A stretch of 50,071 nucleotides of DNA, from the NCBI GenBank assembly GCA_903901045.1, contig CAIUPP010000091.1, positions 1 through 50,071 of the forward strand, in the 5' to 3' direction. The position numbers were made by a program, and so were the translations under genes. Positions 1 to 50,071 of the stretch are shown piece after piece. The notes beneath the pieces were generated by a model. It had not been told where the DNA came from. It made no database searches and saw only the letters and a list, made by a program, of their open reading frames with translations. The DNA comes from an uncultured Planctomycetota bacterium (lineage in GTDB: Bacteria; Planctomycetota; Brocadiia; CAIUPP01). Every line of letters starts with the position of its first letter. Within the stretch, counting starts at the first letter, position 1.

Positions 1-90
1 CGGCTCCAGCGCGGCGGGGGCCGCGCCCAGCGGCGCGCAGAGCGCGACCGCCAGCCCCAGAATCAGGAGCATGCGGATGGGGTGCTTCAC
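1..90 (-). CDS. Secreted or outer-membrane protein, 5' fragment (next gene of the T2SS operon)
   Basis: Only the first 30 codons lie in the window. The GTG start overlaps the gspK stop (GTGA), and a strong Shine-Dalgarno, AAAGGAGG, sits 7 bases upstream. The fragment begins VKHPIRMLLILGLAV and continues as a typical Sec signal peptide: basic N-terminus, Leu/Ala-rich core and an A-P-L-G-A-A cleavage region. After gspL, gspM and gspK in the same operon, the secretin GspD or GspN would be reasonable guesses, but nothing visible identifies the mature protein. Confidence 0.75.
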   Translation of the reverse strand, partial: MKHPIRMLLILGLAVALCAPLGAAPAALEP

Positions 91-1013
91 GGGTTATCCT
101 CCTTTGAAATCGACGAAACGCTGATCAGTTCGACGGCGCTTCCACCGCGCCTGACAAGGGCGTTCAGGCCGCCGTGCGCCCCCGCAGCGGCCGGGGTGAC
201 GCGCACGCTGAAATAGTTGCTGCGCACCGCGAACAGCGGCGCGTACACCGCCGCCACCTCGGGCGCCATGAGCGTCTTGAAAAACGCCTCCACGTCGTTC
301 GAACTGGCGAAGCTCTGGTTGGCGCGCCGCTCGCGCACCGCCTGGCCGACCCCCAGCGGGCCCCAGAGGGCGTCGAGCACCAGGTCCGCGGCGGTGTTGA
401 TATTGAGCGTCCGCGGGTGCGTCGAGAGCAACTCGTAAAGAGAGGTGCACTCCTCCCCGCCGGTCAGCAGCCTGCGGTCCAGATTGGGGATCGCCGCCAG
501 CGCGCCGATCACCGGGATCGGAACCTTGGGGGCGGTCGCGTCGCCGGTTCCCGCCGTATCCGGGTCCACCCAGGCGCGCAGCGCCGCGGCATCGTCGTCG
601 GTGCCTCCGGCGGCGGCCACGAGGCGTCGCAGCGGCTCGCGCAGGTCCAACTGGCTCTCATCCGCGGGGCGGCGCGCCGCGCGGTTCACATTCAGCTTGC
701 GGTCCTCATCCACGATGCGCAGGTTGAAAAGGTCCTCCCCCACCGTCACCTGCAACGTGGGGCTGTTCCATGCGTCGTTCAGCGTATCCGGCGCGGTCGA
801 AGAGGCATTGCGAAGCAGCGCGCAAGCCCACGTCAGCGCCGACTGCTCCCCCGCGTCCAGCCGCGCCGCATCCCGGCTGTTGCGCGCCGCCGCCGCGTTC
901 ACCCCCGCGCCGTAACTGAAGGCGTAGCCCAGCAGCACCAGGATGCCCAGGATGAGCATGGTCATGATGAGCACGATGGCTCGGTCATTCCGTCGGGGCT
1001 GCAGCCGATTCAT
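87..1013 (-). CDS. gspK: Type II secretion minor pseudopilin, GspK-like
   Basis: This is a 308-residue protein with a short basic leader followed by a hydrophobic helix (about residues 13-35, IVLIMTMLILGILVLLGYAF), as in GspK, which caps the T2SS pseudopilus tip. The body has features usual for the T2SSK family: an LNVN segment near residue 107, an RAWVDPD motif near 145, and an LNINTAADLV helix-hairpin-like segment near 200. The start overlaps the 3' end of the gspM-like gene by 29 bp, and the stop overlaps the next start, so translation is probably coupled. The usual prepilin-peptidase signature (G before the hydrophobic stretch) is not clear, because the leader reads RRNDRAIVL. The family call rests on pattern and context together. 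Confidence 0.75.
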   Translation of the reverse strand: MNRLQPRRNDRAIVLIMTMLILGILVLLGYAFSYGAGVNAAAARNSRDAARLDAGEQSALTWACALLRNASSTAPDTLNDAWNSPTLQVTVGEDLFNLRIVDEDRKLNVNRAARRPADESQLDLREPLRRLVAAAGGTDDDAAALRAWVDPDTAGTGDATAPKVPIPVIGALAAIPNLDRRLLTGGEECTSLYELLSTHPRTLNINTAADLVLDALWGPLGVGQAVRERRANQSFASSNDVEAFFKTLMAPEVAAVYAPLFAVRSNYFSVRVTPAAAGAHGGLNALVRRGGSAVELISVSSISKEDNP

Positions 1014-1515
1014 AAGCGCTGATCTCTGCCTTGGCGTCCAGCATGGACGATTTTTCGCTGTTGAGGGTGATCACCAGCAAGCGCGTGCGCACCGCCGGGT
1101 CCAGCGCCTCCACGGCGCGAAGGAAGTTCACCAGTTGCGTCGTGGCCACCCCCTTCATCGAGAGGCTGACCACCTGCTCGCGCGTCTGGTCCGTATGCTT
1201 CTCCACTTTGACGCTGGTGGAGGCGATGCGTTCCACCACCTTCTGCTCCCGCGCCACCCGGTCCACCGCCTCGGCGTTGAAGCGGCTGTTGGGGGCCAGG
1301 AACTTCAGGCCGCCGGAGCCCGCCGGCCCGCGCAGCGCCTGGACCTTTCCGGCGATCCGCTCCATCTCGACCAGCCGCGGCTGATGCCGCACCGCGAGCG
1401 CGCGCACCTTGCCCAGTTGCACGAGCAGCGCCCCCTCCAGCAACAGCGCCGCCGCCAGCCCCACGGAGAGGGCGGCGAGCGTCGGAGAGTCCTGGGCCCA
1501 TTGGCGCAAGTTCAT
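985..1515 (-). CDS. GspM/PilO-like inner-membrane T2SS component
   Basis: The product has 176 residues. The chosen start is the ATG that overlaps the upstream stop as ATGA; the longer open frame upstream is only a shadow of the previous gene. It has a short cytoplasmic N-terminus (MNLRQWAQDSPTLAA), one transmembrane helix (about residues 13-35), a coiled stretch, and a small periplasmic domain with a VSLSMKGVATTQLVNFLRAVE segment. That segment resembles the ferredoxin-like domain of PilO/GspM. GspM partners GspL in the inner-membrane platform. The assignment relies on size, topology and position between gspL and gspK. Confidence 0.65.
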   Translation of the reverse strand: MNLRQWAQDSPTLAALSVGLAAALLLEGALLVQLGKVRALAVRHQPRLVEMERIAGKVQALRGPAGSGGLKFLAPNSRFNAEAVDRVAREQKVVERIASTSVKVEKHTDQTREQVVSLSMKGVATTQLVNFLRAVEALDPAVRTRLLVITLNSEKSSMLDAKAEISAYESAAAPTE

Positions 1516-2984
1516 TTGTATCGCACCTCCATGGCGAAGGTGGTGACGCCCCCCTCGGCGGTGCGCAATTCGCTCGGCGGACTCGGCAGCAGCAAGGCGG
1601 ACTTGCCCAGCACCTTCTGAAGCTCCCACGCCCGCCCGCGCTCCTTGCAGCGCGCGCGCAGCGCGATCCGCTTGGTGTTGATATCGATGGACTCCAGCGT
1701 GATATCCGGCGGCGTAAGCCGGATCAGTTCCATCCAGCTCCCGACGGCGGAACCGTGGTCGCCGCCGGCGCCCGCCCCCTGCTTTTCCAGCCGCGCAAGC
1801 GTCCCCTTCATGGCGTCCAGGGAGGGCGCTCCCTTTGCCGTGGGAACCACCTGGCTGTAGAGTTCCATCTCGCGGCGCTGGCCGGCGCTCTCCGCGGTGT
1901 GCGCGTCAATCAACTGGCGCACGCTCCAGACGCCCAGCAGCAGCACGATGCCGATCGCCATCCCCAGCGCAACCGCCGCGCGCCGCTCGTAGCGCAGCGC
2001 GTGCGCCGGATGCGCGAACTCTCCCTGAAGCAGGCTCGGGGCCAGATGCGCCTTGTCCTCCGCCTGCGCGGCGATCCCCCAGGCGGCAGCAAACGCCGCT
2101 CCCCCCGTCTCCTCCGGCGGCGGCTCTACCGCCAGCCCCGTCGCGGCGGACAATGCCGCCTTGAGATGCGCCTCTTCCGCCGGCCCATCCGCAGCGCCGC
2201 CTTGCGAAGGCTCGTTTAGCCCTTCGCAAGGCTTGTCGCCATTCGGTTGCAGGGGCAAGGCATGCCTTGTCCCCGCCGAGCCGGGCCGCGCGTCGGTCCG
2301 AATGAGAATGCACCGCTCGAAAGCGAACTGCCCCCAGGAAAGCTCCATGGCGCTCAGCGCAAAGCGCAGGCGCTCGGCGAACGCCGCCGCGCCGGCCGGG
2401 CTGTTCAGTCCCTCGGCCGGCAGCGGAGACAGAACCTCCGCCGCGACCAGCTCCCCCTGCTGCATCACCGCCAGCTCCGCTTCCTGCCCGATGCGCACAA
2501 TCAGGGCATTCGGCGCGGCACTCCCCAGCCGCCGCGCAAGCGCCAGCACCGCAGGCTGCACCACGCAGGGGTGCGCCCCGGCCTCTTTCAATTGCATCAC
2601 GAGGTCGCGCACCTTCTCCTTCGGGCAGGCGGCGACAGTCAGGCGGCATCCCTTCTCCCCCGCCGCGCGCGGCTCCGAAAGCGCGTCGATGCAGTACTCC
2701 TCGACCGAACCGGCCAGCCGCCCCTCCAGCGCATAGCGGAACGTGGCCGCCACGCGCCCCGGCGCGTTGTATGGCAGGGAAATGGTCCGATAAAGGCACC
2801 AGGAGGAGGGAACCGCGACGCCCCACACACAGTGGCGCACCCCCAGCGTTTCAGCCAGTTTCGCAATAGGCACGCGGCCGGCATCGAGGGGCAGCTCCGC
2901 CGTTTGCGCCGCCCCGCCCGCGCGCGCCCGCCCCAGGCGAACCGCTCGAACCGTGTCGCCGCTGATTTCGAGACCGACAATCAT
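1512..2984 (-). CDS. gspL: T2SS assembly platform protein GspL-like (PilM-type actin fold plus periplasmic domain)
   Basis: The product has 490 residues. The start ATG (MIVGLEISGDTVRAV) is preceded by GGAG at 8 bases and opens directly into the PilM/GspL actin-like first strand; a longer frame to 3026 adds only unsupported residues. The cytoplasmic ATPase-like region covers about residues 1-320. A transmembrane helix follows at about 333-355 (AAVALGMAIGIVLLLGVWSV), then a periplasmic ferredoxin-like domain. GspL bridges the GspE ATPase to GspM. Residues about 236-262 form an unusual linker (TRHALPLQPNG, then PCEGLNEPSQGG) encoded by two palindromic repeat elements inserted in frame. Confidence 0.75.
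   Translation of the reverse strand: MIVGLEISGDTVRAVRLGRARAGGAAQTAELPLDAGRVPIAKLAETLGVRHCVWGVAVPSSWCLYRTISLPYNAPGRVAATFRYALEGRLAGSVEEYCIDALSEPRAAGEKGCRLTVAACPKEKVRDLVMQLKEAGAHPCVVQPAVLALARRLGSAAPNALIVRIGQEAELAVMQQGELVAAEVLSPLPAEGLNSPAGAAAFAERLRFALSAMELSWGQFAFERCILIRTDARPGSAGTRHALPLQPNGDKPCEGLNEPSQGGAADGPAEEAHLKAALSAATGLAVEPPPEETGGAAFAAAWGIAAQAEDKAHLAPSLLQGEFAHPAHALRYERRAAVALGMAIGIVLLLGVWSVRQLIDAHTAESAGQRREMELYSQVVPTAKGAPSLDAMKGTLARLEKQGAGAGGDHGSAVGSWMELIRLTPPDITLESIDINTKRIALRARCKERGRAWELQKVLGKSALLLPSPPSELRTAEGGVTTFAMEVRYK
2200..2231. repeat. In-gene palindrome, family 2 (CCTTGCGAAGG hairpin)
   Basis: There are perfect 11-bp arms, CCTTGCGAAGG and CCTTCGCAAGG, separated by 10 bases. The element lies inside gspL and is read as PCEGLNEPSQ. 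A related copy is inside addB at 5918-5947. Confidence 0.8.
2252..2274. repeat. In-gene palindrome, family 1 (GGGGCAAGGCATGCCTTG)
   Basis: This is a near-perfect palindrome within gspL, 20 bp from the family-2 element, read as TRHALPLQ. The same core occurs at 4135-4162, 4535-4560 and 23371-23398, with degenerate forms near 10031 and 25074. Confidence 0.85.
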
Positions 2985-3033
2985 CCGCCATGCTCCGGTC
3001 GGAAAGGCTTCCCAGAATATCCCCAATACTACC

Positions 3034-3063
3034 AGTATATGATTTTAGCTGGAAAAAGGACAA
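3034..3063 (-). promoter_or_regulatory. Candidate sigma70 promoter for the gspL operon
   Basis: Read on the minus strand there is TTGTCC, an 18-base A/T-rich spacer, then TATACT (5 of 6 to consensus). It lies about 45 bases upstream of the gspL ATG. This is a pattern match only; the -35 box is weak. Confidence 0.45.
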
Positions 3064-3121
3064 CTGTTTTGGTAGTGCGCCAGATGCAGCGAGGCATTAT
3101 AGGGGCCGTGATGAATTGACG

Positions 3122-3173
3122 GTCATTGCGAGGCCGCCCCTGAGCGAAGTCGAAGGGGACGGCCGTGGCAATC
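3122..3173. repeat. GTCATTGCGAG-type inverted repeat
   Basis: GTCATTGCGAG at the left pairs loosely with TGGCAATC at the right. Inside, GCCGCCCCT pairs with AGGGGACGGC around a short loop. The layout resembles the 204-bp element at 44340-44543 (GTCATCGCGAG ends, GGCGATCTTC core), so they may be one family. Confidence 0.6.
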
Positions 3174-3225
3174 TTCCAGTCTTCCGTTGCCTTCGTCGTC
3201 GTCGCCGCCGTCGTCCGTCCAAACC

Positions 3226-3260
3226 GCAAATCAGTAATCGCCAATCGCAAATCCTCCGTC
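3226..3260. repeat. Period-7 degenerate array (GCAAATC type)
   Basis: Consecutive heptamers read GCAAATC, AGTAATC, GCCAATC, GCAAATC, CTCCGTC. This is one of several spacer arrays in the window that share a 7-bp period but not a sequence. Confidence 0.6.
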
Positions 3261-3287
3261 CCCCGGATGCCGCGTGTCACCCCCTTG

Positions 3288-3296
3288 TGTTATGAT
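3288..3296 (+). promoter_or_regulatory. Extended -10 element directly upstream of addB (possible leaderless start)
   Basis: TGTTATGAT combines a TGn extension with TATGAT (5 of 6). The addB ATG is 7 bases downstream of the box, so transcription would begin at or next to the A of ATG. No Shine-Dalgarno is visible before this ATG. No good -35 is seen. Confidence 0.45.
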
Positions 3297-3303
3297 TTCC
3301 GCC

Positions 3304-6300
3304 ATGGAAAAGAAAGGGACATCTCAGCCGGAGCGCCGCCTGCTGCACGGGAGTTTCCCGGAGTTGGAGGAGGCGTTTCTCCGCGAAACCGCCGCACTGC
3401 GCCGGGCCGACCCGCTCGCGCCGATGGTGGTGCTGGTCCCGAACCAGATGCTGCGGTTCCACCTCGCGCGGCGGCTGGCCACGGCGGGCTGTCCGCACAC
3501 CAACATCCTCTTCCACACGCTCAACAGCCTCGCGCAGCGGATGGCCGCCGACGCGCTGGCGCTCGAAGGGAAGTCCCCCCTGCCGGAGTTCTGCGCCGAA
3601 CTGGCGCTGGCGCGCGCGATCCAGGAGGGCGGCGCGCTGGAGTACTTCGCCCCGGTCGCGGCGAAGCGCGGCTTCCAGGCCGCCCTGCTGGCGACCTGCC
3701 GCGACCTGAAGGATGCCGTTCTGACCCCCGCGGGACTGGAGCGCGCGCTGCGGGGGCTGTCGAATCGCGACCCGCTCCGCCCCAAGTTGAGCGACGTAGC
3801 GCGCCTCTGGCGCGATCTGGAATCGGCGAAGTCGGCGCGCAATTTTTACGACGAGGCGGAGTTGCTGGACCGCGCCGCGCGCGAGGCGGCCGGCGGCGGC
3901 TGGATGCGCCAGTTGGCGCGCCTCGCGATCTACGGTCTCTACGACTTCAACGCCGCGCAGGCGCGCTTCCTCTCCGCCTGCTGTGACCAGGCCCCCACGA
4001 CCTCCTATTTCCCCTGGCGCGACGAGCCCCTTTTCCGCTACGCGCGCCCCGCCTATGAATGGTTCCGCGACCGCGGCTTCGTTCCGCAGCCGGCAGTCCC
4101 CTTCAATTCGGACCGCAATCCGCAGTTCGTCTTTGTAGGGGCAAGGCATGCCTTGCCCTTACAAGAGGATGCGCTGCCGACGATGAAGTCACCCGAGATA
4201 CTCTTGCTCAGCGCGCCGGGGTCAACCAGCGAAGCGGAAGAAATCGTGCGCGAGATCGTCCACTCGGAGCAGGCGGACCCTCACGCGACCTTCGGAATCC
4301 TGCTGCGCTCGACGGAACCGTACCGCTCGGTGTTGACGGAACTCTTTGACGGCGTGCAGCTTAAGGGCTACTTCCATGGCGGCCTCCCGTTCACCCTCCG
4401 CCCCGCGGGGCATGCGCTCGGGCTGCTGGCGGGGCTGCTCAATGGCCGTCTGCGGCGCGCGGAAGTCATGGAGTTCTTCTTCGCCGCGCCACTGCGCCCC
4501 GAGTCAGAAGCCGCCGCTCCCGCTCATTCCGTCCGTAGGGGCAAGGCATGCCTTGCCCCCGCTGAGGGCACCCCCACTCCTCAACCCCCCGAGTCTTTCC
4601 TCGGAAAACAAGCCGGCCTTCCCGTCGAGCAATGGAACTACTTCACCCGGCGCGCCGGGGTGGTCGAGGGGGCCGAGGAGTGGCGTCGGAACCTGGAGCG
4701 GCTGGCGGAAGAGATGGCGCGCCCCCGGCCGCGCGGTGAGGATGAAGAGCCGCGCGCGGCGGCCCCGGCGGAGCAGGCCTCCCTGGCGGCGTTGCGCGCG
4801 CGCATCCAGCGTCTCTGCGACGGACTCCGCCAGAGCGCGCAGGCGCATTCCTGGGAGGAGATGACCGGCGCGTTTGCCGCGCTCTTCGACGAACTGGTGG
4901 ACGCCGGGGAGGATGCCCCCCACGCGAGAGCGGCGCTGGAGTCCCTCGCCGGATTGGACGTCATGGGCATCCCCCCCACCTCGGAGCTGTTCCAGCAAAT
5001 GCTCCTCGACGCGTTGGAGCGCCCCGTGCGCGGAGCAACGCGCTTCGGCGCTGCAGAGCCCACGGTCGCGGCGCTCATGGAAGCGCGCGGGACGACCTTC
5101 GACGTGGTCATGCTCCCCGGCCTCGTCGAAGGCGCCTTCCCATCCCCCGCCCGGCAAGACCCCGTCCTGCTCGATGCCGAGCGGCTGCGCCTGATGGAGG
5201 CGCTGCGCGCCTGCGGTCTCCCCGCCGAACTCCCGCTGAAAGGGAGACGGCGCGAGGAGGAAGAGATGCTCTTCGCGCTGGCCACGCAGTCGGCGCGCCG
5301 CCGGCTCATCCTCAGCTTCCCCCGAATGGACGCCGCGGACGGCCGCGCGCGCATCCCCTCCCCCTTCCTGCTGAGAGTCGTCGAGTCGCTCACCGGGAAA
5401 CCTGCCGATTACCGCACGCTGGAGGAATTCCTCCGCACCGACCCGCGCGGGCGCTGCGTGGGACTCGGCGCGGACGCCTCGCCGCGCCTTCGCGCACTGC
5501 GCCCGCTGGAGTACGACCTGGCTGCCCTGCAGGAGGCCGTGCGCGCGGGACACTCCGAAGCGCTGCTCTACCTGGGGCAGGTCAGCCCCTTCTTCATGCA
5601 GGCGCTGGAGGCGGAGAGCGCGCGCTGGGGGCGCGGGCAATTCTCCGAGTACGACGGCATGATCCGCCACCCCGCGCTGCTGGCTGCGCGCCCCATCCGC
5701 CGCCACGATGAGGAGGTCGTATCTCCTACGCGCCTTGAGCTTTACGCGCGCTGCCCCTTCGAGTTCCTGATGCGCCAGGTGCTGCGGCTCGAGCCGCTGG
5801 AAGAGCCCGAACGCGTGGCGCGCATCTCGCCGCTGGACCGCGGCTCCCTCATGCACGCGATCCTCTGGGAATTCATGTCCGAAACCGTGAACCGCATCGA
5901 GCCGCTGACTGAGGAACCCTGCGAAGGGCCGAACGAACCTTCGCATGCCCAGCGGCAGACCGTTCTCTCGGAGGACTCCTGGCCCGCTCTCGAAGCAATC
6001 GCGCAGCGGCGCTTCGAGCGCTTCCAGCGCGGCGGGCTGACGGGGTTCCCTCTGATGTGGCGCATCGAGCAGAGCAGGATGCTCCGCGAGTTGCGCCGGA
6101 CGCTCACGCGCCAGGTGCGCGAAAGCGGCGGCTTCCGCCCCGCTCTGTTCGAGGTGCGCTTCGGCCTCCCCGCCGGAGAGGCGGAGGAAAGCGCCTCCTC
6201 GACCAGCCAGCCCGCCCAACTGGAGATCTCCCCCGGACGCCAGGCGCGTTTCGGCGGACGCATCGACCGCATCGACCTCGACCCCGCGCGGCATCTCTCG

Positions 6301-6708
6301 CGCGTAGTGGATTACAAGACCGGCCGTGTGCCGCAGGGCTGGAAGGACAACGGCTTCGCCTGCGGCCAGGCGCTCCAGTTGCCGGTCTATCTCCTGGCCG
6401 CCGAGATGCTTCTGCCGGACGCGCCGCCCGAATTGGCGGAGTATCTCTACCTCAGCGAGCGCTCCGAGAAGCCCGCGCTGCGCTTCGACCGGGAGAGCTG
6501 GCCCGAGAAACTGGCGCAGCTTCGCTTCATCGTGCGGACGATTCTGGATGGCATCGCGCATGGCGAGTTCTTCCCCAGCCAACCCTCGCGCCGCTGCGAG
6601 AACTGCGACTACCGCGCCGCCTGCGGGCATGGATATCGTCTGGATCATAAGTGGAAAGCTGACATAGCGACCGTTTGTAACTACTTGGCCATGAGTGAGA
6701 TAGAATGA
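3304..6708 (+). CDS. addB: AddB/RexB-type ATP-dependent nuclease subunit (PD-(D/E)XK, Fe-S)
   Basis: The product has 1134 residues, the usual size for AddB, which with AddA processes double-strand breaks to 3' overhangs for RecA loading. The N-terminal and middle parts match the inactivated-helicase layout; I see no intact Walker A near the N-terminus. The C-terminal nuclease core shows GGRIDRID and VVDYKTG at about residues 981-1008. The Fe-S staple is complete: one Cys in YARCPFEF (about 817), then C-x2-C-x5-C (CENCDYRAAC, about 1098-1107). The stop overlaps the addA start (ATGA). Three palindromic elements are read in frame: GARHALPL near 277, RRGKACLAP near 410, and EPCEGPNEPS near 871. 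All lie in likely loops. The MEKKG start is preferred over an upstream in-frame start. Confidence 0.9.
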   Translation: MEKKGTSQPERRLLHGSFPELEEAFLRETAALRRADPLAPMVVLVPNQMLRFHLARRLATAGCPHTNILFHTLNSLAQRMAADALALEGKSPLPEFCAELALARAIQEGGALEYFAPVAAKRGFQAALLATCRDLKDAVLTPAGLERALRGLSNRDPLRPKLSDVARLWRDLESAKSARNFYDEAELLDRAAREAAGGGWMRQLARLAIYGLYDFNAAQARFLSACCDQAPTTSYFPWRDEPLFRYARPAYEWFRDRGFVPQPAVPFNSDRNPQFVFVGARHALPLQEDALPTMKSPEILLLSAPGSTSEAEEIVREIVHSEQADPHATFGILLRSTEPYRSVLTELFDGVQLKGYFHGGLPFTLRPAGHALGLLAGLLNGRLRRAEVMEFFFAAPLRPESEAAAPAHSVRRGKACLAPAEGTPTPQPPESFLGKQAGLPVEQWNYFTRRAGVVEGAEEWRRNLERLAEEMARPRPRGEDEEPRAAAPAEQASLAALRARIQRLCDGLRQSAQAHSWEEMTGAFAALFDELVDAGEDAPHARAALESLAGLDVMGIPPTSELFQQMLLDALERPVRGATRFGAAEPTVAALMEARGTTFDVVMLPGLVEGAFPSPARQDPVLLDAERLRLMEALRACGLPAELPLKGRRREEEEMLFALATQSARRRLILSFPRMDAADGRARIPSPFLLRVVESLTGKPADYRTLEEFLRTDPRGRCVGLGADASPRLRALRPLEYDLAALQEAVRAGHSEALLYLGQVSPFFMQALEAESARWGRGQFSEYDGMIRHPALLAARPIRRHDEEVVSPTRLELYARCPFEFLMRQVLRLEPLEEPERVARISPLDRGSLMHAILWEFMSETVNRIEPLTEEPCEGPNEPSHAQRQTVLSEDSWPALEAIAQRRFERFQRGGLTGFPLMWRIEQSRMLRELRRTLTRQVRESGGFRPALFEVRFGLPAGEAEESASSTSQPAQLEISPGRQARFGGRIDRIDLDPARHLSRVVDYKTGRVPQGWKDNGFACGQALQLPVYLLAAEMLLPDAPPELAEYLYLSERSEKPALRFDRESWPEKLAQLRFIVRTILDGIAHGEFFPSQPSRRCENCDYRAACGHGYRLDHKWKADIATVCNYLAMSEIE
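4135..4162. repeat. In-gene palindrome, family 1
   Basis: A 28-bp palindrome starting GTAGGGGCAAGG and ending CCTTGCCCTTAC sits inside addB and is translated as GARHALPL. It is nearly identical to the copies at 4535 and 23371. Confidence 0.85.
4535..4560. repeat. In-gene palindrome, family 1 (second copy in addB)
   Basis: The same palindrome is read in a different frame, giving RRGKACLAP instead of ARHALPL. Both frames are free of stop codons. Confidence 0.85.
5918..5947. repeat. In-gene palindrome, family 2 (addB copy)
   Basis: GCGAAGG and CCTTCGC arms surround GCCGAACGAA. The element is translated as PCEGPNEPSH, closely matching the PCEGLNEPSQ peptide from the gspL copy on the other strand. 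Confidence 0.75.
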
Positions 6709-9700
6709 GCGCAGGCAACGCCACCTCCATCGCTCCGCGCCCGCCCGCCGACGATGCGGCCCGCGAGCAAGCAGCCAACGATCTCCAGACGACGCTGCTC
6801 GTCGAGGCGGCTGCGGGCACCGGGAAGACGACTCTGCTCATCCGGCGCGTGCTCTCCATCCTCCGCTCGGGCCGCGCCACGCTTCCGCAGATTGCGGCAA
6901 TCACCTTCACCGAAAAAGCCGCCGGCGAACTCAAAGTCCGCCTGCGCCGCGAGATCGAAGCGGCCTTGCGCGAAGCGCACGACTCCGCCGCCCCGGCGGA
7001 GCCATTCCTTCGCGCCGCTTTGAACGACTTGCAGGGGATGACCGTCTGCACGATCCACAAGTTCTGCGGCGACCTGATCCGCGAGCGGCCCGTCGAGGCG
7101 CGCGTCGAGCCCGGCTTCGCGGTGGCCGACGAACTCACGGCGTCGCTGGTGCTCGGAGAGGCGTGGGAGCGCTGGCTCGCGCAGCAGATGTCCGTCGAGA
7201 ACCCCCCTCTGCGCCGCGCGATGGAGGCGGGCTTCGACATCGAGACGCACCTCCGCACGCTCGCGCAATTGCTCGTGGAGAACCGCGACGTGCTCAACCC
7301 GCCCGCCTTCGTTCCGGGCTGGAGCGACGAGCAGATGCGCGACGTCGTCACCCGCGTCCGCGCAATCATCTCCTCACTTCGCGAAGCGTTGCCCGCCTGC
7401 TCCGCTCCGGCCGAGGACAAGGGGGCGCTCCAGATCGCCGCGCTGGCGGAGTGGGCCGAGGGGCTCGATGGGAATGACTTCGATCACTGGTGCCTCTGGC
7501 TCGAACGCGCGCCCAAGTGCAACCCGAGCGCCGGAAATCAGGGAGCCTGGCGCGCGAAGGAATCGCTCCGGCAGGTCAAGTCGCAATTCAAGGAACTGCG
7601 GCCACTTATGGACTCCTTCGCCGGGGAGGCGACCCACCGCATCCTCTGCGAACTGACCGCCGCGCTGACCCCCTTCCTGGCCGAGCATGCCGCGGCGAAG
7701 GAAGCGGCGGGGCTGCTCGATTTCATGGACCTGCTGCTCAAGGCGCGCAACATGCTCCGCGGCGACGCCGGCGCGCGCGAGTACTTCAAGCGCCACTATC
7801 GCTTCATCCTCGTGGACGAGTTCCAGGACACGGACCCGCTCCAGGCGGAGATCGTCTTCTTTCTCTCCGAGCGCGCGGGTGAGTTCGCGGCGGAGTGGCG
7901 AGACGCGCGGCTGGAGCCTGGAAAACTCTTCATCGTCGGCGACCCGAAGCAGTCCATCTACCGCTTCCGCCGGGCCGACCTCGATCTCTACGGGCAGGTC
8001 AAGCAGGCCATCGCTGCGCAGGGGGAGACGCTGCAACTTTCCGCCAACTTCCGCACCGTCCCCGCGATACTCGGCGAGGTCAACGCGCTCTTCGAGCCGC
8101 TGATGACCGGCCCCGTGGAGGGACGCTACGAGCCAGCGCACGTGGAGTTGAAACCGCATCGCACCGACGGCCCCGCCCGCGCGGTGCAACTGCTCTGCCC
8201 CCCCGCGTCGCTGGATGTCTCCGAGTTCAAGGCGGAGCAGTGGCGACAGGCGGAGTCCGGATGCATCGCGGCGGCGATCCGCGAACTGGTCGAGTCCGGG
8301 CATCCTTTGCCCGACGGCAAGGGCGGAACGCGCCCCGTGAAGTACGGCGACGTCGCCGTGCTCTATCGTTACACCACCGGGCTGGAGGAGCTCGAACAGG
8401 CGCTGCGCGCGCACGGCGTCCCCTATGCTGTCTCGGGGGGCAGGCACTACTTCACGCGGCAGGAATTTCAGGACCTGCTCACCACGCTGCGGGCGATTGA
8501 CGACCCGTACGACGCGATCTGCGTGGTCGGCGCGCTGCGCTCCCCCTTCTTCGGGCACTCCGATGAGGACCTTCTTGCGCACGTCGTCGCCGGCGGGCGG
8601 TTCGATTACCGCCTCACGCCGCCCACAGATCCCGCCGCCTCCCCGCGCACTCTCCACGCCGCCTTTGCGACGCTTCGCCGGCTCCATGAACTGCGCCGCT
8701 CCGCCGCGCCGGTCCAGGTGCTGGCGGAACTCTTCGAAGCGACCGAGGCGGTGGCCATCTACGCGCTCAAGCCGTACGGGGGGCAGCGCGTCGCTAACCT
8801 GTTGAAGGTGCTGGAGATGGCGCGTGCGCTGGCTCAGACCCGGCGCGGGACCTTCGGCGGGCTGGTCGACTGGCTGCGGACACGCGCCGAAGCGGACGCC
8901 GCCGAGGAGGAGGGTCTCTTTCAGGAGGAGGGGGAAGGAGCGTTCGTCCGCCTGACGACGTTCCACAAGGCAAAGGGGCTGGAGTTCCCCGTCGTCTTTC
9001 TCGCGAACCTGGGGTACAAGCAGAACTCCGCGCGCGCCGCGCTGGTGGAGCGCCTGGGGGGACGGCTGCACCTGAACCTCGGGGCCGAGGCCAAAACGCT
9101 GGGATGGGCGGAAGCGCTTGAGTCGGAAAACTCGCGTCAGGCGCGCGAAGAGGATCGCCTGCTGTACGTGGCGATGACGCGCGCGCGCGACCTCCTCTTC
9201 CTGCCGTTGTTCTGGTGGGCCCAGCGCGATGCCGGGCTCCTCGGCCGCTTGCGCAGCCGGTACGAGGCCGCGGAAAGCGGCGCGGCGCCACAGACCCCCG
9301 GCGCGGAACTCGCCCCCATGGAGCATCTGCAACTGGACCTCTCGTACAGCGACGAGCCGGCGCATCGTCCCAAACCGCAGGAGCCGCTTCCCCCCGCCGC
9401 GCAGCAGGCGCTGGCGGAGCGGCAGGCATGGCAGGCGGACGTGCGCGCCCGGGTCGAGCGGCTTAACTCGCGGCCCCCGACGCTTTCCGCATCGGGCTTG
9501 ATGGGACAACTGCGCGCGCCGGGGGATGAAGCCGCGTCAATCCGGCGCAAGGACTTTGGCTCGCTTGTCCATCGACTGCTCGAACTGGTCAACCTGAACG
9601 GCACGGAAGGCCTGGCGCGGATGGCCCGTTTGGAGGCGGAGCGCCTGGGACTGGCAGAGCCGGAGGCGGCCGAGGCGGCTGATCTGACCGCGCGCGCGTG

Positions 9701-10016
9701 GGAGTCGCCGGTGCTGCGCCGCGCCCGCGCCGGCGGACGCGCCCAGCCGGAAGCGCCCTTCACGGCGCAGACGCCACAGGGAATGCTGGAGGGGCGAGTG
9801 GACCTCGTCTTTGTCGAAGAGGGGCAGGCGGTGATCGTGGACTACAAGACCAACCGCGTGGAGGCCGCCGCCGCCCCGGCGGAGGCGGAGAAGTACCGCC
9901 CGCAGGCGCAGGTGTACGCCCGCGCCATGGCCGCGGCTCTGGGGTTGCCGGTCAAGGAAGTGGTCTTCCTCTTCGTGAGGCCCGGCGTGGAAGTATCGCT
10001 CAAGGGATTGGATTAA
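6705..10016 (+). CDS. addA: AddA-type UvrD/Rep helicase-nuclease
   Basis: The product has 1103 residues. Superfamily 1A helicase motifs run in order: Walker A EAAAGTGKTTLLIRR (about 36-50), an AITFTEKAAGELK motif, Walker B ILVDEFQDTDPLQ (about 368-380), GDPKQSIYRFRRAD, TFHKAKGLEFPVV and a VAMTRARD motif VI. The C-terminus carries an exonuclease domain with LEGRVDLVF and IVDYKTNRV (about 1026-1050), the PD-(D/E)XK core. This combination defines AddA rather than plain UvrD. The start overlaps the addB stop, so the two are translationally coupled and form the AddAB heterodimer acting on DNA ends in the cytoplasm. Confidence 0.93.
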   Translation: MSAGNATSIAPRPPADDAAREQAANDLQTTLLVEAAAGTGKTTLLIRRVLSILRSGRATLPQIAAITFTEKAAGELKVRLRREIEAALREAHDSAAPAEPFLRAALNDLQGMTVCTIHKFCGDLIRERPVEARVEPGFAVADELTASLVLGEAWERWLAQQMSVENPPLRRAMEAGFDIETHLRTLAQLLVENRDVLNPPAFVPGWSDEQMRDVVTRVRAIISSLREALPACSAPAEDKGALQIAALAEWAEGLDGNDFDHWCLWLERAPKCNPSAGNQGAWRAKESLRQVKSQFKELRPLMDSFAGEATHRILCELTAALTPFLAEHAAAKEAAGLLDFMDLLLKARNMLRGDAGAREYFKRHYRFILVDEFQDTDPLQAEIVFFLSERAGEFAAEWRDARLEPGKLFIVGDPKQSIYRFRRADLDLYGQVKQAIAAQGETLQLSANFRTVPAILGEVNALFEPLMTGPVEGRYEPAHVELKPHRTDGPARAVQLLCPPASLDVSEFKAEQWRQAESGCIAAAIRELVESGHPLPDGKGGTRPVKYGDVAVLYRYTTGLEELEQALRAHGVPYAVSGGRHYFTRQEFQDLLTTLRAIDDPYDAICVVGALRSPFFGHSDEDLLAHVVAGGRFDYRLTPPTDPAASPRTLHAAFATLRRLHELRRSAAPVQVLAELFEATEAVAIYALKPYGGQRVANLLKVLEMARALAQTRRGTFGGLVDWLRTRAEADAAEEEGLFQEEGEGAFVRLTTFHKAKGLEFPVVFLANLGYKQNSARAALVERLGGRLHLNLGAEAKTLGWAEALESENSRQAREEDRLLYVAMTRARDLLFLPLFWWAQRDAGLLGRLRSRYEAAESGAAPQTPGAELAPMEHLQLDLSYSDEPAHRPKPQEPLPPAAQQALAERQAWQADVRARVERLNSRPPTLSASGLMGQLRAPGDEAASIRRKDFGSLVHRLLELVNLNGTEGLARMARLEAERLGLAEPEAAEAADLTARAWESPVLRRARAGGRAQPEAPFTAQTPQGMLEGRVDLVFVEEGQAVIVDYKTNRVEAAAAPAEAEKYRPQAQVYARAMAAALGLPVKEVVFLFVRPGVEVSLKGLD

Positions 10017-10033
10017 TCACAGGCGGCTGTGCA

Positions 10034-10061
10034 TGCCTTGCCTCTGAAACGCGTCAAGGCA
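10034..10061. terminator. Short hairpin between convergent addA and gspC
   Basis: TGCCTTG (10034-10040) pairs with CAAGGCA (10055-10061) in the 60-bp gap between two convergent genes. There is no T-run. The sequence GCATGCCTTGCC resembles half of the family-1 palindrome, so this may be a decayed repeat acting as a stop signal. Confidence 0.35.
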
Positions 10062-10076
10062 ATTGCGCGGCATTCG

Positions 10077-11018
10077 TCAGGGGACGTAGTACGTCACGAC
10101 CTTGCGCACCCCCGCGCGCTCGATGGTCACATTGATGGCGTTGCTCGTGCGGAACTGGTTGTAGAGGTTCCAGGCCTGTTCGAGCGAATTGATCGGCTGG
10201 TCGTTCACCGCCACGATGCGGTCGCCTGAAGCCAGGCCGTACCGCGCGGCGTACGAATCGCCCGGCACCGCATTGATCTGCACCCCCTGCATCTGCCCCT
10301 TGTTCATGATCGGCTCGAACATCACCCCCTGCACCAGCGAGGCGGGGTCCTGCCGGGCCATCTCCACCACGGCCTTGTCCACGACCACCATGGCGTCGCT
10401 GTTGCGGGCCTCCGGCGGCGGGACAACGGGCGCAACGTTGCTGCTGATCGTCTGCGTGCGCTCCAGCTTGCGATCCGATTTATGCTCCCCGGAGCGATCG
10501 GACTGGGCCGACCCGGCCGCGCGCCTCGATTCGCCCGCGACCATTCCGGCCTGCGCGATCGCCATGCCGCCCGGCTCCTTGAACGGCGGGCGTTCGAGAC
10601 TCAGGCTGGTCGTGACGCCGTCGCGCACCAGATCGGCGGATTCCAAGCCGATCGCAGCGACGTTCCAGCCATCCCCCACCGTATCGCCGACGCGGTAAAC
10701 GCCGACCTTCCCGGCCAATTCGACAAAGACAACCGAGCCGCCGCCGGCGCTGTAGATCACCCCGCGGATCTTGAACGGAAGCTGCGCGGCGGGCGCCGGC
10801 ATCGCGGGAGCTGAAGGCATCGGATCGGGGCTTTCCGCCACAGGCTCCGGCACCTTGGGGGGCGGGGCCTTGGGGCGCACCGTCGCCGCCGGCCGGGCCG
10901 GGGCGCGCGTGGACGCCGGGCTGAATGCGAGGTATCCCCCCGCAATCAGCCCGAGCGACAACACGCCGAATACGCACGTGCTGAGCCTGTCAAGCTTCCG
11001 GCGTCTGAACGCTTCCAT
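10077..11018 (-). CDS. gspC: Type II secretion protein GspC-like with PDZ domain
   Basis: The product has 313 residues. Topology fits GspC, the inner-membrane protein that links the platform to the secretin and helps recruit substrate. There is a basic N-terminus, one transmembrane helix (about 13-33), a Pro/Ala-rich linker (about 35-75), and an HR-like beta domain (LPFKIRGVIYSAGGGSVVF onward, about 79-145). A charged linker follows, then a C-terminal PDZ domain containing YGLASGDRIVAVNDQPI and a terminal VTYYVP. The ATG lies 5 bp after the stop of the giant secreted-protein gene, which suggests co-transcription. It sits about 7 kb from gspLMK, separated from them by addBA. Confidence 0.75.
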   Translation of the reverse strand: MEAFRRRKLDRLSTCVFGVLSLGLIAGGYLAFSPASTRAPARPAATVRPKAPPPKVPEPVAESPDPMPSAPAMPAPAAQLPFKIRGVIYSAGGGSVVFVELAGKVGVYRVGDTVGDGWNVAAIGLESADLVRDGVTTSLSLERPPFKEPGGMAIAQAGMVAGESRRAAGSAQSDRSGEHKSDRKLERTQTISSNVAPVVPPPEARNSDAMVVVDKAVVEMARQDPASLVQGVMFEPIMNKGQMQGVQINAVPGDSYAARYGLASGDRIVAVNDQPINSLEQAWNLYNQFRTSNAINVTIERAGVRKVVTYYVP

Positions 11019-11023
11019 CGATG

Positions 11024-14000
11024 CTACTCACAAAGCCTGCGAGAACATTGCGACAACGGGTCCAGCAGCGCCTTGCGCACGGCCGCCTTGGCCGGTTCGT
11101 TGTGGCGAATGGCGTCGGCGGCATGCGGCCCGACGGCATAGTACCACGCCGAGAAATCACGCCCGGCCGCCAGCGGCAGCAGCAGCGAATCGCGCAAATC
11201 GCGGATTTGGTTGAGCTGACCGATCCGCTCCGGACTGATGGAGTACAGACCGGTGAAATTGATCTCGGTCCGGTCTCCCGCGCCCGGCGCGGCGGATTCA
11301 AACGCCGACGTCGCAATGAAGCAACCGCCGCCTCCGCCACCGCCGCCCGTCGTCCCGGTGCCGATCCCCGTCCCCGTGGTGAAGGTGAAGACCGGGCTGT
11401 CCGTGAAGCCCATGTCGTTCACGCTGCGCACCTTCCAGTAGTACAGCGTGCTCGCCGCGAGCGAGGAGGTCTGGTACTGAGTCAGCAGCGGCGACAGGCC
11501 GGTCACCGTCGGGGCGGCCGGCAGGGCATTGGCGCCCAGGAACAGGCTGTAGCTGGTCGCGCCCTTCGCCTTCTGCCACTTGAGGATGACGTTGGTGACG
11601 ACGTTGAGCGTGCCATCGAACGGCTTCATGCCGACGACCGCGTCGGGCAGGCCCATCGTGGTGAAGCTGAACGTGGGGCTGTCGGCGAAGCCCTGCGCGT
11701 TGACGCTGCGCACCTTCCAGTAATACACCGTGTTGGGACTCAGCGCGGTGGTGTTGATAACCTGCGTCACCGTCGACGGGTAGGAGTTGTTCGGGACGCC
11801 CGGCAGCGCGTTCGCGCCCAGGTAAACATCGTACGTCACCGCGCCCGCGCCGCCCGTCCATGAAAGCGTGACGAACGGCCCGATGTTCAGGGTGCCGTTC
11901 AGCGGCTTCATGTTGGTGACAGCCTTGGGCGGACCGGAGAGCGTGGTGGTGGTGAAGGAAAAAATGTCCCCGGTCGTGACGGTCACGCCGTCATCCGCCA
12001 CCGAGTCCACGCGCCAGCGGTAGGTCGTCAGCGCCTTCAACGGCTGGTCCGGCGTGAAATCGCTGTCGGTGACGTTGGCCGCGAGTGCAAGAACTCCCGT
12101 GGCGCCCTCCGCTATGTAGACGTTGTAGGAGGAGGCCCCCTGCGCGTCATTCCAGTCCAGCGTGACGTCCACCGCAACCCCGACAGCGCCATTGCCCGGC
12201 GTCATGCCGGTGACCTTCGCAGCGCCCACCGTGAAGGTCCAGATAGCGCCGGGGGCCTGAGTGCCTGTCGAGTTGAGCGCAACAACCTGCCACTTGTACA
12301 GCTTGCCGATGACCAGCGGGCCGGCGATGGCCAGCGTCGGCGACGTGAGTCCGCTGGCGCGGGGAGTGGTCGGCTCCGGCTGGTCGCCAGGCCAGAAGAA
12401 GACATTGTAGGCGCTGGCACCCTGCCCGCGCTCCCACGACAGGGTGGGGCTCACCCCCACGCCGAAAGCGCCGTCGGGCGGGTAAATCGGATTGGCTGAA
12501 GCGACCGGGTCCGCCACGGTGGCGACGGTGCTGAACGTCCAGGTGTGCAGCAGCCCGGTGTCGGCGCCGCCGGCATCGAGGCCGTTCTGCCTGCCGGCGA
12601 TATTCACCGGCCGCACCTGCCAGTTCAAGTTCGAGCTGACCGGCAGTTCGCCCGGTATGAAACTGTTCGTGGTGCTGCGGCCCGACCACTTGTTGAACGT
12701 CGTCGGGTCCGGAGTCGTGCCGTTGAACGGATCCCCGGCGGGCGGGTCGGCCGGGCCTTGATCGCCTGCCACCCAGATGAAGATATCATACGAATCGGTG
12801 CGCGGAGTGGCGGTCCATGAGAGCTTCTGATTGGTCGCCACGCCCAGCGCGTTGTCGCCCGGGTTGGGCGGATTGCCCGGCGGAGGCGGCGGCGTGAGGC
12901 TGTAGAAGGTCCAGACGATCCCGGTGGTCAGCCCCAGTTCGTTCCGGGTATCCACGCGCCAGGTGTAAACCCTGTTCGGCTCCAGCCCGCCCGTCGGGGT
13001 GTAGCTGGCCGTTGTGAGTCCGGTCACCGTCGGGAGGGCCACGCCATCCTTCCAGATGGTCAGATCGTAGCTGTCCACCAGCGGGTCCAGGTACCAGGAA
13101 AGGACCTGGTCCAGCGGGACCTGAGTGGCCTGGTCGGCGGGGGTGGGCGTGCTGGCTTGCGGCGCATCATCCACCGTCTTGAAACTCCAGACATCGCCGA
13201 TGGTGTAGTCATCCACGTTCTTGGTATCCACGCGCCAGAAATAGCGCGTGTTCTTGAGCAACGGAGCTCCCGGCGCAAAGCGCGGGTTGTCCCGGGGAAT
13301 GTTGTCATGCAGGTTCGCGGGCTGCTCCAGGTTGGCCTGATCCTCGGCGACCAGATACAACCGGTAATTGGCCGCTTCGGGGACAAGGCTCCAGGAAAGG
13401 ACCTGGCTGAGCGAAACCGCCGTGGCGAGGTCCGCCGGAACGGGATTGGAGGCCTTGGGAACGCTGCGCAGCCAGTCGATCGCCTGGCGCATGGTATTGG
13501 CCCGGCCGGTGCTGCCCGGGTCCACGGTGCCCAGCGTCCAGATGGCCTCGAACGGCCAGGTGAAATAGATCGTTCGGCCGCCGCCATCCAGGATGCGGTT
13601 GCTGACGCCGCTGGACTTGCTGCCGGTGGTCGTGCCAGGCCCGAACGCATCGCTCCAGGTGAAGAGCGTCAGCGCTTCGATGCCGTTGGGGTCCACCTCG
13701 CCGGTCCACTCGGCGTTGTCCTGACCGGCGTCATTGCCGGTCCCGCCCACGATGTTCAGGTCGGTGATGCTGGCGCTCATGGTGTTCGGCTTGAGGCCGT
13801 CCATGTTGGTGTAGTCCGTATCCCCCGTCCGCGAGATGGCGCCCAGAATGGTATGCTGGAACGGCGTCACGAACGGGACGCCGGCATCATAGACCATGTT
13901 CTGGTTGCTCAGCAGCAAGCGCCCGCCCCCGTTGATGTAGTTGGTGAGGAAGCTGATGTCGTTCACTTCCATCAGTTCCCTGAGGAACAGATAGCCCTCA

Positions 14001-17000
14001 GGCGGGTTGAGCGACGCGTCCCCGGTGAAGTAAACCACCGTTCCCTTGCTGGTGAGGAAGGAATTGAGCCCGCCCATGTAGATGTCGCCCATGAACCGCT
14101 GCGCCTGGCGCATCTCCAGGGCGTTGCCAAGCTCCGTCTGATAGACGTTCGTGCACCAGTACTGGTACTTGTACTTGGAGGTGGCGCCGATATCCGGGCC
14201 CAGCTCCTTATTCAGGACGGACAGGGCCGGCTCGTGCGTGTAATCGACCGGGTCATCCCCCCCGTCGTATCCGGCGTCATCCTTGGCCGGATGCACATAC
14301 CACTCCTCCACGTCCTCATGGTAATTCCCGCCGAGGTAGTATCGGTCCATCTGGTCACCGTCCAGCACCAGGATGTTGGTTCCTGAATCGCTCGATCGCT
14401 GGAAGGCGTTGACCACCTGCACATAGATCCACCGTTCCTGCAGCCAGCGCCAGTCCTCGTCGTCGCCGGTCTGCCACTTCGGATTCTCCGCCTGCACCAC
14501 CATGAGATAGATGGAGGGGGCCTTGGCGTTGAAGGTGTAAGTCGCCTGGTTGATGGAGGTGGCGCGCACTTCGCGATCCTGCGCCGTGTCCCAGCTCCAG
14601 TTGATCGGATCGGCGCCGTTGCCGACCGTCCTCTGGTCGTTCCAGACGCCCGGATTATTGCTGGAATTCTGGCGGAACGGGGTTATCACGCGGATGCGGA
14701 CGTTGTCCGCATCGGTCTGTATGCGCAGCGTGACATCCACCCCGCCGTTCGCATCGTACGTGACCATGTGCGGGACGATGTGCACCGGCATGCTCTGCGT
14801 GTTATAGCTGGGGAGCGTGGGGTCCGAGAGCGTGGGCATTCGGGGGTTCACGTCCGTAACCACCGGGCGGCTGTTGTCCTGGTTGGGACGGACGCGCAAC
14901 GGCAGCAGAATGGCCGGGTCGGCCAGCAGCGTAGCCCCGAAAACGGTGGTGGTGACGCGGGGCTCGTTGGCCATCAGGTCCGTCGTATGCCGGCTCAGAT
15001 AGCTGGCCATGGCGTTGTTGAAGAGGCCGCCCAGGGTGGGCATGTTCGTCTTGGCGTATTCGTTGGCAAAGTCGCAGACCAGTTCCGACTTGCCCAGCAG
15101 GATCTGGCTCGATTCGCTGTTCTGCGGCGTGTCCACCACCACGCCCTGATTGATGGAGGCGTACAAGTAGCCTTCCCGCTCGTCGGTGCCCCCCGTCCAG
15201 GTGATCCCCTCGTTTCCTTCGGCAAACGTGCGCTGATATGTCACGCTGGTGCTGTAGTAACCGGAGGCGAAGCCGACCGTGCCGATGGGCCCGCCGGGCG
15301 CCAGCGTGCCGGCCTCCCCCATGGAGAAGATGGCGGGATCGTCCGAATTGAAGATCGCGTTGTCGAATCGGGCCGTATCGGCAGCCGCGCTGACCAGGAG
15401 CGGACGGCGGCCGGCGGCGGCATCCGTATAAGCCGCGCTGAAGACGCTGGTGTCGATATCCTTCTCCGGGTCGGTCTCAAAGCTGCTCGTCGGGGGCCAG
15501 AGCATGAAAGCCTGACCCGCATTATTCCCGGTGTACTCCCACCACCGCTGATTATCGGCGCGCGTGAGCATGTAGACGAACCCGGGAACATCGGAGGCCT
15601 GCGTGGGGTCAGCCAGGTTCTTCTTGATATTGCTGGTGGTGAGCGCTTCGTTCGTGCCGGCTTCGCCGAAGATGTCATACTTGTGCACCCCGAGGCCCGC
15701 GAAGGTGTCGCGGAACGAATTGTTCCCGATCTGGATGCGCTGCGTCAGCAGATACTCCGCCACCGCGGGGAAGAACTGGAACCATTGACCGTGGTACGTG
15801 GCGCCGGCCACCACCACTGCGCGGCCGAACCAGTTGTTGTAAGCGGCCGTCTTCCCGTTCGCATCTCCCAGCCCCGCCACATAGGCCTGCGTCTTCGCGA
15901 GGACCGGGATCGGCGGATCGTAGCTGGACCCGAACTGGTCGATCGTCGGATAGCCCTTCTGGCGAACGGGAATGCGCCCGACCTGGTAGCGCGGAATGGT
16001 CTTGACCGTCGCCGTATCATCCTGAGTCGAGTAGAAGAAGTCCGTGGCAATCCATTGGTTGGATTGGAAGGAGGTATCGTCATAGTAGAAACTGGGCGCA
16101 ATGCGATCGGCGTCGCCGATCAACATCACGTGCTGCAAATTCTCGAGCCACGCGTAGTCGTTGTTAGTGCCAAATCCATTTCTGTTGGCGGCATCCTGCA
16201 GCCACGTGCGCAGCCCCCGGGCAACCCACGATTCATACTTCTCCTGCTCCGACAACACATACGATCCCGGCCGCGAGTAGGAGAAGCCGTTGGTGTTCTT
16301 GGTCGCAACATCCATCGTGTCCCAGCCGGGCCACTGCGGGATCGTCGGGACCAGCGCTTGCTGGGCCGTGCAGGCCGTAAGCGCCGCCTGGTCATAGTGG
16401 AAGTCGCCGTAGGAGGCAGCCAATTCTTCCGTGCCGACCACCACGGTGGCGACGCTGGGCTTGTGCACATTCTCCTGGATATCCTTGTACCTGTTGGCAA
16501 TGGAGCTGAAGGTCACGTCCTGCTCCTCGGGGTCGCGCGCCAGCGTCCCGTACATGCTCTGCCAGTAAACGATCACCGACTTGACGGTGCCGGAACTCAG
16601 GTAGGACACCTCATTCACCACCGTAAAGTCCCACCCCTCGTCGTAATCTCCGCCGCCATCGGCCCAGGCCAGCGAGATGTACGCGTTATTGTTGTTGGCG
16701 TCGACTATCGAAAGAGGCGCGCCATCCTTGTTGCAGTAGACGACACGCCACCGGTAACTGCGGCCCTCCTGCAGGCGCGTATAGCCGGGATCGGACCACC
16801 AGAACTCGCGCAGATTCGAGCGATAATCGGACACCTGGGGATTATAGGTCTTGACGACCGCCGCCGCGTTAAAGGCAGGGGTGGGCGATCCTATCAACCA
16901 CCCATCCGGCACGTTCGGATCGCTGCGCCGGATCAGGAGCATCTTCTCAGTCACGGCTCCCACCGCCGCTCGCAGGGGGGTGTCGTTCCAGACGAAGCGG

Positions 17001-17452
17001 ACCATGGAGCCGACGCGCGTGGACTGGTGCACCGGGTTTTCCATCGGGGTTTCAAACGTCCACGTGCTCCCCGTAACGCCGTTGCGGTTCACGCGCCACA
17101 TGTAGCGCTTGCTGTTGGCCGCCAGGCAGTTGACTTCCAGGCTGGTCGCCCGATACGTGAATGGCTGCGACCCAACGACGCTCTTGGTGAAAAGCTGAGA
17201 CGTCTGGAGAATCGTGAGCGGATCGTCCTGTCTCCAGAGATAGATACGGTAGGTGGTGCCGATGGGGTCGGTGGGAGCGTCAAACGTGAGGTCGCGGTAG
17301 CCGAAGGAACTCCCCTCCGGCTGCACACTGACGGACGCGCCCGGGCGCGGGTTGGGGAAACCGACCTGCGCGAAAGCGCCCGGCGCGAGCAGCGCGACGG
17401 CCAGCAAGCTCAACAGAACCAGGGAAACCGGACGGAAGTGCGTGCGGAGCAT
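11024..17452 (-). CDS. Giant secreted protein: gingipain (C25)-like domain, Fn3-like repeats, CFI-box C-terminus
   Basis: The product has 2142 residues. The start (MLRTHFRPVSLVLL) has AAGGA 7 bases upstream and begins a clear signal peptide ending ...PGAFA. Two Fn3-like modules are followed by a region (about 380-860) with C25 peptidase hallmarks: VMLIGDADRIAP, TDFFYSTQDDT, PRYQVGRIPV, and a late TVFGATLLADPAILLP. Where the family has GHG before the catalytic His I see LTRADNQRW (about 629), and the Cys strand reads LLVSAAADTARFDN (about 684), so the catalytic pair appears lost. A large middle region follows. Seven modules of about 95 residues then repeat (LSW..GA.SYDVYL... YYWKVRSVN... FTFTT). 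A Gly-rich run leads into CFIATSAFES (about 2044) and a helical tail, the CFI-box-CTERM pattern. Adjacent gspC suggests T2SS export, which is an inference. Confidence 0.8.
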   Translation of the reverse strand: MLRTHFRPVSLVLLSLLAVALLAPGAFAQVGFPNPRPGASVSVQPEGSSFGYRDLTFDAPTDPIGTTYRIYLWRQDDPLTILQTSQLFTKSVVGSQPFTYRATSLEVNCLAANSKRYMWRVNRNGVTGSTWTFETPMENPVHQSTRVGSMVRFVWNDTPLRAAVGAVTEKMLLIRRSDPNVPDGWLIGSPTPAFNAAAVVKTYNPQVSDYRSNLREFWWSDPGYTRLQEGRSYRWRVVYCNKDGAPLSIVDANNNNAYISLAWADGGGDYDEGWDFTVVNEVSYLSSGTVKSVIVYWQSMYGTLARDPEEQDVTFSSIANRYKDIQENVHKPSVATVVVGTEELAASYGDFHYDQAALTACTAQQALVPTIPQWPGWDTMDVATKNTNGFSYSRPGSYVLSEQEKYESWVARGLRTWLQDAANRNGFGTNNDYAWLENLQHVMLIGDADRIAPSFYYDDTSFQSNQWIATDFFYSTQDDTATVKTIPRYQVGRIPVRQKGYPTIDQFGSSYDPPIPVLAKTQAYVAGLGDANGKTAAYNNWFGRAVVVAGATYHGQWFQFFPAVAEYLLTQRIQIGNNSFRDTFAGLGVHKYDIFGEAGTNEALTTSNIKKNLADPTQASDVPGFVYMLTRADNQRWWEYTGNNAGQAFMLWPPTSSFETDPEKDIDTSVFSAAYTDAAAGRRPLLVSAAADTARFDNAIFNSDDPAIFSMGEAGTLAPGGPIGTVGFASGYYSTSVTYQRTFAEGNEGITWTGGTDEREGYLYASINQGVVVDTPQNSESSQILLGKSELVCDFANEYAKTNMPTLGGLFNNAMASYLSRHTTDLMANEPRVTTTVFGATLLADPAILLPLRVRPNQDNSRPVVTDVNPRMPTLSDPTLPSYNTQSMPVHIVPHMVTYDANGGVDVTLRIQTDADNVRIRVITPFRQNSSNNPGVWNDQRTVGNGADPINWSWDTAQDREVRATSINQATYTFNAKAPSIYLMVVQAENPKWQTGDDEDWRWLQERWIYVQVVNAFQRSSDSGTNILVLDGDQMDRYYLGGNYHEDVEEWYVHPAKDDAGYDGGDDPVDYTHEPALSVLNKELGPDIGATSKYKYQYWCTNVYQTELGNALEMRQAQRFMGDIYMGGLNSFLTSKGTVVYFTGDASLNPPEGYLFLRELMEVNDISFLTNYINGGGRLLLSNQNMVYDAGVPFVTPFQHTILGAISRTGDTDYTNMDGLKPNTMSASITDLNIVGGTGNDAGQDNAEWTGEVDPNGIEALTLFTWSDAFGPGTTTGSKSSGVSNRILDGGGRTIYFTWPFEAIWTLGTVDPGSTGRANTMRQAIDWLRSVPKASNPVPADLATAVSLSQVLSWSLVPEAANYRLYLVAEDQANLEQPANLHDNIPRDNPRFAPGAPLLKNTRYFWRVDTKNVDDYTIGDVWSFKTVDDAPQASTPTPADQATQVPLDQVLSWYLDPLVDSYDLTIWKDGVALPTVTGLTTASYTPTGGLEPNRVYTWRVDTRNELGLTTGIVWTFYSLTPPPPPGNPPNPGDNALGVATNQKLSWTATPRTDSYDIFIWVAGDQGPADPPAGDPFNGTTPDPTTFNKWSGRSTTNSFIPGELPVSSNLNWQVRPVNIAGRQNGLDAGGADTGLLHTWTFSTVATVADPVASANPIYPPDGAFGVGVSPTLSWERGQGASAYNVFFWPGDQPEPTTPRASGLTSPTLAIAGPLVIGKLYKWQVVALNSTGTQAPGAIWTFTVGAAKVTGMTPGNGAVGVAVDVTLDWNDAQGASSYNVYIAEGATGVLALAANVTDSDFTPDQPLKALTTYRWRVDSVADDGVTVTTGDIFSFTTTTLSGPPKAVTNMKPLNGTLNIGPFVTLSWTGGAGAVTYDVYLGANALPGVPNNSYPSTVTQVINTTALSPNTVYYWKVRSVNAQGFADSPTFSFTTMGLPDAVVGMKPFDGTLNVVTNVILKWQKAKGATSYSLFLGANALPAAPTVTGLSPLLTQYQTSSLAASTLYYWKVRSVNDMGFTDSPVFTFTTGTGIGTGTTGGGGGGGGCFIATSAFESAAPGAGDRTEINFTGLYSISPERIGQLNQIRDLRDSLLLPLAAGRDFSAWYYAVGPHAADAIRHNEPAKAAVRKALLDPLSQCSRRLCE
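11046..11340 (-). other. CFI-box-CTERM region of the giant secreted protein
   Basis: A run of eight Gly codons is followed by CFIATSAFES and about 90 residues including IRDLRDSLLLPL and AVRKALLDPL. Known CFI-box tails have G-rich linker, CFIATAAYGS and an RxFRDxxL helix. Their role as a sorting or anchoring signal is proposed rather than proven. Confidence 0.7.
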
Positions 17453-17560
17453 AGGGATTCCTTCCATTGGTGCAGGCGGGGTCACGAGCGCATCTGTGTC
17501 GGTACGAAACTGCACATTACGCCTCGCGAATGAACGATACGAAGCCCAACATAACACATG

Positions 17561-17589
17561 ATAATAACGAAATGCGCGGATTTTTTCAA
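17561..17589 (-). promoter_or_regulatory. Sigma70 promoter for the giant secreted protein and gspC
   Basis: On the minus strand, TTGAAA (5 of 6) is followed by exactly 17 bases, then TATTAT (5 of 6), inside the only A/T-rich patch nearby. Predicted transcription starts near 17554, giving a leader of about 100 nt. Confidence 0.65.
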
Positions 17590-17805
17590 TACATTCGTAT
17601 TGTGGAAAACTTTTTGTCTCACTCGGTCCCCGGCTAAAGAGGCGCCCTGGGGACGTTTCAATCCGGCATTGTCATTCCTGCTCCAATTGGACGCCGGGCC
17701 TCGCCCGGCGGTTCCATGTTCCGCCGGGCATCACGCTCTCTACTGCTATATCGCCCGATCCCCGCCAAAGGGTGCGGCGCCACATGAGACAGCCGGTCGC
17801 ATTTC

Positions 17806-17834
17806 TTGACATGTCCGCCCCGGGCGGATAGATT
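17806..17834 (+). promoter_or_regulatory. Sigma70 promoter for psd-pssA
   Basis: A perfect TTGACA, a 17-base spacer, then TAGATT (4 of 6). Predicted transcription starts near 17841, so the ATG at 17856 fits better as the start than the TTG at 17844. The spacer contains the palindrome CCGCCCCGGGCGG. Confidence 0.65.
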
Positions 17835-17855
17835 CATGGGCGCTTGGCATCCTTC

Positions 17856-18524
17856 ATGTTCCGTCGGAGGCCCCCTATTCTGACGTCATACGGCCGTTCA
17901 ACCTGGCTTCCCCTGCTATCGGGGCTGGCGATTGCCACGGCGGCGGCAGCCCTCTGGCTCCCCTGGGCGCTGCTCCTGACCCTCCCGGCGCTGCTGTTCG
18001 TGGCTTGGTTCTTCCGGGACCCCGAGAGGCTGCCGGAGGGGACCGGCGCCGCCCTGGCGCTGATCTGCCCGGCGGATGGCAAAGTGGTGGAGATCGCCGA
18101 AACCCCCGAGCCGGAGTTCATCCGCGGCCCGGCCCGCAAAATCGCCATCTTCATGAACGTCACCGACGTTCACGTCAACCGCGCCCCATGCGATTCCGTC
18201 GTGAAATGGACGCGCCACGAACCGGGGCTCTTCATGAACGCCATCCGCGGCGAATCCGGGCTGCGCAACGAACGCGTCCTGATCGCCCTCGAGCGCCCCA
18301 GCGGCGCCCCCCTCCTGCTCAAGCAGGTGGCCGGGCTCATCGCGCGGCGCATCGTCTGCCCGCTGACCCCCGGCGCGCGCCTCGCCGGTGGAGAGCGCTT
18401 CGGCATGATCAAATTCGGCTCGCGCGTGGAACTCTTCCTGCCGGCCAGTGAGAACTTCGAGGTCGCCGTCCGCCTCGGGCAGCGCGTCCAGGCCGGGCGC
18501 ACGATCCTGGGAGTCTGGAAATGA
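17856..18524 (+). CDS. psd: Phosphatidylserine decarboxylase (short PSD-A type)
   Basis: The product has 222 residues. It converts phosphatidylserine to phosphatidylethanolamine at the inner membrane. Two hydrophobic helices (LPLLSGLAIATAAAALWLPWALLLTLPALLFVAWFF) anchor the N-terminus. The catalytic segments CPADGKVVEI, IFMNVTDVHVNRAP and GLRNERVLIAL are present. The autocleavage site is FGSRVELFLP near the C-terminus, where self-processing at the Ser creates the pyruvoyl cofactor. An in-frame TTG four codons upstream is an alternative start, but it falls nearly on the predicted transcription start. The stop overlaps the pssA start (ATGA), so both phosphatidylethanolamine steps are encoded together. 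Confidence 0.92.
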   Translation: MFRRRPPILTSYGRSTWLPLLSGLAIATAAAALWLPWALLLTLPALLFVAWFFRDPERLPEGTGAALALICPADGKVVEIAETPEPEFIRGPARKIAIFMNVTDVHVNRAPCDSVVKWTRHEPGLFMNAIRGESGLRNERVLIALERPSGAPLLLKQVAGLIARRIVCPLTPGARLAGGERFGMIKFGSRVELFLPASENFEVAVRLGQRVQAGRTILGVWK

Positions 18525-19342
18525 AGCGGATCCCGATCCTCCCGACACTGGTGACCCTGGGGAACGCCTTCTTCGGCTTCCTCTCCATCGGCTTCGTGCT
18601 CAAGGCGCAGCAAGTCTTCTCCGACCCCCAGCTCTTCGGGCGCTACATGGGCTGGGCGGGATGGTGCATCCTGGCCGCCATGGTCTTCGACGCGCTCGAC
18701 GGCAAAGTGGCCCGCCTGGCCAACGCCACCAGCGACTTCGGCACGCAACTGGACTCGCTGTGCGACCTGGTCAGCTTCGGCGTCGCCCCCGCCGTCATCA
18801 TCAAGACTCTCGCGATGCAGCAGGAGCAGTGGGGACGCGTCGGCTGGGCCGCCAGCATCCTCTTCGTGATGTGCGCGGCCATGCGCCTCGCGCGCTTCAA
18901 CGTCGAGACCCGCCCGGATGAGGAATCGCACCGCTACTTCAAAGGACTCCCCAGCCCCGCCGCCGCGGGCTTCGTCGCCAGCATGACCATCCTGGTGCAT
19001 GCCCTGCGCGGCCTGGAGGAGCCGGAGTTCAAGTGGCTGGCCAAGCCACTCGAACCGGTCATGGACTGGCTGCTCTACTCCATTCCGCTGGTGGGCGTCG
19101 TCCTGGCGCTGCTCATGATCAGCCGCGTGCGCTACGTGCACGTCATCAACAACTGGCTGCGCGGGCAGGAACCGCTGGATTACATGGTCAAAGTGATGAT
19201 GGTGGCTCTGGTGGCGGTGCTGGCGCAACCCTTCAGCCTCCCGCTGCTGCTGGGAATCTACATCCTCACCGGCATCGTCACCTGGATCAAAGAGGGGCTT
19301 CTGGGCCGCGCCAAAGCGATTATCAAGCCGGATGACGACTGA
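18521..19342 (+). CDS. pssA: CDP-diacylglycerol-serine O-phosphatidyltransferase
   Basis: The product is a 273-residue polytopic protein of the CDP-alcohol phosphatidyltransferase family. It makes phosphatidylserine from CDP-diacylglycerol and serine, feeding the decarboxylase encoded just upstream. The signature DG-x2-AR-x8-G-x3-D-x3-D is intact, starting in ALDGKVARLANATSDFG and continuing through DSLCD (about residues 64-88). Several membrane helices follow, including a C-terminal pair around VMMVALVAVLAQPFSLPLLLGIYI. Translation is coupled to psd through the ATGA overlap. Nearly all organisms with this gene order use it for bulk phosphatidylethanolamine. Confidence 0.93.
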   Translation: MKRIPILPTLVTLGNAFFGFLSIGFVLKAQQVFSDPQLFGRYMGWAGWCILAAMVFDALDGKVARLANATSDFGTQLDSLCDLVSFGVAPAVIIKTLAMQQEQWGRVGWAASILFVMCAAMRLARFNVETRPDEESHRYFKGLPSPAAAGFVASMTILVHALRGLEEPEFKWLAKPLEPVMDWLLYSIPLVGVVLALLMISRVRYVHVINNWLRGQEPLDYMVKVMMVALVAVLAQPFSLPLLLGIYILTGIVTWIKEGLLGRAKAIIKPDDD

Positions 19343-19464
19343 GCCTGTTTCGGATTGCGGAACGGCAGGTCATCCACAGAGGCACACCGATTCACGCAGA
19401 TGAAGCGACATGGGCCTTCAGGCAGCCTCCGGGGCGCGGTTTCTTCGCGAGGGGATAGAACGAC

Positions 19465-19968
19465 ATGAATCCATTTTCCGTCGTTCGCTACCTGATGATG
19501 GTGTACCGCTTCACCCGATCTGCCAAAGAATACACCAAAGAGGATCAGGAGATTCTCGCGCAGATTCCTGAACAGTACCATCCGCGGATCCGAAGCGTCG
19601 GAAGGAGAATCGTTGCATACGCCGCTGCGGGAGTTGGGATAGTGGTGGTTGGGGTGCCGGTCATCGCGCCAATCATTGTGATGATAACTGCCGGGATACC
19701 CGCCAAAGACGCCATGTTCCGTGGGATCATGCTGCTTTGCTTCGCGCCGCTCACGTTCTTCTTCGGCATATTCTGGGGCGCGTCGTTTGGGGTTGCCATG
19801 ACGCCGGCCTGGTACTTACGCAGCCCCTTGGGGGCACGATGGCGCGAACTATGCGGCGCCAGTTCGGTGAACGCGTGCAGGGCGATTTCTTATGTCGTGT
19901 TTGTCGTGGGGTTGGGAGTCATCGCCATGCTGGTCTGGCTTGTGCGCTCAATGGCCCCATTCCGATAA
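19465..19968 (+). CDS. Small multi-spanning membrane protein, unknown function
   Basis: The product has 167 residues; I do not recognise the family. A polar N-terminus (about 1-48) includes the charged stretch KEYTKEDQEILAQIPEQYHPR. Three or four hydrophobic segments follow at about 50-75, 85-110 and 138-162. A GAGGGG motif lies 11 bases before the ATG. The gene has lower G+C than its neighbours and stands alone between pssA and a repeat array, so it is probably accessory. The region between pssA and this gene has a CCACAGAGGCACACCGATT motif typical of dispersed repeats. Confidence 0.6.
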   Translation: MNPFSVVRYLMMVYRFTRSAKEYTKEDQEILAQIPEQYHPRIRSVGRRIVAYAAAGVGIVVVGVPVIAPIIVMITAGIPAKDAMFRGIMLLCFAPLTFFFGIFWGASFGVAMTPAWYLRSPLGARWRELCGASSVNACRAISYVVFVVGLGVIAMLVWLVRSMAPFR

Positions 19969-20009
19969 GCAGACGGCGGCAGATGCACGTCGGGCTGAGA
20001 GGAAGCCTT

Positions 20010-20118
20010 TCAGTTCTCAGTTCTCAGTTCTCAGTTCTCAGTTCTCAGTTCTCAGTTCTCAGTTCTCAGTTCTCAGTTCTCAGTTCCCACTGTTCTGCAT
20101 TCTGCACTCTGCATTCTC
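20010..20118. repeat. Heptanucleotide tandem array (TCAGTTC x11, then TTCTGCA x3-4)
   Basis: Eleven exact TCAGTTC units span 20010-20086. A second short array with the same 7-bp period follows (TTCTGCA, TTCTGCA, CTCTGCA, TTCTCAC, about 20093-20118). It fills the gap between convergent genes. It resembles the short tandemly repeated repetitive (STRR) heptamers of cyanobacteria in form, not in sequence. Confidence 0.95.
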
Positions 20119-20127
20119 ACGCCGCCA

Positions 20128-21198
20128 TCACACCTTGAACCGTATGTTCAGGATATCCCCATCCTGCACCACGTATTCCTTCCCCTCCAGCCGCTGCTTC
20201 CCCTGGGCCTTGGCCTCCTTGAGACCGCCGCACTCGTCGAAATCCTTGTAGGCGATCACCTCGGCGCGGATGAAGCCGCGCGCGATATCGGAATGGATCT
20301 TGCCCGCCGCCGTCAGCGCATTGTCCCCCACGCGGATCGTCCACGCGCGCACATCCGGCTCCCCGGCCGTGATGAACGAGCGCAGCCCCAGCGCGTCGTA
20401 GCAGGAGCGGATAATCCGCCGCGCCGCCGGCTCGCCGATCTTCAGCGCGTCCAGGAACTCCTGCCGCTCGGAGGGGTCCAGCTCCGCGATATCCTTCTCC
20501 GCGCGCGCGCAGATGGCAATGCTGTTGGCCCCCAGCTTCTCCAGCATCGCCGCCGTCTCCGGGCCGTGCAGCGCGTCCTCGTGCACGTTCAGCACCTTCA
20601 GCATCGGCTTCTCGCTCAGGAACTGGAAGGTGCGCAGAAGGAAGGATTCCTCCGAGGTCATGCTCAGGGTGTGGATCAACTCCCCCGACTCCAGCGCCTT
20701 TTGCAGACGCTGCATCAGGAGCAGCTCCTTCTTGTCCTTCTCCAGAGTGGCGGTGAACTTGCTGATCTGCTTTTCGAGTTTCTCGACGCGCGATTCCACG
20801 ATCGCCAGGTCGGCGACGATCAGCTCCGCCTCCATCTCCTTCACATCGCGCACGGGATCGAGCGTCTTTCGGGGGTGCGGCGGCGCGCTGGGGGAGTCGA
20901 AGAAGCGGATGACGTGCACCAGGCCGTCCGATTCGCGCAGCGCGGAAAGCGTGCTCAGAACCTGCTCGCGCTCCATCTCCGAGCCGACTCCGGCCACGTC
21001 CACGAAGTCCACGTGGGCGTACGTAATCTTTTTCGGCTGAATGAGTTGCGCCAGCTTGTCGATGCGCTCGTCCGGCACGGCGATGGTGGCGACCTGGGCT
21101 GCGCCGCTGCGGTCCGAGCCGGTGCCATGCGCCCCTGTGATCGCTGCGAAAAGTGTGCTCTTGCCGCTGTACGGCAGTCCGACGATTCCTACTCTCAT
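20128..21198 (-). CDS. ychF: YchF/OLA1-family nucleotide-binding protein
   Basis: The product has 356 residues. It is an Obg-related P-loop protein that binds ribosomes and hydrolyses ATP in preference to GTP. Seen here: G1 GLPYSGKSTLF at residues 6-16, switch and G3 segment VDVAGV, and VLNVHE in place of the GTP-specific NKxD. The N-x-x-E form is the known reason for ATP preference in this family. A central coiled coil (VEKLEKQISKFTATLEKDKKEL) and a C-terminal TGS domain (RAWTIRVGDNALTAAGKIHSDIARGFIRAEVI) complete it. The ATG is preceded by GGAGG four bases upstream; a longer frame to 21246 has no such site. Confidence 0.93.
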   Translation of the reverse strand: MRVGIVGLPYSGKSTLFAAITGAHGTGSDRSGAAQVATIAVPDERIDKLAQLIQPKKITYAHVDFVDVAGVGSEMEREQVLSTLSALRESDGLVHVIRFFDSPSAPPHPRKTLDPVRDVKEMEAELIVADLAIVESRVEKLEKQISKFTATLEKDKKELLLMQRLQKALESGELIHTLSMTSEESFLLRTFQFLSEKPMLKVLNVHEDALHGPETAAMLEKLGANSIAICARAEKDIAELDPSERQEFLDALKIGEPAARRIIRSCYDALGLRSFITAGEPDVRAWTIRVGDNALTAAGKIHSDIARGFIRAEVIAYKDFDECGGLKEAKAQGKQRLEGKEYVVQDGDILNIRFKV

Positions 21199-21561
21199 GG
21201 TTCCTCCATTCACGCGCAATCTATCAGACCCGCGCGCCGGAGGCAAACGACGCGCGACGGCGGGCGGCGATTACCACAGAGACGCGAAGAGCGCAGAGAA
21301 CGGCGAAGGTGGGCAACAGAGACGGCAACGGCTTCTCGCACAAACCCTTCGGCCGCGAGTTCAGGGCCGAGTGGGACGCAACGGCGCAAAGAACGACGGG
21401 ACAAGAGCAACAACGGCAACGGAGGCAGTTTAGACATGATAACAAGATTGACGAGCCGTTTGAGGCATCCGTAGAATTCATCTTGCGTTATCTTGTTATC
21501 TTGTCGAAGTCCGTTGTTGCCGTTCTCTGCGTTCTCTGCGTCTCTGCGGTGAAAGCCGTTC
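21199..21561. repeat. Intergenic inverted-repeat element between ychF and the DUF4432 gene
   Basis: In this 363-bp gap, CCACAGAGACGCGAAGAGCG near 21274 is the imperfect inverse of a CTCTGCGTTCTCTGCGTCTC tract at 21513-21553. Nested inside is a perfect 11-bp inverted pair, GATAACAAGAT (21438-21448) and ATCTTGTTATC (21490-21500). No gene is convincing. The outline is that of a nonautonomous element or a large bidirectional hairpin. Confidence 0.7.
21218..21246 (-). promoter_or_regulatory. Candidate sigma70 promoter for ychF
   Basis: On the minus strand, TTGCCT, 17 bases, then TAGATT. Both boxes match 4 of 6. The predicted leader is about 13 nt, just enough for the GGAGG site. Confidence 0.4.
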
Positions 21562-22656
21562 TCAGACGATCCGCGGCTTTTTCCCCCGCAGGGCGGACTT
21601 GGCCTGTTTCTCGAAGGCGGCGATCTCGCCGCTGGAGACCAGCGCGCCCAGTTCCAGATCGTAGCTGGCCGTCTCCCCCGGCTGGAGCATCCGCAGGCGA
21701 CCCTCCGCGCGTTCGCGGTCGCGACCGCAGACCAGATTGCTCCCCGGCTCGATGCCCACCACGTACTCCCCCTTCCCCATCTGCTTCCATTCGATCAGGT
21801 GCGGGAGTTGGCTCTTCTTGAACTGGATGTACGCCCCGAAGCCGATCTCCGGATTCACCACCGCCGCCATCGCGCGGTCCCCCGGCGCGGCCAGGTCGTG
21901 GAAATACACCTTCTCCTTGTACCCCGCCGTCGGCGCGCCGAAAGAGGCATACTGCTTCTTGCCATCCTCCGCCTCCTCGTCGCGCGGAGTGACGGTGAGG
22001 CTCGGGGCGATCAGGCGCGACCCGGCGTCCACCACCGGGAACCCGAAGTTGATGTGGTACAACATCATATGGGGCGCCGCCGCATGGCCGATGTTCGTCA
22101 CTTCGTCATGAATGAACAGCCGCTTCTGCCCGAGGAACGTGAACAGGCTGCGCGTCAGGCAGAGCTTCGCGCCGAAGACGGAACTCTCGACCACTTTGCC
22201 GCGCACGCCAACGAGGTAATCATCCCCCTGCCAGCCCGTCTCGACGTTCACCTCCTCCGCCGCGATGAAGGAAACGCGCCCGTGCAGCCCCAGCGGCTTC
22301 CCCTCATCCACGCACGGCGCGCCGAAGTGGGTGAGCCCGCAGGTGGTGAGCAGCCCGCCGAAGAAGCCGTAGAGCCATTCCAGCCCCTCGGGCTGATAGC
22401 TGTGGGGCGAAGTGACCCCCGGCCCGGAGTGCCAGCAGAGGGAGCGGCCGCAGTACTCCGCGGCGCAAATATCCAGCGCGCGGTCGGGCAGCACGGTGAA
22501 GCGGAAACCGGAGCCGGTGCTGAACTCCACGGCGCTGACCCCCTTCGCCCGGCCGTCGGTCAGCGTGTGCGGACGGACGGTCGCGATCTGGCTGGGATTC
22601 CCCACTCGCTCCAGAAGCTGCTTGCGCGTCCAGTTCTTGCCGAAGAGGTGCGCCAT
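21562..22656 (-). CDS. Aldose 1-epimerase-like protein (DUF4432 family)
   Basis: The product has 364 residues. The beta-sandwich galactose-mutarotase-type fold is suggested by VLPDRALDICAAEYCGRSLCWHS near the N-terminus, the middle LYHINFGFPVVDAGSRLIAP, and the late VVGIEPGSNLV with a QPGETASYDLEL end. Those segments match DUF4432, whose members act on or bind sugars; the exact substrate is unknown. The ATG has GGGAGG 7 bases upstream. A perfect TTGACA promoter lies about 60 bp before it. It is a single-gene unit. Confidence 0.8.
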   Translation of the reverse strand: MAHLFGKNWTRKQLLERVGNPSQIATVRPHTLTDGRAKGVSAVEFSTGSGFRFTVLPDRALDICAAEYCGRSLCWHSGPGVTSPHSYQPEGLEWLYGFFGGLLTTCGLTHFGAPCVDEGKPLGLHGRVSFIAAEEVNVETGWQGDDYLVGVRGKVVESSVFGAKLCLTRSLFTFLGQKRLFIHDEVTNIGHAAAPHMMLYHINFGFPVVDAGSRLIAPSLTVTPRDEEAEDGKKQYASFGAPTAGYKEKVYFHDLAAPGDRAMAAVVNPEIGFGAYIQFKKSQLPHLIEWKQMGKGEYVVGIEPGSNLVCGRDRERAEGRLRMLQPGETASYDLELGALVSSGEIAAFEKQAKSALRGKKPRIV

Positions 22657-22691
22657 AAAAGAGCCTCCCAATAAAGTTATTTCGTCCCGGA

Positions 22692-22720
22692 AGATTAGCC
22701 GGAGCGCGCAGGAGTGTCAA
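22692..22720 (-). promoter_or_regulatory. Sigma70 promoter for the DUF4432 gene
   Basis: On the minus strand, perfect TTGACA, 17 bases, then TAATCT, which keeps the key TA...T positions. It is followed by a leader of about 30 nt. Confidence 0.55.
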
Positions 22721-22749
22721 GCAGGGCGGCGGGCGGGCCGCTGATCTCT

Positions 22750-23337
22750 TCAGCGGGGCTTCGCACGTGCCGCCTTGTACTTCTGCCATTCCGCCCATGT
22801 CAGCCGCGGCGTGTTGTTGATGCTTTCAAAGCTGATGGCCGGGACATCAGGCACAGGACCGCCGTGCGCATTCAGCAACTTATCAATCGTCTCATGTTGC
22901 AGGAGCACCTTGTCCTTCGGCGCTTCGTAATAGCTGGAAGATGACCAAGACCATGGCGGCAGGTATGCCTTGTCCGTACTGAAGTCGTACGCTGTCACAT
23001 AGCTGTCGGTATTACCGTTGATGCTGAGTCTAACGGCGCAAACGGTTCCATCCGCCGACCAGGCCACTCCTCGGATCCAAAGGTCGATCCCTCCCACAGC
23101 CTCAAGCGGGCGTCCCTTTCGGACTACGTACATTGTCATATAGACGTCTCGAAATCCGTATGCCATCAGGTGCAACTCCCCTGCCCCCGTCGGGCTGCAG
23201 CTGACAAGCACATGCGGACTGTCACAACCCAAGATAAGGTTCCGGGATATGCGGACCATTGTGACGATAGCAGCAGTCAGGAACAAGGCGACCCCAACTG
23301 CCCAAAGGTTGACTTTGGTTCTGTGTGTCATAGGCAT
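22750..23337 (-). CDS. N-terminally anchored hypothetical protein
   Basis: The product has 195 residues; the family is not recognised. One transmembrane helix (about 11-31, LWAVGVALFLTAAIVTMVRI) is followed by an extracytoplasmic beta-rich domain with DLWIRGVAWSADGTVCAVRL, a segment like one blade of a propeller or a WD/PD40-type repeat. A Lys/Arg-rich tail (WQKYKAARAKPR) closes it. A GGAGG lies 6 bases before the ATG, supporting translation. Lower G+C than its neighbours suggests accessory origin. Confidence 0.65.
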   Translation of the reverse strand: MPMTHRTKVNLWAVGVALFLTAAIVTMVRISRNLILGCDSPHVLVSCSPTGAGELHLMAYGFRDVYMTMYVVRKGRPLEAVGGIDLWIRGVAWSADGTVCAVRLSINGNTDSYVTAYDFSTDKAYLPPWSWSSSSYYEAPKDKVLLQHETIDKLLNAHGGPVPDVPAISFESINNTPRLTWAEWQKYKAARAKPR

Positions 23338-23370
23338 TCGTCACCTCCAATCGCCACGCTGTACCCCGTC

Positions 23371-23398
23371 GTAGGGGCAAGGCATGCCTTGCCCCTGC
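23371..23398. repeat. Intergenic palindrome, family 1
   Basis: GTAGGGGCAAGGCATGCC followed by TTGCCCCTGC. This is the intergenic counterpart of the copies inside gspL and addB. Confidence 0.85.
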
Positions 23399-23418
23399 AA
23401 CGCCAGAAGCGGCGCGCT

Positions 23419-23811
23419 TCACCCCGCCTCCCCCGGCTCCTTCGGCACGACAATCAGCACCAGCCCGCGCCGGACCAGGTTGCGCAGGAAAATGGTGAGC
23501 GAGGCCTCCGCCTCTTTGCGGCTGAGCTTGTATCGCGCGGCCACGCGTTCCACCATCTCGCGGATGGCAAGGGAGCCGTCGCACAGGTCCCAGACGAACG
23601 TGCCGACTTCGTCCAGCTCGAACTTCGCGTCGCTGGGGGGCACTTTAAGCCAGCGGCAGAGCCGCTCGACCAGGGGGGAGGCGCGAAATGGAACGTACAG
23701 TGTGGCGACGTCGTCCGCGTCGCGCTCCACCCGCACCGCCGGGCTGCGCAGGGCGCGCGCGCCGAGGGATTGAATGCGCGTGAGCTCCGGTTTCTTCTTG
23801 CTCCAAAACAT
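23419..23811 (-). CDS. PqqD-family peptide-binding protein (orphan RRE)
   Basis: The product has 130 residues. The start MFWSKKKPEL has GGAG 7 bases upstream; longer frames run into repeat DNA. After a basic N-terminus and a beta segment (VATLYVPFRASPLVERLCRWL), the C-terminal two thirds match PqqD/RiPP-recognition elements: KFELDEVGTFVWDLCDGSLAIREMV then a winged-helix segment ending LVRRGLVLIV. PqqD proteins usually deliver precursor peptides to radical SAM or other modifying enzymes. No such enzyme or precursor is visible nearby. The downstream-transcribed position after the two-domain gene at 24110 suggests a partnership with that protein. Confidence 0.75.
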   Translation of the reverse strand: MFWSKKKPELTRIQSLGARALRSPAVRVERDADDVATLYVPFRASPLVERLCRWLKVPPSDAKFELDEVGTFVWDLCDGSLAIREMVERVAARYKLSRKEAEASLTIFLRNLVRRGLVLIVVPKEPGEAG

Positions 23812-24109
23812 CCGCTTGCTCCGACTACAAGGCCTTTCACGGCAAGGGCGTAATCCCTCAGTTACCGTGGGAGACGGCGCGAACACCGGTCGCACCGCTC
23901 GAACGCTGGGGACACAAAACTTCGCTCCGCAAAGTATTGTGTCCCCAGTTCGCGCGCCCTGCGTTCCGCCCGCCAAGACCAGGCGCTCCGCTCTCGCGCC
24001 GTGGGTGGCGCGGACTATCAGTCCGCGTCCCGCGCCGCAGGCGCGGGAAAGTCAGCGGAAGAACGCACGATGATCGCGGGTTGGATGACCCGCGCCACAT
24101 TGCCAGATC
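23812..24109. repeat. Palindrome-rich spacer
   Basis: The gap carries at least three hairpins: the GGGACACAAAACTT element at 23906-23948, CGCGGACT-ATC-AGTCCGCG at 24009-24027, and CCCGCGCC-GCA-GGCGCGGG at 24029-24047. No gene is supported. Confidence 0.8.
23906..23948. repeat. GGGACACAAAACTT hairpin, copy 1
   Basis: There are 20-base arms around TCC. Eighteen of 20 positions pair. An A-A mispair sits in AAAACTT opposite AAGTATT, exactly as in the copy at 42861-42897. Confidence 0.8.
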
Positions 24110-25000
24110 TTAGCCTTCACTGCCTTCATGGCATTGCACGGCGCGAACCACGTCCCCCGCCTCCTGCTCGGCGGAATCCGGCCCCAGCCAGCGCACGGCG
24201 ACCAGCGAATTGGCCTCGGGGCAGTGCCAGGCAAGGCCGCGGATGAGCCGCCCGCGCAGCAGCCAGCGCCGCACGGAACGCCGCTCGCGGCTGGTCCAGC
24301 CCAGCGCCGGATGCCCGAGCCACTCCTTCTCCGCGTACTCCGTCTTGAGGCCGCCGGGGCCGATGATCTTGTCCGCCTCGATCCAGTCGCGCAGGCTCTT
24401 CTTTTTCAGCCAGATGTCCGCCAGCGAGGAACGCACGATATGCGCGATGCGGTTGCGCGCGCGGAACTCGAACTGCAACCGCCCGGCGCGCACGGCGTGG
24501 TCGAACAGCCGCCACGCCTCCGGCATGTCGAAGCGGAAACCATACGCCGCCCACGGCACGCGCCCCTCGACGGGATGGTCGCACCAGGAAGCGAACATCT
24601 CCTGCAGGACGGGCTTGAATTTCTCCTCCGGGTCGTACACCGCGCGCAGCAGCGCCACCCGCCCGCAGGTCGAGCAGCACGCCGCCATATGCATCGAGTC
24701 GCGCTCCCCCTTCACCAGGAAGAACTCGGTGTCCATCCCCGGCACGCTGACGAGGCGGACATCGCGCCGGAGTTGCACGTCGCGCTGGTTGAGTTTGGCC
24801 TTGCGGATGTAGGCCTCGGCCACGCTGCGCGCCGTGCTGGAGGAGCGCCCGAGCTGCCAGCGGATGTCCAGCCGGGCATACTCGGCGTCGTCGAGGCGGC
24901 AGTGCCCGCTCCGGGCATCGCCGTCAGCAGCGCCCATCTCCCAATCGGCGGGGACCTTGAGGCGAATGCCCTGCCAGGCGAATAGCGTCCATGAACTCAT
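24110..25000 (-). CDS. Two-domain hypothetical protein paired with PqqD
   Basis: The product has 296 residues of unknown function. Two related halves can be seen. The first begins FAWQGIRLKVPADWEMG with RLDDAEYARLDIRW. The second begins AAYGFRFDMPEAWRLFDHA with GRLQFEFRARNR. Each has the form hydrophobic strand, (V/M)PxxW, then a strand with an acidic/aromatic pattern, reminiscent of PsbP/Mog1-like folds. No signal peptide or membrane helix is seen, so it is probably cytoplasmic. The start MSSWTLFAW has AGGA 6 bases upstream. It precedes the PqqD gene on the same strand and follows the exporter operon after a repeat element. Confidence 0.65.
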   Translation of the reverse strand: MSSWTLFAWQGIRLKVPADWEMGAADGDARSGHCRLDDAEYARLDIRWQLGRSSSTARSVAEAYIRKAKLNQRDVQLRRDVRLVSVPGMDTEFFLVKGERDSMHMAACCSTCGRVALLRAVYDPEEKFKPVLQEMFASWCDHPVEGRVPWAAYGFRFDMPEAWRLFDHAVRAGRLQFEFRARNRIAHIVRSSLADIWLKKKSLRDWIEADKIIGPGGLKTEYAEKEWLGHPALGWTSRERRSVRRWLLRGRLIRGLAWHCPEANSLVAVRWLGPDSAEQEAGDVVRAVQCHEGSEG

Positions 25001-25020
25001 GGTGGTTCCTGCGGAAAGCA

Positions 25021-25174
25021 ACGGATTCAACGTTCAACATCCGACGTCCAACGTCCAACGTCCAACGTTCAAAGCAAGGCATGCCCTCGCGCGAACCGTT
25101 GGTTGTCATTCGTTGCCGTTCCTTGAACGTTGAAAGTTGAGCGTTGAGCGTTGAACGTTGGAAGTTGAATCCGT
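25021..25174. repeat. Inverted period-7 element (TTCAACG / CGTTGAA type)
   Basis: Perfect 11-bp ends, ACGGATTCAAC (25021-25031) and GTTGAATCCGT (25164-25174), enclose two converging heptamer arrays. The left array has seven units such as TTCAACG and TCCAACG; the right has GTTGAAA, GTTGAGC and so on. The right end abuts the last base of the ABC ATPase gene. A degenerate family-1 core (GCAAGGCATGCCC) lies at 25074. Confidence 0.85.
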
Positions 25175-25915
25175 TCACTGGTGTCCATCGATCGTGCCGA
25201 CGGTGATCTTGAGGTCGGCGCGGCGTTCGAGCCGCTCGATGGCGCCGTCGCGGATCCAGGCGACGCGGTCGCACAGGTTCAGCATCTTGTGGTCGTGGGT
25301 CGCGCTGATGACGGTGACGTGCAGCTCCTGGCTCAGCTTCTTGAGCAGGTGGATGATCTCCTCGCCGGTATGCAGGTCCAGGTTCGCCGTCGGCTCGTCC
25401 GCCAGCACGATAGCCGGGTCGTTGGCCATGGCGCGGGCGATGGCCACGCGCTGCTGCTGCCCGCCGGACATGCGCCCGGGGCGGTGGAAGATGCGCTCCC
25501 CGAGCCCGACGCGCTCCAGAATGCGCGCCGCCTTGTCCAGCGCGGTATCCTCATCCACGTTGGCGAAGAGCATCGGAATCTTGACGTTCTCCAGCGCCGT
25601 CAGCGTCGGCAGCAGGTTGAAGGACTGGAAGATGTACCCGATCTTGCGGCAGCGCATCCAGGCCAGTTCGTAGGCGTCCAACTGCGCGATATCCACGTCG
25701 TCGATGAACACCATCCCGTCGGTCGGCTTATCCAGCCCCCCGATCATGTTGAACAGCGTGCTCTTGCCCGAGCCGGAGGGGCCCATGATGGCGAGGAACT
25801 CGCCGCGGAAGATGTCCACGCTCACCCCGCGCAGCGCGTGCACCACTTCCTGCCCGCGGGAGAACTCTTTCCTGACGTCGATGGCGCGCACGACGACATC
25901 CTGGACGGTAGCCAT
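25175..25915 (-). CDS. ABC exporter ATPase, LolD/MacB type (ATPase 1)
   Basis: The product has 246 residues. It energises FtsX-type permeases of the MacB/LolCDE class. All motifs are intact: Walker A GPSGSGKSTLF (about 45-55), Q-loop region around IFQSFNLLP, signature MSGGQQQRVAIARAM, Walker B VLADEPTANLD, and a switch His in SATHDHKML. It follows the mini-FtsX stop directly (TAAATG) with GGAGG 5 bases upstream. It is the last gene of the six-gene operon. A second, paralogous ATPase is encoded two genes upstream. Confidence 0.93.
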   Translation of the reverse strand: MATVQDVVVRAIDVRKEFSRGQEVVHALRGVSVDIFRGEFLAIMGPSGSGKSTLFNMIGGLDKPTDGMVFIDDVDIAQLDAYELAWMRCRKIGYIFQSFNLLPTLTALENVKIPMLFANVDEDTALDKAARILERVGLGERIFHRPGRMSGGQQQRVAIARAMANDPAIVLADEPTANLDLHTGEEIIHLLKKLSQELHVTVISATHDHKMLNLCDRVAWIRDGAIERLERRADLKITVGTIDGHQ

Positions 25916-26593
25916 TTATTCCTCCACCCGCAACGCTTCAACCGGGCGCATCCTGGCGGCCAGCAGCGCGGGGTAGCCCGCTCCCACCAGGCAGAGGAAT
26001 ATCCCGGCGACGAAGCTGAGGCCCGAGTACACCAGCATGGAAGCCATCGGCATATAGCTGAAGGCGTACCCGCCGAATTGCAGCAGGCCGATCAGGAAGG
26101 TCAGCGCCAGCCCCGTCACGATCCCCACCAGCGAGCCGACCACCCCCATGAGCGAGGATTCGATCAGGAACAGCTTGACCACCGTGCTGTCCTCCGCGCC
26201 GAGGCACTTCATCGTGCCGATCTCGCGGAAGCGCTCCGTGACGGACATGAGCATCGCGTTGGCGATGCCGACGGTGCAGGTCAGCAGCGCCATCACCACC
26301 AGCCAGCGGTCCACCGGGTTGCCCAGGCGCACTTGGTCCGGGTTGATATTGGCCTGCCGCAGAAGGGTGAGCACCGCCTCGGCATCGCTGCCGGCCAGCG
26401 CCCGGATGAGCGCGCTGCTCACCCCGCTGTACGTCAGGTACGCGATGGCCAGAATCACGCTGATCAGCGTGACCAGCGAGCGCGTGATGCGCACCCGCAG
26501 CCCCGCCATCGCCAGCTGGAACAGCGTCTTGTTGGGCAAATGTGAGCTCTCGCTGCTCAATATCGCCAGCAGTTCTTCCGGGGTTTCGCTCAT
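25916..26593 (-). CDS. Minimal FtsX-family permease
   Basis: The product has 225 residues and four transmembrane helices: about 38-61 (LVTLISVILAIAYLTYSGVS), about 98-120, about 140-168, and about 187-215. The FtsX core is clear in GIANAMLMSVTERFREIGTMKCLGA and the final AGYPALLAARMRPVEALRVEE. The loop between helices 1 and 2 is only about 35 residues, whereas MacB, LolC and LolE carry a large periplasmic domain of roughly 200 residues there. It overlaps the upstream ATPase gene by ATGA, and a dedicated second ATPase follows, so the unit is ATPase-permease-ATPase. Confidence 0.88.
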   Translation of the reverse strand: MSETPEELLAILSSESSHLPNKTLFQLAMAGLRVRITRSLVTLISVILAIAYLTYSGVSSALIRALAGSDAEAVLTLLRQANINPDQVRLGNPVDRWLVVMALLTCTVGIANAMLMSVTERFREIGTMKCLGAEDSTVVKLFLIESSLMGVVGSLVGIVTGLALTFLIGLLQFGGYAFSYMPMASMLVYSGLSFVAGIFLCLVGAGYPALLAARMRPVEALRVEE

Positions 26594-27318
26594 GTGATGC
26601 TCCCGACCTGGATCTTCAGGTCCTCGCGCCGGACGATCTTCTCAATCCGTCCCCCCACCACCGTCACCACGCGGTCGCTCACCGAAAGCATCTTGTGATC
26701 GTGCGTGGCGCTGATGACGGTGACGTGCCGCTCATGGCTGAGCCGGCTGAGGTTCTCGATGATCTCCTCGCCGGTGTGCAGGTCCAGGTTGCCGGTCGGC
26801 TCGTCCGCCAGGATGATGCTGGGATCGTTGACGAACGCCCGCGCGATGGCCACGCGCTGCTGCTGCCCGCCGCTGAGCTCGTCGGGGCGGTGGTGCAACC
26901 GCTCGCCCAGACCCACCTGACCCAGTTGCACCGCCGCGCGGTCGCGCGCCTCGTTCTGCGGCAGCCCCAGCAGCAGCGCCGGCAGCGCCACATTGTCCAG
27001 CGCGGTCAGCACCGGAATCAGGTTGTAGCTCTGGAAGATATACCCCACCTTGCGGCAGCGCAGCCGCGCCGCGATGTGGCTGGGCAGCTTCCCCATCGCG
27101 TGCCCCAGCAGCGTCACCGTCCCGCGCGTGGGGCTGTCCAGCCCCCCGATCATGTTGAACAGCGTCGTCTTCCCCGAGCCGGAGGGGCCCATGATGGAGA
27201 CGTACTCCCCGCGCTGGATCTTCAGCGAGATCCCCTGCAACGCGCGGACGATCTCCCCCCCGATCCGGAATTCCCGGTGCACGTCCTGAACTTCCACGAC
27301 CACTTCGGACTCTGTCAT
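26590..27318 (-). CDS. ABC exporter ATPase, LolD/MacB type (ATPase 2)
   Basis: The product has 242 residues. Walker A GPSGSGKTTLF, IFQSYNLIP, signature LSGGQQQRVAIARAF, Walker B ILADEPTGNLD and SATHDHKML are all present, so it should be active. It is clearly paralogous to the ATPase at 25175-25915 (shared FNMIGGLD and DLHTGEEII segments). It overlaps both neighbours by ATGA. It may serve the long M28-like/FtsX permease while ATPase 1 serves the mini-FtsX, or the two may form a heterodimer; the sequence does not decide this. Confidence 0.93.
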   Translation of the reverse strand: MTESEVVVEVQDVHREFRIGGEIVRALQGISLKIQRGEYVSIMGPSGSGKTTLFNMIGGLDSPTRGTVTLLGHAMGKLPSHIAARLRCRKVGYIFQSYNLIPVLTALDNVALPALLLGLPQNEARDRAAVQLGQVGLGERLHHRPDELSGGQQQRVAIARAFVNDPSIILADEPTGNLDLHTGEEIIENLSRLSHERHVTVISATHDHKMLSVSDRVVTVVGGRIEKIVRREDLKIQVGSIT

Positions 27319-30065
27319 GGCTGGTACCGGTTAATGTCTATGGAGACTTTCGACAAGCCGAGGAGGAAAGCCATCAGCGACCAGAAGAAACAGGCCGCCA
27401 GCTCTCCGAAGAGCAGGCCGATGAACATCGGCCGCACCTTGGCGAACATATGCCGCCCGCCATACTTGACCGCCAGCTTCTTGCAGAGCCAGCCGACGAA
27501 GAAACCAAACCATAGCTGGCACATCAGCGGGTTGGCCATCATGGCGAAGCCGATCGGGTGCAGCCACCAGAAGAAGCGCCGGCGCATGATGACGCTCAGA
27601 AGGATCCAGCCGATGCCCAGAAGGTAGAAGATCCAGTTCGAGCCGCCCAGGCCGCCGGTCGAGCCGCTGACCAACTGCTGCGTCTGGCTGAAGATGTACC
27701 GGGGACCGGAGGTGAAGAACCAGGAGTTCGAGGAGTGGTTGGCCCCGACGGCGTAGACGAAATACAGCAGGGCGACCGCGGAAACCAGCACCGTGACGAC
27801 GATGGAGCTGATGACGATGGCGTGGAACCAGCGCCGGCTCGCGCGCGACTCCTCCTGCATCTTGAAACTGTTGATCACCGAGGGAGCCAGGTAGGTCTTG
27901 ATTTCGAGGAACAGGATCGAGTAGATGGGCATCAGCGGCGCCAGGACGGCGGGCGGAACCACGGTCTTCACCGCCCCGCCCTTGAGCAGCAGGCCGTTCG
28001 CGATCTTCGTCAGGTGGAACGGCCCGGTGTGAATCTGGAACCAGTACACCCCGCCCTCGGCCACGACGCGCATCAGCCCGACCGTGACCAGAATCACGAT
28101 GGCCATGAAGAGCAGCGACCAGGGCATCGGCACATTCGCCCACCAGAGCCAGCACAGCGTGATGATCATGCTCGCCAGGAAGATCACGCCGCCCCAGCCG
28201 AAATTCCGGGCGCAGCGCCAGAGCAGCGCCCCCTTCGACGGGGTCGCGCTCAACATCGCCCCGCCGGCCCCCAGCGCCCCCGCGAGTTGGTCGCGCGCCT
28301 GCGAGTACTTGTCCATCACCAGCTTGCCCAGCGTCACCCCCGCGAAGGCGAGCAACCCGCCGGCCCCCAGGCTGCTGACGAAATGGTTCTCCCAAATCCA
28401 GTCGCTGCTGAAGGACCTCACGGAGGCCCCGACGGCGGCGCGGATCGCTATGAAGAACAGGAACAGGCCGAACAGATGGTATATCCAGAGGCTCGCGCTG
28501 ATCTCCAGCGGCAGCAGGAAGCCGATGCCGATGGCGACAAAGCTCACCAGCACCACCAGCCCCGGCTGCGTCGAGTCGGCCAGCCCCTTGAAGATGGAGT
28601 TGTTCAGCATCACGCGCAACTGGCCCTGATCCACCCCCAGATGCAGCGGGTTGAGGCCGCGCAGCCATTCCGCCTGGGCGGCGGCATTGTAGCTGAGCAG
28701 GAGGAAGACAAAGCCGAAACCGCACCAGAACAGGCCGCTGCGCAACGTGGAACTGAGCGAGCCGGGGGGAGCCCCCTCGTCATGCATCACATCCTCGGGC
28801 AGCCGCGCCAGCGGGAACACCAGCTTCTCGCGCCGCGCCCAACTGTCGTACATCATCATGGAAAGGCTGTAGAACATCAGGTAGATGGCGAAGACGAAGA
28901 TGAACCAGAGCGCCAGCGGCTTCACCCAGACGGCCCACGGAATCGCCTTCCACAGGTTGACCCCCGGCTTGAACCCCTCGCGATACTCCTGCACGCGCGG
29001 AACGTCGCTGATGAACAGCGCCGGGTTCAGGTACGGGATGACGTCCTTGTCCCAGCGGGCCTGCGGGATGTTCATCGCCGGGTCGTGCGGCGTGGCTATC
29101 AGCGGGATCAATTGGTCCATGAGGCCGAAGGTGCAGATGCCGGCTGTCACGAAGAGCGCGGCGAACATGGCCATCAATTCGCCGCGGTTGAACGGTCCCA
29201 GCCAGCGGAACGGCCGGTGGCACTCCTCGGGCTTCGAGGCCACGTGGTGGAGCAGGGTGAACAGAATGAATCCGGCGAAGGCAAGCTGGGTCATGAAGAA
29301 GAAACCGTTGGCCGCGTGCCCCAGCAGCGCCAGGAAGGCCAGCAACTGGGCCCCCAGGAAAATCGCCAGGCCGGCGAAACGCGCAACGCGCGAACGCACC
29401 AGGAGCGAGGCGCCCACCGCCACCAGGATTGCGCCCAGGTCCAGCAGCACGGCGATGCCGGCGAACCGCGCAAATGCCAGGTCGTCCGGGGAGGCCAGCG
29501 TCGCGCCGCAGAAGAACGCTTTCAGCGCCGGGAAGAGGCCGATCTTGGCCACGATGGCGCCCGGCAGCGGATACGGCAGGAACAGCCCCACCGCGATCGC
29601 CTGCGCCCCGATGGCCGCCGCGCCCACGATCAACCCAAGGCTCAGCGGCCTGCGGAACGCCATGCGCGCGGCTATGATCGCCGCCACCCCCAGCACGGTC
29701 AGGCGCAGCCCGGCCTGGCTATCCGCTTGGTGACCGGGGATGAACGGAACCAGCATCAGCACCAACTGCGCGCCGCACAGCGTCATCGCCAGCGCCGCCG
29801 GCCACCAGAGCCGCAGCAGCGGGTTCAGCAGCAGCGTCAGCCCCAGCAGGAACGCAAAGGAGATGACCGGGATCTGCGTCGCGATCGGGTAGATCGGGGT
29901 CGGGTTGAACTCGAACGTGTAGTCCAGAAGCACCTGGCCGACCGAGAGCAGCACCGCCAGCGGCAGCACGATCCACCAGCGGATGTGCAGCGCCGGCCGC
30001 TCCGCAAGCTGGATCTGCTCCATCCGGTCCGCGTCGATGCGATTGAATGTCCCGTTCTCTGCCAT
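27315..30065 (-). CDS. Large polytopic membrane protein, DUF6785/DUF6784-like
   Basis: The product has 916 residues and roughly 18-20 hydrophobic segments. The chosen ATG (MAENGTFNRI) has GGGAAG just upstream and lies 13 nt after the previous stop. A short cytoplasmic N-terminus precedes IRWWIVLPLAVLLSVGQ. The pattern ELMAMFAALFVTAG, then a periplasmic loop with YLNPALFISDVPRVQEYREGF, then IPWAVWVKPLALW and MYDSWARREKLVFPLARLP resembles DUF6785 proteins as I remember them; a profile search was not possible. Function is unknown. It lies inside the exporter operon and overlaps ATPase 2, so it is likely a subunit of or substrate handler for that machine. Confidence 0.8.
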   Translation of the reverse strand: MAENGTFNRIDADRMEQIQLAERPALHIRWWIVLPLAVLLSVGQVLLDYTFEFNPTPIYPIATQIPVISFAFLLGLTLLLNPLLRLWWPAALAMTLCGAQLVLMLVPFIPGHQADSQAGLRLTVLGVAAIIAARMAFRRPLSLGLIVGAAAIGAQAIAVGLFLPYPLPGAIVAKIGLFPALKAFFCGATLASPDDLAFARFAGIAVLLDLGAILVAVGASLLVRSRVARFAGLAIFLGAQLLAFLALLGHAANGFFFMTQLAFAGFILFTLLHHVASKPEECHRPFRWLGPFNRGELMAMFAALFVTAGICTFGLMDQLIPLIATPHDPAMNIPQARWDKDVIPYLNPALFISDVPRVQEYREGFKPGVNLWKAIPWAVWVKPLALWFIFVFAIYLMFYSLSMMMYDSWARREKLVFPLARLPEDVMHDEGAPPGSLSSTLRSGLFWCGFGFVFLLLSYNAAAQAEWLRGLNPLHLGVDQGQLRVMLNNSIFKGLADSTQPGLVVLVSFVAIGIGFLLPLEISASLWIYHLFGLFLFFIAIRAAVGASVRSFSSDWIWENHFVSSLGAGGLLAFAGVTLGKLVMDKYSQARDQLAGALGAGGAMLSATPSKGALLWRCARNFGWGGVIFLASMIITLCWLWWANVPMPWSLLFMAIVILVTVGLMRVVAEGGVYWFQIHTGPFHLTKIANGLLLKGGAVKTVVPPAVLAPLMPIYSILFLEIKTYLAPSVINSFKMQEESRASRRWFHAIVISSIVVTVLVSAVALLYFVYAVGANHSSNSWFFTSGPRYIFSQTQQLVSGSTGGLGGSNWIFYLLGIGWILLSVIMRRRFFWWLHPIGFAMMANPLMCQLWFGFFVGWLCKKLAVKYGGRHMFAKVRPMFIGLLFGELAACFFWSLMAFLLGLSKVSIDINRYQP

Positions 30066-30078
30066 GACTTCCCGTATT

Positions 30079-32091
30079 TCAGTACAAGAGCGTTTCAATG
30101 GACTTTGCGATCAGCGCGATACCGACTCCCGCCATCGCCATGAGGCCCAGCCCGCAGATGAATCCCGCCAGCACGACCGGCACGATCTGACGCCAGCGCT
30201 TCACGCCGAACTTGCGCTGGAAGAAGTAGCGGCCGATGAGCGCGCCGATGAACTCTCCCAGCAGGTTGCCGGGGCTCATCTGCCCGATGCCGCGGACGAG
30301 CCCGAAGATAATGAACGTCGGCAGGTTGCATACCATCAGCAGCAGGTATCCGAAGACCCCGATCGCCGCGCCGATTGTCAGGTACGACGGGTTGAGCGCC
30401 TCCAGGAACCGCGAGCCCCCCGTCATGGTCGACGTGTAGGTCAGGCAGGAGTTCAGCGCCTGCAAGCGCCAGACTTCCTGCGTGAAGGGGTACGCTTCGG
30501 AGGGGATGGGTCCCAGCCGCCAGATGAATTCACTGAACAGCAGGCTAGCCACGATGATCACCGGGATGGTCACCAGTTCGGTCTTGATCAGGCTGGTGAA
30601 CTTCGTGCCGGTGAGCTCCACCACGCGGAACATGCGCGTCTCCGCGCCGTAGTCCATGATGGGGATCGGCACGAACCAGATGGCCACGCCGCGATAGCCC
30701 GAGAGGATGAACGCCGCCTCGCGCACCAGCGGAATCGCCACCGCCTGCCCCACGAGCCCTTCCAGCTTGGCCGAGACGTAACTGATCAGCGGGGTGTAAA
30801 TGAAGGCGAATATCAGGAAGAACATCGTGGGGAATCGGTCCCCGCTCCCCCCGCTCATGCTGTTGATCATCCAGCGGCTCAGGAAGATGTACATGAACGT
30901 GCTGACGACGTAGATGGCAATGCTGATCCAGATGGGGATGTCGCCGCGCAGCCGGTTGTAGCGGAACGCTTCCAGCAGGCTGTGCGATTCCGCCCCCACC
31001 GCCGTGGAGCCGGTGCGCTTGCGAATCCAGCGCATCAGCAGCGGCCCGACCGTCGTCCCGATGCTGATCAGGAAGATGGCGAACGTCAGCCCGATGCTCA
31101 ACGAGAGGTAGAAGTCGATCTGGTTGCTGTACAGCGTGTCCACCAGACCCATCCCCTCCTGCCACGTCGGGAGGTACCCGTAGTGATACAGAATGGGGTT
31201 GGCGATCATCGTCAGCACCACCCCGATGAACCCGCCGACCGCCGCCCAGAAGGGCAGCACCATACCGGTGACCACCAGCGTCAGGTCGAAGACCAGGTTG
31301 AGCGGAGTGGCCGGCAGTATCTTCTCAGTCTTGGCGGTCAGGTCGAGCCAGGGGATCGGCAGAAGCTGGTACGGCGTGCCCAGGAACGAACCGGTGAACG
31401 AGGGGATGCCGATGTAGATCAGCCCGAACACCAGCCCGATCATGCCGCCGATGGCAAACACGGTCCATCGCCCCCGCGTGCGCTGCTCGCGGTCCTCCGC
31501 CAGCACCACCACCCCCTGCGCATCCACCGGAGCCATCGGGTACGGCAGCTTCTCCCCGTGCGCCGTGAGCCGGTACAGCGCATAGCCGAGGCCGAAACCG
31601 TTGATGCGCGTGATGAGCAACTGGAAGCTGATCAGCAGGATCGGGTAGAGCCAGTACTTGTTGAAGAAGGTATTGCCGGTTTGGCGGATCGTCTCGGCGG
31701 AGGGGGCGCACCAGACCGGGATCTCCGAGGAGATGCCCATCGCCTGCGCCACGTCGGACTGCACCAGGTACTGCGTCCAAAGCAGCCCCTGGAAGGGCGT
31801 GGCCAGGGCGACGCCCGTCATGTAGAACAGGATGAACACTTCCTGCTGACGCAGGCTCTTGAGCGAGCGGCGCGCCACCTCGGCGAAGAGGATCACCGTC
31901 ACCCAGCGCGCGGCCGGCCCCAGCCCCGCCCCCATGAAGAGCATCAGGTACATCGACCCCGGCAGCATGAACAAGCCGAGGAAGAGCGCGCCGATGATGG
32001 TCTTGCCGCTGAACCCGTCCTCGAACGTCGAGGGGGGCGTCATGACCTCCCGGAGCATCTGAACTTCTTTTTCCTGGCGGCCCTGGCTCAT
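30079..32091 (-). CDS. Polytopic membrane protein, OPT-transporter-like pattern, function unknown
   Basis: The product has 670 residues and about 14-16 hydrophobic segments. The ATG overlaps the upstream stop (ATGA), with GGAG 11 bases before it. The segment HGEKLPYPMAPVDAQGVVVLAE and the Gly-rich helices (ALFLGLFMLPGSMYLMLFMGAGLGP; PGNLLGEFIGALIGRYFF) recall oligopeptide-transporter (OPT) or DUF6785-type proteins, but I cannot place it firmly. The following gene encodes a larger protein of similar topology, so the pair may be two arms of one channel. It sits between the M28-like/FtsX fusion and the two ATPases in one overlapping operon. Confidence 0.75.
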   Translation of the reverse strand: MSQGRQEKEVQMLREVMTPPSTFEDGFSGKTIIGALFLGLFMLPGSMYLMLFMGAGLGPAARWVTVILFAEVARRSLKSLRQQEVFILFYMTGVALATPFQGLLWTQYLVQSDVAQAMGISSEIPVWCAPSAETIRQTGNTFFNKYWLYPILLISFQLLITRINGFGLGYALYRLTAHGEKLPYPMAPVDAQGVVVLAEDREQRTRGRWTVFAIGGMIGLVFGLIYIGIPSFTGSFLGTPYQLLPIPWLDLTAKTEKILPATPLNLVFDLTLVVTGMVLPFWAAVGGFIGVVLTMIANPILYHYGYLPTWQEGMGLVDTLYSNQIDFYLSLSIGLTFAIFLISIGTTVGPLLMRWIRKRTGSTAVGAESHSLLEAFRYNRLRGDIPIWISIAIYVVSTFMYIFLSRWMINSMSGGSGDRFPTMFFLIFAFIYTPLISYVSAKLEGLVGQAVAIPLVREAAFILSGYRGVAIWFVPIPIMDYGAETRMFRVVELTGTKFTSLIKTELVTIPVIIVASLLFSEFIWRLGPIPSEAYPFTQEVWRLQALNSCLTYTSTMTGGSRFLEALNPSYLTIGAAIGVFGYLLLMVCNLPTFIIFGLVRGIGQMSPGNLLGEFIGALIGRYFFQRKFGVKRWRQIVPVVLAGFICGLGLMAMAGVGIALIAKSIETLLY

Positions 32092-35000
32092 CGGGCGACG
32101 TTCTCCTTCACCGGGAACTCACGCGCGGCGGCGAACATCGCCTCGCCCTGGATGCGGAACTGCTCCTGGTTGGCCAGCGATTGGGAGCGCCAGCTCAGCA
32201 GCCGCGCGCGCAACGACTCCATGAAAGGCTGGTTCACCACCAGCCAACTGCTCCGGTCCCCCTTCACGCGGGTGACGTGGACGCACAGCACGTGCGCGCG
32301 CACGCGCTGCACGTAATGCCCGTAGATCTCCAGCCGCTGGTTCACCCCCAGGTCGAACGGCACCGGGGTGATGCTGTAGAGCATGGTCCGCACGTTGCGC
32401 CCCTCGCGGTCGCGCACGAAACCGAAGCGCGCGTCCTGCGCCAGGAACTGGCCGGAGGAGGCCTCGCTGTTCAGGTCCATGAAGGCGTGGAGGAACGCGC
32501 ACACCCCCGGCAACTGCTCCTCGCTGAAGCTGAACGGGAAGTCCAGCCGCAGCTCATCCCCCTCGGGCGCGGGCAGCTTCCAGCGCCTCTGACCCGACGG
32601 GACCGACGCGCGCGTGGCGACGTACGCCGGATACAGCGTGCTCACGATCACCGTGACGATCGACGCGAAGATCACCCCGATCACCGCCATGCTGGAGTAG
32701 TTCAGCGGCATCCCCGGCAGCCAGTTGTAATAGCTGATCAGCAGCGCCAGCCCCTGGCCGATGACGTACCCGCTCACCGCCCCCACCAGGCCGAACACGA
32801 TCGCCTCGGCCACGAAGAAGACGAAGACGTGCGTCGGGTTCAGCCCGATGCTGTTGTACACGCTGATTTCCTTCTTGCGCTCCATCACCGCGCCGAGCAT
32901 GGTGTTCAGGATAATCGTGGCCGCCAGGCAGATCGGGATGAGCACCTTGCTGACCCCGCCCACGCTGGTACCGCGCGCCGGCCCCAGACTGTACTGGGCG
33001 GCGCTGATGCTCGCCCCCTGCTCCGGAGTAATCTTCTCGGTGATCCCCGTGTAGGTGAGCGTGCCGGTGGCGTCCACAAAATGGTTCGCGGCTTTCCAGG
33101 CGCGCAGGCTGGCGGATTCCCCGCCCTGCGCATCCGCCTTCACGGCGATGGTGCGCACCGTCGTGTCCGGCAGCCTCAGGGCGAAACCAATCGGCAGCAG
33201 CACGCAATTGACCGCGCGCAGCGCGCTGGCCGCCGGAACGGGGCTCGCCGTGGCATCCTCGGCGCTGACGCTCATCTGCCCGGTCTCATTCACCGACTTG
33301 GTCACCGGATCGGGCCGGCTCTCCAGCGGAAGCAGCGGGAGCTTCGCCAGGTCGGTCATCGCCGAAAGCTTCTCATCATCCAGCAGGCCGACCAGCGTCA
33401 CCTTCTCGTTGCGCAGGTACAACTCGCGCGGCGTAAAGTTCGCCGGGGTGATCCCCAGAATGCCGGCCGCCTCGGTCGAGAGGAGCATCTCGCGCGCGTC
33501 GCCGCTGCTGAACCAGCGCCCCGCCGTCAGCGGCATGGGAGCGATGAAGCCGTTCTCGGCCATCTCCACCCCCAACAGGCTCTTGGCGACGATGAGGTTC
33601 TTCGGGTTCTGCGCGTCGATGACCTCCAGCCGCAGGTAGTCGCCCAGGCCGTCCAGGCGCTGCGTCCAACTGCGCATCACCACCTGGCCGTACGGGCGCA
33701 GAACCTGCGAAATCTGCCGCTGCGCGCTTTCCCGGATCGGCTCCATCCCCGGCTTGGCGAACAGCACCCCGGCGTACGGAACGTTCGGTTCCGTCTGGCG
33801 CCGGTAGGGCGTCAGCGAGGTCCCCACGCTGATGACCGACAGCATCGTGAAGGTCACCAGCACGATCGTCGCCGCGGTCAGCGAGGTGCGAATGCGCCGC
33901 CGGCGCATGTTGTTCACCCCCACCGAAAAGGCCACCCCCGCCAGCGCCTTGCGCGAACTCTCCGCCGATTCCACCCCCTGCGACTCTTCCACAAGCTGCT
34001 TCAGCCCGCTATCGAAGCGCCCGTGCAGAATGAACATGACGAACACCGCCAGCCCCACCATCATGAACGCCAGCAGCACCATCATCGGGGTCTGCGAAAG
34101 GCTGAAGGCCGGGTGCAGCAGCGCCAGCGCCGTGGCCATCAGCGCGAAGATGATCAGGAAGCTTCCGATCTGCGCGCGCACGTCGGTCCACGGGATCACC
34201 AGCTTCATGGCGAACATGCAGAAAGGAATGACCAGCGCCAGGAACACCGCCACCGCCTTGATCAGGTCGCTGGTGGTGTCGCGCACCATGCGATAGGAGC
34301 GCAACGAACTGCTCAGCGCCTCAATCGCCTTGCTGAGGAAGAGGCTCTGGTCTCCCGCGCCGCGGGCCTGATCGGCTTGGACGATCAGCCCCTGCGCCTG
34401 CTTGAACAGGAGCGCGGCGGCGGGGTTGGTCACCCCCTTCTTCTCGATGCGCCCGAGCCGCATGGCGTTCAGCGTCTGCAAGTCCGCCGCGGCGGTGGTG
34501 GTGATCATCCCCAGGCGCTTGTCGCCGGGGAAGAAGCCGGCGCCGGTGGGGTTATCCTTGGTGGCGTTGATGAGGATGAAGTCGTCGGAAACGATCTTGA
34601 ACGGCACGTAGCCGTCGGTGAAGATGCAGGCGATCCCCTCTTCCCCGGTGATCGGCTTGAACTTAGCGGAGCGCGTCTCCGCGATCCCCGCGATGCCGTA
34701 GTGGTCGGGGCTGGCTTCGCGGATGGCGTCCAGCAGGATGATGCTGGGGGTGCGCACGCGCGTCCCCGGATTGTACGTGCCAACCAGGTCGGTCTGAATG
34801 CAATCGAACATCAGGCAGAACTGGTCCGCCCAAAGCCAACTGGATCCGGCCTGCGGGATGTTGGGGTCTACGCGGCGCGCCCCCGCGCCCGCGTCAATGA
34901 CGGCGCTGAGGCCGCTGAAGTCCTCCTTGAAACCATACGCCTCGATGCAACCCACCGCGGGGATGGCCCGGAAAAGCGCCTCCCCCTGCCGGTTCGACAG

Positions 35001-37076
35001 GGCGATCTGGTAGAGGCAGACCTGTCCGTAGACGGCGCGCGGCAGCGGCTCCAGGAGCACGGCGGAGGCGCTTCGCGGAAGAACCTGCCCGGGCACCACG
35101 ACCACCGCGCCGCCGACGAGCGGCTCGCGCGGAATCTCGACCGAGTACGGATCGATCCGGCGCAATTTGTAGCGGAAGGAGACCACCCGGTAATTCGTGA
35201 GGCGGACCGGACGAATGGCCGTCGGAAATTCTTCGCTGGCCAGGAGGCCGGTGATCAGCTTCTGGGCGAACGCCATCATCCCCGCCACGCGCTCGCGCGG
35301 CAGTTGGGCCAGCGTATCGCGCGGCGTGAACTGGATATTGCGCGGGTCGGCCGTGGTGGTCAGGGTCAGGCTGGGGATCGCCTGGTTGTCCCCTGCCGAG
35401 CAGGCCAAGGGGAATTTGTCGGCCAGGTGGTTGTGCCAGTCGATGCCGCCCGCGCTCAGAATGGTATTGGCGAAGAACCGTTCGCCGTCCTTCAACTGCT
35501 TGGCGACCTCCACGGCGACGCGCGCGGCCGGCTTGCATTCCTCAAGCTGGATGGTCCAGGGAACCTCCGGCCCCTGGGCGAAGAAGCCCATCCGCTCATT
35601 GCCGAAGCTCAGGTCCAGCGAGAGATAGAGGTAGACGCTCTTCCCTTCCAGTTGTCTGGCCAGCCGGCCGTTCTCGTCGATATCGCGGATCGCGCGATCG
35701 GCGTCCTGGAACTGCTCCTGGTAGCGCGCGTGAATCGCGGCCATGTCGGCGCGGAACATCGCCTGCCGGCGGGCCAGCACCGCCCCCTCCCCCATGTTCT
35801 CGAAGGTGGAAGTGCCCCCCCAGCGTTGAAGGACGGAGGCCATGGCGATGTAATCGTCCCGCACCTCCGCCAGCCGGTCCCGCTCCGCCTTGACCTTCGC
35901 CATCTGATCGGCAGGCAGATCGGTGCGGTGCAATTGGTCTTCGGCCAGCGCAATGCTGTGGCGCGCCCGGTTGCGCTCGTACTCGAACCGGCGCAGCAGC
36001 GGCTCTTTCAGGAACAGCGTGCGGCCGCTCTCGTCGGACTGGGCCGCGCGCAGCAGGGCGATCTTCTCCGGCGTGCGGTTCTCCGGGCCGTACACCGCGG
36101 CGAAGAACTTCGCCTCGCGCAGGTCGCGCTCGCGCGAGTCCAGTTCATCGCTTTGCGTGGGCGGGAAGGGATACGCGGCGGCCAGGAAAAACTGCTCGCC
36201 GCGCAGGTAGTTGCAATGATCGCTCACCGCGCTGAAGACCAGGGTGACATCCGGCGGGTTGGCCTTGTAGTAATCCAGCAGGCGCAGCAGCAACGCCAGG
36301 CTGCACGCGCTCTCCGCCCCGAAACTCAGGTCGGGCGCCACGCAGGAAGCGTCCTTGAACGCCTGCAGGTGCACCACCTTGTCCGCGTTCGGCCCGGTGC
36401 CCGGCACGATCACCCAGTCGTCGGCCCCCTCGATCGACTCCCATCGATTCGGGCGCGTCTGGGTCAGCGTCACCTCGGCGCCGCGCGACTCCCCCAGCGC
36501 GGCGCGCAGCGTCGCGGCATCCTGCTCGGTCAGGTAGAAACGCGGCACGCTGATCGGCGTGGGATAGACCACCCCGGAGGCGTCGCGCCCGGTCTCCTGC
36601 CCGCCTGCGAAAATGAGCGCCTGCGCGCCCAGCTCCAGCGCCGTCACCCACGCGCGCCGGCTGTTCATGTCCAGAAGCACCGCCGCGTTCATCGGGCTGG
36701 CCACCGCCAGATCCTCCGCCGTCCCCTTGCGCAGGTCCACCAGCTTCCCGCTCCAGAGGCCGTTGGGCAGATTGCCGGGGTGAATGCTGTTGGGCATCAG
36801 GCTGTGCAGCGGAAGGGTTGCTCCGCCGGGGAGCGTGAGTTGAGTTTCGCCGGGGACGAAAGCGACCGTGGGGAAAGTGATCTGCCCGCTCGTGAAGCCG
36901 CTCTCTCGGAAGCGCTTGGCTACATATTCATCCAGCGCCTTGCGGCCCGGAGAGCCCATGTTGCGGATGGGCGCAATCTGCAGAAGTTGCTCGACGTCCG
37001 GCAGGTCAGATTCAGCGGCGCACAGCGGAAGGCCGATGCTCAACAGGATCAGTAACGGCGCAACCCAATGCTTCAT
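32088..37076 (-). CDS. Signal peptide - degenerate M28 peptidase-like domain - FtsX permease fusion
   Basis: The product has 1662 residues. A signal peptide (about 1-21, LLILLSIGLPLCAA) leads to a PA-like segment and an M28-type alpha/beta domain (about 230-620): VVHLQAFKDASC, FGAESACSLALLLRLL, VTLVFSAVSDHCNYLRGEQFF, and later PLACSAGDNQAIPSLTLTT. Active M28 enzymes show AHYDS, GADDNASG, an EE pair and SDH; most of these ligands are replaced here, so catalysis is doubtful. Membrane helices appear at about 940-1030 and 1065-1085. A periplasmic domain follows, then the FtsX core (about 1375-1490) with GAVMERKKEISVYNSIGLNPTHVFVFF. A soluble tail of about 150 residues closes it. It is the first gene of the six-gene operon. 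Confidence 0.85.
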   Translation of the reverse strand: MKHWVAPLLILLSIGLPLCAAESDLPDVEQLLQIAPIRNMGSPGRKALDEYVAKRFRESGFTSGQITFPTVAFVPGETQLTLPGGATLPLHSLMPNSIHPGNLPNGLWSGKLVDLRKGTAEDLAVASPMNAAVLLDMNSRRAWVTALELGAQALIFAGGQETGRDASGVVYPTPISVPRFYLTEQDAATLRAALGESRGAEVTLTQTRPNRWESIEGADDWVIVPGTGPNADKVVHLQAFKDASCVAPDLSFGAESACSLALLLRLLDYYKANPPDVTLVFSAVSDHCNYLRGEQFFLAAAYPFPPTQSDELDSRERDLREAKFFAAVYGPENRTPEKIALLRAAQSDESGRTLFLKEPLLRRFEYERNRARHSIALAEDQLHRTDLPADQMAKVKAERDRLAEVRDDYIAMASVLQRWGGTSTFENMGEGAVLARRQAMFRADMAAIHARYQEQFQDADRAIRDIDENGRLARQLEGKSVYLYLSLDLSFGNERMGFFAQGPEVPWTIQLEECKPAARVAVEVAKQLKDGERFFANTILSAGGIDWHNHLADKFPLACSAGDNQAIPSLTLTTTADPRNIQFTPRDTLAQLPRERVAGMMAFAQKLITGLLASEEFPTAIRPVRLTNYRVVSFRYKLRRIDPYSVEIPREPLVGGAVVVVPGQVLPRSASAVLLEPLPRAVYGQVCLYQIALSNRQGEALFRAIPAVGCIEAYGFKEDFSGLSAVIDAGAGARRVDPNIPQAGSSWLWADQFCLMFDCIQTDLVGTYNPGTRVRTPSIILLDAIREASPDHYGIAGIAETRSAKFKPITGEEGIACIFTDGYVPFKIVSDDFILINATKDNPTGAGFFPGDKRLGMITTTAAADLQTLNAMRLGRIEKKGVTNPAAALLFKQAQGLIVQADQARGAGDQSLFLSKAIEALSSSLRSYRMVRDTTSDLIKAVAVFLALVIPFCMFAMKLVIPWTDVRAQIGSFLIIFALMATALALLHPAFSLSQTPMMVLLAFMMVGLAVFVMFILHGRFDSGLKQLVEESQGVESAESSRKALAGVAFSVGVNNMRRRRIRTSLTAATIVLVTFTMLSVISVGTSLTPYRRQTEPNVPYAGVLFAKPGMEPIRESAQRQISQVLRPYGQVVMRSWTQRLDGLGDYLRLEVIDAQNPKNLIVAKSLLGVEMAENGFIAPMPLTAGRWFSSGDAREMLLSTEAAGILGITPANFTPRELYLRNEKVTLVGLLDDEKLSAMTDLAKLPLLPLESRPDPVTKSVNETGQMSVSAEDATASPVPAASALRAVNCVLLPIGFALRLPDTTVRTIAVKADAQGGESASLRAWKAANHFVDATGTLTYTGITEKITPEQGASISAAQYSLGPARGTSVGGVSKVLIPICLAATIILNTMLGAVMERKKEISVYNSIGLNPTHVFVFFVAEAIVFGLVGAVSGYVIGQGLALLISYYNWLPGMPLNYSSMAVIGVIFASIVTVIVSTLYPAYVATRASVPSGQRRWKLPAPEGDELRLDFPFSFSEEQLPGVCAFLHAFMDLNSEASSGQFLAQDARFGFVRDREGRNVRTMLYSITPVPFDLGVNQRLEIYGHYVQRVRAHVLCVHVTRVKGDRSSWLVVNQPFMESLRARLLSWRSQSLANQEQFRIQGEAMFAAAREFPVKENVAR

Positions 37077-37428
37077 CTATCGGCCTGTTCCTTCTAGACA
37101 TATGAATGGAACGAGTTCGACCGCGCCCGAATCCTTTAGTCCCTGATGGAGCGCCCGCCTTCCCCTCCCGGCCAACCGCAAGGCAAGCCCCATTAGCCCA
37201 TTGCGCCGGCTGAAAAGGCAGGGAGTACTTTTACCAAAAGCGAGGGGGGGGCGTCAATCGGCTAAACGGATTCAACGTTCAACGCGGTGCGCACGGCACA
37301 CCTGATCCAACGTTCAACGTCCAACATTCCAATGACGCCAACGAATTTAGCTCGCATGAGGCGGCGATACATCGGCATTCTCGTGTAACGCGCGGGGGGC
37401 ATAGCGAGGGATGGGCCTTTGCAGACAG
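37077..37428. other. Intergenic region before the exporter operon, with one period-7 element
   Basis: This 352-bp region has no supported gene. An ACGGATTCAACGTTCAACG tract at 37265-37330, with AACGTTCAACGTCCAACATT, is a degenerate relative of the 25021-25174 element. A short minus-strand frame at 37262-37543 overlaps it and is not coding-like. Confidence 0.65.
37265..37334. repeat. Period-7 element, TTCAACG family
   Basis: The sequence starts ACGGATTCAACGTTCAACG, has a 28-bp unrelated insert, then CCAACGTTCAACGTCCAAC. It shares its left end exactly with the element at 25021. Confidence 0.7.
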
Positions 37429-37530
37429 CTACCGCTCTATCTCGAAACTGTCGGGAATCTCCAATTCCTGCACCCGTTGATGGGCCAGCCGTTCCAGCCT
37501 TCTGGCTTGGGCGATCAGGGTGCGTCGCAT
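37429..37530 (-). CDS. 33-residue small protein of the nuclease cassette
   Basis: This open frame encodes MRRTLIAQARRLERLAHQ followed by RVQELEIPDSFEIER. It starts 3 bp after the stop of the 81-residue gene, with GGGA 7 bases before the ATG. The sequence forms a basic amphipathic helix with an acidic tail, not a random composition. It could be a regulatory or antitoxin-like peptide, or the remnant of a longer gene. No homologue is recognised. Confidence 0.5.
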   Translation of the reverse strand: MRRTLIAQARRLERLAHQRVQELEIPDSFEIER

Positions 37531-37533
37531 CTT

Positions 37534-37779
37534 TCAGTCCCATACCAACTCATAGTCGCTGCATCTCAGTTTCCTGCACGCCGCGATGACAGCGGCTTTG
37601 GCCTCGGGGCGGTCGAGCGCGCCGATTTCGACGGTGATCGTTTCATCAAAGAAAGATCTGCCGGAACCAAGTATGCGACCACAATTCGCCTTCTTGAGGG
37701 CAGCCCTGATTGCATTCACCAGTACCGCTTTGTCGTGCTTGCGTGGCAACGTGAAGACATACAGTGCGCCTTCCGTCAT
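37534..37779 (-). CDS. 81-residue hypothetical protein of the nuclease cassette
   Basis: The start (MTEGALYVFTLPRKHDKA) overlaps the nuclease stop as ATGA. The predicted pattern is strand (ALYVFTLP), helix (KAVLVNAIRAALKKA), strand, strand (ITVEIGAL), helix (AKAAVIAACRKL), which looks like a ferredoxin-like alpha/beta domain. Function is unknown. Tight coupling to a PD-(D/E)XK protein suggests an accessory, immunity or regulatory role. A longer frame to 37848 would overlap the nuclease gene by 73 bp and is less likely. Confidence 0.65.
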   Translation of the reverse strand: MTEGALYVFTLPRKHDKAVLVNAIRAALKKANCGRILGSGRSFFDETITVEIGALDRPEAKAAVIAACRKLRCSDYELVWD

Positions 37780-38537
37780 GCGCCGACGTTTGCGGACCAT
37801 GTGAACCTGACCTCCTTTCGTGCCAACTTGGTGAATTTGATGCCGCAATGTGACGGATCTCTAATGACCGTGTGAAAAGGCTGTTCCACGAAGTTGCGGA
37901 CCAGCACGAGATAATATCTTTCGCTGAGTGCGTCCGCCATGTCGTGCTCCAATTCCGTCATCTGAAACTCGCCGCTTTTCGTTCGCATACCCTTCACTTC
38001 CACGGCAAGGAAGGATGCACTCTGCGGCGCGACCAGTTTAAAGTCAAAGCCACAGCCCCATCCCGTCGTGTCAGTCACATTGAGATCGGAGAACTCCGGC
38101 ATATTCTTACAGTTGGCCACAAAGTATTGTTCCGCAGCCTTGCCGGTTATCAGCCTCTTGGCAAAGGAGGATGAGGCCCCGAGTTCATGCGCCCGCAGCA
38201 CTCGTCGTACTTCGGGCGGGGACTCCGCTTCGGCGACAGGGAGCAGGAACCCTTTGACTAGTTCGCCGAGTTCATCAAGGCGGGCATCCCTGTGGACGTC
38301 CAAGACTTGCCGACAATGTTCGCGTAAGGGCCTCTTGTGCCAGCCTCTTCTCTCGTTTGGGAAATACGGGTCGAGTTCATCCCTATAGTTCTTAATGGAG
38401 GCCGGGCGCGCTTGAAGCCCATATCCCAAGGCATTGAAAGCCTCCACAAAGCTCTTGAACCCTAGGTAGGCTAGCCCGGCTTGGTTGAACTTCGAGAGGA
38501 ATAGCCCGCATATGATTTGGCGGTCACGATGGGTCAT
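37776..38537 (-). CDS. DUF3883-like PD-(D/E)XK nuclease
   Basis: The product has 253 residues. The C-terminal half shows the DUF3883/NO VEIN-C type core: GWGCGFDFKLVAP, then FLAVEVKGMRTKSGEFQMTELEHDMADAL and YYLVLVRNF. The D...EVK triad is the PD-(D/E)XK catalytic set, and the following F-x-(L/M)-T-x-x-E helix is characteristic of DUF3883. The N-terminal half (about 1-130) is helical with RDRQIICGLFLSKFNQAGLAYLG and may bind DNA or a partner. DUF3883 domains occur in restriction and defence proteins. No methyltransferase is nearby. Lower G+C than its surroundings and an own promoter suggest horizontal arrival. Confidence 0.75.
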   Translation of the reverse strand: MTHRDRQIICGLFLSKFNQAGLAYLGFKSFVEAFNALGYGLQARPASIKNYRDELDPYFPNERRGWHKRPLREHCRQVLDVHRDARLDELGELVKGFLLPVAEAESPPEVRRVLRAHELGASSSFAKRLITGKAAEQYFVANCKNMPEFSDLNVTDTTGWGCGFDFKLVAPQSASFLAVEVKGMRTKSGEFQMTELEHDMADALSERYYLVLVRNFVEQPFHTVIRDPSHCGIKFTKLARKEVRFTWSANVGA

Positions 38538-38591
38538 TATTGCCCCTGCTTTCAGCGTTCTGCCGCGCCATCACAACCTCGTTGCAGGCTC

Positions 38592-38619
38592 ATTCTAGCG
38601 CAATGTTACAGGTTGTCAA
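38592..38619 (-). promoter_or_regulatory. Sigma70 promoter for the nuclease cassette
   Basis: On the minus strand, perfect TTGACA, 16 bases, then TAGAAT (5 of 6). The predicted leader is about 48 nt. This supports independent expression of the three-gene cassette. Confidence 0.65.
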
Positions 38620-38623
38620 GCTC

Positions 38624-38730
38624 ACGTTCAACTTTCGACATTCACTTGACGGCAACAACGACAGCCTGCCCGCGCCGCTTGTTCGTTGTTCATTGAACGT
38701 TGAAAGTTGAAAGTTGAACGTTGCATCCGT
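38624..38730. repeat. Period-7 element, TTCAACG family
   Basis: The left end TTCAACTTTCGACATTCAC and the right end GAACGTTGAAAGTTGAAAG, followed by TTGAACGTTG, converge around a G+C-rich centre. It is related to the elements at 25021, 37265 and 39107. Confidence 0.75.
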
Positions 38731-38736
38731 CCTCCG

Positions 38737-39087
38737 TCACCGCCGTATCGTCTGCGCACCCTTGACGGCCATTTCGGCGGCGTAGGCGGCGGGGCCGACT
38801 TCGCGAAGGCGCAGTACGCAGGCGCGGCGGTCGCTGCGGAAGATGAAGCCGAAGAGCCGGCTGATGGGATTGTGGAACTTCCGGCAATCGCGCGGCTCCG
38901 GATATTCCGCGCATTCGGCGCAGGAGCCGATGCTTTTTCCGACGCAGCAGGAGCGGACCTTGCACCAGGTCGCCTTGACATTCCCCGCGCACCCCGGGCA
39001 GCGCCCCTTGCGATGCGCCCCGCACGCCGCGCAGTACAGGCCGCACGCCGCGATCTGCTTCACATCCGATTCCACAGTTGGGGACAT
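38737..39087 (-). CDS. Cysteine-rich DUF3795-family protein
   Basis: The product has 116 residues. The start MSPTVESDVKQIAACG has GAGGGTGG a few bases upstream. The DUF3795 pattern is clear: CGLYCAACGAHRKGRCPGC, then WCKVRSCC, and SCAECAEYPEPRDCRKFHNP, about 13 cysteines in all. Such proteins probably bind metal or an Fe-S cluster; function is not established. A basic C-terminal half (RLFGFIFRSDRRACVLRLREVG) follows. It is a monocistronic unit flanked on both sides by TTCAACG-type repeat elements, which hints at mobility. Confidence 0.8.
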   Translation of the reverse strand: MSPTVESDVKQIAACGLYCAACGAHRKGRCPGCAGNVKATWCKVRSCCVGKSIGSCAECAEYPEPRDCRKFHNPISRLFGFIFRSDRRACVLRLREVGPAAYAAEMAVKGAQTIRR

Positions 39088-39106
39088 GTTCCACCCTCTG
39101 TATAAC

Positions 39107-39205
39107 GGATTCGTTACGTTCACGTGACGGAAACAGCCCGTTGCTTGCGTGCCGTGTTGGTTTGTTGTCACCTGGACGTTGAACGTCGGAGGTTGAGTCC
39201 GTTCG
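39107..39205. repeat. Period-7 element, TTCAACG family
   Basis: AACGGATTCGTTACGTTCACG at the left and ACGTTGAACGTCGGAGG then TTGAGTCCGTT at the right face each other across a short centre. It lies between the DUF3795 gene and accC. Confidence 0.7.
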
Positions 39206-39213
39206 TCAAGTGG

Positions 39214-40560
39214 TCAGTCTTTGCCGCCGTAGAAGGACTCGACGAAGCCGGTGTCCACGCCGCCCTGGACGAAGTCGGTGTTGCGGAAGACGGAACGGTA
39301 GAGGGGAATCGTGGTGTTGACCCCTTCGATGACGAACTCGTCCAGCGCCCGGCGCATCGTGGCGATGGCGTCGCTGCGCTTGCGGCCGTAGACCAGCAGC
39401 TTGCCGATCATCGGGTCGTAGTACGGCGAGACGGTGTACCCGGCGTAGACGTGCGAATCGATCCGCACCCCCGGCCCGCCCGGCGCGCAATACTTCGTGA
39501 TGAGGCCCGGCGAGGGCTTGAACCCGTCATCCGGGTCCTCGGCGTTGATGCGGCACTCGATCGCGCTGCCGGTCACTTCGATGCGCCCCTGCTTGAGCCG
39601 CAGCTTCTCGCCGCTGGCGATGCGGATCTGCTGCTCCACCAGGTCGATGCCGGTGACCAGTTCGGTGACGGGGTGCTCCACCTGAAGGCGCGCGTTGATC
39701 TCCATGAAGTAATAGCGCCCGCGCTTGTCCACCAGGAACTCGACCGTTCCGGCGTTGACATACTTCACCGACTCGGCGTACTTGAGCGCCGCCTTGCAGA
39801 TGGCCTCGCACACGCGGCTGGGCAGCCCCGGCGGCGGCGATTCCTCGATGAGCTTCTGATGCCGGCGCTGGACGCTGCAATCGCGCAACCCCAGGTGCAG
39901 GTAGGTCTCGCCGTCGCAGAGAATCTGCACCTCGATATGCCGCGCGTTCTCGATGTATTTTTCCAGGTAGACCGATTTGTCCTTGAACGCGCTCTCCGCC
40001 TCGCGCTGCGCCAGGAAGAAGGCGTTGCGCAGGCTGATGTCGTTGTGGCAGACGCGCATGCCGCGCCCGCCGCCGCCGCCCGCCGCCTTGATGATGACCG
40101 GATACCCGATCTTCTTGGCGCAATCGATGGCTTCCTCAGCCGTCTCGAGCACCTTGTCGCTGCCGGGGGTGGTTTGGATTTTGCACGCCTTGGCGACCTT
40201 GATCGCCTCGGACTTGTTGCCGCAGAGGCTGATGACTTTGGGGGGCGGGCCGATGAAGCGGATGTTGCTGCTCTCGCAGACCTCCGCGAAGTGCGCGTTC
40301 TCGGCCAGGAAACCGCAGCCGGGGTGGATCGCCTGCACGTCGGTGATCTCGGCGGCGCTGATGATGCGCGGAATGTTCAGGTAGCTCTCGCCGCCGGCCG
40401 CCGGCCCGATGCAGATGGCGTAGTCGGCCTGGCGCAGATAGAGCGCGTCCTTATCCGCCTCGGAGTAGACCGCCACGGTCTCGATGCCGAGTTCCTTGCA
40501 GGCGCGGATAATGCGCAGGGCGATTTCGCCGCGGTTGGCTACCAGAATTCTTGAAAACAT
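39214..40560 (-). CDS. accC: Acetyl-CoA carboxylase, biotin carboxylase subunit
   Basis: The product has 448 residues, the normal length. It carboxylates the biotin carried by AccB using ATP and bicarbonate, the first step of fatty acid synthesis. Seen: N-terminal [22 protein letters not shown], the ATP-grasp Gly loop [12 protein letters not shown] (about 160-171), [14 protein letters not shown], the catalytic region [16 protein letters not shown] (about 286-301), and [10 protein letters not shown]. The C-terminus ends with a B-C type barrel. It begins 6 bp after accB in the usual accB-accC order. Confidence 0.97.
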
Positions 40561-40566
40561 GGGCCT

Positions 40567-41031
40567 CTACTTCGCCGCGTCGGGGCGGCGGACCGTGTAC
40601 AGCGGCTGACCGTATTCCACCGATTCGCCGTTTTCCACCAGCACCTCAACGACCTCTCCATCCGTCTCGGCCTTGATTTCGTTCATCACCTTCATCGCCT
40701 CGATGATGCACACGACCTGTTCGGCGTTCACGGTGTCCCCGACGTTGACGAACGGCTCGGCATCGGGCGAGGCGGCGCGGTAGAAGGTTCCGACCATGGG
40801 GGAGAGGATGCGCGCGATGTTCTTGTCCTCGGCGGGAGCCGCCGCGGGCGCGGCTGGCGCGGCGGCATGCGCCGGCGCGGCATGCGGCGCCTGCACAATG
40901 ACCGGGGCGGGAGCGACCACCGGCGAAGATTTCTTCAGCCGGATGCGCGTGCCCCCCTGCTCGACTTCGACCTCGTCGAGCCCGTGATTTTCCATCAGTT
41001 CGAGCAGTTTCAGCACTTCTTGCAGGTCCAT
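40567..41031 (-). CDS. accB: Acetyl-CoA carboxylase, biotin carboxyl carrier protein
   Basis: The product has 154 residues. The start MDLQEVLKLLELMENHGLDEVEVE matches AccB. A longer TTG frame exists but adds only six residues. After an Ala/Pro-rich flexible linker (about 42-75), the biotinyl domain has VGTFYRAASPDAEPFVNVGD and the attachment motif EAMKVMNEI, with the biotinylated Lys at about residue 117. It ends YGQPLYTVRRP. It lies between efp and accC. Confidence 0.95.
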   Translation of the reverse strand: MDLQEVLKLLELMENHGLDEVEVEQGGTRIRLKKSSPVVAPAPVIVQAPHAAPAHAAAPAAPAAAPAEDKNIARILSPMVGTFYRAASPDAEPFVNVGDTVNAEQVVCIIEAMKVMNEIKAETDGEVVEVLVENGESVEYGQPLYTVRRPDAAK

Positions 41032-41071
41032 GGCTTCTGACGACCTCAAAAAGCAGGCGGCGGAAGCGGGG

Positions 41072-41632
41072 TCACACCCGCGTGACGTACGTCCCGGTGC
41101 GCGTGTCCACCTTCAACACATCCCCCTGGTTGACGAACAGGGGAACCTGAATGACGGCGCCGGTCTCCACCGTCACCGGTTTGCTGGCGCCGCTGACGGT
41201 ATCCCCTTTGACCCCGGGGGAGCACTCCGTCACCTTCAACTCCACGAACGGCGGGATTTCCACCTTCAGTGGCTTGTCGTTATGGAGCATCACCTGCACC
41301 TCCATGTTCTCCTTGAGCCACTTGGAGATGTCCCCCGGAACCTGGTTCTCTCCAAGGACCACCTGGTCGTACGTCTCGGTGTCCATGAAGTGGTACATCC
41401 CTCCCTGCTTGTACAGGAAGGTGTTCGGGCGGGACTGGAGGATGACCAACTCGACCTTCTGCTCGCCGCGCCAGGTCTTGTCCAGCACCTGCCCCGTATT
41501 GATGTCCTTGAGCTTGACGCGGACGAAGGTGGGGCCTTTGCCCGGCTTGACCCGGTCGTATTCGACGATGAAACAGATGCGCCCTTCGTACATAATCGCC
41601 TGGCCCGGACGCATGTCGTTTGTAGAGATCAT
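41072..41632 (-). CDS. efp: Translation elongation factor P
   Basis: The product has 186 residues, the typical length. EF-P rescues ribosomes stalled at polyproline. The N-terminal KOW-like domain includes the modification loop RVKPGKGPTFVRVKLKD, with the candidate Lys at the tip (PGKG). Two OB domains follow, with the EF-P signature region LKVEIPPFVELKVTECSPG and the late VSGASKPVTVETGAVIQVPLF. It forms the well-known pepQ-efp-accB-accC gene order seen in many phyla. No EpmA/EpmB modification enzyme is visible in the window. Confidence 0.96.
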   Translation of the reverse strand: MISTNDMRPGQAIMYEGRICFIVEYDRVKPGKGPTFVRVKLKDINTGQVLDKTWRGEQKVELVILQSRPNTFLYKQGGMYHFMDTETYDQVVLGENQVPGDISKWLKENMEVQVMLHNDKPLKVEIPPFVELKVTECSPGVKGDTVSGASKPVTVETGAVIQVPLFVNQGDVLKVDTRTGTYVTRV

Positions 41633-41666
41633 ACTTCCATATCTTCCAGTAATGATTTAGGTTACA

Positions 41667-42758
41667 TCAAGCAACCAGGAACGCCTCGAGCGACCTCGGC
41701 AGGGAGGTCAGACTGACGTGGCCGTTGCGCGTGACCCGCAGCATGTCCTCGATGCGCACTCCGCCTGCGCCGGGCAGGTAAACGCCCGGTTCGACTGTAA
41801 TGACCATACCCGGTCGGAGCAGTGTTTTCTGGCCGCGCGCAAGCGTTGGGGCCTCGTGCACGTCCAGACCGACCCCGTGTCCCAGGCTATGGCCGAAGTG
41901 CTTGCCGTGCCGGTGCGCCTTGAGGTAGTTCCGGGCAACGGCATCGATCGCGCCTGCCGTCCGGCCCGCTCTGACCTGCCTCACCGCTCGGCGTTGAGCG
42001 GCCAGCACGACGGAGTGCAGACGCCGATACAACGGGGGGATTCTATCCAAGAAGGCCATACGTGTCAAGTCAGCGTTGTACATCTGCACGCGCGCGCCCC
42101 AATCGAACAGCGCCGCCTCGCCCCGTTTCAGCTTGCGCTGCGAAGGGCGCGCGTGAGGCAGACTCGGGCGCTCGCCGAATGCGACAATCGACTCGAACCC
42201 CGGCTGATCGGCCCCCAGCTCCTCCATCGTGCGGTCGAGCAGGCGCGCGATCTCCAGTTCAGTGACCCCCGGAGCCAGGCGCGCAACCGTCAGGCGGAAC
42301 GCCTCCTCGGAAATGGCCACGGCCTGTTCGATCGCCGCCAACTCCGAGCCATCCTTGATGACGCGCAATCGCTCCACCAGCCCGCGCGACGGCATCACCT
42401 GCGCCTTGCCGGTCCAGCGGCGCAACTCCTCCAACTCAGCCACCGTCATCGCCGCGCTCTCGATCCCCAGCCGCTTCACCCCCGCCCGCCGCGCCGTTTC
42501 GGCCGCCGCGCGCATCAGTCCCTTGCGCCGGGTGACGATTCGAACGCCCCCGGTCTCCTGTCCCGCCTGCTCCGTAAACCGCGAGTCCGTAATGAGATGC
42601 GCCTCACCGGCCGCCACCAGCAAAGCGCTGTCCTCCCCCCGGAACCCGCTCAGGTAGTACACGTTGCGCCGGTTGGTCACCAGCAGACCTTCGAGTTTCT
42701 CCCGGCGCAAAAGCTTCACAAGCCGCCCGCGGCGCGCGGCGCATGAGACGTTGACCAT
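41667..42758 (-). CDS. M24 family Xaa-Pro peptidase
   Basis: The product has 363 residues. It is a creatinase-type N-terminal domain followed by a pita-bread M24 domain that cleaves X-Pro bonds with two metal ions. The ligands can be traced: first Asp in ALFDWGARVQMYNADLTR plus the second Asp eleven residues on, His in GHSLGHGVGLDVHEAP, Glu in ITVEPGVYLPG, and the final Glu in GGVRIEDML. The start has GGGAGG 9 bases upstream. The pairing with efp is conserved in bacteria and may reflect the shared handling of proline-rich sequences. Confidence 0.93.
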   Translation of the reverse strand: MVNVSCAARRGRLVKLLRREKLEGLLVTNRRNVYYLSGFRGEDSALLVAAGEAHLITDSRFTEQAGQETGGVRIVTRRKGLMRAAAETARRAGVKRLGIESAAMTVAELEELRRWTGKAQVMPSRGLVERLRVIKDGSELAAIEQAVAISEEAFRLTVARLAPGVTELEIARLLDRTMEELGADQPGFESIVAFGERPSLPHARPSQRKLKRGEAALFDWGARVQMYNADLTRMAFLDRIPPLYRRLHSVVLAAQRRAVRQVRAGRTAGAIDAVARNYLKAHRHGKHFGHSLGHGVGLDVHEAPTLARGQKTLLRPGMVITVEPGVYLPGAGGVRIEDMLRVTRNGHVSLTSLPRSLEAFLVA

Positions 42759-42810
42759 CGGCTAGCGCCTCCCTGAAACAGGCGTCCTGTCGGACGCATG
42801 CCATTTCTTC

Positions 42811-42943
42811 TGCTCTGTTGAAACCGTCATGTTCAACAGGCCGGACCGACGGTGGAGCGATCGGGACACAAAACTTTCCTTCGGAAAGTATTATGTCCCA
42901 GCCCTGCCAAAGGCCGCGCCGACGGGATGGTATCAACAGAGCA
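42811..42943. mobile_element. MITE-like 133-bp element with 15-bp inverted ends
   Basis: The ends match at 14 of 15 positions. The interior is dominated by the GGGACACAAAACTT hairpin. There is no coding capacity. It is a candidate nonautonomous element; no target-site duplication is obvious. Confidence 0.45.
42861..42897. repeat. GGGACACAAAACTT hairpin, copy 2
   Basis: There are 17-base arms, GGGACACAAAACTTTCC and GGAAAGTATTATGTCCC, around TTC. Fifteen of 17 positions pair, with an A-A mispair at the same place as in the copy at 23906. Confidence 0.8.
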
Positions 42944-43025
42944 CATTCTCTCTTTTGGAAAGCTACTTTGCACACAGGAGGGCGGTCGTGTCAAGGCAGG
43001 TTCGCGGAGGACGAGGGCAGTTGCA

Positions 43026-43054
43026 TTGAATCCCCGCCCCATGCCAGCTATATT
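43026..43054 (+). promoter_or_regulatory. Candidate sigma70 promoter for the Gfo/Idh/MocA gene
   Basis: TTGAAT (4 of 6), 17 bases, then TATATT (5 of 6). The predicted leader is about 77 nt. Confidence 0.5.
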
Positions 43055-43137
43055 AACGTCGCCGATTTACGGCAGGCGTTGTCCGGTAAGCCAGGATCAG
43101 GTTGCCGGCGGAAGACTGTTGATCGAGAGGAGAGTCC

Positions 43138-44220
43138 GTGAAGAGACTGCGAGTCGCCATCATCGGGCAGGGACGCAGCGGGCGGGATATTCATTCCTCG
43201 CACATGCGCGACCTGCCGGAGATGTTTGAAATCGTCGCGGCAGTGGACCCGCTGAAAGTCCGCCGCACGCGCGCCGCCGAGGAATTGAAGTGCGAAGTGT
43301 ACGCAGACTACAAGCCGCTGCTGAAGCGGCGCGACCTGGACCTGGTGGTGAACGCCTCTCCCAGCCACCTGCACGTCCCGATCTCGCTGGAGCTGTTCAA
43401 GGCCGGGCACAACGTCCTCACCGAGAAGCCGCTGGCGCGCACCGTCCGCGAAGTGGACCAGCTCGCCGCCGCGGCGAAGAAAGCGAAGAAGCTCTTCGCC
43501 ATCTACCAGCAATCCCGTTTCGCCCCCTACTTCCAGCAGGTGAGCAAGGTGATCGACTCCGGCGTGCTGGGCCGCATCGTGCAGATCTCCATCGCCTTCA
43601 ACGGCTTTGGCCGCCGGTGGGATTGGCAGACGCTGACCTCCTGGAACGGCGGGAACCTCATGAACACCGGCCCCCATCCGCTCGACCAGGCGCTGCGCCT
43701 GATGGACGTCCCGACCGACCAGACCCCCGCCGTCTTCTGCTTCATGGACCGCGCCCATTTCTTCGGCGACGCCGAGGGGCACGTGAAGCTCCTGCTGCGC
43801 GCCGAGAAGCGCCCGCTGATCGACCTGGAGATTTCCTCCTGCTGCGCCTATCCCCTGTTCACCTACCACCTCTTCGGAACCCAGGGCGGCCTGAAGGGCG
43901 GCATGACGGAGATGGAGTGGCGCTATTACAAGCCGGCCGAAGCCCCCAGGCAGCGCGCCACCGAAGTACCGATCCACAACCCCGACTGGACCCCCGCCTA
44001 CTGCGGCGAGCAACTGAATTGGCACACCGAGAAGTGGCAGGTGCCCGAGGAGCAGAAGGACCTCTTCCGCACCCTCGGCCTGGCCTACTATCGCATGCTC
44101 CACAAGCACATCACGCAGGGCGGGCCGCTGGTGGTCACCCCCGCCCAGGTGCGCCAGCAGATCGCCGTAATTCAGGAAGCCCACCGCCAGAATCCGCAGA
44201 TCTGGGGGAAGAAGAAGTAG
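43138..44220 (+). CDS. Gfo/Idh/MocA-family NAD(P)-dependent oxidoreductase
   Basis: The product has 360 residues. The GTG start has AGGAG 5 bases upstream. The Rossmann motif is AIIGQGRSGRDIHSSHM (residues 6-22), the cofactor/substrate motif is LTEKPLARTVREVDQL (about 97-112), and the catalytic-type motif is NTGPHPLDQALRLMD (about 179-193). These define the family, whose members oxidise or reduce sugars, inositols or biliverdin-like substrates; the substrate is not evident here. It is monocistronic, with a hairpin and T-run downstream. Confidence 0.92.
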   Translation: MKRLRVAIIGQGRSGRDIHSSHMRDLPEMFEIVAAVDPLKVRRTRAAEELKCEVYADYKPLLKRRDLDLVVNASPSHLHVPISLELFKAGHNVLTEKPLARTVREVDQLAAAAKKAKKLFAIYQQSRFAPYFQQVSKVIDSGVLGRIVQISIAFNGFGRRWDWQTLTSWNGGNLMNTGPHPLDQALRLMDVPTDQTPAVFCFMDRAHFFGDAEGHVKLLLRAEKRPLIDLEISSCCAYPLFTYHLFGTQGGLKGGMTEMEWRYYKPAEAPRQRATEVPIHNPDWTPAYCGEQLNWHTEKWQVPEEQKDLFRTLGLAYYRMLHKHITQGGPLVVTPAQVRQQIAVIQEAHRQNPQIWGKKK

Positions 44221-44222
44221 GG

Positions 44223-44264
44223 ATTGATAATTGATGATTGATAAGTGATGATTGTTGATTGAAG
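44223..44264. repeat. Period-7 degenerate array (ATTGATA type)
   Basis: Six consecutive heptamers read ATTGATA, ATTGATG, ATTGATA, AGTGATG, ATTGTTG, ATTGAAG, starting 3 bp after the oxidoreductase stop. The inverse of the same unit occurs at 45861-45895. Confidence 0.8.
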
Positions 44265-44266
44265 AG

Positions 44267-44313
44267 TGGCGCGCCGGGCTCGCACGCAACGGGCTTGGCG
44301 CGCCAGTTCTTTT
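44267..44313 (+). terminator. Candidate intrinsic terminator after the oxidoreductase gene
   Basis: TGGCGCGCC (44267-44275) pairs perfectly with GGCGCGCCA (44297-44305), followed by GTTCTTTTT. The 21-base loop is long for a classical terminator. Confidence 0.45.
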
Positions 44314-44339
44314 TCTGCCGTTCTCTCAATAAACCAAAA

Positions 44340-44543
44340 GTCATCGCGAGAGAGCGCCGCCGAAGACCGCGTTTGCGGCTGGACGGTTCCCGGCGCGAAC
44401 GCGGCGATCTTCCATATTCAATACCCGCTTGCTCCGGGAACGGTGGCTTTGGGGAAGGTTATTGAAAGCAGAAGATCGCCACGGCCGGCCGGAGAAACCT
44501 CCTCCAGCTCGTAGCGTTCGTGACCGGCCGCCCTCGCGATGAC
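44340..44543. mobile_element. 204-bp MITE-like element (GTCATCGCGAG ends)
   Basis: Perfect 11-bp terminal inverted repeats, GTCATCGCGAG and CTCGCGATGAC. An internal inverted pair, GCGATCTTC (44404-44412) and GAAGATCGC (44471-44479), extends imperfectly through TTCAATA. The 3122-3173 repeat shares the GTCAT.GCGAG and GGC.ATCTTCC pieces. Confidence 0.6.
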
Positions 44544-44606
44544 ACATTATGAACGTCCCCGCGGGAACTCTGCCCTGGAGGGTTTCGAACGAACCTTCCG
44601 AAGGTT

Positions 44607-45077
44607 TCAAGACTCCTGTGGTTTCTTCTTCCGTTGCGCGTGGATGGTTTCGTCGAGGCGCTGAAGGAACTTCGAGCGGTCGCGCGGAGCGAAGGGGGCT
44701 GGGCCGCCGGTGACGGCATCCATGGCGCGCAGGTGCGACATCAACTCGCGTCCGGCCAGCGCGTGGCCGATCCCCTCCTCCGTGAACGCCCCGCCGCGCA
44801 GGTCCAGCACAGCCGCCCCCCTGGCCAGGCAGCGCGCCGCCAGCGGGATATCGGCAGTGATCACAATATCCCCCGGCTCGGCATGCTCGGCGATCCAGTC
44901 GTCCGCCGCATCGAGCTTATGGCTGCCGTCCACCACCACCATCCGGTGCGCGTCGTCGTGCCGGATGGGCATAGGCGTGTTCGCCACGAACGTCACCGCG
45001 ATCCCATAGCGTTTCGCCACCTTGCAGACTTCCTGCTTCACCGGGCAGCCGTCCGCGTCAACGTAGATCTGAATCAT
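44607..45077 (-). CDS. YaiI/YqxD-family protein (UPF0178, DUF188)
   Basis: The product has 156 residues. It begins MIQIYVDADGCPVKQEV, the hallmark of the family, with DADGCPV near a likely metal site. Then VTFVANTPMPI, DIVITADIPLAARCLARGA and VLDLRGGAFTEEGIG follow in order. The fold is PIN/NYN-like, so a nuclease role is suspected, but function is unproven. It ends at an AACCTTCCGAAGGTT palindrome. Confidence 0.92.
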   Translation of the reverse strand: MIQIYVDADGCPVKQEVCKVAKRYGIAVTFVANTPMPIRHDDAHRMVVVDGSHKLDAADDWIAEHAEPGDIVITADIPLAARCLARGAAVLDLRGGAFTEEGIGHALAGRELMSHLRAMDAVTGGPAPFAPRDRSKFLQRLDETIHAQRKKKPQES

Positions 45078-45116
45078 ACGGATCGTCGCCTGCCTCTATT
45101 CCATGCGACAAACGTG

Positions 45117-45142
45117 TAGGGGCGGGCTTTAGCCCGCCCACC
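45117..45142. repeat. GGGGCGGGCTTTAGCCCGCCC palindrome
   Basis: An intergenic hairpin of the form TAGGGGCGGGC-TTTA-GCCCGCCCACC, followed by a CGGACTGAAGCCCGGGCC tract. It sits between yaiI and the YjdF-like gene and shares its GTAGGGGC start with family 1. Confidence 0.7.
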
Positions 45143-45187
45143 TGTTTGCACGGACTGAAGCCCGGGCCTGCACGGGCCGCGCCTGAT

Positions 45188-45811
45188 TTACGGCCCGCGC
45201 TCCTCCAGCTTCCTCATCGACCGGTCATGCAGCCGCGAGAGCAGCAGGATCGCGCAGGTCGCGCCGAGCAGCGCCATGAACATATCCTCTTGCGCGTCCC
45301 ACAGATCCCCCTGCATCCCCAGCCACTCCGCCGGGTTGGCGGGGTAGAACAGCGCCGCCGCCCACCACTCGATGAGTTCATAGAATGCGCTGATAGCCAG
45401 GCAGGTGGCGATGCAGAGGAAGGCGAGCCACTTGCCGCGCTTCAGCCCGCTGGTGCGCAGCAGCAACTCGCGCGCGATGATGGCCGGGACGAACCCCTGC
45501 GCAAAATGCCCCACGCGGTCGAAATGGTTGCGCGCCAGCCCCAGCGCCCCCTTGAGCCACTCGAACCAGGGGTTCAGCGCGTACGTGTACTTCCCCCCGA
45601 CGGCGAGGATGGTGAAATGGATGGCGACCAGCAGGTAGACGAGATTGGAGAAACGGAACCGCCGCTGCGTGAGCGCCAGCGCGACGACCCCGCCGATGCC
45701 GATGAACGTCTCGAAGAACCAGGTGGCGTAATCATGCGGCTTGAAGGCCGACCATGCCAGGACCGCGGCGCAGTAGATCACCAGCGCCCGAACCGGGTTG
45801 CGGATCGTCAC
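45188..45811 (-). CDS. YjdF-like membrane protein (DUF2238)
   Basis: The product has 207 residues and about six transmembrane helices. Family landmarks: NHFDRVGHFAQGFVPAIIARELLLR in the middle and YELIEWWAAALFY with LGMQGDLWDAQEDMFMALLGA near the end. These acidic/His residues in membrane segments are typical of DUF2238, whose function is unknown. I chose the GTG preceded by AGGTGG 5 bases upstream. An in-frame ATG at 45853 is an alternative, adding 14 residues next to the heptamer array. Confidence 0.85.
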   Translation of the reverse strand: MTIRNPVRALVIYCAAVLAWSAFKPHDYATWFFETFIGIGGVVALALTQRRFRFSNLVYLLVAIHFTILAVGGKYTYALNPWFEWLKGALGLARNHFDRVGHFAQGFVPAIIARELLLRTSGLKRGKWLAFLCIATCLAISAFYELIEWWAAALFYPANPAEWLGMQGDLWDAQEDMFMALLGATCAILLLSRLHDRSMRKLEERGP

Positions 45812-45860
45812 ACTCCCCACCTTTCGCGCCCTATTCGCCTGAGCGCAAAGCATCCGCGCC

Positions 45861-45895
45861 CCAATTCGCAATCATCATTCATCAATTATCAATCC
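45861..45895. repeat. Period-7 degenerate array (inverse ATTGATA type)
   Basis: On the minus strand the heptamers read ATTGATA, ATTGATG, AATGATG, ATTGCGA, ATTGGGG. They match the units at 44223-44264 in the opposite orientation, 1.6 kb away. Confidence 0.75.
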
Positions 45896-45905
45896 CCTCC
45901 GCCGC

Positions 45906-47264
45906 CTACTCTTCCGCCTCATCGCACGTCGGGCAGAGAAGGCGCGGAGCGCCGGTGCTGCTCAGGAGGTGGATGTACGTGTCCCCCATATCGACCGTGG
46001 CGACAGGCCCAGGCGCTTGAACCCAGCCGCCCGTTCGCCCTTGAACGCGGAATTCAATAATACCGCCGGTCTTGCCGTCGCCGTAGCTGTCCACTACCCG
46101 CATCCACCAGTCGTTCTTGGTCGTGGGAGGCCAGTAGTTGGCTCCGCCGCTGACGTCCATCGTCGTGACGATATTGGGATTCTGCTCATCCCAGATGCCG
46201 GCCAGCGTGTTAATGAGCAGCGGATAGTAGAACCACTCCGTCCATTTCGGCTTCGTCACGGGTCCCACGCCGATCTGAACGAATATGTCGCCGCGGTACG
46301 GGTGCGCGATAGTCGCCTGCGCCTTCATCTTCGGAGTGTACGGTTGCTTGCGCTCGACGCCGTAGTAGACCTGCCCGTCCACCATGTTGGTGCCGTAAAA
46401 CGTGTCGTAGGCGATGAACGCGCGCCCCGCCAGGCACCAGTCGGCGCCCCAGGAGTTCTGGAACTCAAACGCGCCTACGTGCCCCGCCCCGTCGGTAATC
46501 GTGTCATTGAATCCGATGAGGGGGAAGGCATGTCCGCCGCGAACGGCGAGCCCGTTGGGGTACCAGACGAAATTCGTTGCGCCCGAGGGCAGGCTGTCGA
46601 ACGCGTTGTCCACCAGAATGCCGACCAGCACCGGCGTCCCTTTCAGGATCAACGCTTTGATCTTCGCCAGCTCGTCGGGACTGGTCGCAGGGAGGGTCTT
46701 GCCAAAACTGACCTTCTTGGCGCTGGCGTATGCAATGCGGTGCGGGATTGCAAGATCGCAGTAACCCTGGCTCGGCCACTCGCGGAGAATGGAGTCGCTG
46801 TCCGCCGTATTGTAGGGTTGGTCGGCCATCGTGGTGATTCCGCGCATGCAAAGGACGGCCAGGTTGTCCTCCAGGTAGGAACCGTAGTCGCCTCCGCCGT
46901 CGACCTGCGGATACAGGTAGCTCGGAGAGAAGGTGTTCGAAAAATCGTAGCCCTCCGCGCCCTTGCGAACGTGCTCCATGTAGCTCTTCCAGGCATACCC
47001 CGTGGCGCAGGAGGCGCAGGAGCCGTACTGCCCCTGGTCCATGGCGTCCGGCATGAAAGCGGCCAGGCTGTACGCATCGACGATGGGCTTCTTCGACTTC
47101 GCCACCTCGCCGCCCGGCAGCGAATCATCCGCCACCATCGCCGGCGAGGGGCGCGCCATCCGCAGCCCCAGCGCGTGCAACTGCTGATCCGCCAGCGCGG
47201 GCAGCGCCGCCAGCGCCAACCCCAGAACCACGGAGGCGACCGCCATCTTTCGCGCTCGGTTCAT
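45906..47264 (-). CDS. Secreted papain-like (C1A) protease with P/Homo B-like domain, paralogue 1
   Basis: The product has 452 residues. Signal peptide about 1-25 (VASVVLGLALAALPALA). The papain triad is visible: Cys in MDQGQYGSCASCATGYAW (about 82), His in RGGHAFPLIGFND (about 249), Asn in FEFQNSWGADW (about 272). The usual Trp after the Cys is replaced. A C-terminal domain (about 310-430) has IAHPYRGDIFVQIGVG, TTMDVSGG and WWMRVVDSYGDGKTGGI, matching P/Homo B proprotein-convertase domains. It ends CPTCDEAEE. AAAGGGAAG lies before the ATG. It starts 39 bp after its upstream paralogue in the same operon. Confidence 0.88.
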   Translation of the reverse strand: MNRARKMAVASVVLGLALAALPALADQQLHALGLRMARPSPAMVADDSLPGGEVAKSKKPIVDAYSLAAFMPDAMDQGQYGSCASCATGYAWKSYMEHVRKGAEGYDFSNTFSPSYLYPQVDGGGDYGSYLEDNLAVLCMRGITTMADQPYNTADSDSILREWPSQGYCDLAIPHRIAYASAKKVSFGKTLPATSPDELAKIKALILKGTPVLVGILVDNAFDSLPSGATNFVWYPNGLAVRGGHAFPLIGFNDTITDGAGHVGAFEFQNSWGADWCLAGRAFIAYDTFYGTNMVDGQVYYGVERKQPYTPKMKAQATIAHPYRGDIFVQIGVGPVTKPKWTEWFYYPLLINTLAGIWDEQNPNIVTTMDVSGGANYWPPTTKNDWWMRVVDSYGDGKTGGIIEFRVQGRTGGWVQAPGPVATVDMGDTYIHLLSSTGAPRLLCPTCDEAEE

Positions 47265-47303
47265 CGCACTTCCCTTTCTCTTCGTTATCGGGTATTCAAG
47301 CGC

Positions 47304-48635
47304 CTATTCGGCGGCTTCGTCGCACGTGTTGCACAGGCCCATGACGCTGGGGACGCCGGTTCCACCGAGGGTGATGTACGTGGGACCCACGTCCGCCATG
47401 CCCACCGGCACGGTCGCCGTGTACGTCCCGCCAGGGCCGACCAATTGGAACTGCGCGATGGAGCCGGTGACGCCGTCTGAATCGTAATCCCACGCCATCA
47501 TCCACCAGGCATTCTTGGTTGAAGGAGGCCAGCACTTGGCGCCGCCGGTGATGTCCAGCGTCGCTGAAATATTGGCGTGCGTATCATCCCATACCCCCGC
47601 CTCGTTCATGACCAGACCGCCGTAATACACCTCGCTCCATTTCGCCTTGCTCCCCAGCCCCGAGCCGATGACAACAAAGACTACGCCGCGCTTGGGGTGG
47701 TTGATGGTGATATTGGCTTTGATCGTGGGGGTGTAGGCTTTGCGCTCGGCGCCATAATAGGCGTATTGATTGACGCACAGGCCCTCATAGAAGGCGTCGT
47801 AGGCGATGTAGGCGCGCCCCCCGTTGCACCAGCCGGTCCCCCAGGAATTCTGGAACTCGAACGCGCCGACGTGGCCATCCCCGTCGGTAATCGTGTCGTC
47901 GTATCCGATGAGAGGAATGGCGTGCCCGCCGCGGATGCTCGACGCATTGGGGTACCAGACGTAGTTCGTCGCGCCCGAATCCAGGTTGTCGAAGGCGTTG
48001 TCCACCGAGATACCCAGGAGCAGCGGCGTCCCCTTCGCAATAAGAGCCTTGGCCTTCTTGACGGCGGCGGGGGTGCCCAATGCGACCACCGAGCCAATCG
48101 CTCCCCCCTTGACATAGGCATTGCGCTGCGGCATCGCGTTCTCGTACTGGGACTGGGTCGGCCAGGTGGTGACGTTCTCCACGTACGGTTGAGCCGAGAT
48201 GGTGGAAACGCCTCGGCTGCACAGGACAAAGAGGTTGTCTTCAAAGTACGAGCCATTGTCCCCCCCGCCGTTGACCTGCGGGTAGAGATAGGAGGGGCTG
48301 AACGTATGCGCGCCGCCACTGGGGCTCCAGCCGCGGGCGACTGCCTCCATATGGCTCTTCCAAGCGTACCCGGTGGAGCAGGAGCCGCAGGAGCCGATGC
48401 TCCCCTGGTCCATCGGGGTGGGCATCGAGGGGGCCAGGCTGAATATCGGCGTGCCGCCGCCTGAGACCCGCCCGACCGGCGGCAGAGAATCTCCCGCCAT
48501 CATCATGCCCGGGGAGGGACGCGCCATCCGCAGCCCCAGCGCGTGCGGAATCCCATCCCCCGCCAGAGTCGGCAGGGCGAACCCGAACAACGCCAGGGCG
48601 AAGCACCCCAGAGCGATCTTTCGAACCGTGTTCAT
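47304..48635 (-). CDS. Secreted papain-like (C1A) protease with P/Homo B-like domain, paralogue 2
   Basis: The product has 443 residues and the same architecture as its neighbour: signal peptide, a shared HALGLRMARPSP stretch after cleavage, Cys in MDQGSIGSCGSCSTGYAW, His in RGGHAIPLIGYDD, Asn in FEFQNSWGTGW, then the P-like domain (INHPKRGVVFVVIG, ATLDITGG) and the tail CNTCDEAAE. Identity is high around the active site and lower in the C-terminal domain, so the pair arose by tandem duplication some time ago. The ATG lies 1 bp after the TPR gene stop (TGATATG), sharing its AAAGGGAAG ribosome site. Confidence 0.88.
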   Translation of the reverse strand: MNTVRKIALGCFALALFGFALPTLAGDGIPHALGLRMARPSPGMMMAGDSLPPVGRVSGGGTPIFSLAPSMPTPMDQGSIGSCGSCSTGYAWKSHMEAVARGWSPSGGAHTFSPSYLYPQVNGGGDNGSYFEDNLFVLCSRGVSTISAQPYVENVTTWPTQSQYENAMPQRNAYVKGGAIGSVVALGTPAAVKKAKALIAKGTPLLLGISVDNAFDNLDSGATNYVWYPNASSIRGGHAIPLIGYDDTITDGDGHVGAFEFQNSWGTGWCNGGRAYIAYDAFYEGLCVNQYAYYGAERKAYTPTIKANITINHPKRGVVFVVIGSGLGSKAKWSEVYYGGLVMNEAGVWDDTHANISATLDITGGAKCWPPSTKNAWWMMAWDYDSDGVTGSIAQFQLVGPGGTYTATVPVGMADVGPTYITLGGTGVPSVMGLCNTCDEAAE

Positions 48636-48636
48636 A

Positions 48637-49860
48637 TCACTTCCCTTTCATTCCAGGGCCGGCTGCCGGCGGAACTCGTTCCATTTCGGCCATCAACGCC
48701 CGAGCCCTGGTCTGCAGCCCGCGCCATGCGGACTGCTCAGCCAGCGGCTTTAGAAAACCTTTTGCTTCCTCCACGCGTCCCAGTCGGAAGAGCGCCTCCC
48801 CCAATTCGATGGCGGCGGCGGCTTTCAGGGTCGCGCCTTCGGCCAGATTATACGCTTCGCGCGCATTCTTTTCAGCCGGGGCCCACAATTCAAGGGCGAT
48901 TTCCTGCCGCGCCAGGTACATCGAGCGCTCCACCCCGGCGGGGAAATCACGCACCGCCATCATCACCCACTCCTCCGCCTTGGCGGGATTCTCCTTGAGC
49001 ACCGCGATATGCGCAAGCTTTTCGCAGGCGCGGCGCGTATCCTCGGGGTAATCGCGCATCATGGCCAGGTAGAACTTCTCAGCGTCATCGAGGCGGTCGG
49101 CCTCCAGGAGTTCCTCACCGTAGAGGCGCGTCAACTCCGGGTCGTGCGGCTTGAGCTTCAGCAGCGCCTCCAGCGTGGCCAATCGGCCGTCCGGGTCATC
49201 CTCCTGAAGGGCCAGCACCAAGTCGAGCAATTCGCGCCGGTCCGGCTGCTTCATCAGGCGTTCTTTGAACTGGGCGAGCTTGTTGGCGCGGTTCTCGCGC
49301 TTGGCCAGAAGCTCCCCCAGCTTGCGCGCCGCCGTGCCGCGAAGCACCTGTAGCGGGGAGTCCAGCGCGATCTTCTCGTACATCGCCGCCGCCTCGTCGG
49401 CATGGCCCGAATCCGCCAGCCCCATCGCCAGACGCATCTGCGCCCAGGAGGCCGTGGAGAGGTCGCTCCCCTCGCTGATCCGCTTCCAGATGGCCAGCGC
49501 ATCATCCGCATGGCCCCCGTCAAACAGCGCCTGCGCCAGGCCCAGCTCGTATTGCGCTTTCTGCGACTCCTTCTCCTCGCGCGCCATCGCCGTGCGATAG
49601 AGCGCCGCCGCCTCGGTGAAGAGGCCGTAATCCGACTTGACCTTCGCCAGCGCGGCGAAATAGGCGGCCGGGAGATGATCCTCGGTCGGTTCGGCGTGAC
49701 GCGCGGCGGGCTTCGGGGTGTCGGAGTGAAGGATGGCATCCACCGCAGGCGTGAGCGCCTGGGCAAAGCCGACGGACGCGCAGAGCAACAATACAGCGGT
49801 CAGGCCGTTGCAGGCCCGGAAAGGCCGGCTGAATCCGCCGGAAAGGGATCGGCTGCTCAA
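48637..49860 (-). CDS. Secreted TPR-repeat protein, first gene of the protease operon
   Basis: The product has 407 residues. The only possible start upstream of the signal peptide is TTG (MSSRSLSGGFSRPFRACNG); an in-frame stop lies further upstream. The signal peptide (LTAVLLLCASVGFAQA) precedes about eight helical TPR-like repeats, for example YGLFTEAAALYRTAM, GGHADDALAIWKRI, SGHADEAAAMYEKIA, ADRLDDAEKFYLAMM and LGRVEEAKGFLKPL. It probably scaffolds or chaperones the two proteases encoded downstream in the periplasm. A near-perfect promoter precedes it. The product ends VPPAAGPGMKGK. Confidence 0.82.
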   Translation of the reverse strand: MSSRSLSGGFSRPFRACNGLTAVLLLCASVGFAQALTPAVDAILHSDTPKPAARHAEPTEDHLPAAYFAALAKVKSDYGLFTEAAALYRTAMAREEKESQKAQYELGLAQALFDGGHADDALAIWKRISEGSDLSTASWAQMRLAMGLADSGHADEAAAMYEKIALDSPLQVLRGTAARKLGELLAKRENRANKLAQFKERLMKQPDRRELLDLVLALQEDDPDGRLATLEALLKLKPHDPELTRLYGEELLEADRLDDAEKFYLAMMRDYPEDTRRACEKLAHIAVLKENPAKAEEWVMMAVRDFPAGVERSMYLARQEIALELWAPAEKNAREAYNLAEGATLKAAAAIELGEALFRLGRVEEAKGFLKPLAEQSAWRGLQTRARALMAEMERVPPAAGPGMKGK

Positions 49861-49898
49861 GTCCTTCTCATCCTCAAATTGCCCGCGCGTGGGGCCTG

Positions 49899-49927
49899 AT
49901 TATCTTCGTTTGGCCTTGGATTGTCAA
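49899..49927 (-). promoter_or_regulatory. Strong sigma70 promoter for the TPR-protease operon
   Basis: On the minus strand, perfect TTGACA, exactly 17 bases, then GATAAT (5 of 6). Predicted transcription starts near 49892, giving a leader of about 30 nt. This is the best promoter match in the window. Confidence 0.75.
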
Positions 49928-49997
49928 GGGTTTATGAATCCTAGCGCAGGACTGGAAGCTATTTTGCTCTCTTGAAATCATCCGGTTCCGTTCGTCA

Positions 49998-50057
49998 GGC
50001 CGCGAAGCGGCCGCCGGACCTTAGCCCACGGCGAGCGAAGCGAGTCGTGGGGTTAAG
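49998..50057. repeat. Two adjacent intergenic palindromes at the window edge
   Basis: GGCCGC-GAA-GCGGCC (49998-50012) is perfect. CTTAGCCCACG (50020-50030) pairs imperfectly with CGTGGGGTTAAG (50046-50057) around GCGAGCGAAGCGAGT. Both are typical dispersed hairpins; the neighbouring gene is outside the window. Confidence 0.7.
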
Positions 50058-50071
50058 TCGCACTCACCCCC

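Follow-up and report, generated by a model that had tools for sequence, protein, structure and literature searches.

The repeat described here most closely resembles the GTAG-tagged REP super-family (Di Nocera et al. 2013, PMC3733652), with which it shares a GTAG at one end, a short perfect stem, a high copy number and a mostly extragenic location. That study reports GTAG-tagged REPs in Chloroflexi and the PVC superphylum and describes some in-frame intragenic copies, including copies in recBCD and pseudouridine synthase genes; it also notes that REPtrons can be absent from REP-bearing genomes. The tnpA_REP genes of subclass 2.4 REPtrons harbor in-frame REPs between HuH and Y (Quentin et al. 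2018, PMC6006769). Biochemistry on other RAYTs has shown binding of the folded single-stranded REP, dependence on GTAG and GTAG-guided cleavage (PMC8266576). REPINs (Bertels and Rainey 2011, PMC3116915) are likewise REP-based and linked to RAYTs, whereas the copies studied here are single REPs. Palindromes in frame in protein genes are also known from Rickettsia (CGTC-1/CGTC-4; RPE-6, RPE-4), where RPE-4 and RPE-6 repeats terminate in CGTC (PMC3733652). The Rickettsia elements have a CGTC tag and no known transposase, while the present repeat has a GTAG tag and is associated with RAYTs.

REPs inside genes (Di Nocera 2013) and RAYT genes with in-frame REPs (Quentin 2018) are thus already published. 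Added here are new host genes in a new host organism, the occurrence of an identical 24-mer in at least 34 other genomes and a test that matches RAYT-internal REPs to flanking ones.

The repeat unit and its abundance

The stretch of DNA analyzed (the window, 50,071 nucleotides) corresponds to positions 1-50071 of contig C91, which belongs to a 4.77-Mb genome (154 contigs, 94% complete). A preliminary description had placed a 28-bp palindrome once in gspL, twice in addB and once between genes, and all four copies were recovered. The relevant features are as follows.

1512..2984, minus strand: gspL-like gene containing REP copy 1; weak Pfam T2SSL match, slightly below the curated cut-off
2200..2231: member of a second palindrome family lacking the tag, CCTTGCGAAGG..CCTTCGCAAGG; lies in frame within gspL, adjoining REP copy 1; peptide KPCEGLNEPSQG
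2249..2276: REP copy 1, decayed, GCAGGGGCAAGGCATGCCTTGTCC; in frame in gspL; peptide AGTRHALPLQ
3304..6708, plus strand: addB, containing REP copies 2 and 3; ADDB_N and PDDEXK_1 domains
4135..4158, plus strand: REP copy 2, exact 24-mer GTAGGGGCAAGGCATGCCTTGCCC (28-bp match 4135-4162); in frame in addB; peptide VGARHALPLQ
4535..4558, plus strand: REP copy 3, exact 24-mer (28-bp match 4535-4562); in addB, in the other open frame; peptide RRGKACLAPA
5917..5946: second palindrome family, decayed copy; in frame in addB; peptide EPCEGPNEPSH
23371..23394, plus strand: REP copy 4, exact 24-mer (28-bp match 23371-23398); intergenic

The decay of copy 1 consists of a GCAG tag and one mismatch in the stem. 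No match to the palindrome arose by chance in 100 dinucleotide shuffles of the window. Across the genome, 122 forward matches were found at up to three mismatches, compared with one for a reversed-pattern control, which amounts to about 100 copies where chance predicts none.

To define the unit, 71 distinct copies drawn from 272 kb of genome sequence were aligned. Conservation fell abruptly on either side of a 24-bp core, the near-invariance of which is partly ascertainment, as the copies were selected mainly by exact match. The palindrome itself was upheld, but its length was revised from 28 bp to 24 bp: GTAG followed by a 20-nt perfect palindrome, GGGCAAGGCATGCCTTGCCC. GTAG was present at one or more ends in 62 of the 71 copies and at exactly one end in 60. 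Only two copies carried an intact GTAG at both ends, and the repeat therefore differs from a double-foot REP, the two ends of which are GT[AG]G and C[TC]AC. Outside the core the flanks were near-random, except for a T followed by T or C (TT/TC) immediately 5' of GTAG. As single-stranded DNA the unit is predicted to fold at -8.8 kcal/mol (z -3.0) into an 8-bp stem with a 4-nt CATG loop, leaving GTAG unpaired at the foot; both dimensions fall within those of GTAG REPs (stem of 5-13 bp, loop of 2-20 nt). The exact stem does not appear in the main text of Di Nocera 2013 (PMC3733652). Sister lineages of the class carry the identical GTAG tag on stem variants in which both arms are altered together, one family having GTAGGGGCACGGCATGCCGTGCCC and a second GTAGTGGCAAGGCACGCCTTGCCA. 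At one locus of the same genome (L271; contig C44, positions 148, 325 and 502), the REP recurs every 177 bp with matching flanks, as if inside a tandem repeat.

Copies within genes and their homologues

Location relative to genes was assigned with a codon-usage score trained on the genome itself. By this measure 12 of the 71 copies were in frame within coding sequence (9 clear and 3 weak, one site, L263, being called by codon score alone), spread over about ten genes. A further 58 lay outside genes or at gene edges, and one (L255), the coding flanks of which are in different frames, was excluded from the in-gene count. Genes are depleted of REPs, as the same test scored 47.5% of 6000 random positions as in-gene (P value, 7e-8). 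An in-gene location is the exception, and most copies are extragenic.

All in-frame copies used one of two stop-free readings, GARHALPL (as VGARHALPL) or GKACLAP (as RGKACLAPT), while the third reading meets the TAG stop supplied by the GTAG tag. The earlier observation of two peptides from two frames in the window agrees with this, AGTRHALPLQ and VGARHALPLQ belonging to one frame and RRGKACLAPA to the other. Hosts confirmed by Pfam were MnmA, a class I/II aminotransferase, an OppC permease, an RluD-type pseudouridine synthase, AddB, DUF2400, two PMT-family proteins and a radical-SAM protein, the last of which matches QueE structures. Short "extragenic" palindromes are thus able to turn into peptide inserts of conserved enzymes, including tRNA-modifying and DNA-repair enzymes, in an uncultured lineage, and VGARHALPL and RGKACLAPT form a peptide signature that annotators will encounter across unrelated proteins.

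Comparison with homologues indicated that the peptides are insertions. In MnmA, 10-11 residues precisely at TGARHALPLP have no counterpart in the solved structures 2der and 9hln, giving a clean gap. In the RluD-type protein, the palindrome belongs to an additional segment located between residues 315 and 392. The peptide of addB copy 3 was missing from all 23 homologues in the class, and no solved structure matched this AddB. The closest GspL homologue (in G016) has neither palindromic peptide, and its corresponding stretch is shorter by about 38 residues. In both addB and gspL the extra stretch exceeds eight codons, so the flanking linker differs as well. Clean boundaries, which the preliminary description had hoped for, were obtained for MnmA but not for addB copy 2, where the linker varies too much in length to fix a boundary. 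It had also proposed that a mobile palindrome was inserted in frame into protein genes, a proposal that homologues carrying the same peptide at the same place would have contradicted; since the homologues of MnmA, addB copy 3 and gspL lack the peptides, the proposal is supported.

Sites in related genomes also change. Among sister species of the class with about 96%-identical synteny, one REP site occurs in three states (L302, L307 and L326, in G028, G017 and G037; joined coordinate about 97072): a REP beginning GTAGTGGC, a remnant shorter by 25 bp, and a different REP pair. A deletion could have produced the shorter allele, since part of the REP (GTAGTGGC) is retained there, and the site shows REP turnover rather than a perfect empty site. 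It was the one resolvable site among these sister species. Of 21 REP sites in a 200-kb stretch of G028, 19 could not be mapped to G017. For the exact 24-mer, no perfect empty site was seen, the nearest relative compared belonging to a different genus of the same family.

RAYT genes and the spread of the 24-mer

The search for Y1 transposases (PF01797) covered the genome of the window together with genomes that have the 24-mer or a variant form, and 20 genomes were screened with a profile of one RAYT clade. Of the 25 distinct RAYT reading frames recovered, 19 had an MPNHxHG-type motif or were truncated members of the clade. The loop following the HUH strand held an intact GTAG palindrome, in frame, in 18 of these 19 RAYTs, compared with none of six sister RAYTs, and the internal inserts of several RAYTs were facing REP pairs. 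We assign the clade to a subclass 2.4 type on the basis of this in-frame internal REP, not of a tree with published sequences. Internal REPs were closer to the REPs near their own gene than to those near other RAYT genes (mean distance, 2.6 versus 4.2 of 10 bases; 14 loci; permutation P value, 2.5e-4), and this match offers a simple handle on the co-evolution of a REP family and its enzyme. In-frame REPs inside RAYT genes were dropped as a novelty, having been described already (Quentin 2018, PMC6006769); the present data are a confirmation with added statistics, not a discovery.

The exact 24-mer of the window was itself associated with RAYTs of this kind in other phyla. It lies near both ends of a RAYT in the Anaerolineae genome FR_5 (L226) and likewise flanks one in FCPU426 (L182); identity between the RAYTs so flanked in the two phyla is just 49%. 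Two further RAYTs, similar to each other, carry it inside, in frame (VGARHALPLR).

L058, positions 3324-4010: RAYT in a bin named Dysgonamonadaceae, with the exact 24-mer inside
L080, positions 1-457, minus strand: RAYT in a bin named Helicobacteraceae, with the exact 24-mer inside

The similarity of this last pair reflects either transfer between phyla or bin contamination. Beyond the genome of the window, the exact 24-mer was found in at least 34 genomes, among them Chloroflexi, Planctomycetota, FCPU426, Bacteroidota and Omnitrophota, some of the records being metagenome bins that are possibly contaminated; in FR_5, however, the copies are carried by contigs as long as 1.1 Mb. Copy numbers of about 30 or more were reached in at least four of the genomes. 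This sharing could stem from transfer or from convergence, the latter because the REP design leaves few free bases, about six per arm, and an identical 24-mer in many phyla makes the choice between them testable.

In contrast to subclass 2.4 REPtrons, the genome of the window (94% complete) yielded no RAYT of this clade. The clade profile gave two weak hits there (E values, 6.5e-6 and 4.4e-4), which belong to another RAYT group. RAYTs of a different group at two loci of this genome (L036 and L250, on contigs C139 and C29) have their own REPs nearby, GTAGCGCGGGCTTTAGCCCGCG and GTAGCGCGGGTTATCAAACCCGCG.

Origin of the copies

Taken with the published systems, these findings make it very probable that the window copies are GTAG-tagged REPs, non-autonomous 24-nt hairpins copied now or formerly by a RAYT of the subclass 2.4 type. 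The REP would encode no enzyme of its own and would be moved by the RAYT (TnpA_REP, a HUH/Y1 tyrosine transposase). If the biochemistry of other RAYTs extends to these REPs, the enzyme would bind the folded REP on single-stranded DNA, with GTAG guiding cleavage, and the strand would then be joined beside a short target; judging from the flanks, the join here would probably follow TT or TC. Insertions would land widely, and selection would purge most of those in genes. Survivors would be in frame, 24 nt being eight codons and two of the three frames being free of stops, and a short peptide, presumably neutral, would be added wherever such a copy sits in a linker or surface loop. As no cognate RAYT was found in the genome, the copies may be remnants of an enzyme that was lost or remained unassembled.

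The Rickettsia parallel drawn in the preliminary description fits the behavior of the repeat, since in-frame copies occur in about ten genes, including addB twice and one RluD-type gene. Kinship does not follow: a family of that type, specialized for insertion into protein-coding genes, should favor genes, whereas about 83% of the copies are extragenic or at gene edges, the repeat unit measures 24 bp and the tag is GTAG instead of CGTC (PMC3733652). Having the wrong tag and depletion in genes against it, this reading was rejected and is very unlikely. It is no easier to regard the repeat as native low-complexity peptide or as chance palindromes in GC-rich genes. The inserts do sit in variable linkers, but the absence of matches in shuffled sequence, the genome match count relative to its control, the homologues without peptides (those of addB included) and the recurrence of one 24-mer in unrelated genes and intergenic sites refute this reading, to which we attach a negligible probability.

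A selected functional site of local origin and no mobility, such as a protein-binding site, a transcription terminator or an mRNA-stability hairpin, would account for a core that hardly varies over 71 copies, and roles of this sort have been assigned to REPs in other species (PMC3733652). However, that invariance is in part a product of exact-match selection, copies lie within genes on either strand amid near-random flanks, lineages of the class combine different stems with the same tag, and RAYT genes elsewhere contain the same sequence, so that an immobile site also appears very unlikely. As an extension of the RAYT-copied REP, the internal REP of the RAYT clade might be no passenger but a kept part of the system that changes in step with the surrounding REPs, and its coding-compatible design, 24 nt with two stop-free frames, might have allowed one 24-mer to reach the genes and genomes of many phyla, in part horizontally; we offer this extension tentatively and consider it rather doubtful.

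Other repeats were noticed alongside the REP. The second palindrome family, AACCTTGCGAAGG..CCTTCGCAAGGTT, has no GTAG tag and is represented by 15 candidates in 272 kb, often paired. It reads through gspL, addB and a PMT gene in frame without a stop (peptide PCEGLNEPSQG) and occurs also at L274, L266, L019 and L002. A palindrome-like repeat, GGGGACACAAAACTT..AAAGTATTGTGTCCC, is present at window positions 23896-23945 and 42850-42899; its start, GGGGACAC, fits the GGGGWSAS motif of TIRYT-flanking terminal repeats (PMC3733652). Finally, window positions 19996-20103 are occupied by a tandem array with the unit TCAGTTC (period 14).

Follow-up and report, generated by a model that had tools for sequence, protein, structure and literature searches.

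The window analyzed here, a 50,071-nucleotide stretch of a contig from an uncultured planctomycete, contains a set of eight conserved planctomycete genes, apparently undescribed, that encodes a predicted type VII-like ABC core together with two large membrane proteins assigned to the OPT superfamily by profile comparison and structure prediction (Table 1). The core includes a permease fused to a large ectodomain (M28-FtsX), a small second permease (mini-FtsX) and two ATPases; the membrane proteins are denoted POLY670 and the DUF6785 protein, and the set is completed by F330 and a PqqD-like protein. Tentatively, and with slightly less than even confidence, we interpret the set as an ATP-powered inner-membrane uptake machine for a peptide-like or chelate-like substrate.

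Gene content and organization

The sequence-only reading recognized six minus-strand genes at 25175-37076, overlapping by ATGA or lying within 13 bp of each other, as an operon for a single machine, and the coordinates and junctions of all six ORFs are confirmed. ATGA overlaps join M28-FtsX to POLY670 (32088-32091), the DUF6785 gene to ATPase A (27315-27318), and ATPase A to mini-FtsX (26590-26593); ATPase B starts directly after mini-FtsX, with no gap; and the DUF6785 gene opens with an ATG at 30065, 13 bp past POLY670, which yields the 916-residue product, with an alternative TTG start possible at 30098. Third-position GC in the six ORFs is 0.90-0.93, as in real genes of this GC-rich host genome. 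The operon is indeed part of a single conserved system, but this system comprises eight genes in two modules rather than six in one. In the window, the F330 and PqqD-like genes lie downstream of the six-gene run on the same strand, with spacers of 174 and 298 bp; for F330, an alternative TTG start is possible at 25030, and the ORF of the PqqD-like protein opens at 23976. Scans for promoters and terminators produced nothing above chance.

Table 1 Features of the eight-gene set in the window.
Feature	Size or residues	Position	Strand	Remarks
M28-FtsX fusion permease	1662 aa	32088..37076	minus	
M28-FtsX, signal peptide	residues 1-21			
M28-FtsX, predicted M28+PA pseudo-peptidase ectodomain and beta-rich stalk	residues 22-930	34287..37013	minus	
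M28-FtsX, three TM helices	residues about 943-1017			
M28-FtsX, MacB/LolC-type FtsX module	residues about 1066-1490	32607..33881	minus	
M28-FtsX, cytoplasmic C-terminal domain	residues 1492-1662			conserved
POLY670, predicted OPT-superfamily membrane protein	670 aa	30079..32091	minus	
DUF6785+DUF6784 polytopic protein	916 aa	27315..30065	minus	probable distant OPT relative
ATPase A, LolD/YbbA/MacB class		26590..27318	minus	motifs intact
Mini-FtsX permease	225 aa	25916..26593	minus	short extracytoplasmic loop
ATPase B, LolD class		25175..25915	minus	motifs intact
F330	296 aa	24110..25000	minus	no known family; conserved partner
PqqD/RRE-like protein	about 130 aa from ATG	23419..23811	minus	conserved partner

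F330 has no match in Pfam or NCBIfam, and a PDB search yielded nothing of use; its relatives can be aligned, and the family is present in 23 of 246 Planctomycetota genomes, 22 of which also encode POLY670. The PqqD-like protein matches PF05402 (E = 1.2e-12; 48.4 bits, cut-off 23.4), and its gene adjoins that of F330 at loci L032, L033, L040, L042, L162-L167 and L169; in the first four of these loci, homologs of both genes are found inside the gene run proper. Proteins with this domain usually function in ribosomal-peptide biosynthesis. The window protein shares with the PqqD and RiPP recognition element (RRE) proteins a PqqD domain above the Pfam cut-off but differs from them in that these PqqD-like proteins remain below all NCBIfam equivalog cut-offs, and no RiPP maturation gene was detected among the scanned neighbors.

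The type VII-like ABC core

Both permeases match the Pfam FtsX profile (65.4 and 51.2 bits, cut-off 25.5; E = 1.6e-13 for the module of the fusion), and both have the C-terminal TM2-TM4 block of the FtsX core, with matches to MacB, LolC and YtrF, the proteins that the fusion module also retrieves from the PDB. By hydropathy, about 285 residues separate TM1 and TM2 in the FtsX core of M28-FtsX, compared with only about 40 in mini-FtsX. The two ATPases, 61% identical to each other, both match Pfam ABC_tran and retain the Walker A motif (GPSGSGKS/T), the signature (SGGQQQR) and the Walker B motif (LADEPT). The labels assigned from the sequence (DUF6785-like, two FtsX permeases, two LolD-type ATPases) are thus upheld by the Pfam and profile matches. 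LolD, MacB and YbbA are the best profiles for both ATPases, which nevertheless fall below every curated NCBIfam equivalog cut-off (LolD, 224 and 220 against 307.75; FtsE, 192 and 199 against 264.85; YbbA, 201 and 218 against 336); the MacB score is 221 against a cut-off of 966. The earlier statement that the genes match none of MacAB, LolCDE and FtsEX agrees with these scores and with the conservation of the set as a system of its own kind. Profile matches and predicted structures show M28-FtsX, mini-FtsX and the two LolD-type ATPases to be a putative type VII-like ABC core.

The M28 domain of the fusion, likewise noted from the sequence, is invisible in a Pfam search of the 1662-residue protein but is recovered by structure prediction. 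An AF2 model of residues 22-930 (pLDDT 88.7) finds its best M28-fold match in a glutaminyl cyclase (Z = 27.1) and aligns over 384 residues with the transferrin receptor (TfR; Z = 25.4); the resemblance to both M28-fold enzymes and TfR suggests a core consisting of an M28 domain with a PA insert. None of the 33 aligned relatives has the catalytic EE pair, and 29 of the 33 lack the zinc-binding His; a normal M28 enzyme at another locus of this genome (L153:899-2185; PF04389, E = 3e-31) keeps the catalytic residues. Because these residues are lost, M28-FtsX is not classed as a peptidase: judging by the model and the alignment, its ectodomain is an M28 fold that is predicted to be catalytically dead. 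It thus shares the M28 fold with PA insert with M28 peptidases, glutaminyl cyclases, TfR and GCPII, and differs from them by the loss of catalytic residues, a long helical insert and the fusion to an ABC permease. TfR itself is a pseudo-M28 protein that serves as the receptor for its ligand. Homology of the C-terminal domain of the fusion to F330 was considered and rejected (E = 0.6); a PDB search with this domain returned nothing of use.

The architecture has much in common with MacAB-TolC, LolCDE, FtsEX-EnvC and YbbAP-TesA: the ATPases are of the LolD class, the permeases are built on an FtsX core, to which the fusion probably adds a large extracytoplasmic domain, and the function would be defined by partners (PMC12646458). 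In contrast to these systems, the window permease is fused to a pseudo-M28 ectodomain of 900 amino acids and three extra TM helices and is paired with a mini-FtsX, the partners are predicted OPT-superfamily membrane proteins, and all NCBIfam equivalog cut-offs are missed. Among the conserved partner families, no MacA-type adaptor was detected in the part of the neighboring ORFs that was scanned. Adaptors and chaperones are known partners of type VII ABC motors, as are an amidase activator and a lipid hydrolase. In the open-access literature, we came across no account of such a motor in combination with OPT-class membrane transporters, no paper combining FtsX, M28, permease and fusion, nothing relevant on OPT with FtsX or planctomycetes, and no papers on DUF6785.

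Two divergent members of the OPT superfamily

POLY670 itself has no match in Pfam or NCBIfam, and the DUF6785 protein is readily assigned to Pfam DUF6785 (198.1 bits, cut-off 25; E = 3e-58) and DUF6784 (75.2 bits, cut-off 26.4; E = 5e-21). BLASTP detects no similarity between the two proteins; the relationship emerged with profiles, which match each other with a probability of 97.2% (E = 5e-11) and share an E-x-L-x-x-P motif. Profiles also connect both proteins to 12 ordinary planctomycete OPT proteins (POLY670, probability 94.6%, E = 7e-8; DUF6785, probability 90.7%, E = 1e-6), and 11 of the 36 POLY670 relatives match Pfam OPT directly (best E = 8e-18). An AF2 model of POLY670 built from the 36 relatives (pLDDT 85.9) retrieves barley Yellow Stripe 1 (YS1; 7wst, 7wsr) with a Foldseek E of 8e-11 and nothing else below 0.001; VIA-align superimposes 549 residues on YS1 at an rmsd of 4.2 (Z = 21.4), the next entry having a Z of 4.2. 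On the evidence of profiles and the predicted fold, both polytopic proteins are probable OPT-superfamily relatives, the DUF6785 protein being a distant homolog with an additional N-terminal TM region. PDB sequence searches with POLY670, its profile and the DUF6785 protein gave no true relative (ankyrin-repeat matches of the latter were dismissed as chance), and a plasmid search with POLY670 gave no match.

YS1 imports by an elevator-like, proton-coupled mechanism, and its transport suffers when Asp446, Asp490 or Asp494 is mutated (PMC9691689). Of these three residues, Asp490 and Asp494 align with invariant aspartates of ordinary OPT proteins, whereas in remote alignments the corresponding positions are acidic in only 3 and 4 of the 36 POLY670 proteins and are both occupied by serine in the window DUF6785 protein. 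Since these equivalents are missing, the two proteins appear to represent a divergent OPT branch rather than ordinary OPT transporters, with many other invariant residues kept in POLY670. They resemble the YS1/YSL branch of the OPT superfamily in the predicted POLY670 fold and in profile homology but differ from it in lacking the core aspartates and in the constant pairing of the POLY670 gene with an ABC permease gene; within 1.5 kb of the ordinary OPT genes of the phylum, no such motor-gene neighbors were found. DUF6785 is also present in many copies away from motor genes, which implies that part of this DUF6785/OPT branch works without a motor. Read for a hint of the substrate, the neighbors of these stand-alone copies revealed no consistent theme; they include sulfatase, GFO/IDH/MocA, phosphorylase, Na/Pi cotransporter, Roadblock/LC7 and SRP54 genes.

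Conservation and distribution

The distribution of the set was examined in 246 Planctomycetota genomes, with simple ORF picks as gene calls in the relatives; strong M28-FtsX matches were defined by E of 1e-45 or better and distinctive mini-FtsX by E of at most 1e-30, and the predicted structures rest on 30-36 sequences. POLY670 is encoded in 34 genomes, DUF6785 above the cut-off in 33 and strong M28-FtsX in 33, with 32 genomes in common for each pair (Fisher p about 1e-36, shared descent ignored); 31 of the 32 genomes with the distinctive mini-FtsX also have POLY670 (p = 8e-35, shared descent again ignored). At all 37 loci with a visible upstream gene, M28-FtsX lies immediately upstream of POLY670, and the divergence of the two proteins is correlated (r = 0.72, 0 of 2000 permutations). 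One genome that lacks POLY670 (G079) has M28-FtsX next to DUF6785 instead.

All six families of the original run occur together at locus L033 and, in an order close to that of the window, at L035 in a genome of 33% GC. At L162, L163, L165 and L169, the set is split into M28-FtsX/POLY670 and F330/PqqD/mini-FtsX/ATPase, so that order is conserved only in part and composition strongly. Comparative genomics thus shows the families to act as a single, two-module system. With respect to the co-occurrence and order of the families, the former was found to be strong and to extend over the 15 families of Planctomycetota that contain POLY670 genomes, and the latter only partly conserved; because the components recur so widely and co-occur so strongly, neither a scatter of unpartnered homologs nor restriction to this genome is borne out. 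In the class of the window itself, all 14 sampled genomes lack the system, and a search of all genome contigs with one protein recovered two close loci only. The F330 and PqqD-like genes, the shared OPT ancestry and the lost M28 active site are points beyond the sequence-only reading.

Proposed mechanism and alternatives

Type VII ABC systems are typically defined by their partners. As a rule, substrate does not move through the ABC system itself, which transmits ATP-driven motion to the membrane's outer face, a mode of action known as mechanotransmission (PMC12646458, PMC5985334). Because such motors act at this face without passing substrate, the OPT-like pair would supply the membrane path. 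The two permeases and two ATPases may form one asymmetric heterodimeric motor; the dead M28/PA ectodomain would serve, like TfR, as a receptor, its ligand being peptide-like or chelate-like; and ATP-driven motion of this ectodomain would deliver substrate to the OPT-like pair or gate the pair. Given the missing core aspartates, ATP may stand in for the proton gradient or assist it. In the cytoplasm, the substrate would be received or sensed by the PqqD-like protein and F330. That all these parts belong to one physical complex is our inference. The invariant pairing with POLY670, the missing aspartates and the dead ectodomain together favor such ATP-driven capture and delivery. Several observations go against this reading: to our knowledge, no known type VII ABC drives import; the usual RiPP role of PqqD-like proteins would suit export; the aspartate argument comes from a remote alignment; and DUF6785 copies exist away from the motor.

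Export had been the original proposal, and one version of it fits several components: a PqqD/RRE-like protein would deliver a ribosomal peptide in the cytoplasm, the OPT-like pair would export it, and the type VII ABC would expel it from the periplasm. The conserved PqqD-like partner is consistent with this scheme, as is the export of peptides and siderophores by MacB-type systems (PMC5985334). We nevertheless regard it as unlikely, since both polytopic proteins belong by prediction to the OPT superfamily, of which the characterized members named here import (YS1 and the bacterial CptA, cited in PMC7340319 as importing Cys-Gly), and neither the scanned neighbors nor the equivalog scores tie the PqqD-like protein to RiPP maturation. 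Export of lipoproteins or glycans, as suggested from the sequence, found no specific support.

The dead M28 domain could instead be a sensor and the lost aspartates could reflect lost transport, in which case the ABC core would relay a signal or control an envelope enzyme, much as FtsEX and BceAB do, both type VII systems, with the OPT-like proteins as sensors or pseudo-transporters. Such a regulatory machine seems quite improbable: no conserved sensor kinase or hydrolase was found among the scanned neighbors, two full-length OPT-fold proteins would be a costly solution for sensing, and POLY670 retains its many invariant residues. It is also unlikely that the set comprises two separate, merely co-inherited machines, with OPT-type transporters working independently of a type VII ABC pump in the same pathway. 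The stand-alone DUF6785 copies and the splitting of the operon into two modules in some genomes would be compatible with such an arrangement, but the strictest pairing is that of the permease with an OPT-like protein, adjacent at all 37 loci and with correlated divergence.

Implications

In its strongest form, the uptake interpretation would yield the first ATP-driven OPT protein, an elevator protein that has lost its proton coupling and is energized by a mechanotransmission ABC motor, and would make this motor the first type VII ABC with substrate passage across the inner membrane via a partner; we consider this specific proposition doubtful. A physical pairing would unite primary and secondary transport in one machine and would give DUF6785/DUF6784, found in 33 of the 246 sampled planctomycete genomes and sometimes in many copies, a first functional context. 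The eight genes thus name a concrete, testable complex in a phylum in which envelope transport is poorly understood.

DUF6785 genes within and outside the operon

Among the sampled planctomycete genomes, only one (G079) encodes M28-FtsX, the pseudo-M28 ectodomain/permease fusion, yet lacks the OPT-superfamily membrane protein POLY670. At its loci L116 and L117, one or two genes for DUF6785, a distant OPT relative, immediately precede mini-FtsX, ATPase and M28-FtsX, as if DUF6785 filled the place of POLY670.

The DUF6785 family is expanded in some planctomycete genomes, with 22 first-look candidates in G130 and stand-alone loci represented by L103-L122. FtsX or M28 neighbors are absent from most of these stand-alone loci, and a search for a neighbor theme shared among them found none.

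Genomic surroundings of the operon

Features around the operon in the window and at locus L042
Feature	Position	Strand	Remark
AddB-like and UvrD/AddA-like helicase-nuclease pair	3274-10016	+	
PDZ-domain protein	10077-11018		
2177-aa protein	11024-17557	-	Rha78A-type Ig, fibronectin III, Big_5 domains
YchF-like GTPase	20128-21246		one copy in genome
7-bp unit arrays	25028-25072; 25123-25169; 37308-37329; 38693-38723		intergenic
Peptidase_M24 (Xaa-Pro peptidase-like)	41667-42758		close to operon
Peptidase_M24 (Xaa-Pro peptidase-like)	L042:3048-4397		close to operon

The arrays consist of the units CAACGTC/CAACGTT and the reverse complement TTGAACG; the first two face each other as an imperfect inverted repeat (25028-25169) located exactly between the genes for ATPase B and the conserved partner protein F330.

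The helicase-nuclease pair is apparently an ordinary AddAB recombination operon, and the large 2177-aa protein, adjoined by the PDZ-domain protein, is probably secreted or located at the cell surface. The YchF-like GTPase shows only 36-37% identity to same-class genomes versus up to 46% to other families; either this is a deep lineage, or its class placement or the assignment of this contig to the bin needs checking.

The proximity of Peptidase_M24 to the operon, seen in two cases only (the window and L042), would fit a peptide substrate.

Follow-up and report, generated by a model that had tools for sequence, protein, structure and literature searches.

The window, that is, the whole stretch of 50,071 nucleotides of planctomycetotal DNA analysed here, contains a gene at 32088..37076 on the minus strand (the strand of all features in the window described below) whose open reading frame and translation give a single chain of 1662 aa, made up of a pseudo-M28/PA ectodomain and an FtsX-type ABC permease. 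The first 21 residues (37014..37076) are hydrophobic in a hydropathy scan and probably form a signal-peptide-like start. They are followed by the M28-like ectodomain (aa 22-615, 35232..37013), into which two further elements are inserted. One is a PA-like domain at about aa 76-215 (36432..36851, boundaries approximate), with near-invariant W143, P178, R179 and W212, and the other, judged from the secondary structure of an AlphaFold2 (AF2) model, is a helical segment at about aa 305-478 (35643..36164), which lies between strands of the M28 core. The core of the permease, which resembles FtsX, MacB and LolCE, occupies aa 1061-1490 (32607..33896). An initial annotation of this DNA had flagged the interval that corresponds to aa 226-626 of the protein, reading it as an M28 domain that had lost its zinc ligands and was fused to an FtsX permease. 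One homologue of the fused protein, encoded elsewhere (L059, G064:C195, 4640-13750, plus strand), has 3036 aa and is thus almost double the length typical of these proteins.

The C-terminal half belongs to the type VII ABC permeases, the group of MacB and LolCDE. In a Pfam search of the 1662-aa protein, FtsX (PF02687) was the sole match (aa 1382-1491, 1.6e-13), and the hydropathy scan places transmembrane helices of the FtsX pattern at aa 1066-1084, 1379-1397, 1417-1435 and 1463-1481, with three further helices upstream of it (aa 943-1017). The half thus shows the features by which type VII systems are recognised, an FtsX domain and the succession of one transmembrane helix, a large periplasmic domain and three transmembrane helices. 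The AF2 model of aa 640-1662 has a pLDDT of 83.6, and Foldseek matches the permease half to the non-canonical ABC permease Spr0694 of Streptococcus pneumoniae (5xu1), to LolC/LolE of LolCDE and to MacB. The protein is none of MacB, LolC or LolE proper, as the respective NCBIfam equivalog models give 29.2 of 966, 25.5 of 473 and 23.5 of 362 bits. Given the signal-peptide-like start and the transmembrane pattern, the M28-like part is expected in the periplasm, on the periplasmic face of the permease.

Downstream lies a run of genes that share this strand and overlap or nearly abut one another, from an OPT-like gene to a PqqD-domain gene. The first encodes a membrane protein of 670 aa (30079..32091), a near-constant neighbour of the M28-FtsX gene, and the second a larger OPT-like protein of 927 aa (27315..30098) that matches DUF6785 (PF20581, 2.8e-58) and DUF6784 (PF20580, 5e-21). 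These are followed by an ABC ATPase of the LolD/YbbA/MacB class (26590..27318), a short FtsX permease of 225 aa (25916..26593; PF02687, 6.2e-18), a second ABC ATPase of the LolD/MacB class (25175..25915), a 306-aa protein of unknown fold (24110..25030) and, at the end of the run, the PqqD-domain protein (23422..23976; PF05402, 1.2e-12). With two LolD/MacB-class ATPase genes in the same run, these ATPases would be the partners of the M28-FtsX permease. The 306-aa protein, for which no convincing Pfam or PDB match was obtained, carries the motif WxGI...VPxDW and is kept in at least 21 related loci. Just upstream of the run lies a gene for a NOV_C (PF13020) protein (37776-38537).

The relationship of the ectodomain to M28 enzymes emerges at the level of the family and of the fold. 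Single-sequence searches of the 1662-aa protein found no M28 in Pfam, and the best phmmer hit against the PDB had E=0.17. A profile built from 52 N-terminal regions, searched against the PDB with E-values that depend on the alignments built in this analysis, matches best the aminopeptidase 2ek8 (2e-31), followed by YwaD/BSAP (1.7e-22), PaAP (4e-12), transferrin receptor 1 (TfR1, 4e-10) and then nicalin and nicastrin; individually, 32 of the 52 members match the Pfam M28 model (PF04389) and 16 the PA model (PF02225). The AF2 model of aa 22-655 has a mean pLDDT of 92.6 and superposes (Foldseek, VIA-align) on BSAP (6hc6) with Z 28.1 and an rmsd of 5.2 over 370 residues, on the Aeromonas aminopeptidase with Z 25.7 and an rmsd of 2.4 over 249, and on TfR1 with Z 25.7 and an rmsd of 6.8 over 389. 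Both the alpha/beta fold (Z 25-28) and profile-level homology therefore assign the domain to M28. The resemblance that the initial annotation had read from a few segments is real, in the profile search as in the structural superposition that it had proposed as checks, and the non-M28 fold that it had named as a refutation was not seen.

In the Aeromonas M28 enzyme, we take the zinc ligands to be His97, Asp117, Glu152, Asp179 and His256, and the general base to be Glu151. By profile alignment, the equivalents in the present protein are F240, E255, C288, D488 and F583, with H287 in place of the base; these assignments come from alignments (2ek8, M28 proteins of the same genome and the table of homologues). 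The former first-ligand motif HxD reads A-F240-K-D242-A, with S as the next residue (36348..36362), so that His has become Phe and Asp is kept. The bridging-Asp motif is F-G-A-E255-S-A-C-S (36300..36323), with Asp replaced by Glu, and the EE motif is S-D-H287-C288-N (36210..36224), with the base Glu replaced by His and the ligand Glu by Cys. The 'LDM' strand of M28 enzymes supplies the fourth ligand, an Asp, which is retained in L-S-L-D488-L-S-F (35604..35624), and the last-ligand motif HTPxD has become Q-F583-T-P-R-D587 (35313..35333), again with Phe for His. On balance, three of the five ligands are lost outright (F240, C288, F583), one acid is exchanged for another (E255) and one is kept (D488), and neither the complete set of five co-catalytic zinc ligands nor the Glu base is present. 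Judged from these residues, the ectodomain is very probably inactive as a zinc peptidase.

The three substitutions listed earlier, of AHYDS by QAFKDAS, of GADDNASG by FGAESACS and of EE by SDHCN, correspond to strings that are present on the minus strand where they had been placed. The accompanying claim that the zinc ligands were gone holds for three of the five and is extended by the exchange of the base, but it overlooked that D488 is kept and that the change to E255 is conservative. The late ligand had been sought in the wrong place, an SDH region, being in fact the His of the HTPxD motif. The picture of a dead M28 domain on an FtsX permease was borne out, and the further idea of a binding scaffold that presents substrate to the permease is a possibility. 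The PA domain, the family-wide extent of the loss, the retained D488 and the OPT-like and PqqD-like neighbours had escaped the initial annotation.

Homologues were gathered from the protein's own class (12 of 75 genomes) and phylum (42 of 392 genomes). A scan of bacterial genomes with the single protein as query found nothing, and with the family alignment it retrieved at least 570 relatives, from which 79 loci were kept. Fused homologues occur in Planctomycetota, Lentisphaerota, Kiritimatiellota, Armatimonadota, Latescibacterota, Desulfobacterota and other phyla, and the scan identified Oligosphaera ethanolica DSM 24202 as a named carrier, so that the system is open to experiment. In a table of 134 fused homologues, the Glu152 position holds Glu in 0 of 130 and the His256 position His in 0 of 116, while His is found at the His97 position in just 8 of 129; the position of the base is His in 110 of 130, and the acids of HxD and TPxD remain (D242 in 119 of 129, D587 in 114 of 116). 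A loss peculiar to this gene was rejected, as the ligand losses are common to the 134 homologues. No intact M28 domain fused to FtsX was found in other phyla, either among these 134 or among 12 fused proteins from 198 genomes of another phylum.

The initial annotation had itself allowed that misalignment might conceal an intact metal site, a concern to which the identity of a mere 10-18% between the ectodomain and M28 enzymes lends some weight. This explanation is highly improbable, since the 134 homologues agree on motif order, PA insert and spacing, and since the profile, when ordinary M28 proteins from outside the family are aligned to it, puts their ligands in the columns where they should fall. 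These controls (L208, L223, the 1127-aa L228 and, from the same genome as the window, L188) display HxD...EE, as expected of active M28 enzymes. Taken together, the family-wide loss and the intact motifs of the controls point to a pseudopeptidase of ancient origin, its pocket remodelled but conserved. As far as aligned residues can tell, the domain is such a pseudopeptidase, whose co-catalytic zinc site was apparently lost early in the history of the family and whose pocket was kept in changed form. A tree built from 74 domains contains a branch (SH-aLRT 92, not starred) with the fused proteins on one side and other M28 proteins on the other.

A catalysis of an altered kind could in principle persist, relying on H287 together with the acids that are left and on either a mononuclear metal or no metal at all. 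It would find its residues in E255, H287 and D488, all still present, and in the Asp that stands at position 583 in much of the wider family; the title of PDB entry 2anp calls the Glu151-to-His mutant of the Aeromonas enzyme 'functional', and GHE or GHF takes the place of EE in some M28-like proteins outside the family. In the protein's own clade, however, E, Q, N, T and R all occur at position 255 and F or Y at position 583, which leaves D488 as the sole conserved part of a metal site, and the absence of the essential Glu ligand from all 130 homologues compared also weighs against this explanation, which appears improbable. As a separate observation, three M28-like proteins of about 500-580 aa (L226, L224 and L227) are FtsX-free, have GHE or GHF instead of EE and keep the first His. 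From their motifs, they are possible natural Glu151-to-His variants, and such GHE/GHF proteins may represent steps on the path to the fused pseudopeptidases.

The conservation of the former active site bears on what the domain now does. An alignment of 64 ectodomains has His at position 287 in 62 sequences, Asp at position 242 in all 64 and Asp at position 587 in 63. Ranked by information content, these three positions stand at the 99th-100th percentile, whereas the lost or changed positions C288 and E255 reach the 74th-76th percentile; the site has thus been conserved, though in an altered form. Such strong conservation of D242, H287 and D587 within the domain would fit a binding role. A functionless, decaying relic could be suspected from the loss of most ligands, but the long open frames, the strong conservation of the ectodomain in many phyla and the constant neighbours speak so clearly against it that decay was rejected as an account of the domain and is hardly credible.

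The gene neighbourhood was examined in 66 non-redundant loci, retrieved with 4 kb on each side. An OPT-like (DUF6785-related) gene on the same strand lies within 4 kb in 64 of them and within 300 nt in 61. ABC ATPase genes are present in 33 of the 66 loci and a short FtsX gene in 23, counts that refer to the 4-kb window only, and a PqqD-like gene occurs in 33, with all 10 tested proteins exceeding the Pfam cut-off. The recurrence of this gene suggests a link to ribosomally made peptides. Regarding the OPT-like proteins, the copy of the 670-aa protein in the window has no Pfam match, and 5 of its 31 orthologues match OPT (PF03169, best 4.6e-17), as do 2 of 22 DUF6785 relatives; the profiles of the 670-aa family and of DUF6785 match each other (probability 95.8). 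Profiles of the OPT-like and of the ~300-aa neighbours gave no significant solved relative. Of the 75 genomes from the class, 13 carry the 670-aa family, and exactly these also match the profile of the fused ectodomain with E <= 6e-18 (the match in genome G072 being partial); the other 62 yield either matches of 1e-14 or worse, to ~1140-aa proteins of other families, or none. Since the 13 carriers come from a small number of related families, they are not independent of one another.

Based on these associations, the ectodomain can tentatively be seen, at somewhat less than even chances, as the ligand-binding, force-transmitting part of a peptide-handling envelope machine with a transport mechanism, in which the peptide theme would derive from the neighbour genes and the fold. 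The ectodomain, with the PA domain as a lid, would bind peptides or peptide-like ligands without cleaving them; the LolD/YbbA-like ATPases encoded nearby would, by hydrolysing ATP, set it in motion through mechanotransmission; and the ligand would be passed to, or received from, the OPT-like membrane proteins of the adjacent genes. The broader proposal of an undescribed multi-phylum envelope machine, in which the pseudo-M28/PA type VII permease, the OPT-like pair and the PqqD-type protein move a peptide over the inner membrane, is possible but doubtful.

The main rival to this transport reading is a docking or regulatory platform, on which the M28-like domain would recruit a periplasmic partner controlled by the ABC cycle, in the manner of nicastrin and nicalin or of the FtsX loop that holds EnvC. 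Type VII systems do often act on a partner protein, as in FtsEX-EnvC and YbbAP-TesA (PMC12646458). Nicalin and nicastrin are also among the PDB matches of the profile, and the long helical insert could serve as a docking arm. This insert is short or missing in many relatives, as seen in insert-free matches from other phyla, and D242, H287 and D587 are conserved beyond the needs of a pure surface platform; a docking role is, on these grounds, rather unlikely.

The assembly can be compared with several known systems. The PA-bearing M28 aminopeptidases (Aneurinibacillus AP 2ek8, Bacillus subtilis BSAP/YwaD 6hc6 and Pseudomonas aeruginosa PaAP) share the fold, the PA insertion and the order of the motifs, but lack the loss of three of five zinc ligands, the change of the base Glu to His, the permease fusion and the helical insert that mark the present protein. 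TfR1, nicastrin and nicalin are likewise M28-fold ectodomains of membrane proteins, with a PA domain in TfR1. Their ectodomains are non-catalytic, and they differ in being eukaryotic, in having no ABC permease fusion and in having other partners. With type VII ABC systems (MacAB, LolCDE, FtsEX, BceAB and YbbAP-TesA), the protein shares the FtsX-type permease core and LolD/YbbA-like ATPases, and it departs from them in a pseudopeptidase ectodomain in the same chain, additional transmembrane helices and OPT-like partners. The nearest working model is YbbAP-TesA, which couples a type VII transporter to a hydrolase (PMC12646458), whereas here the hydrolase fold is built in yet disabled. Finally, the OPT superfamily (PF03169) is matched by divergent orthologues of the neighbours, whereas no OPT match is obtained for the copies in the window, which are encoded with an ABC gene cluster.

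If the transport reading is true, the protein would provide bacteria with a parallel to the transferrin receptor and nicastrin, a peptidase fold turned into a binding module within an ATP-driven permease and kept over many phyla. Searches for literature on this gene cluster returned nothing, and no paper on DUF6785 or DUF6784 was found in the literature searched, so that the linkage described here offers an initial clue to the function of a large gene cluster that has gone unstudied. Elsewhere in the window, a gene at 11027-17557 encodes a 2177-aa protein with a borderline match to C25 (gingipain-type) peptidases and Ig/fn3-like domains.
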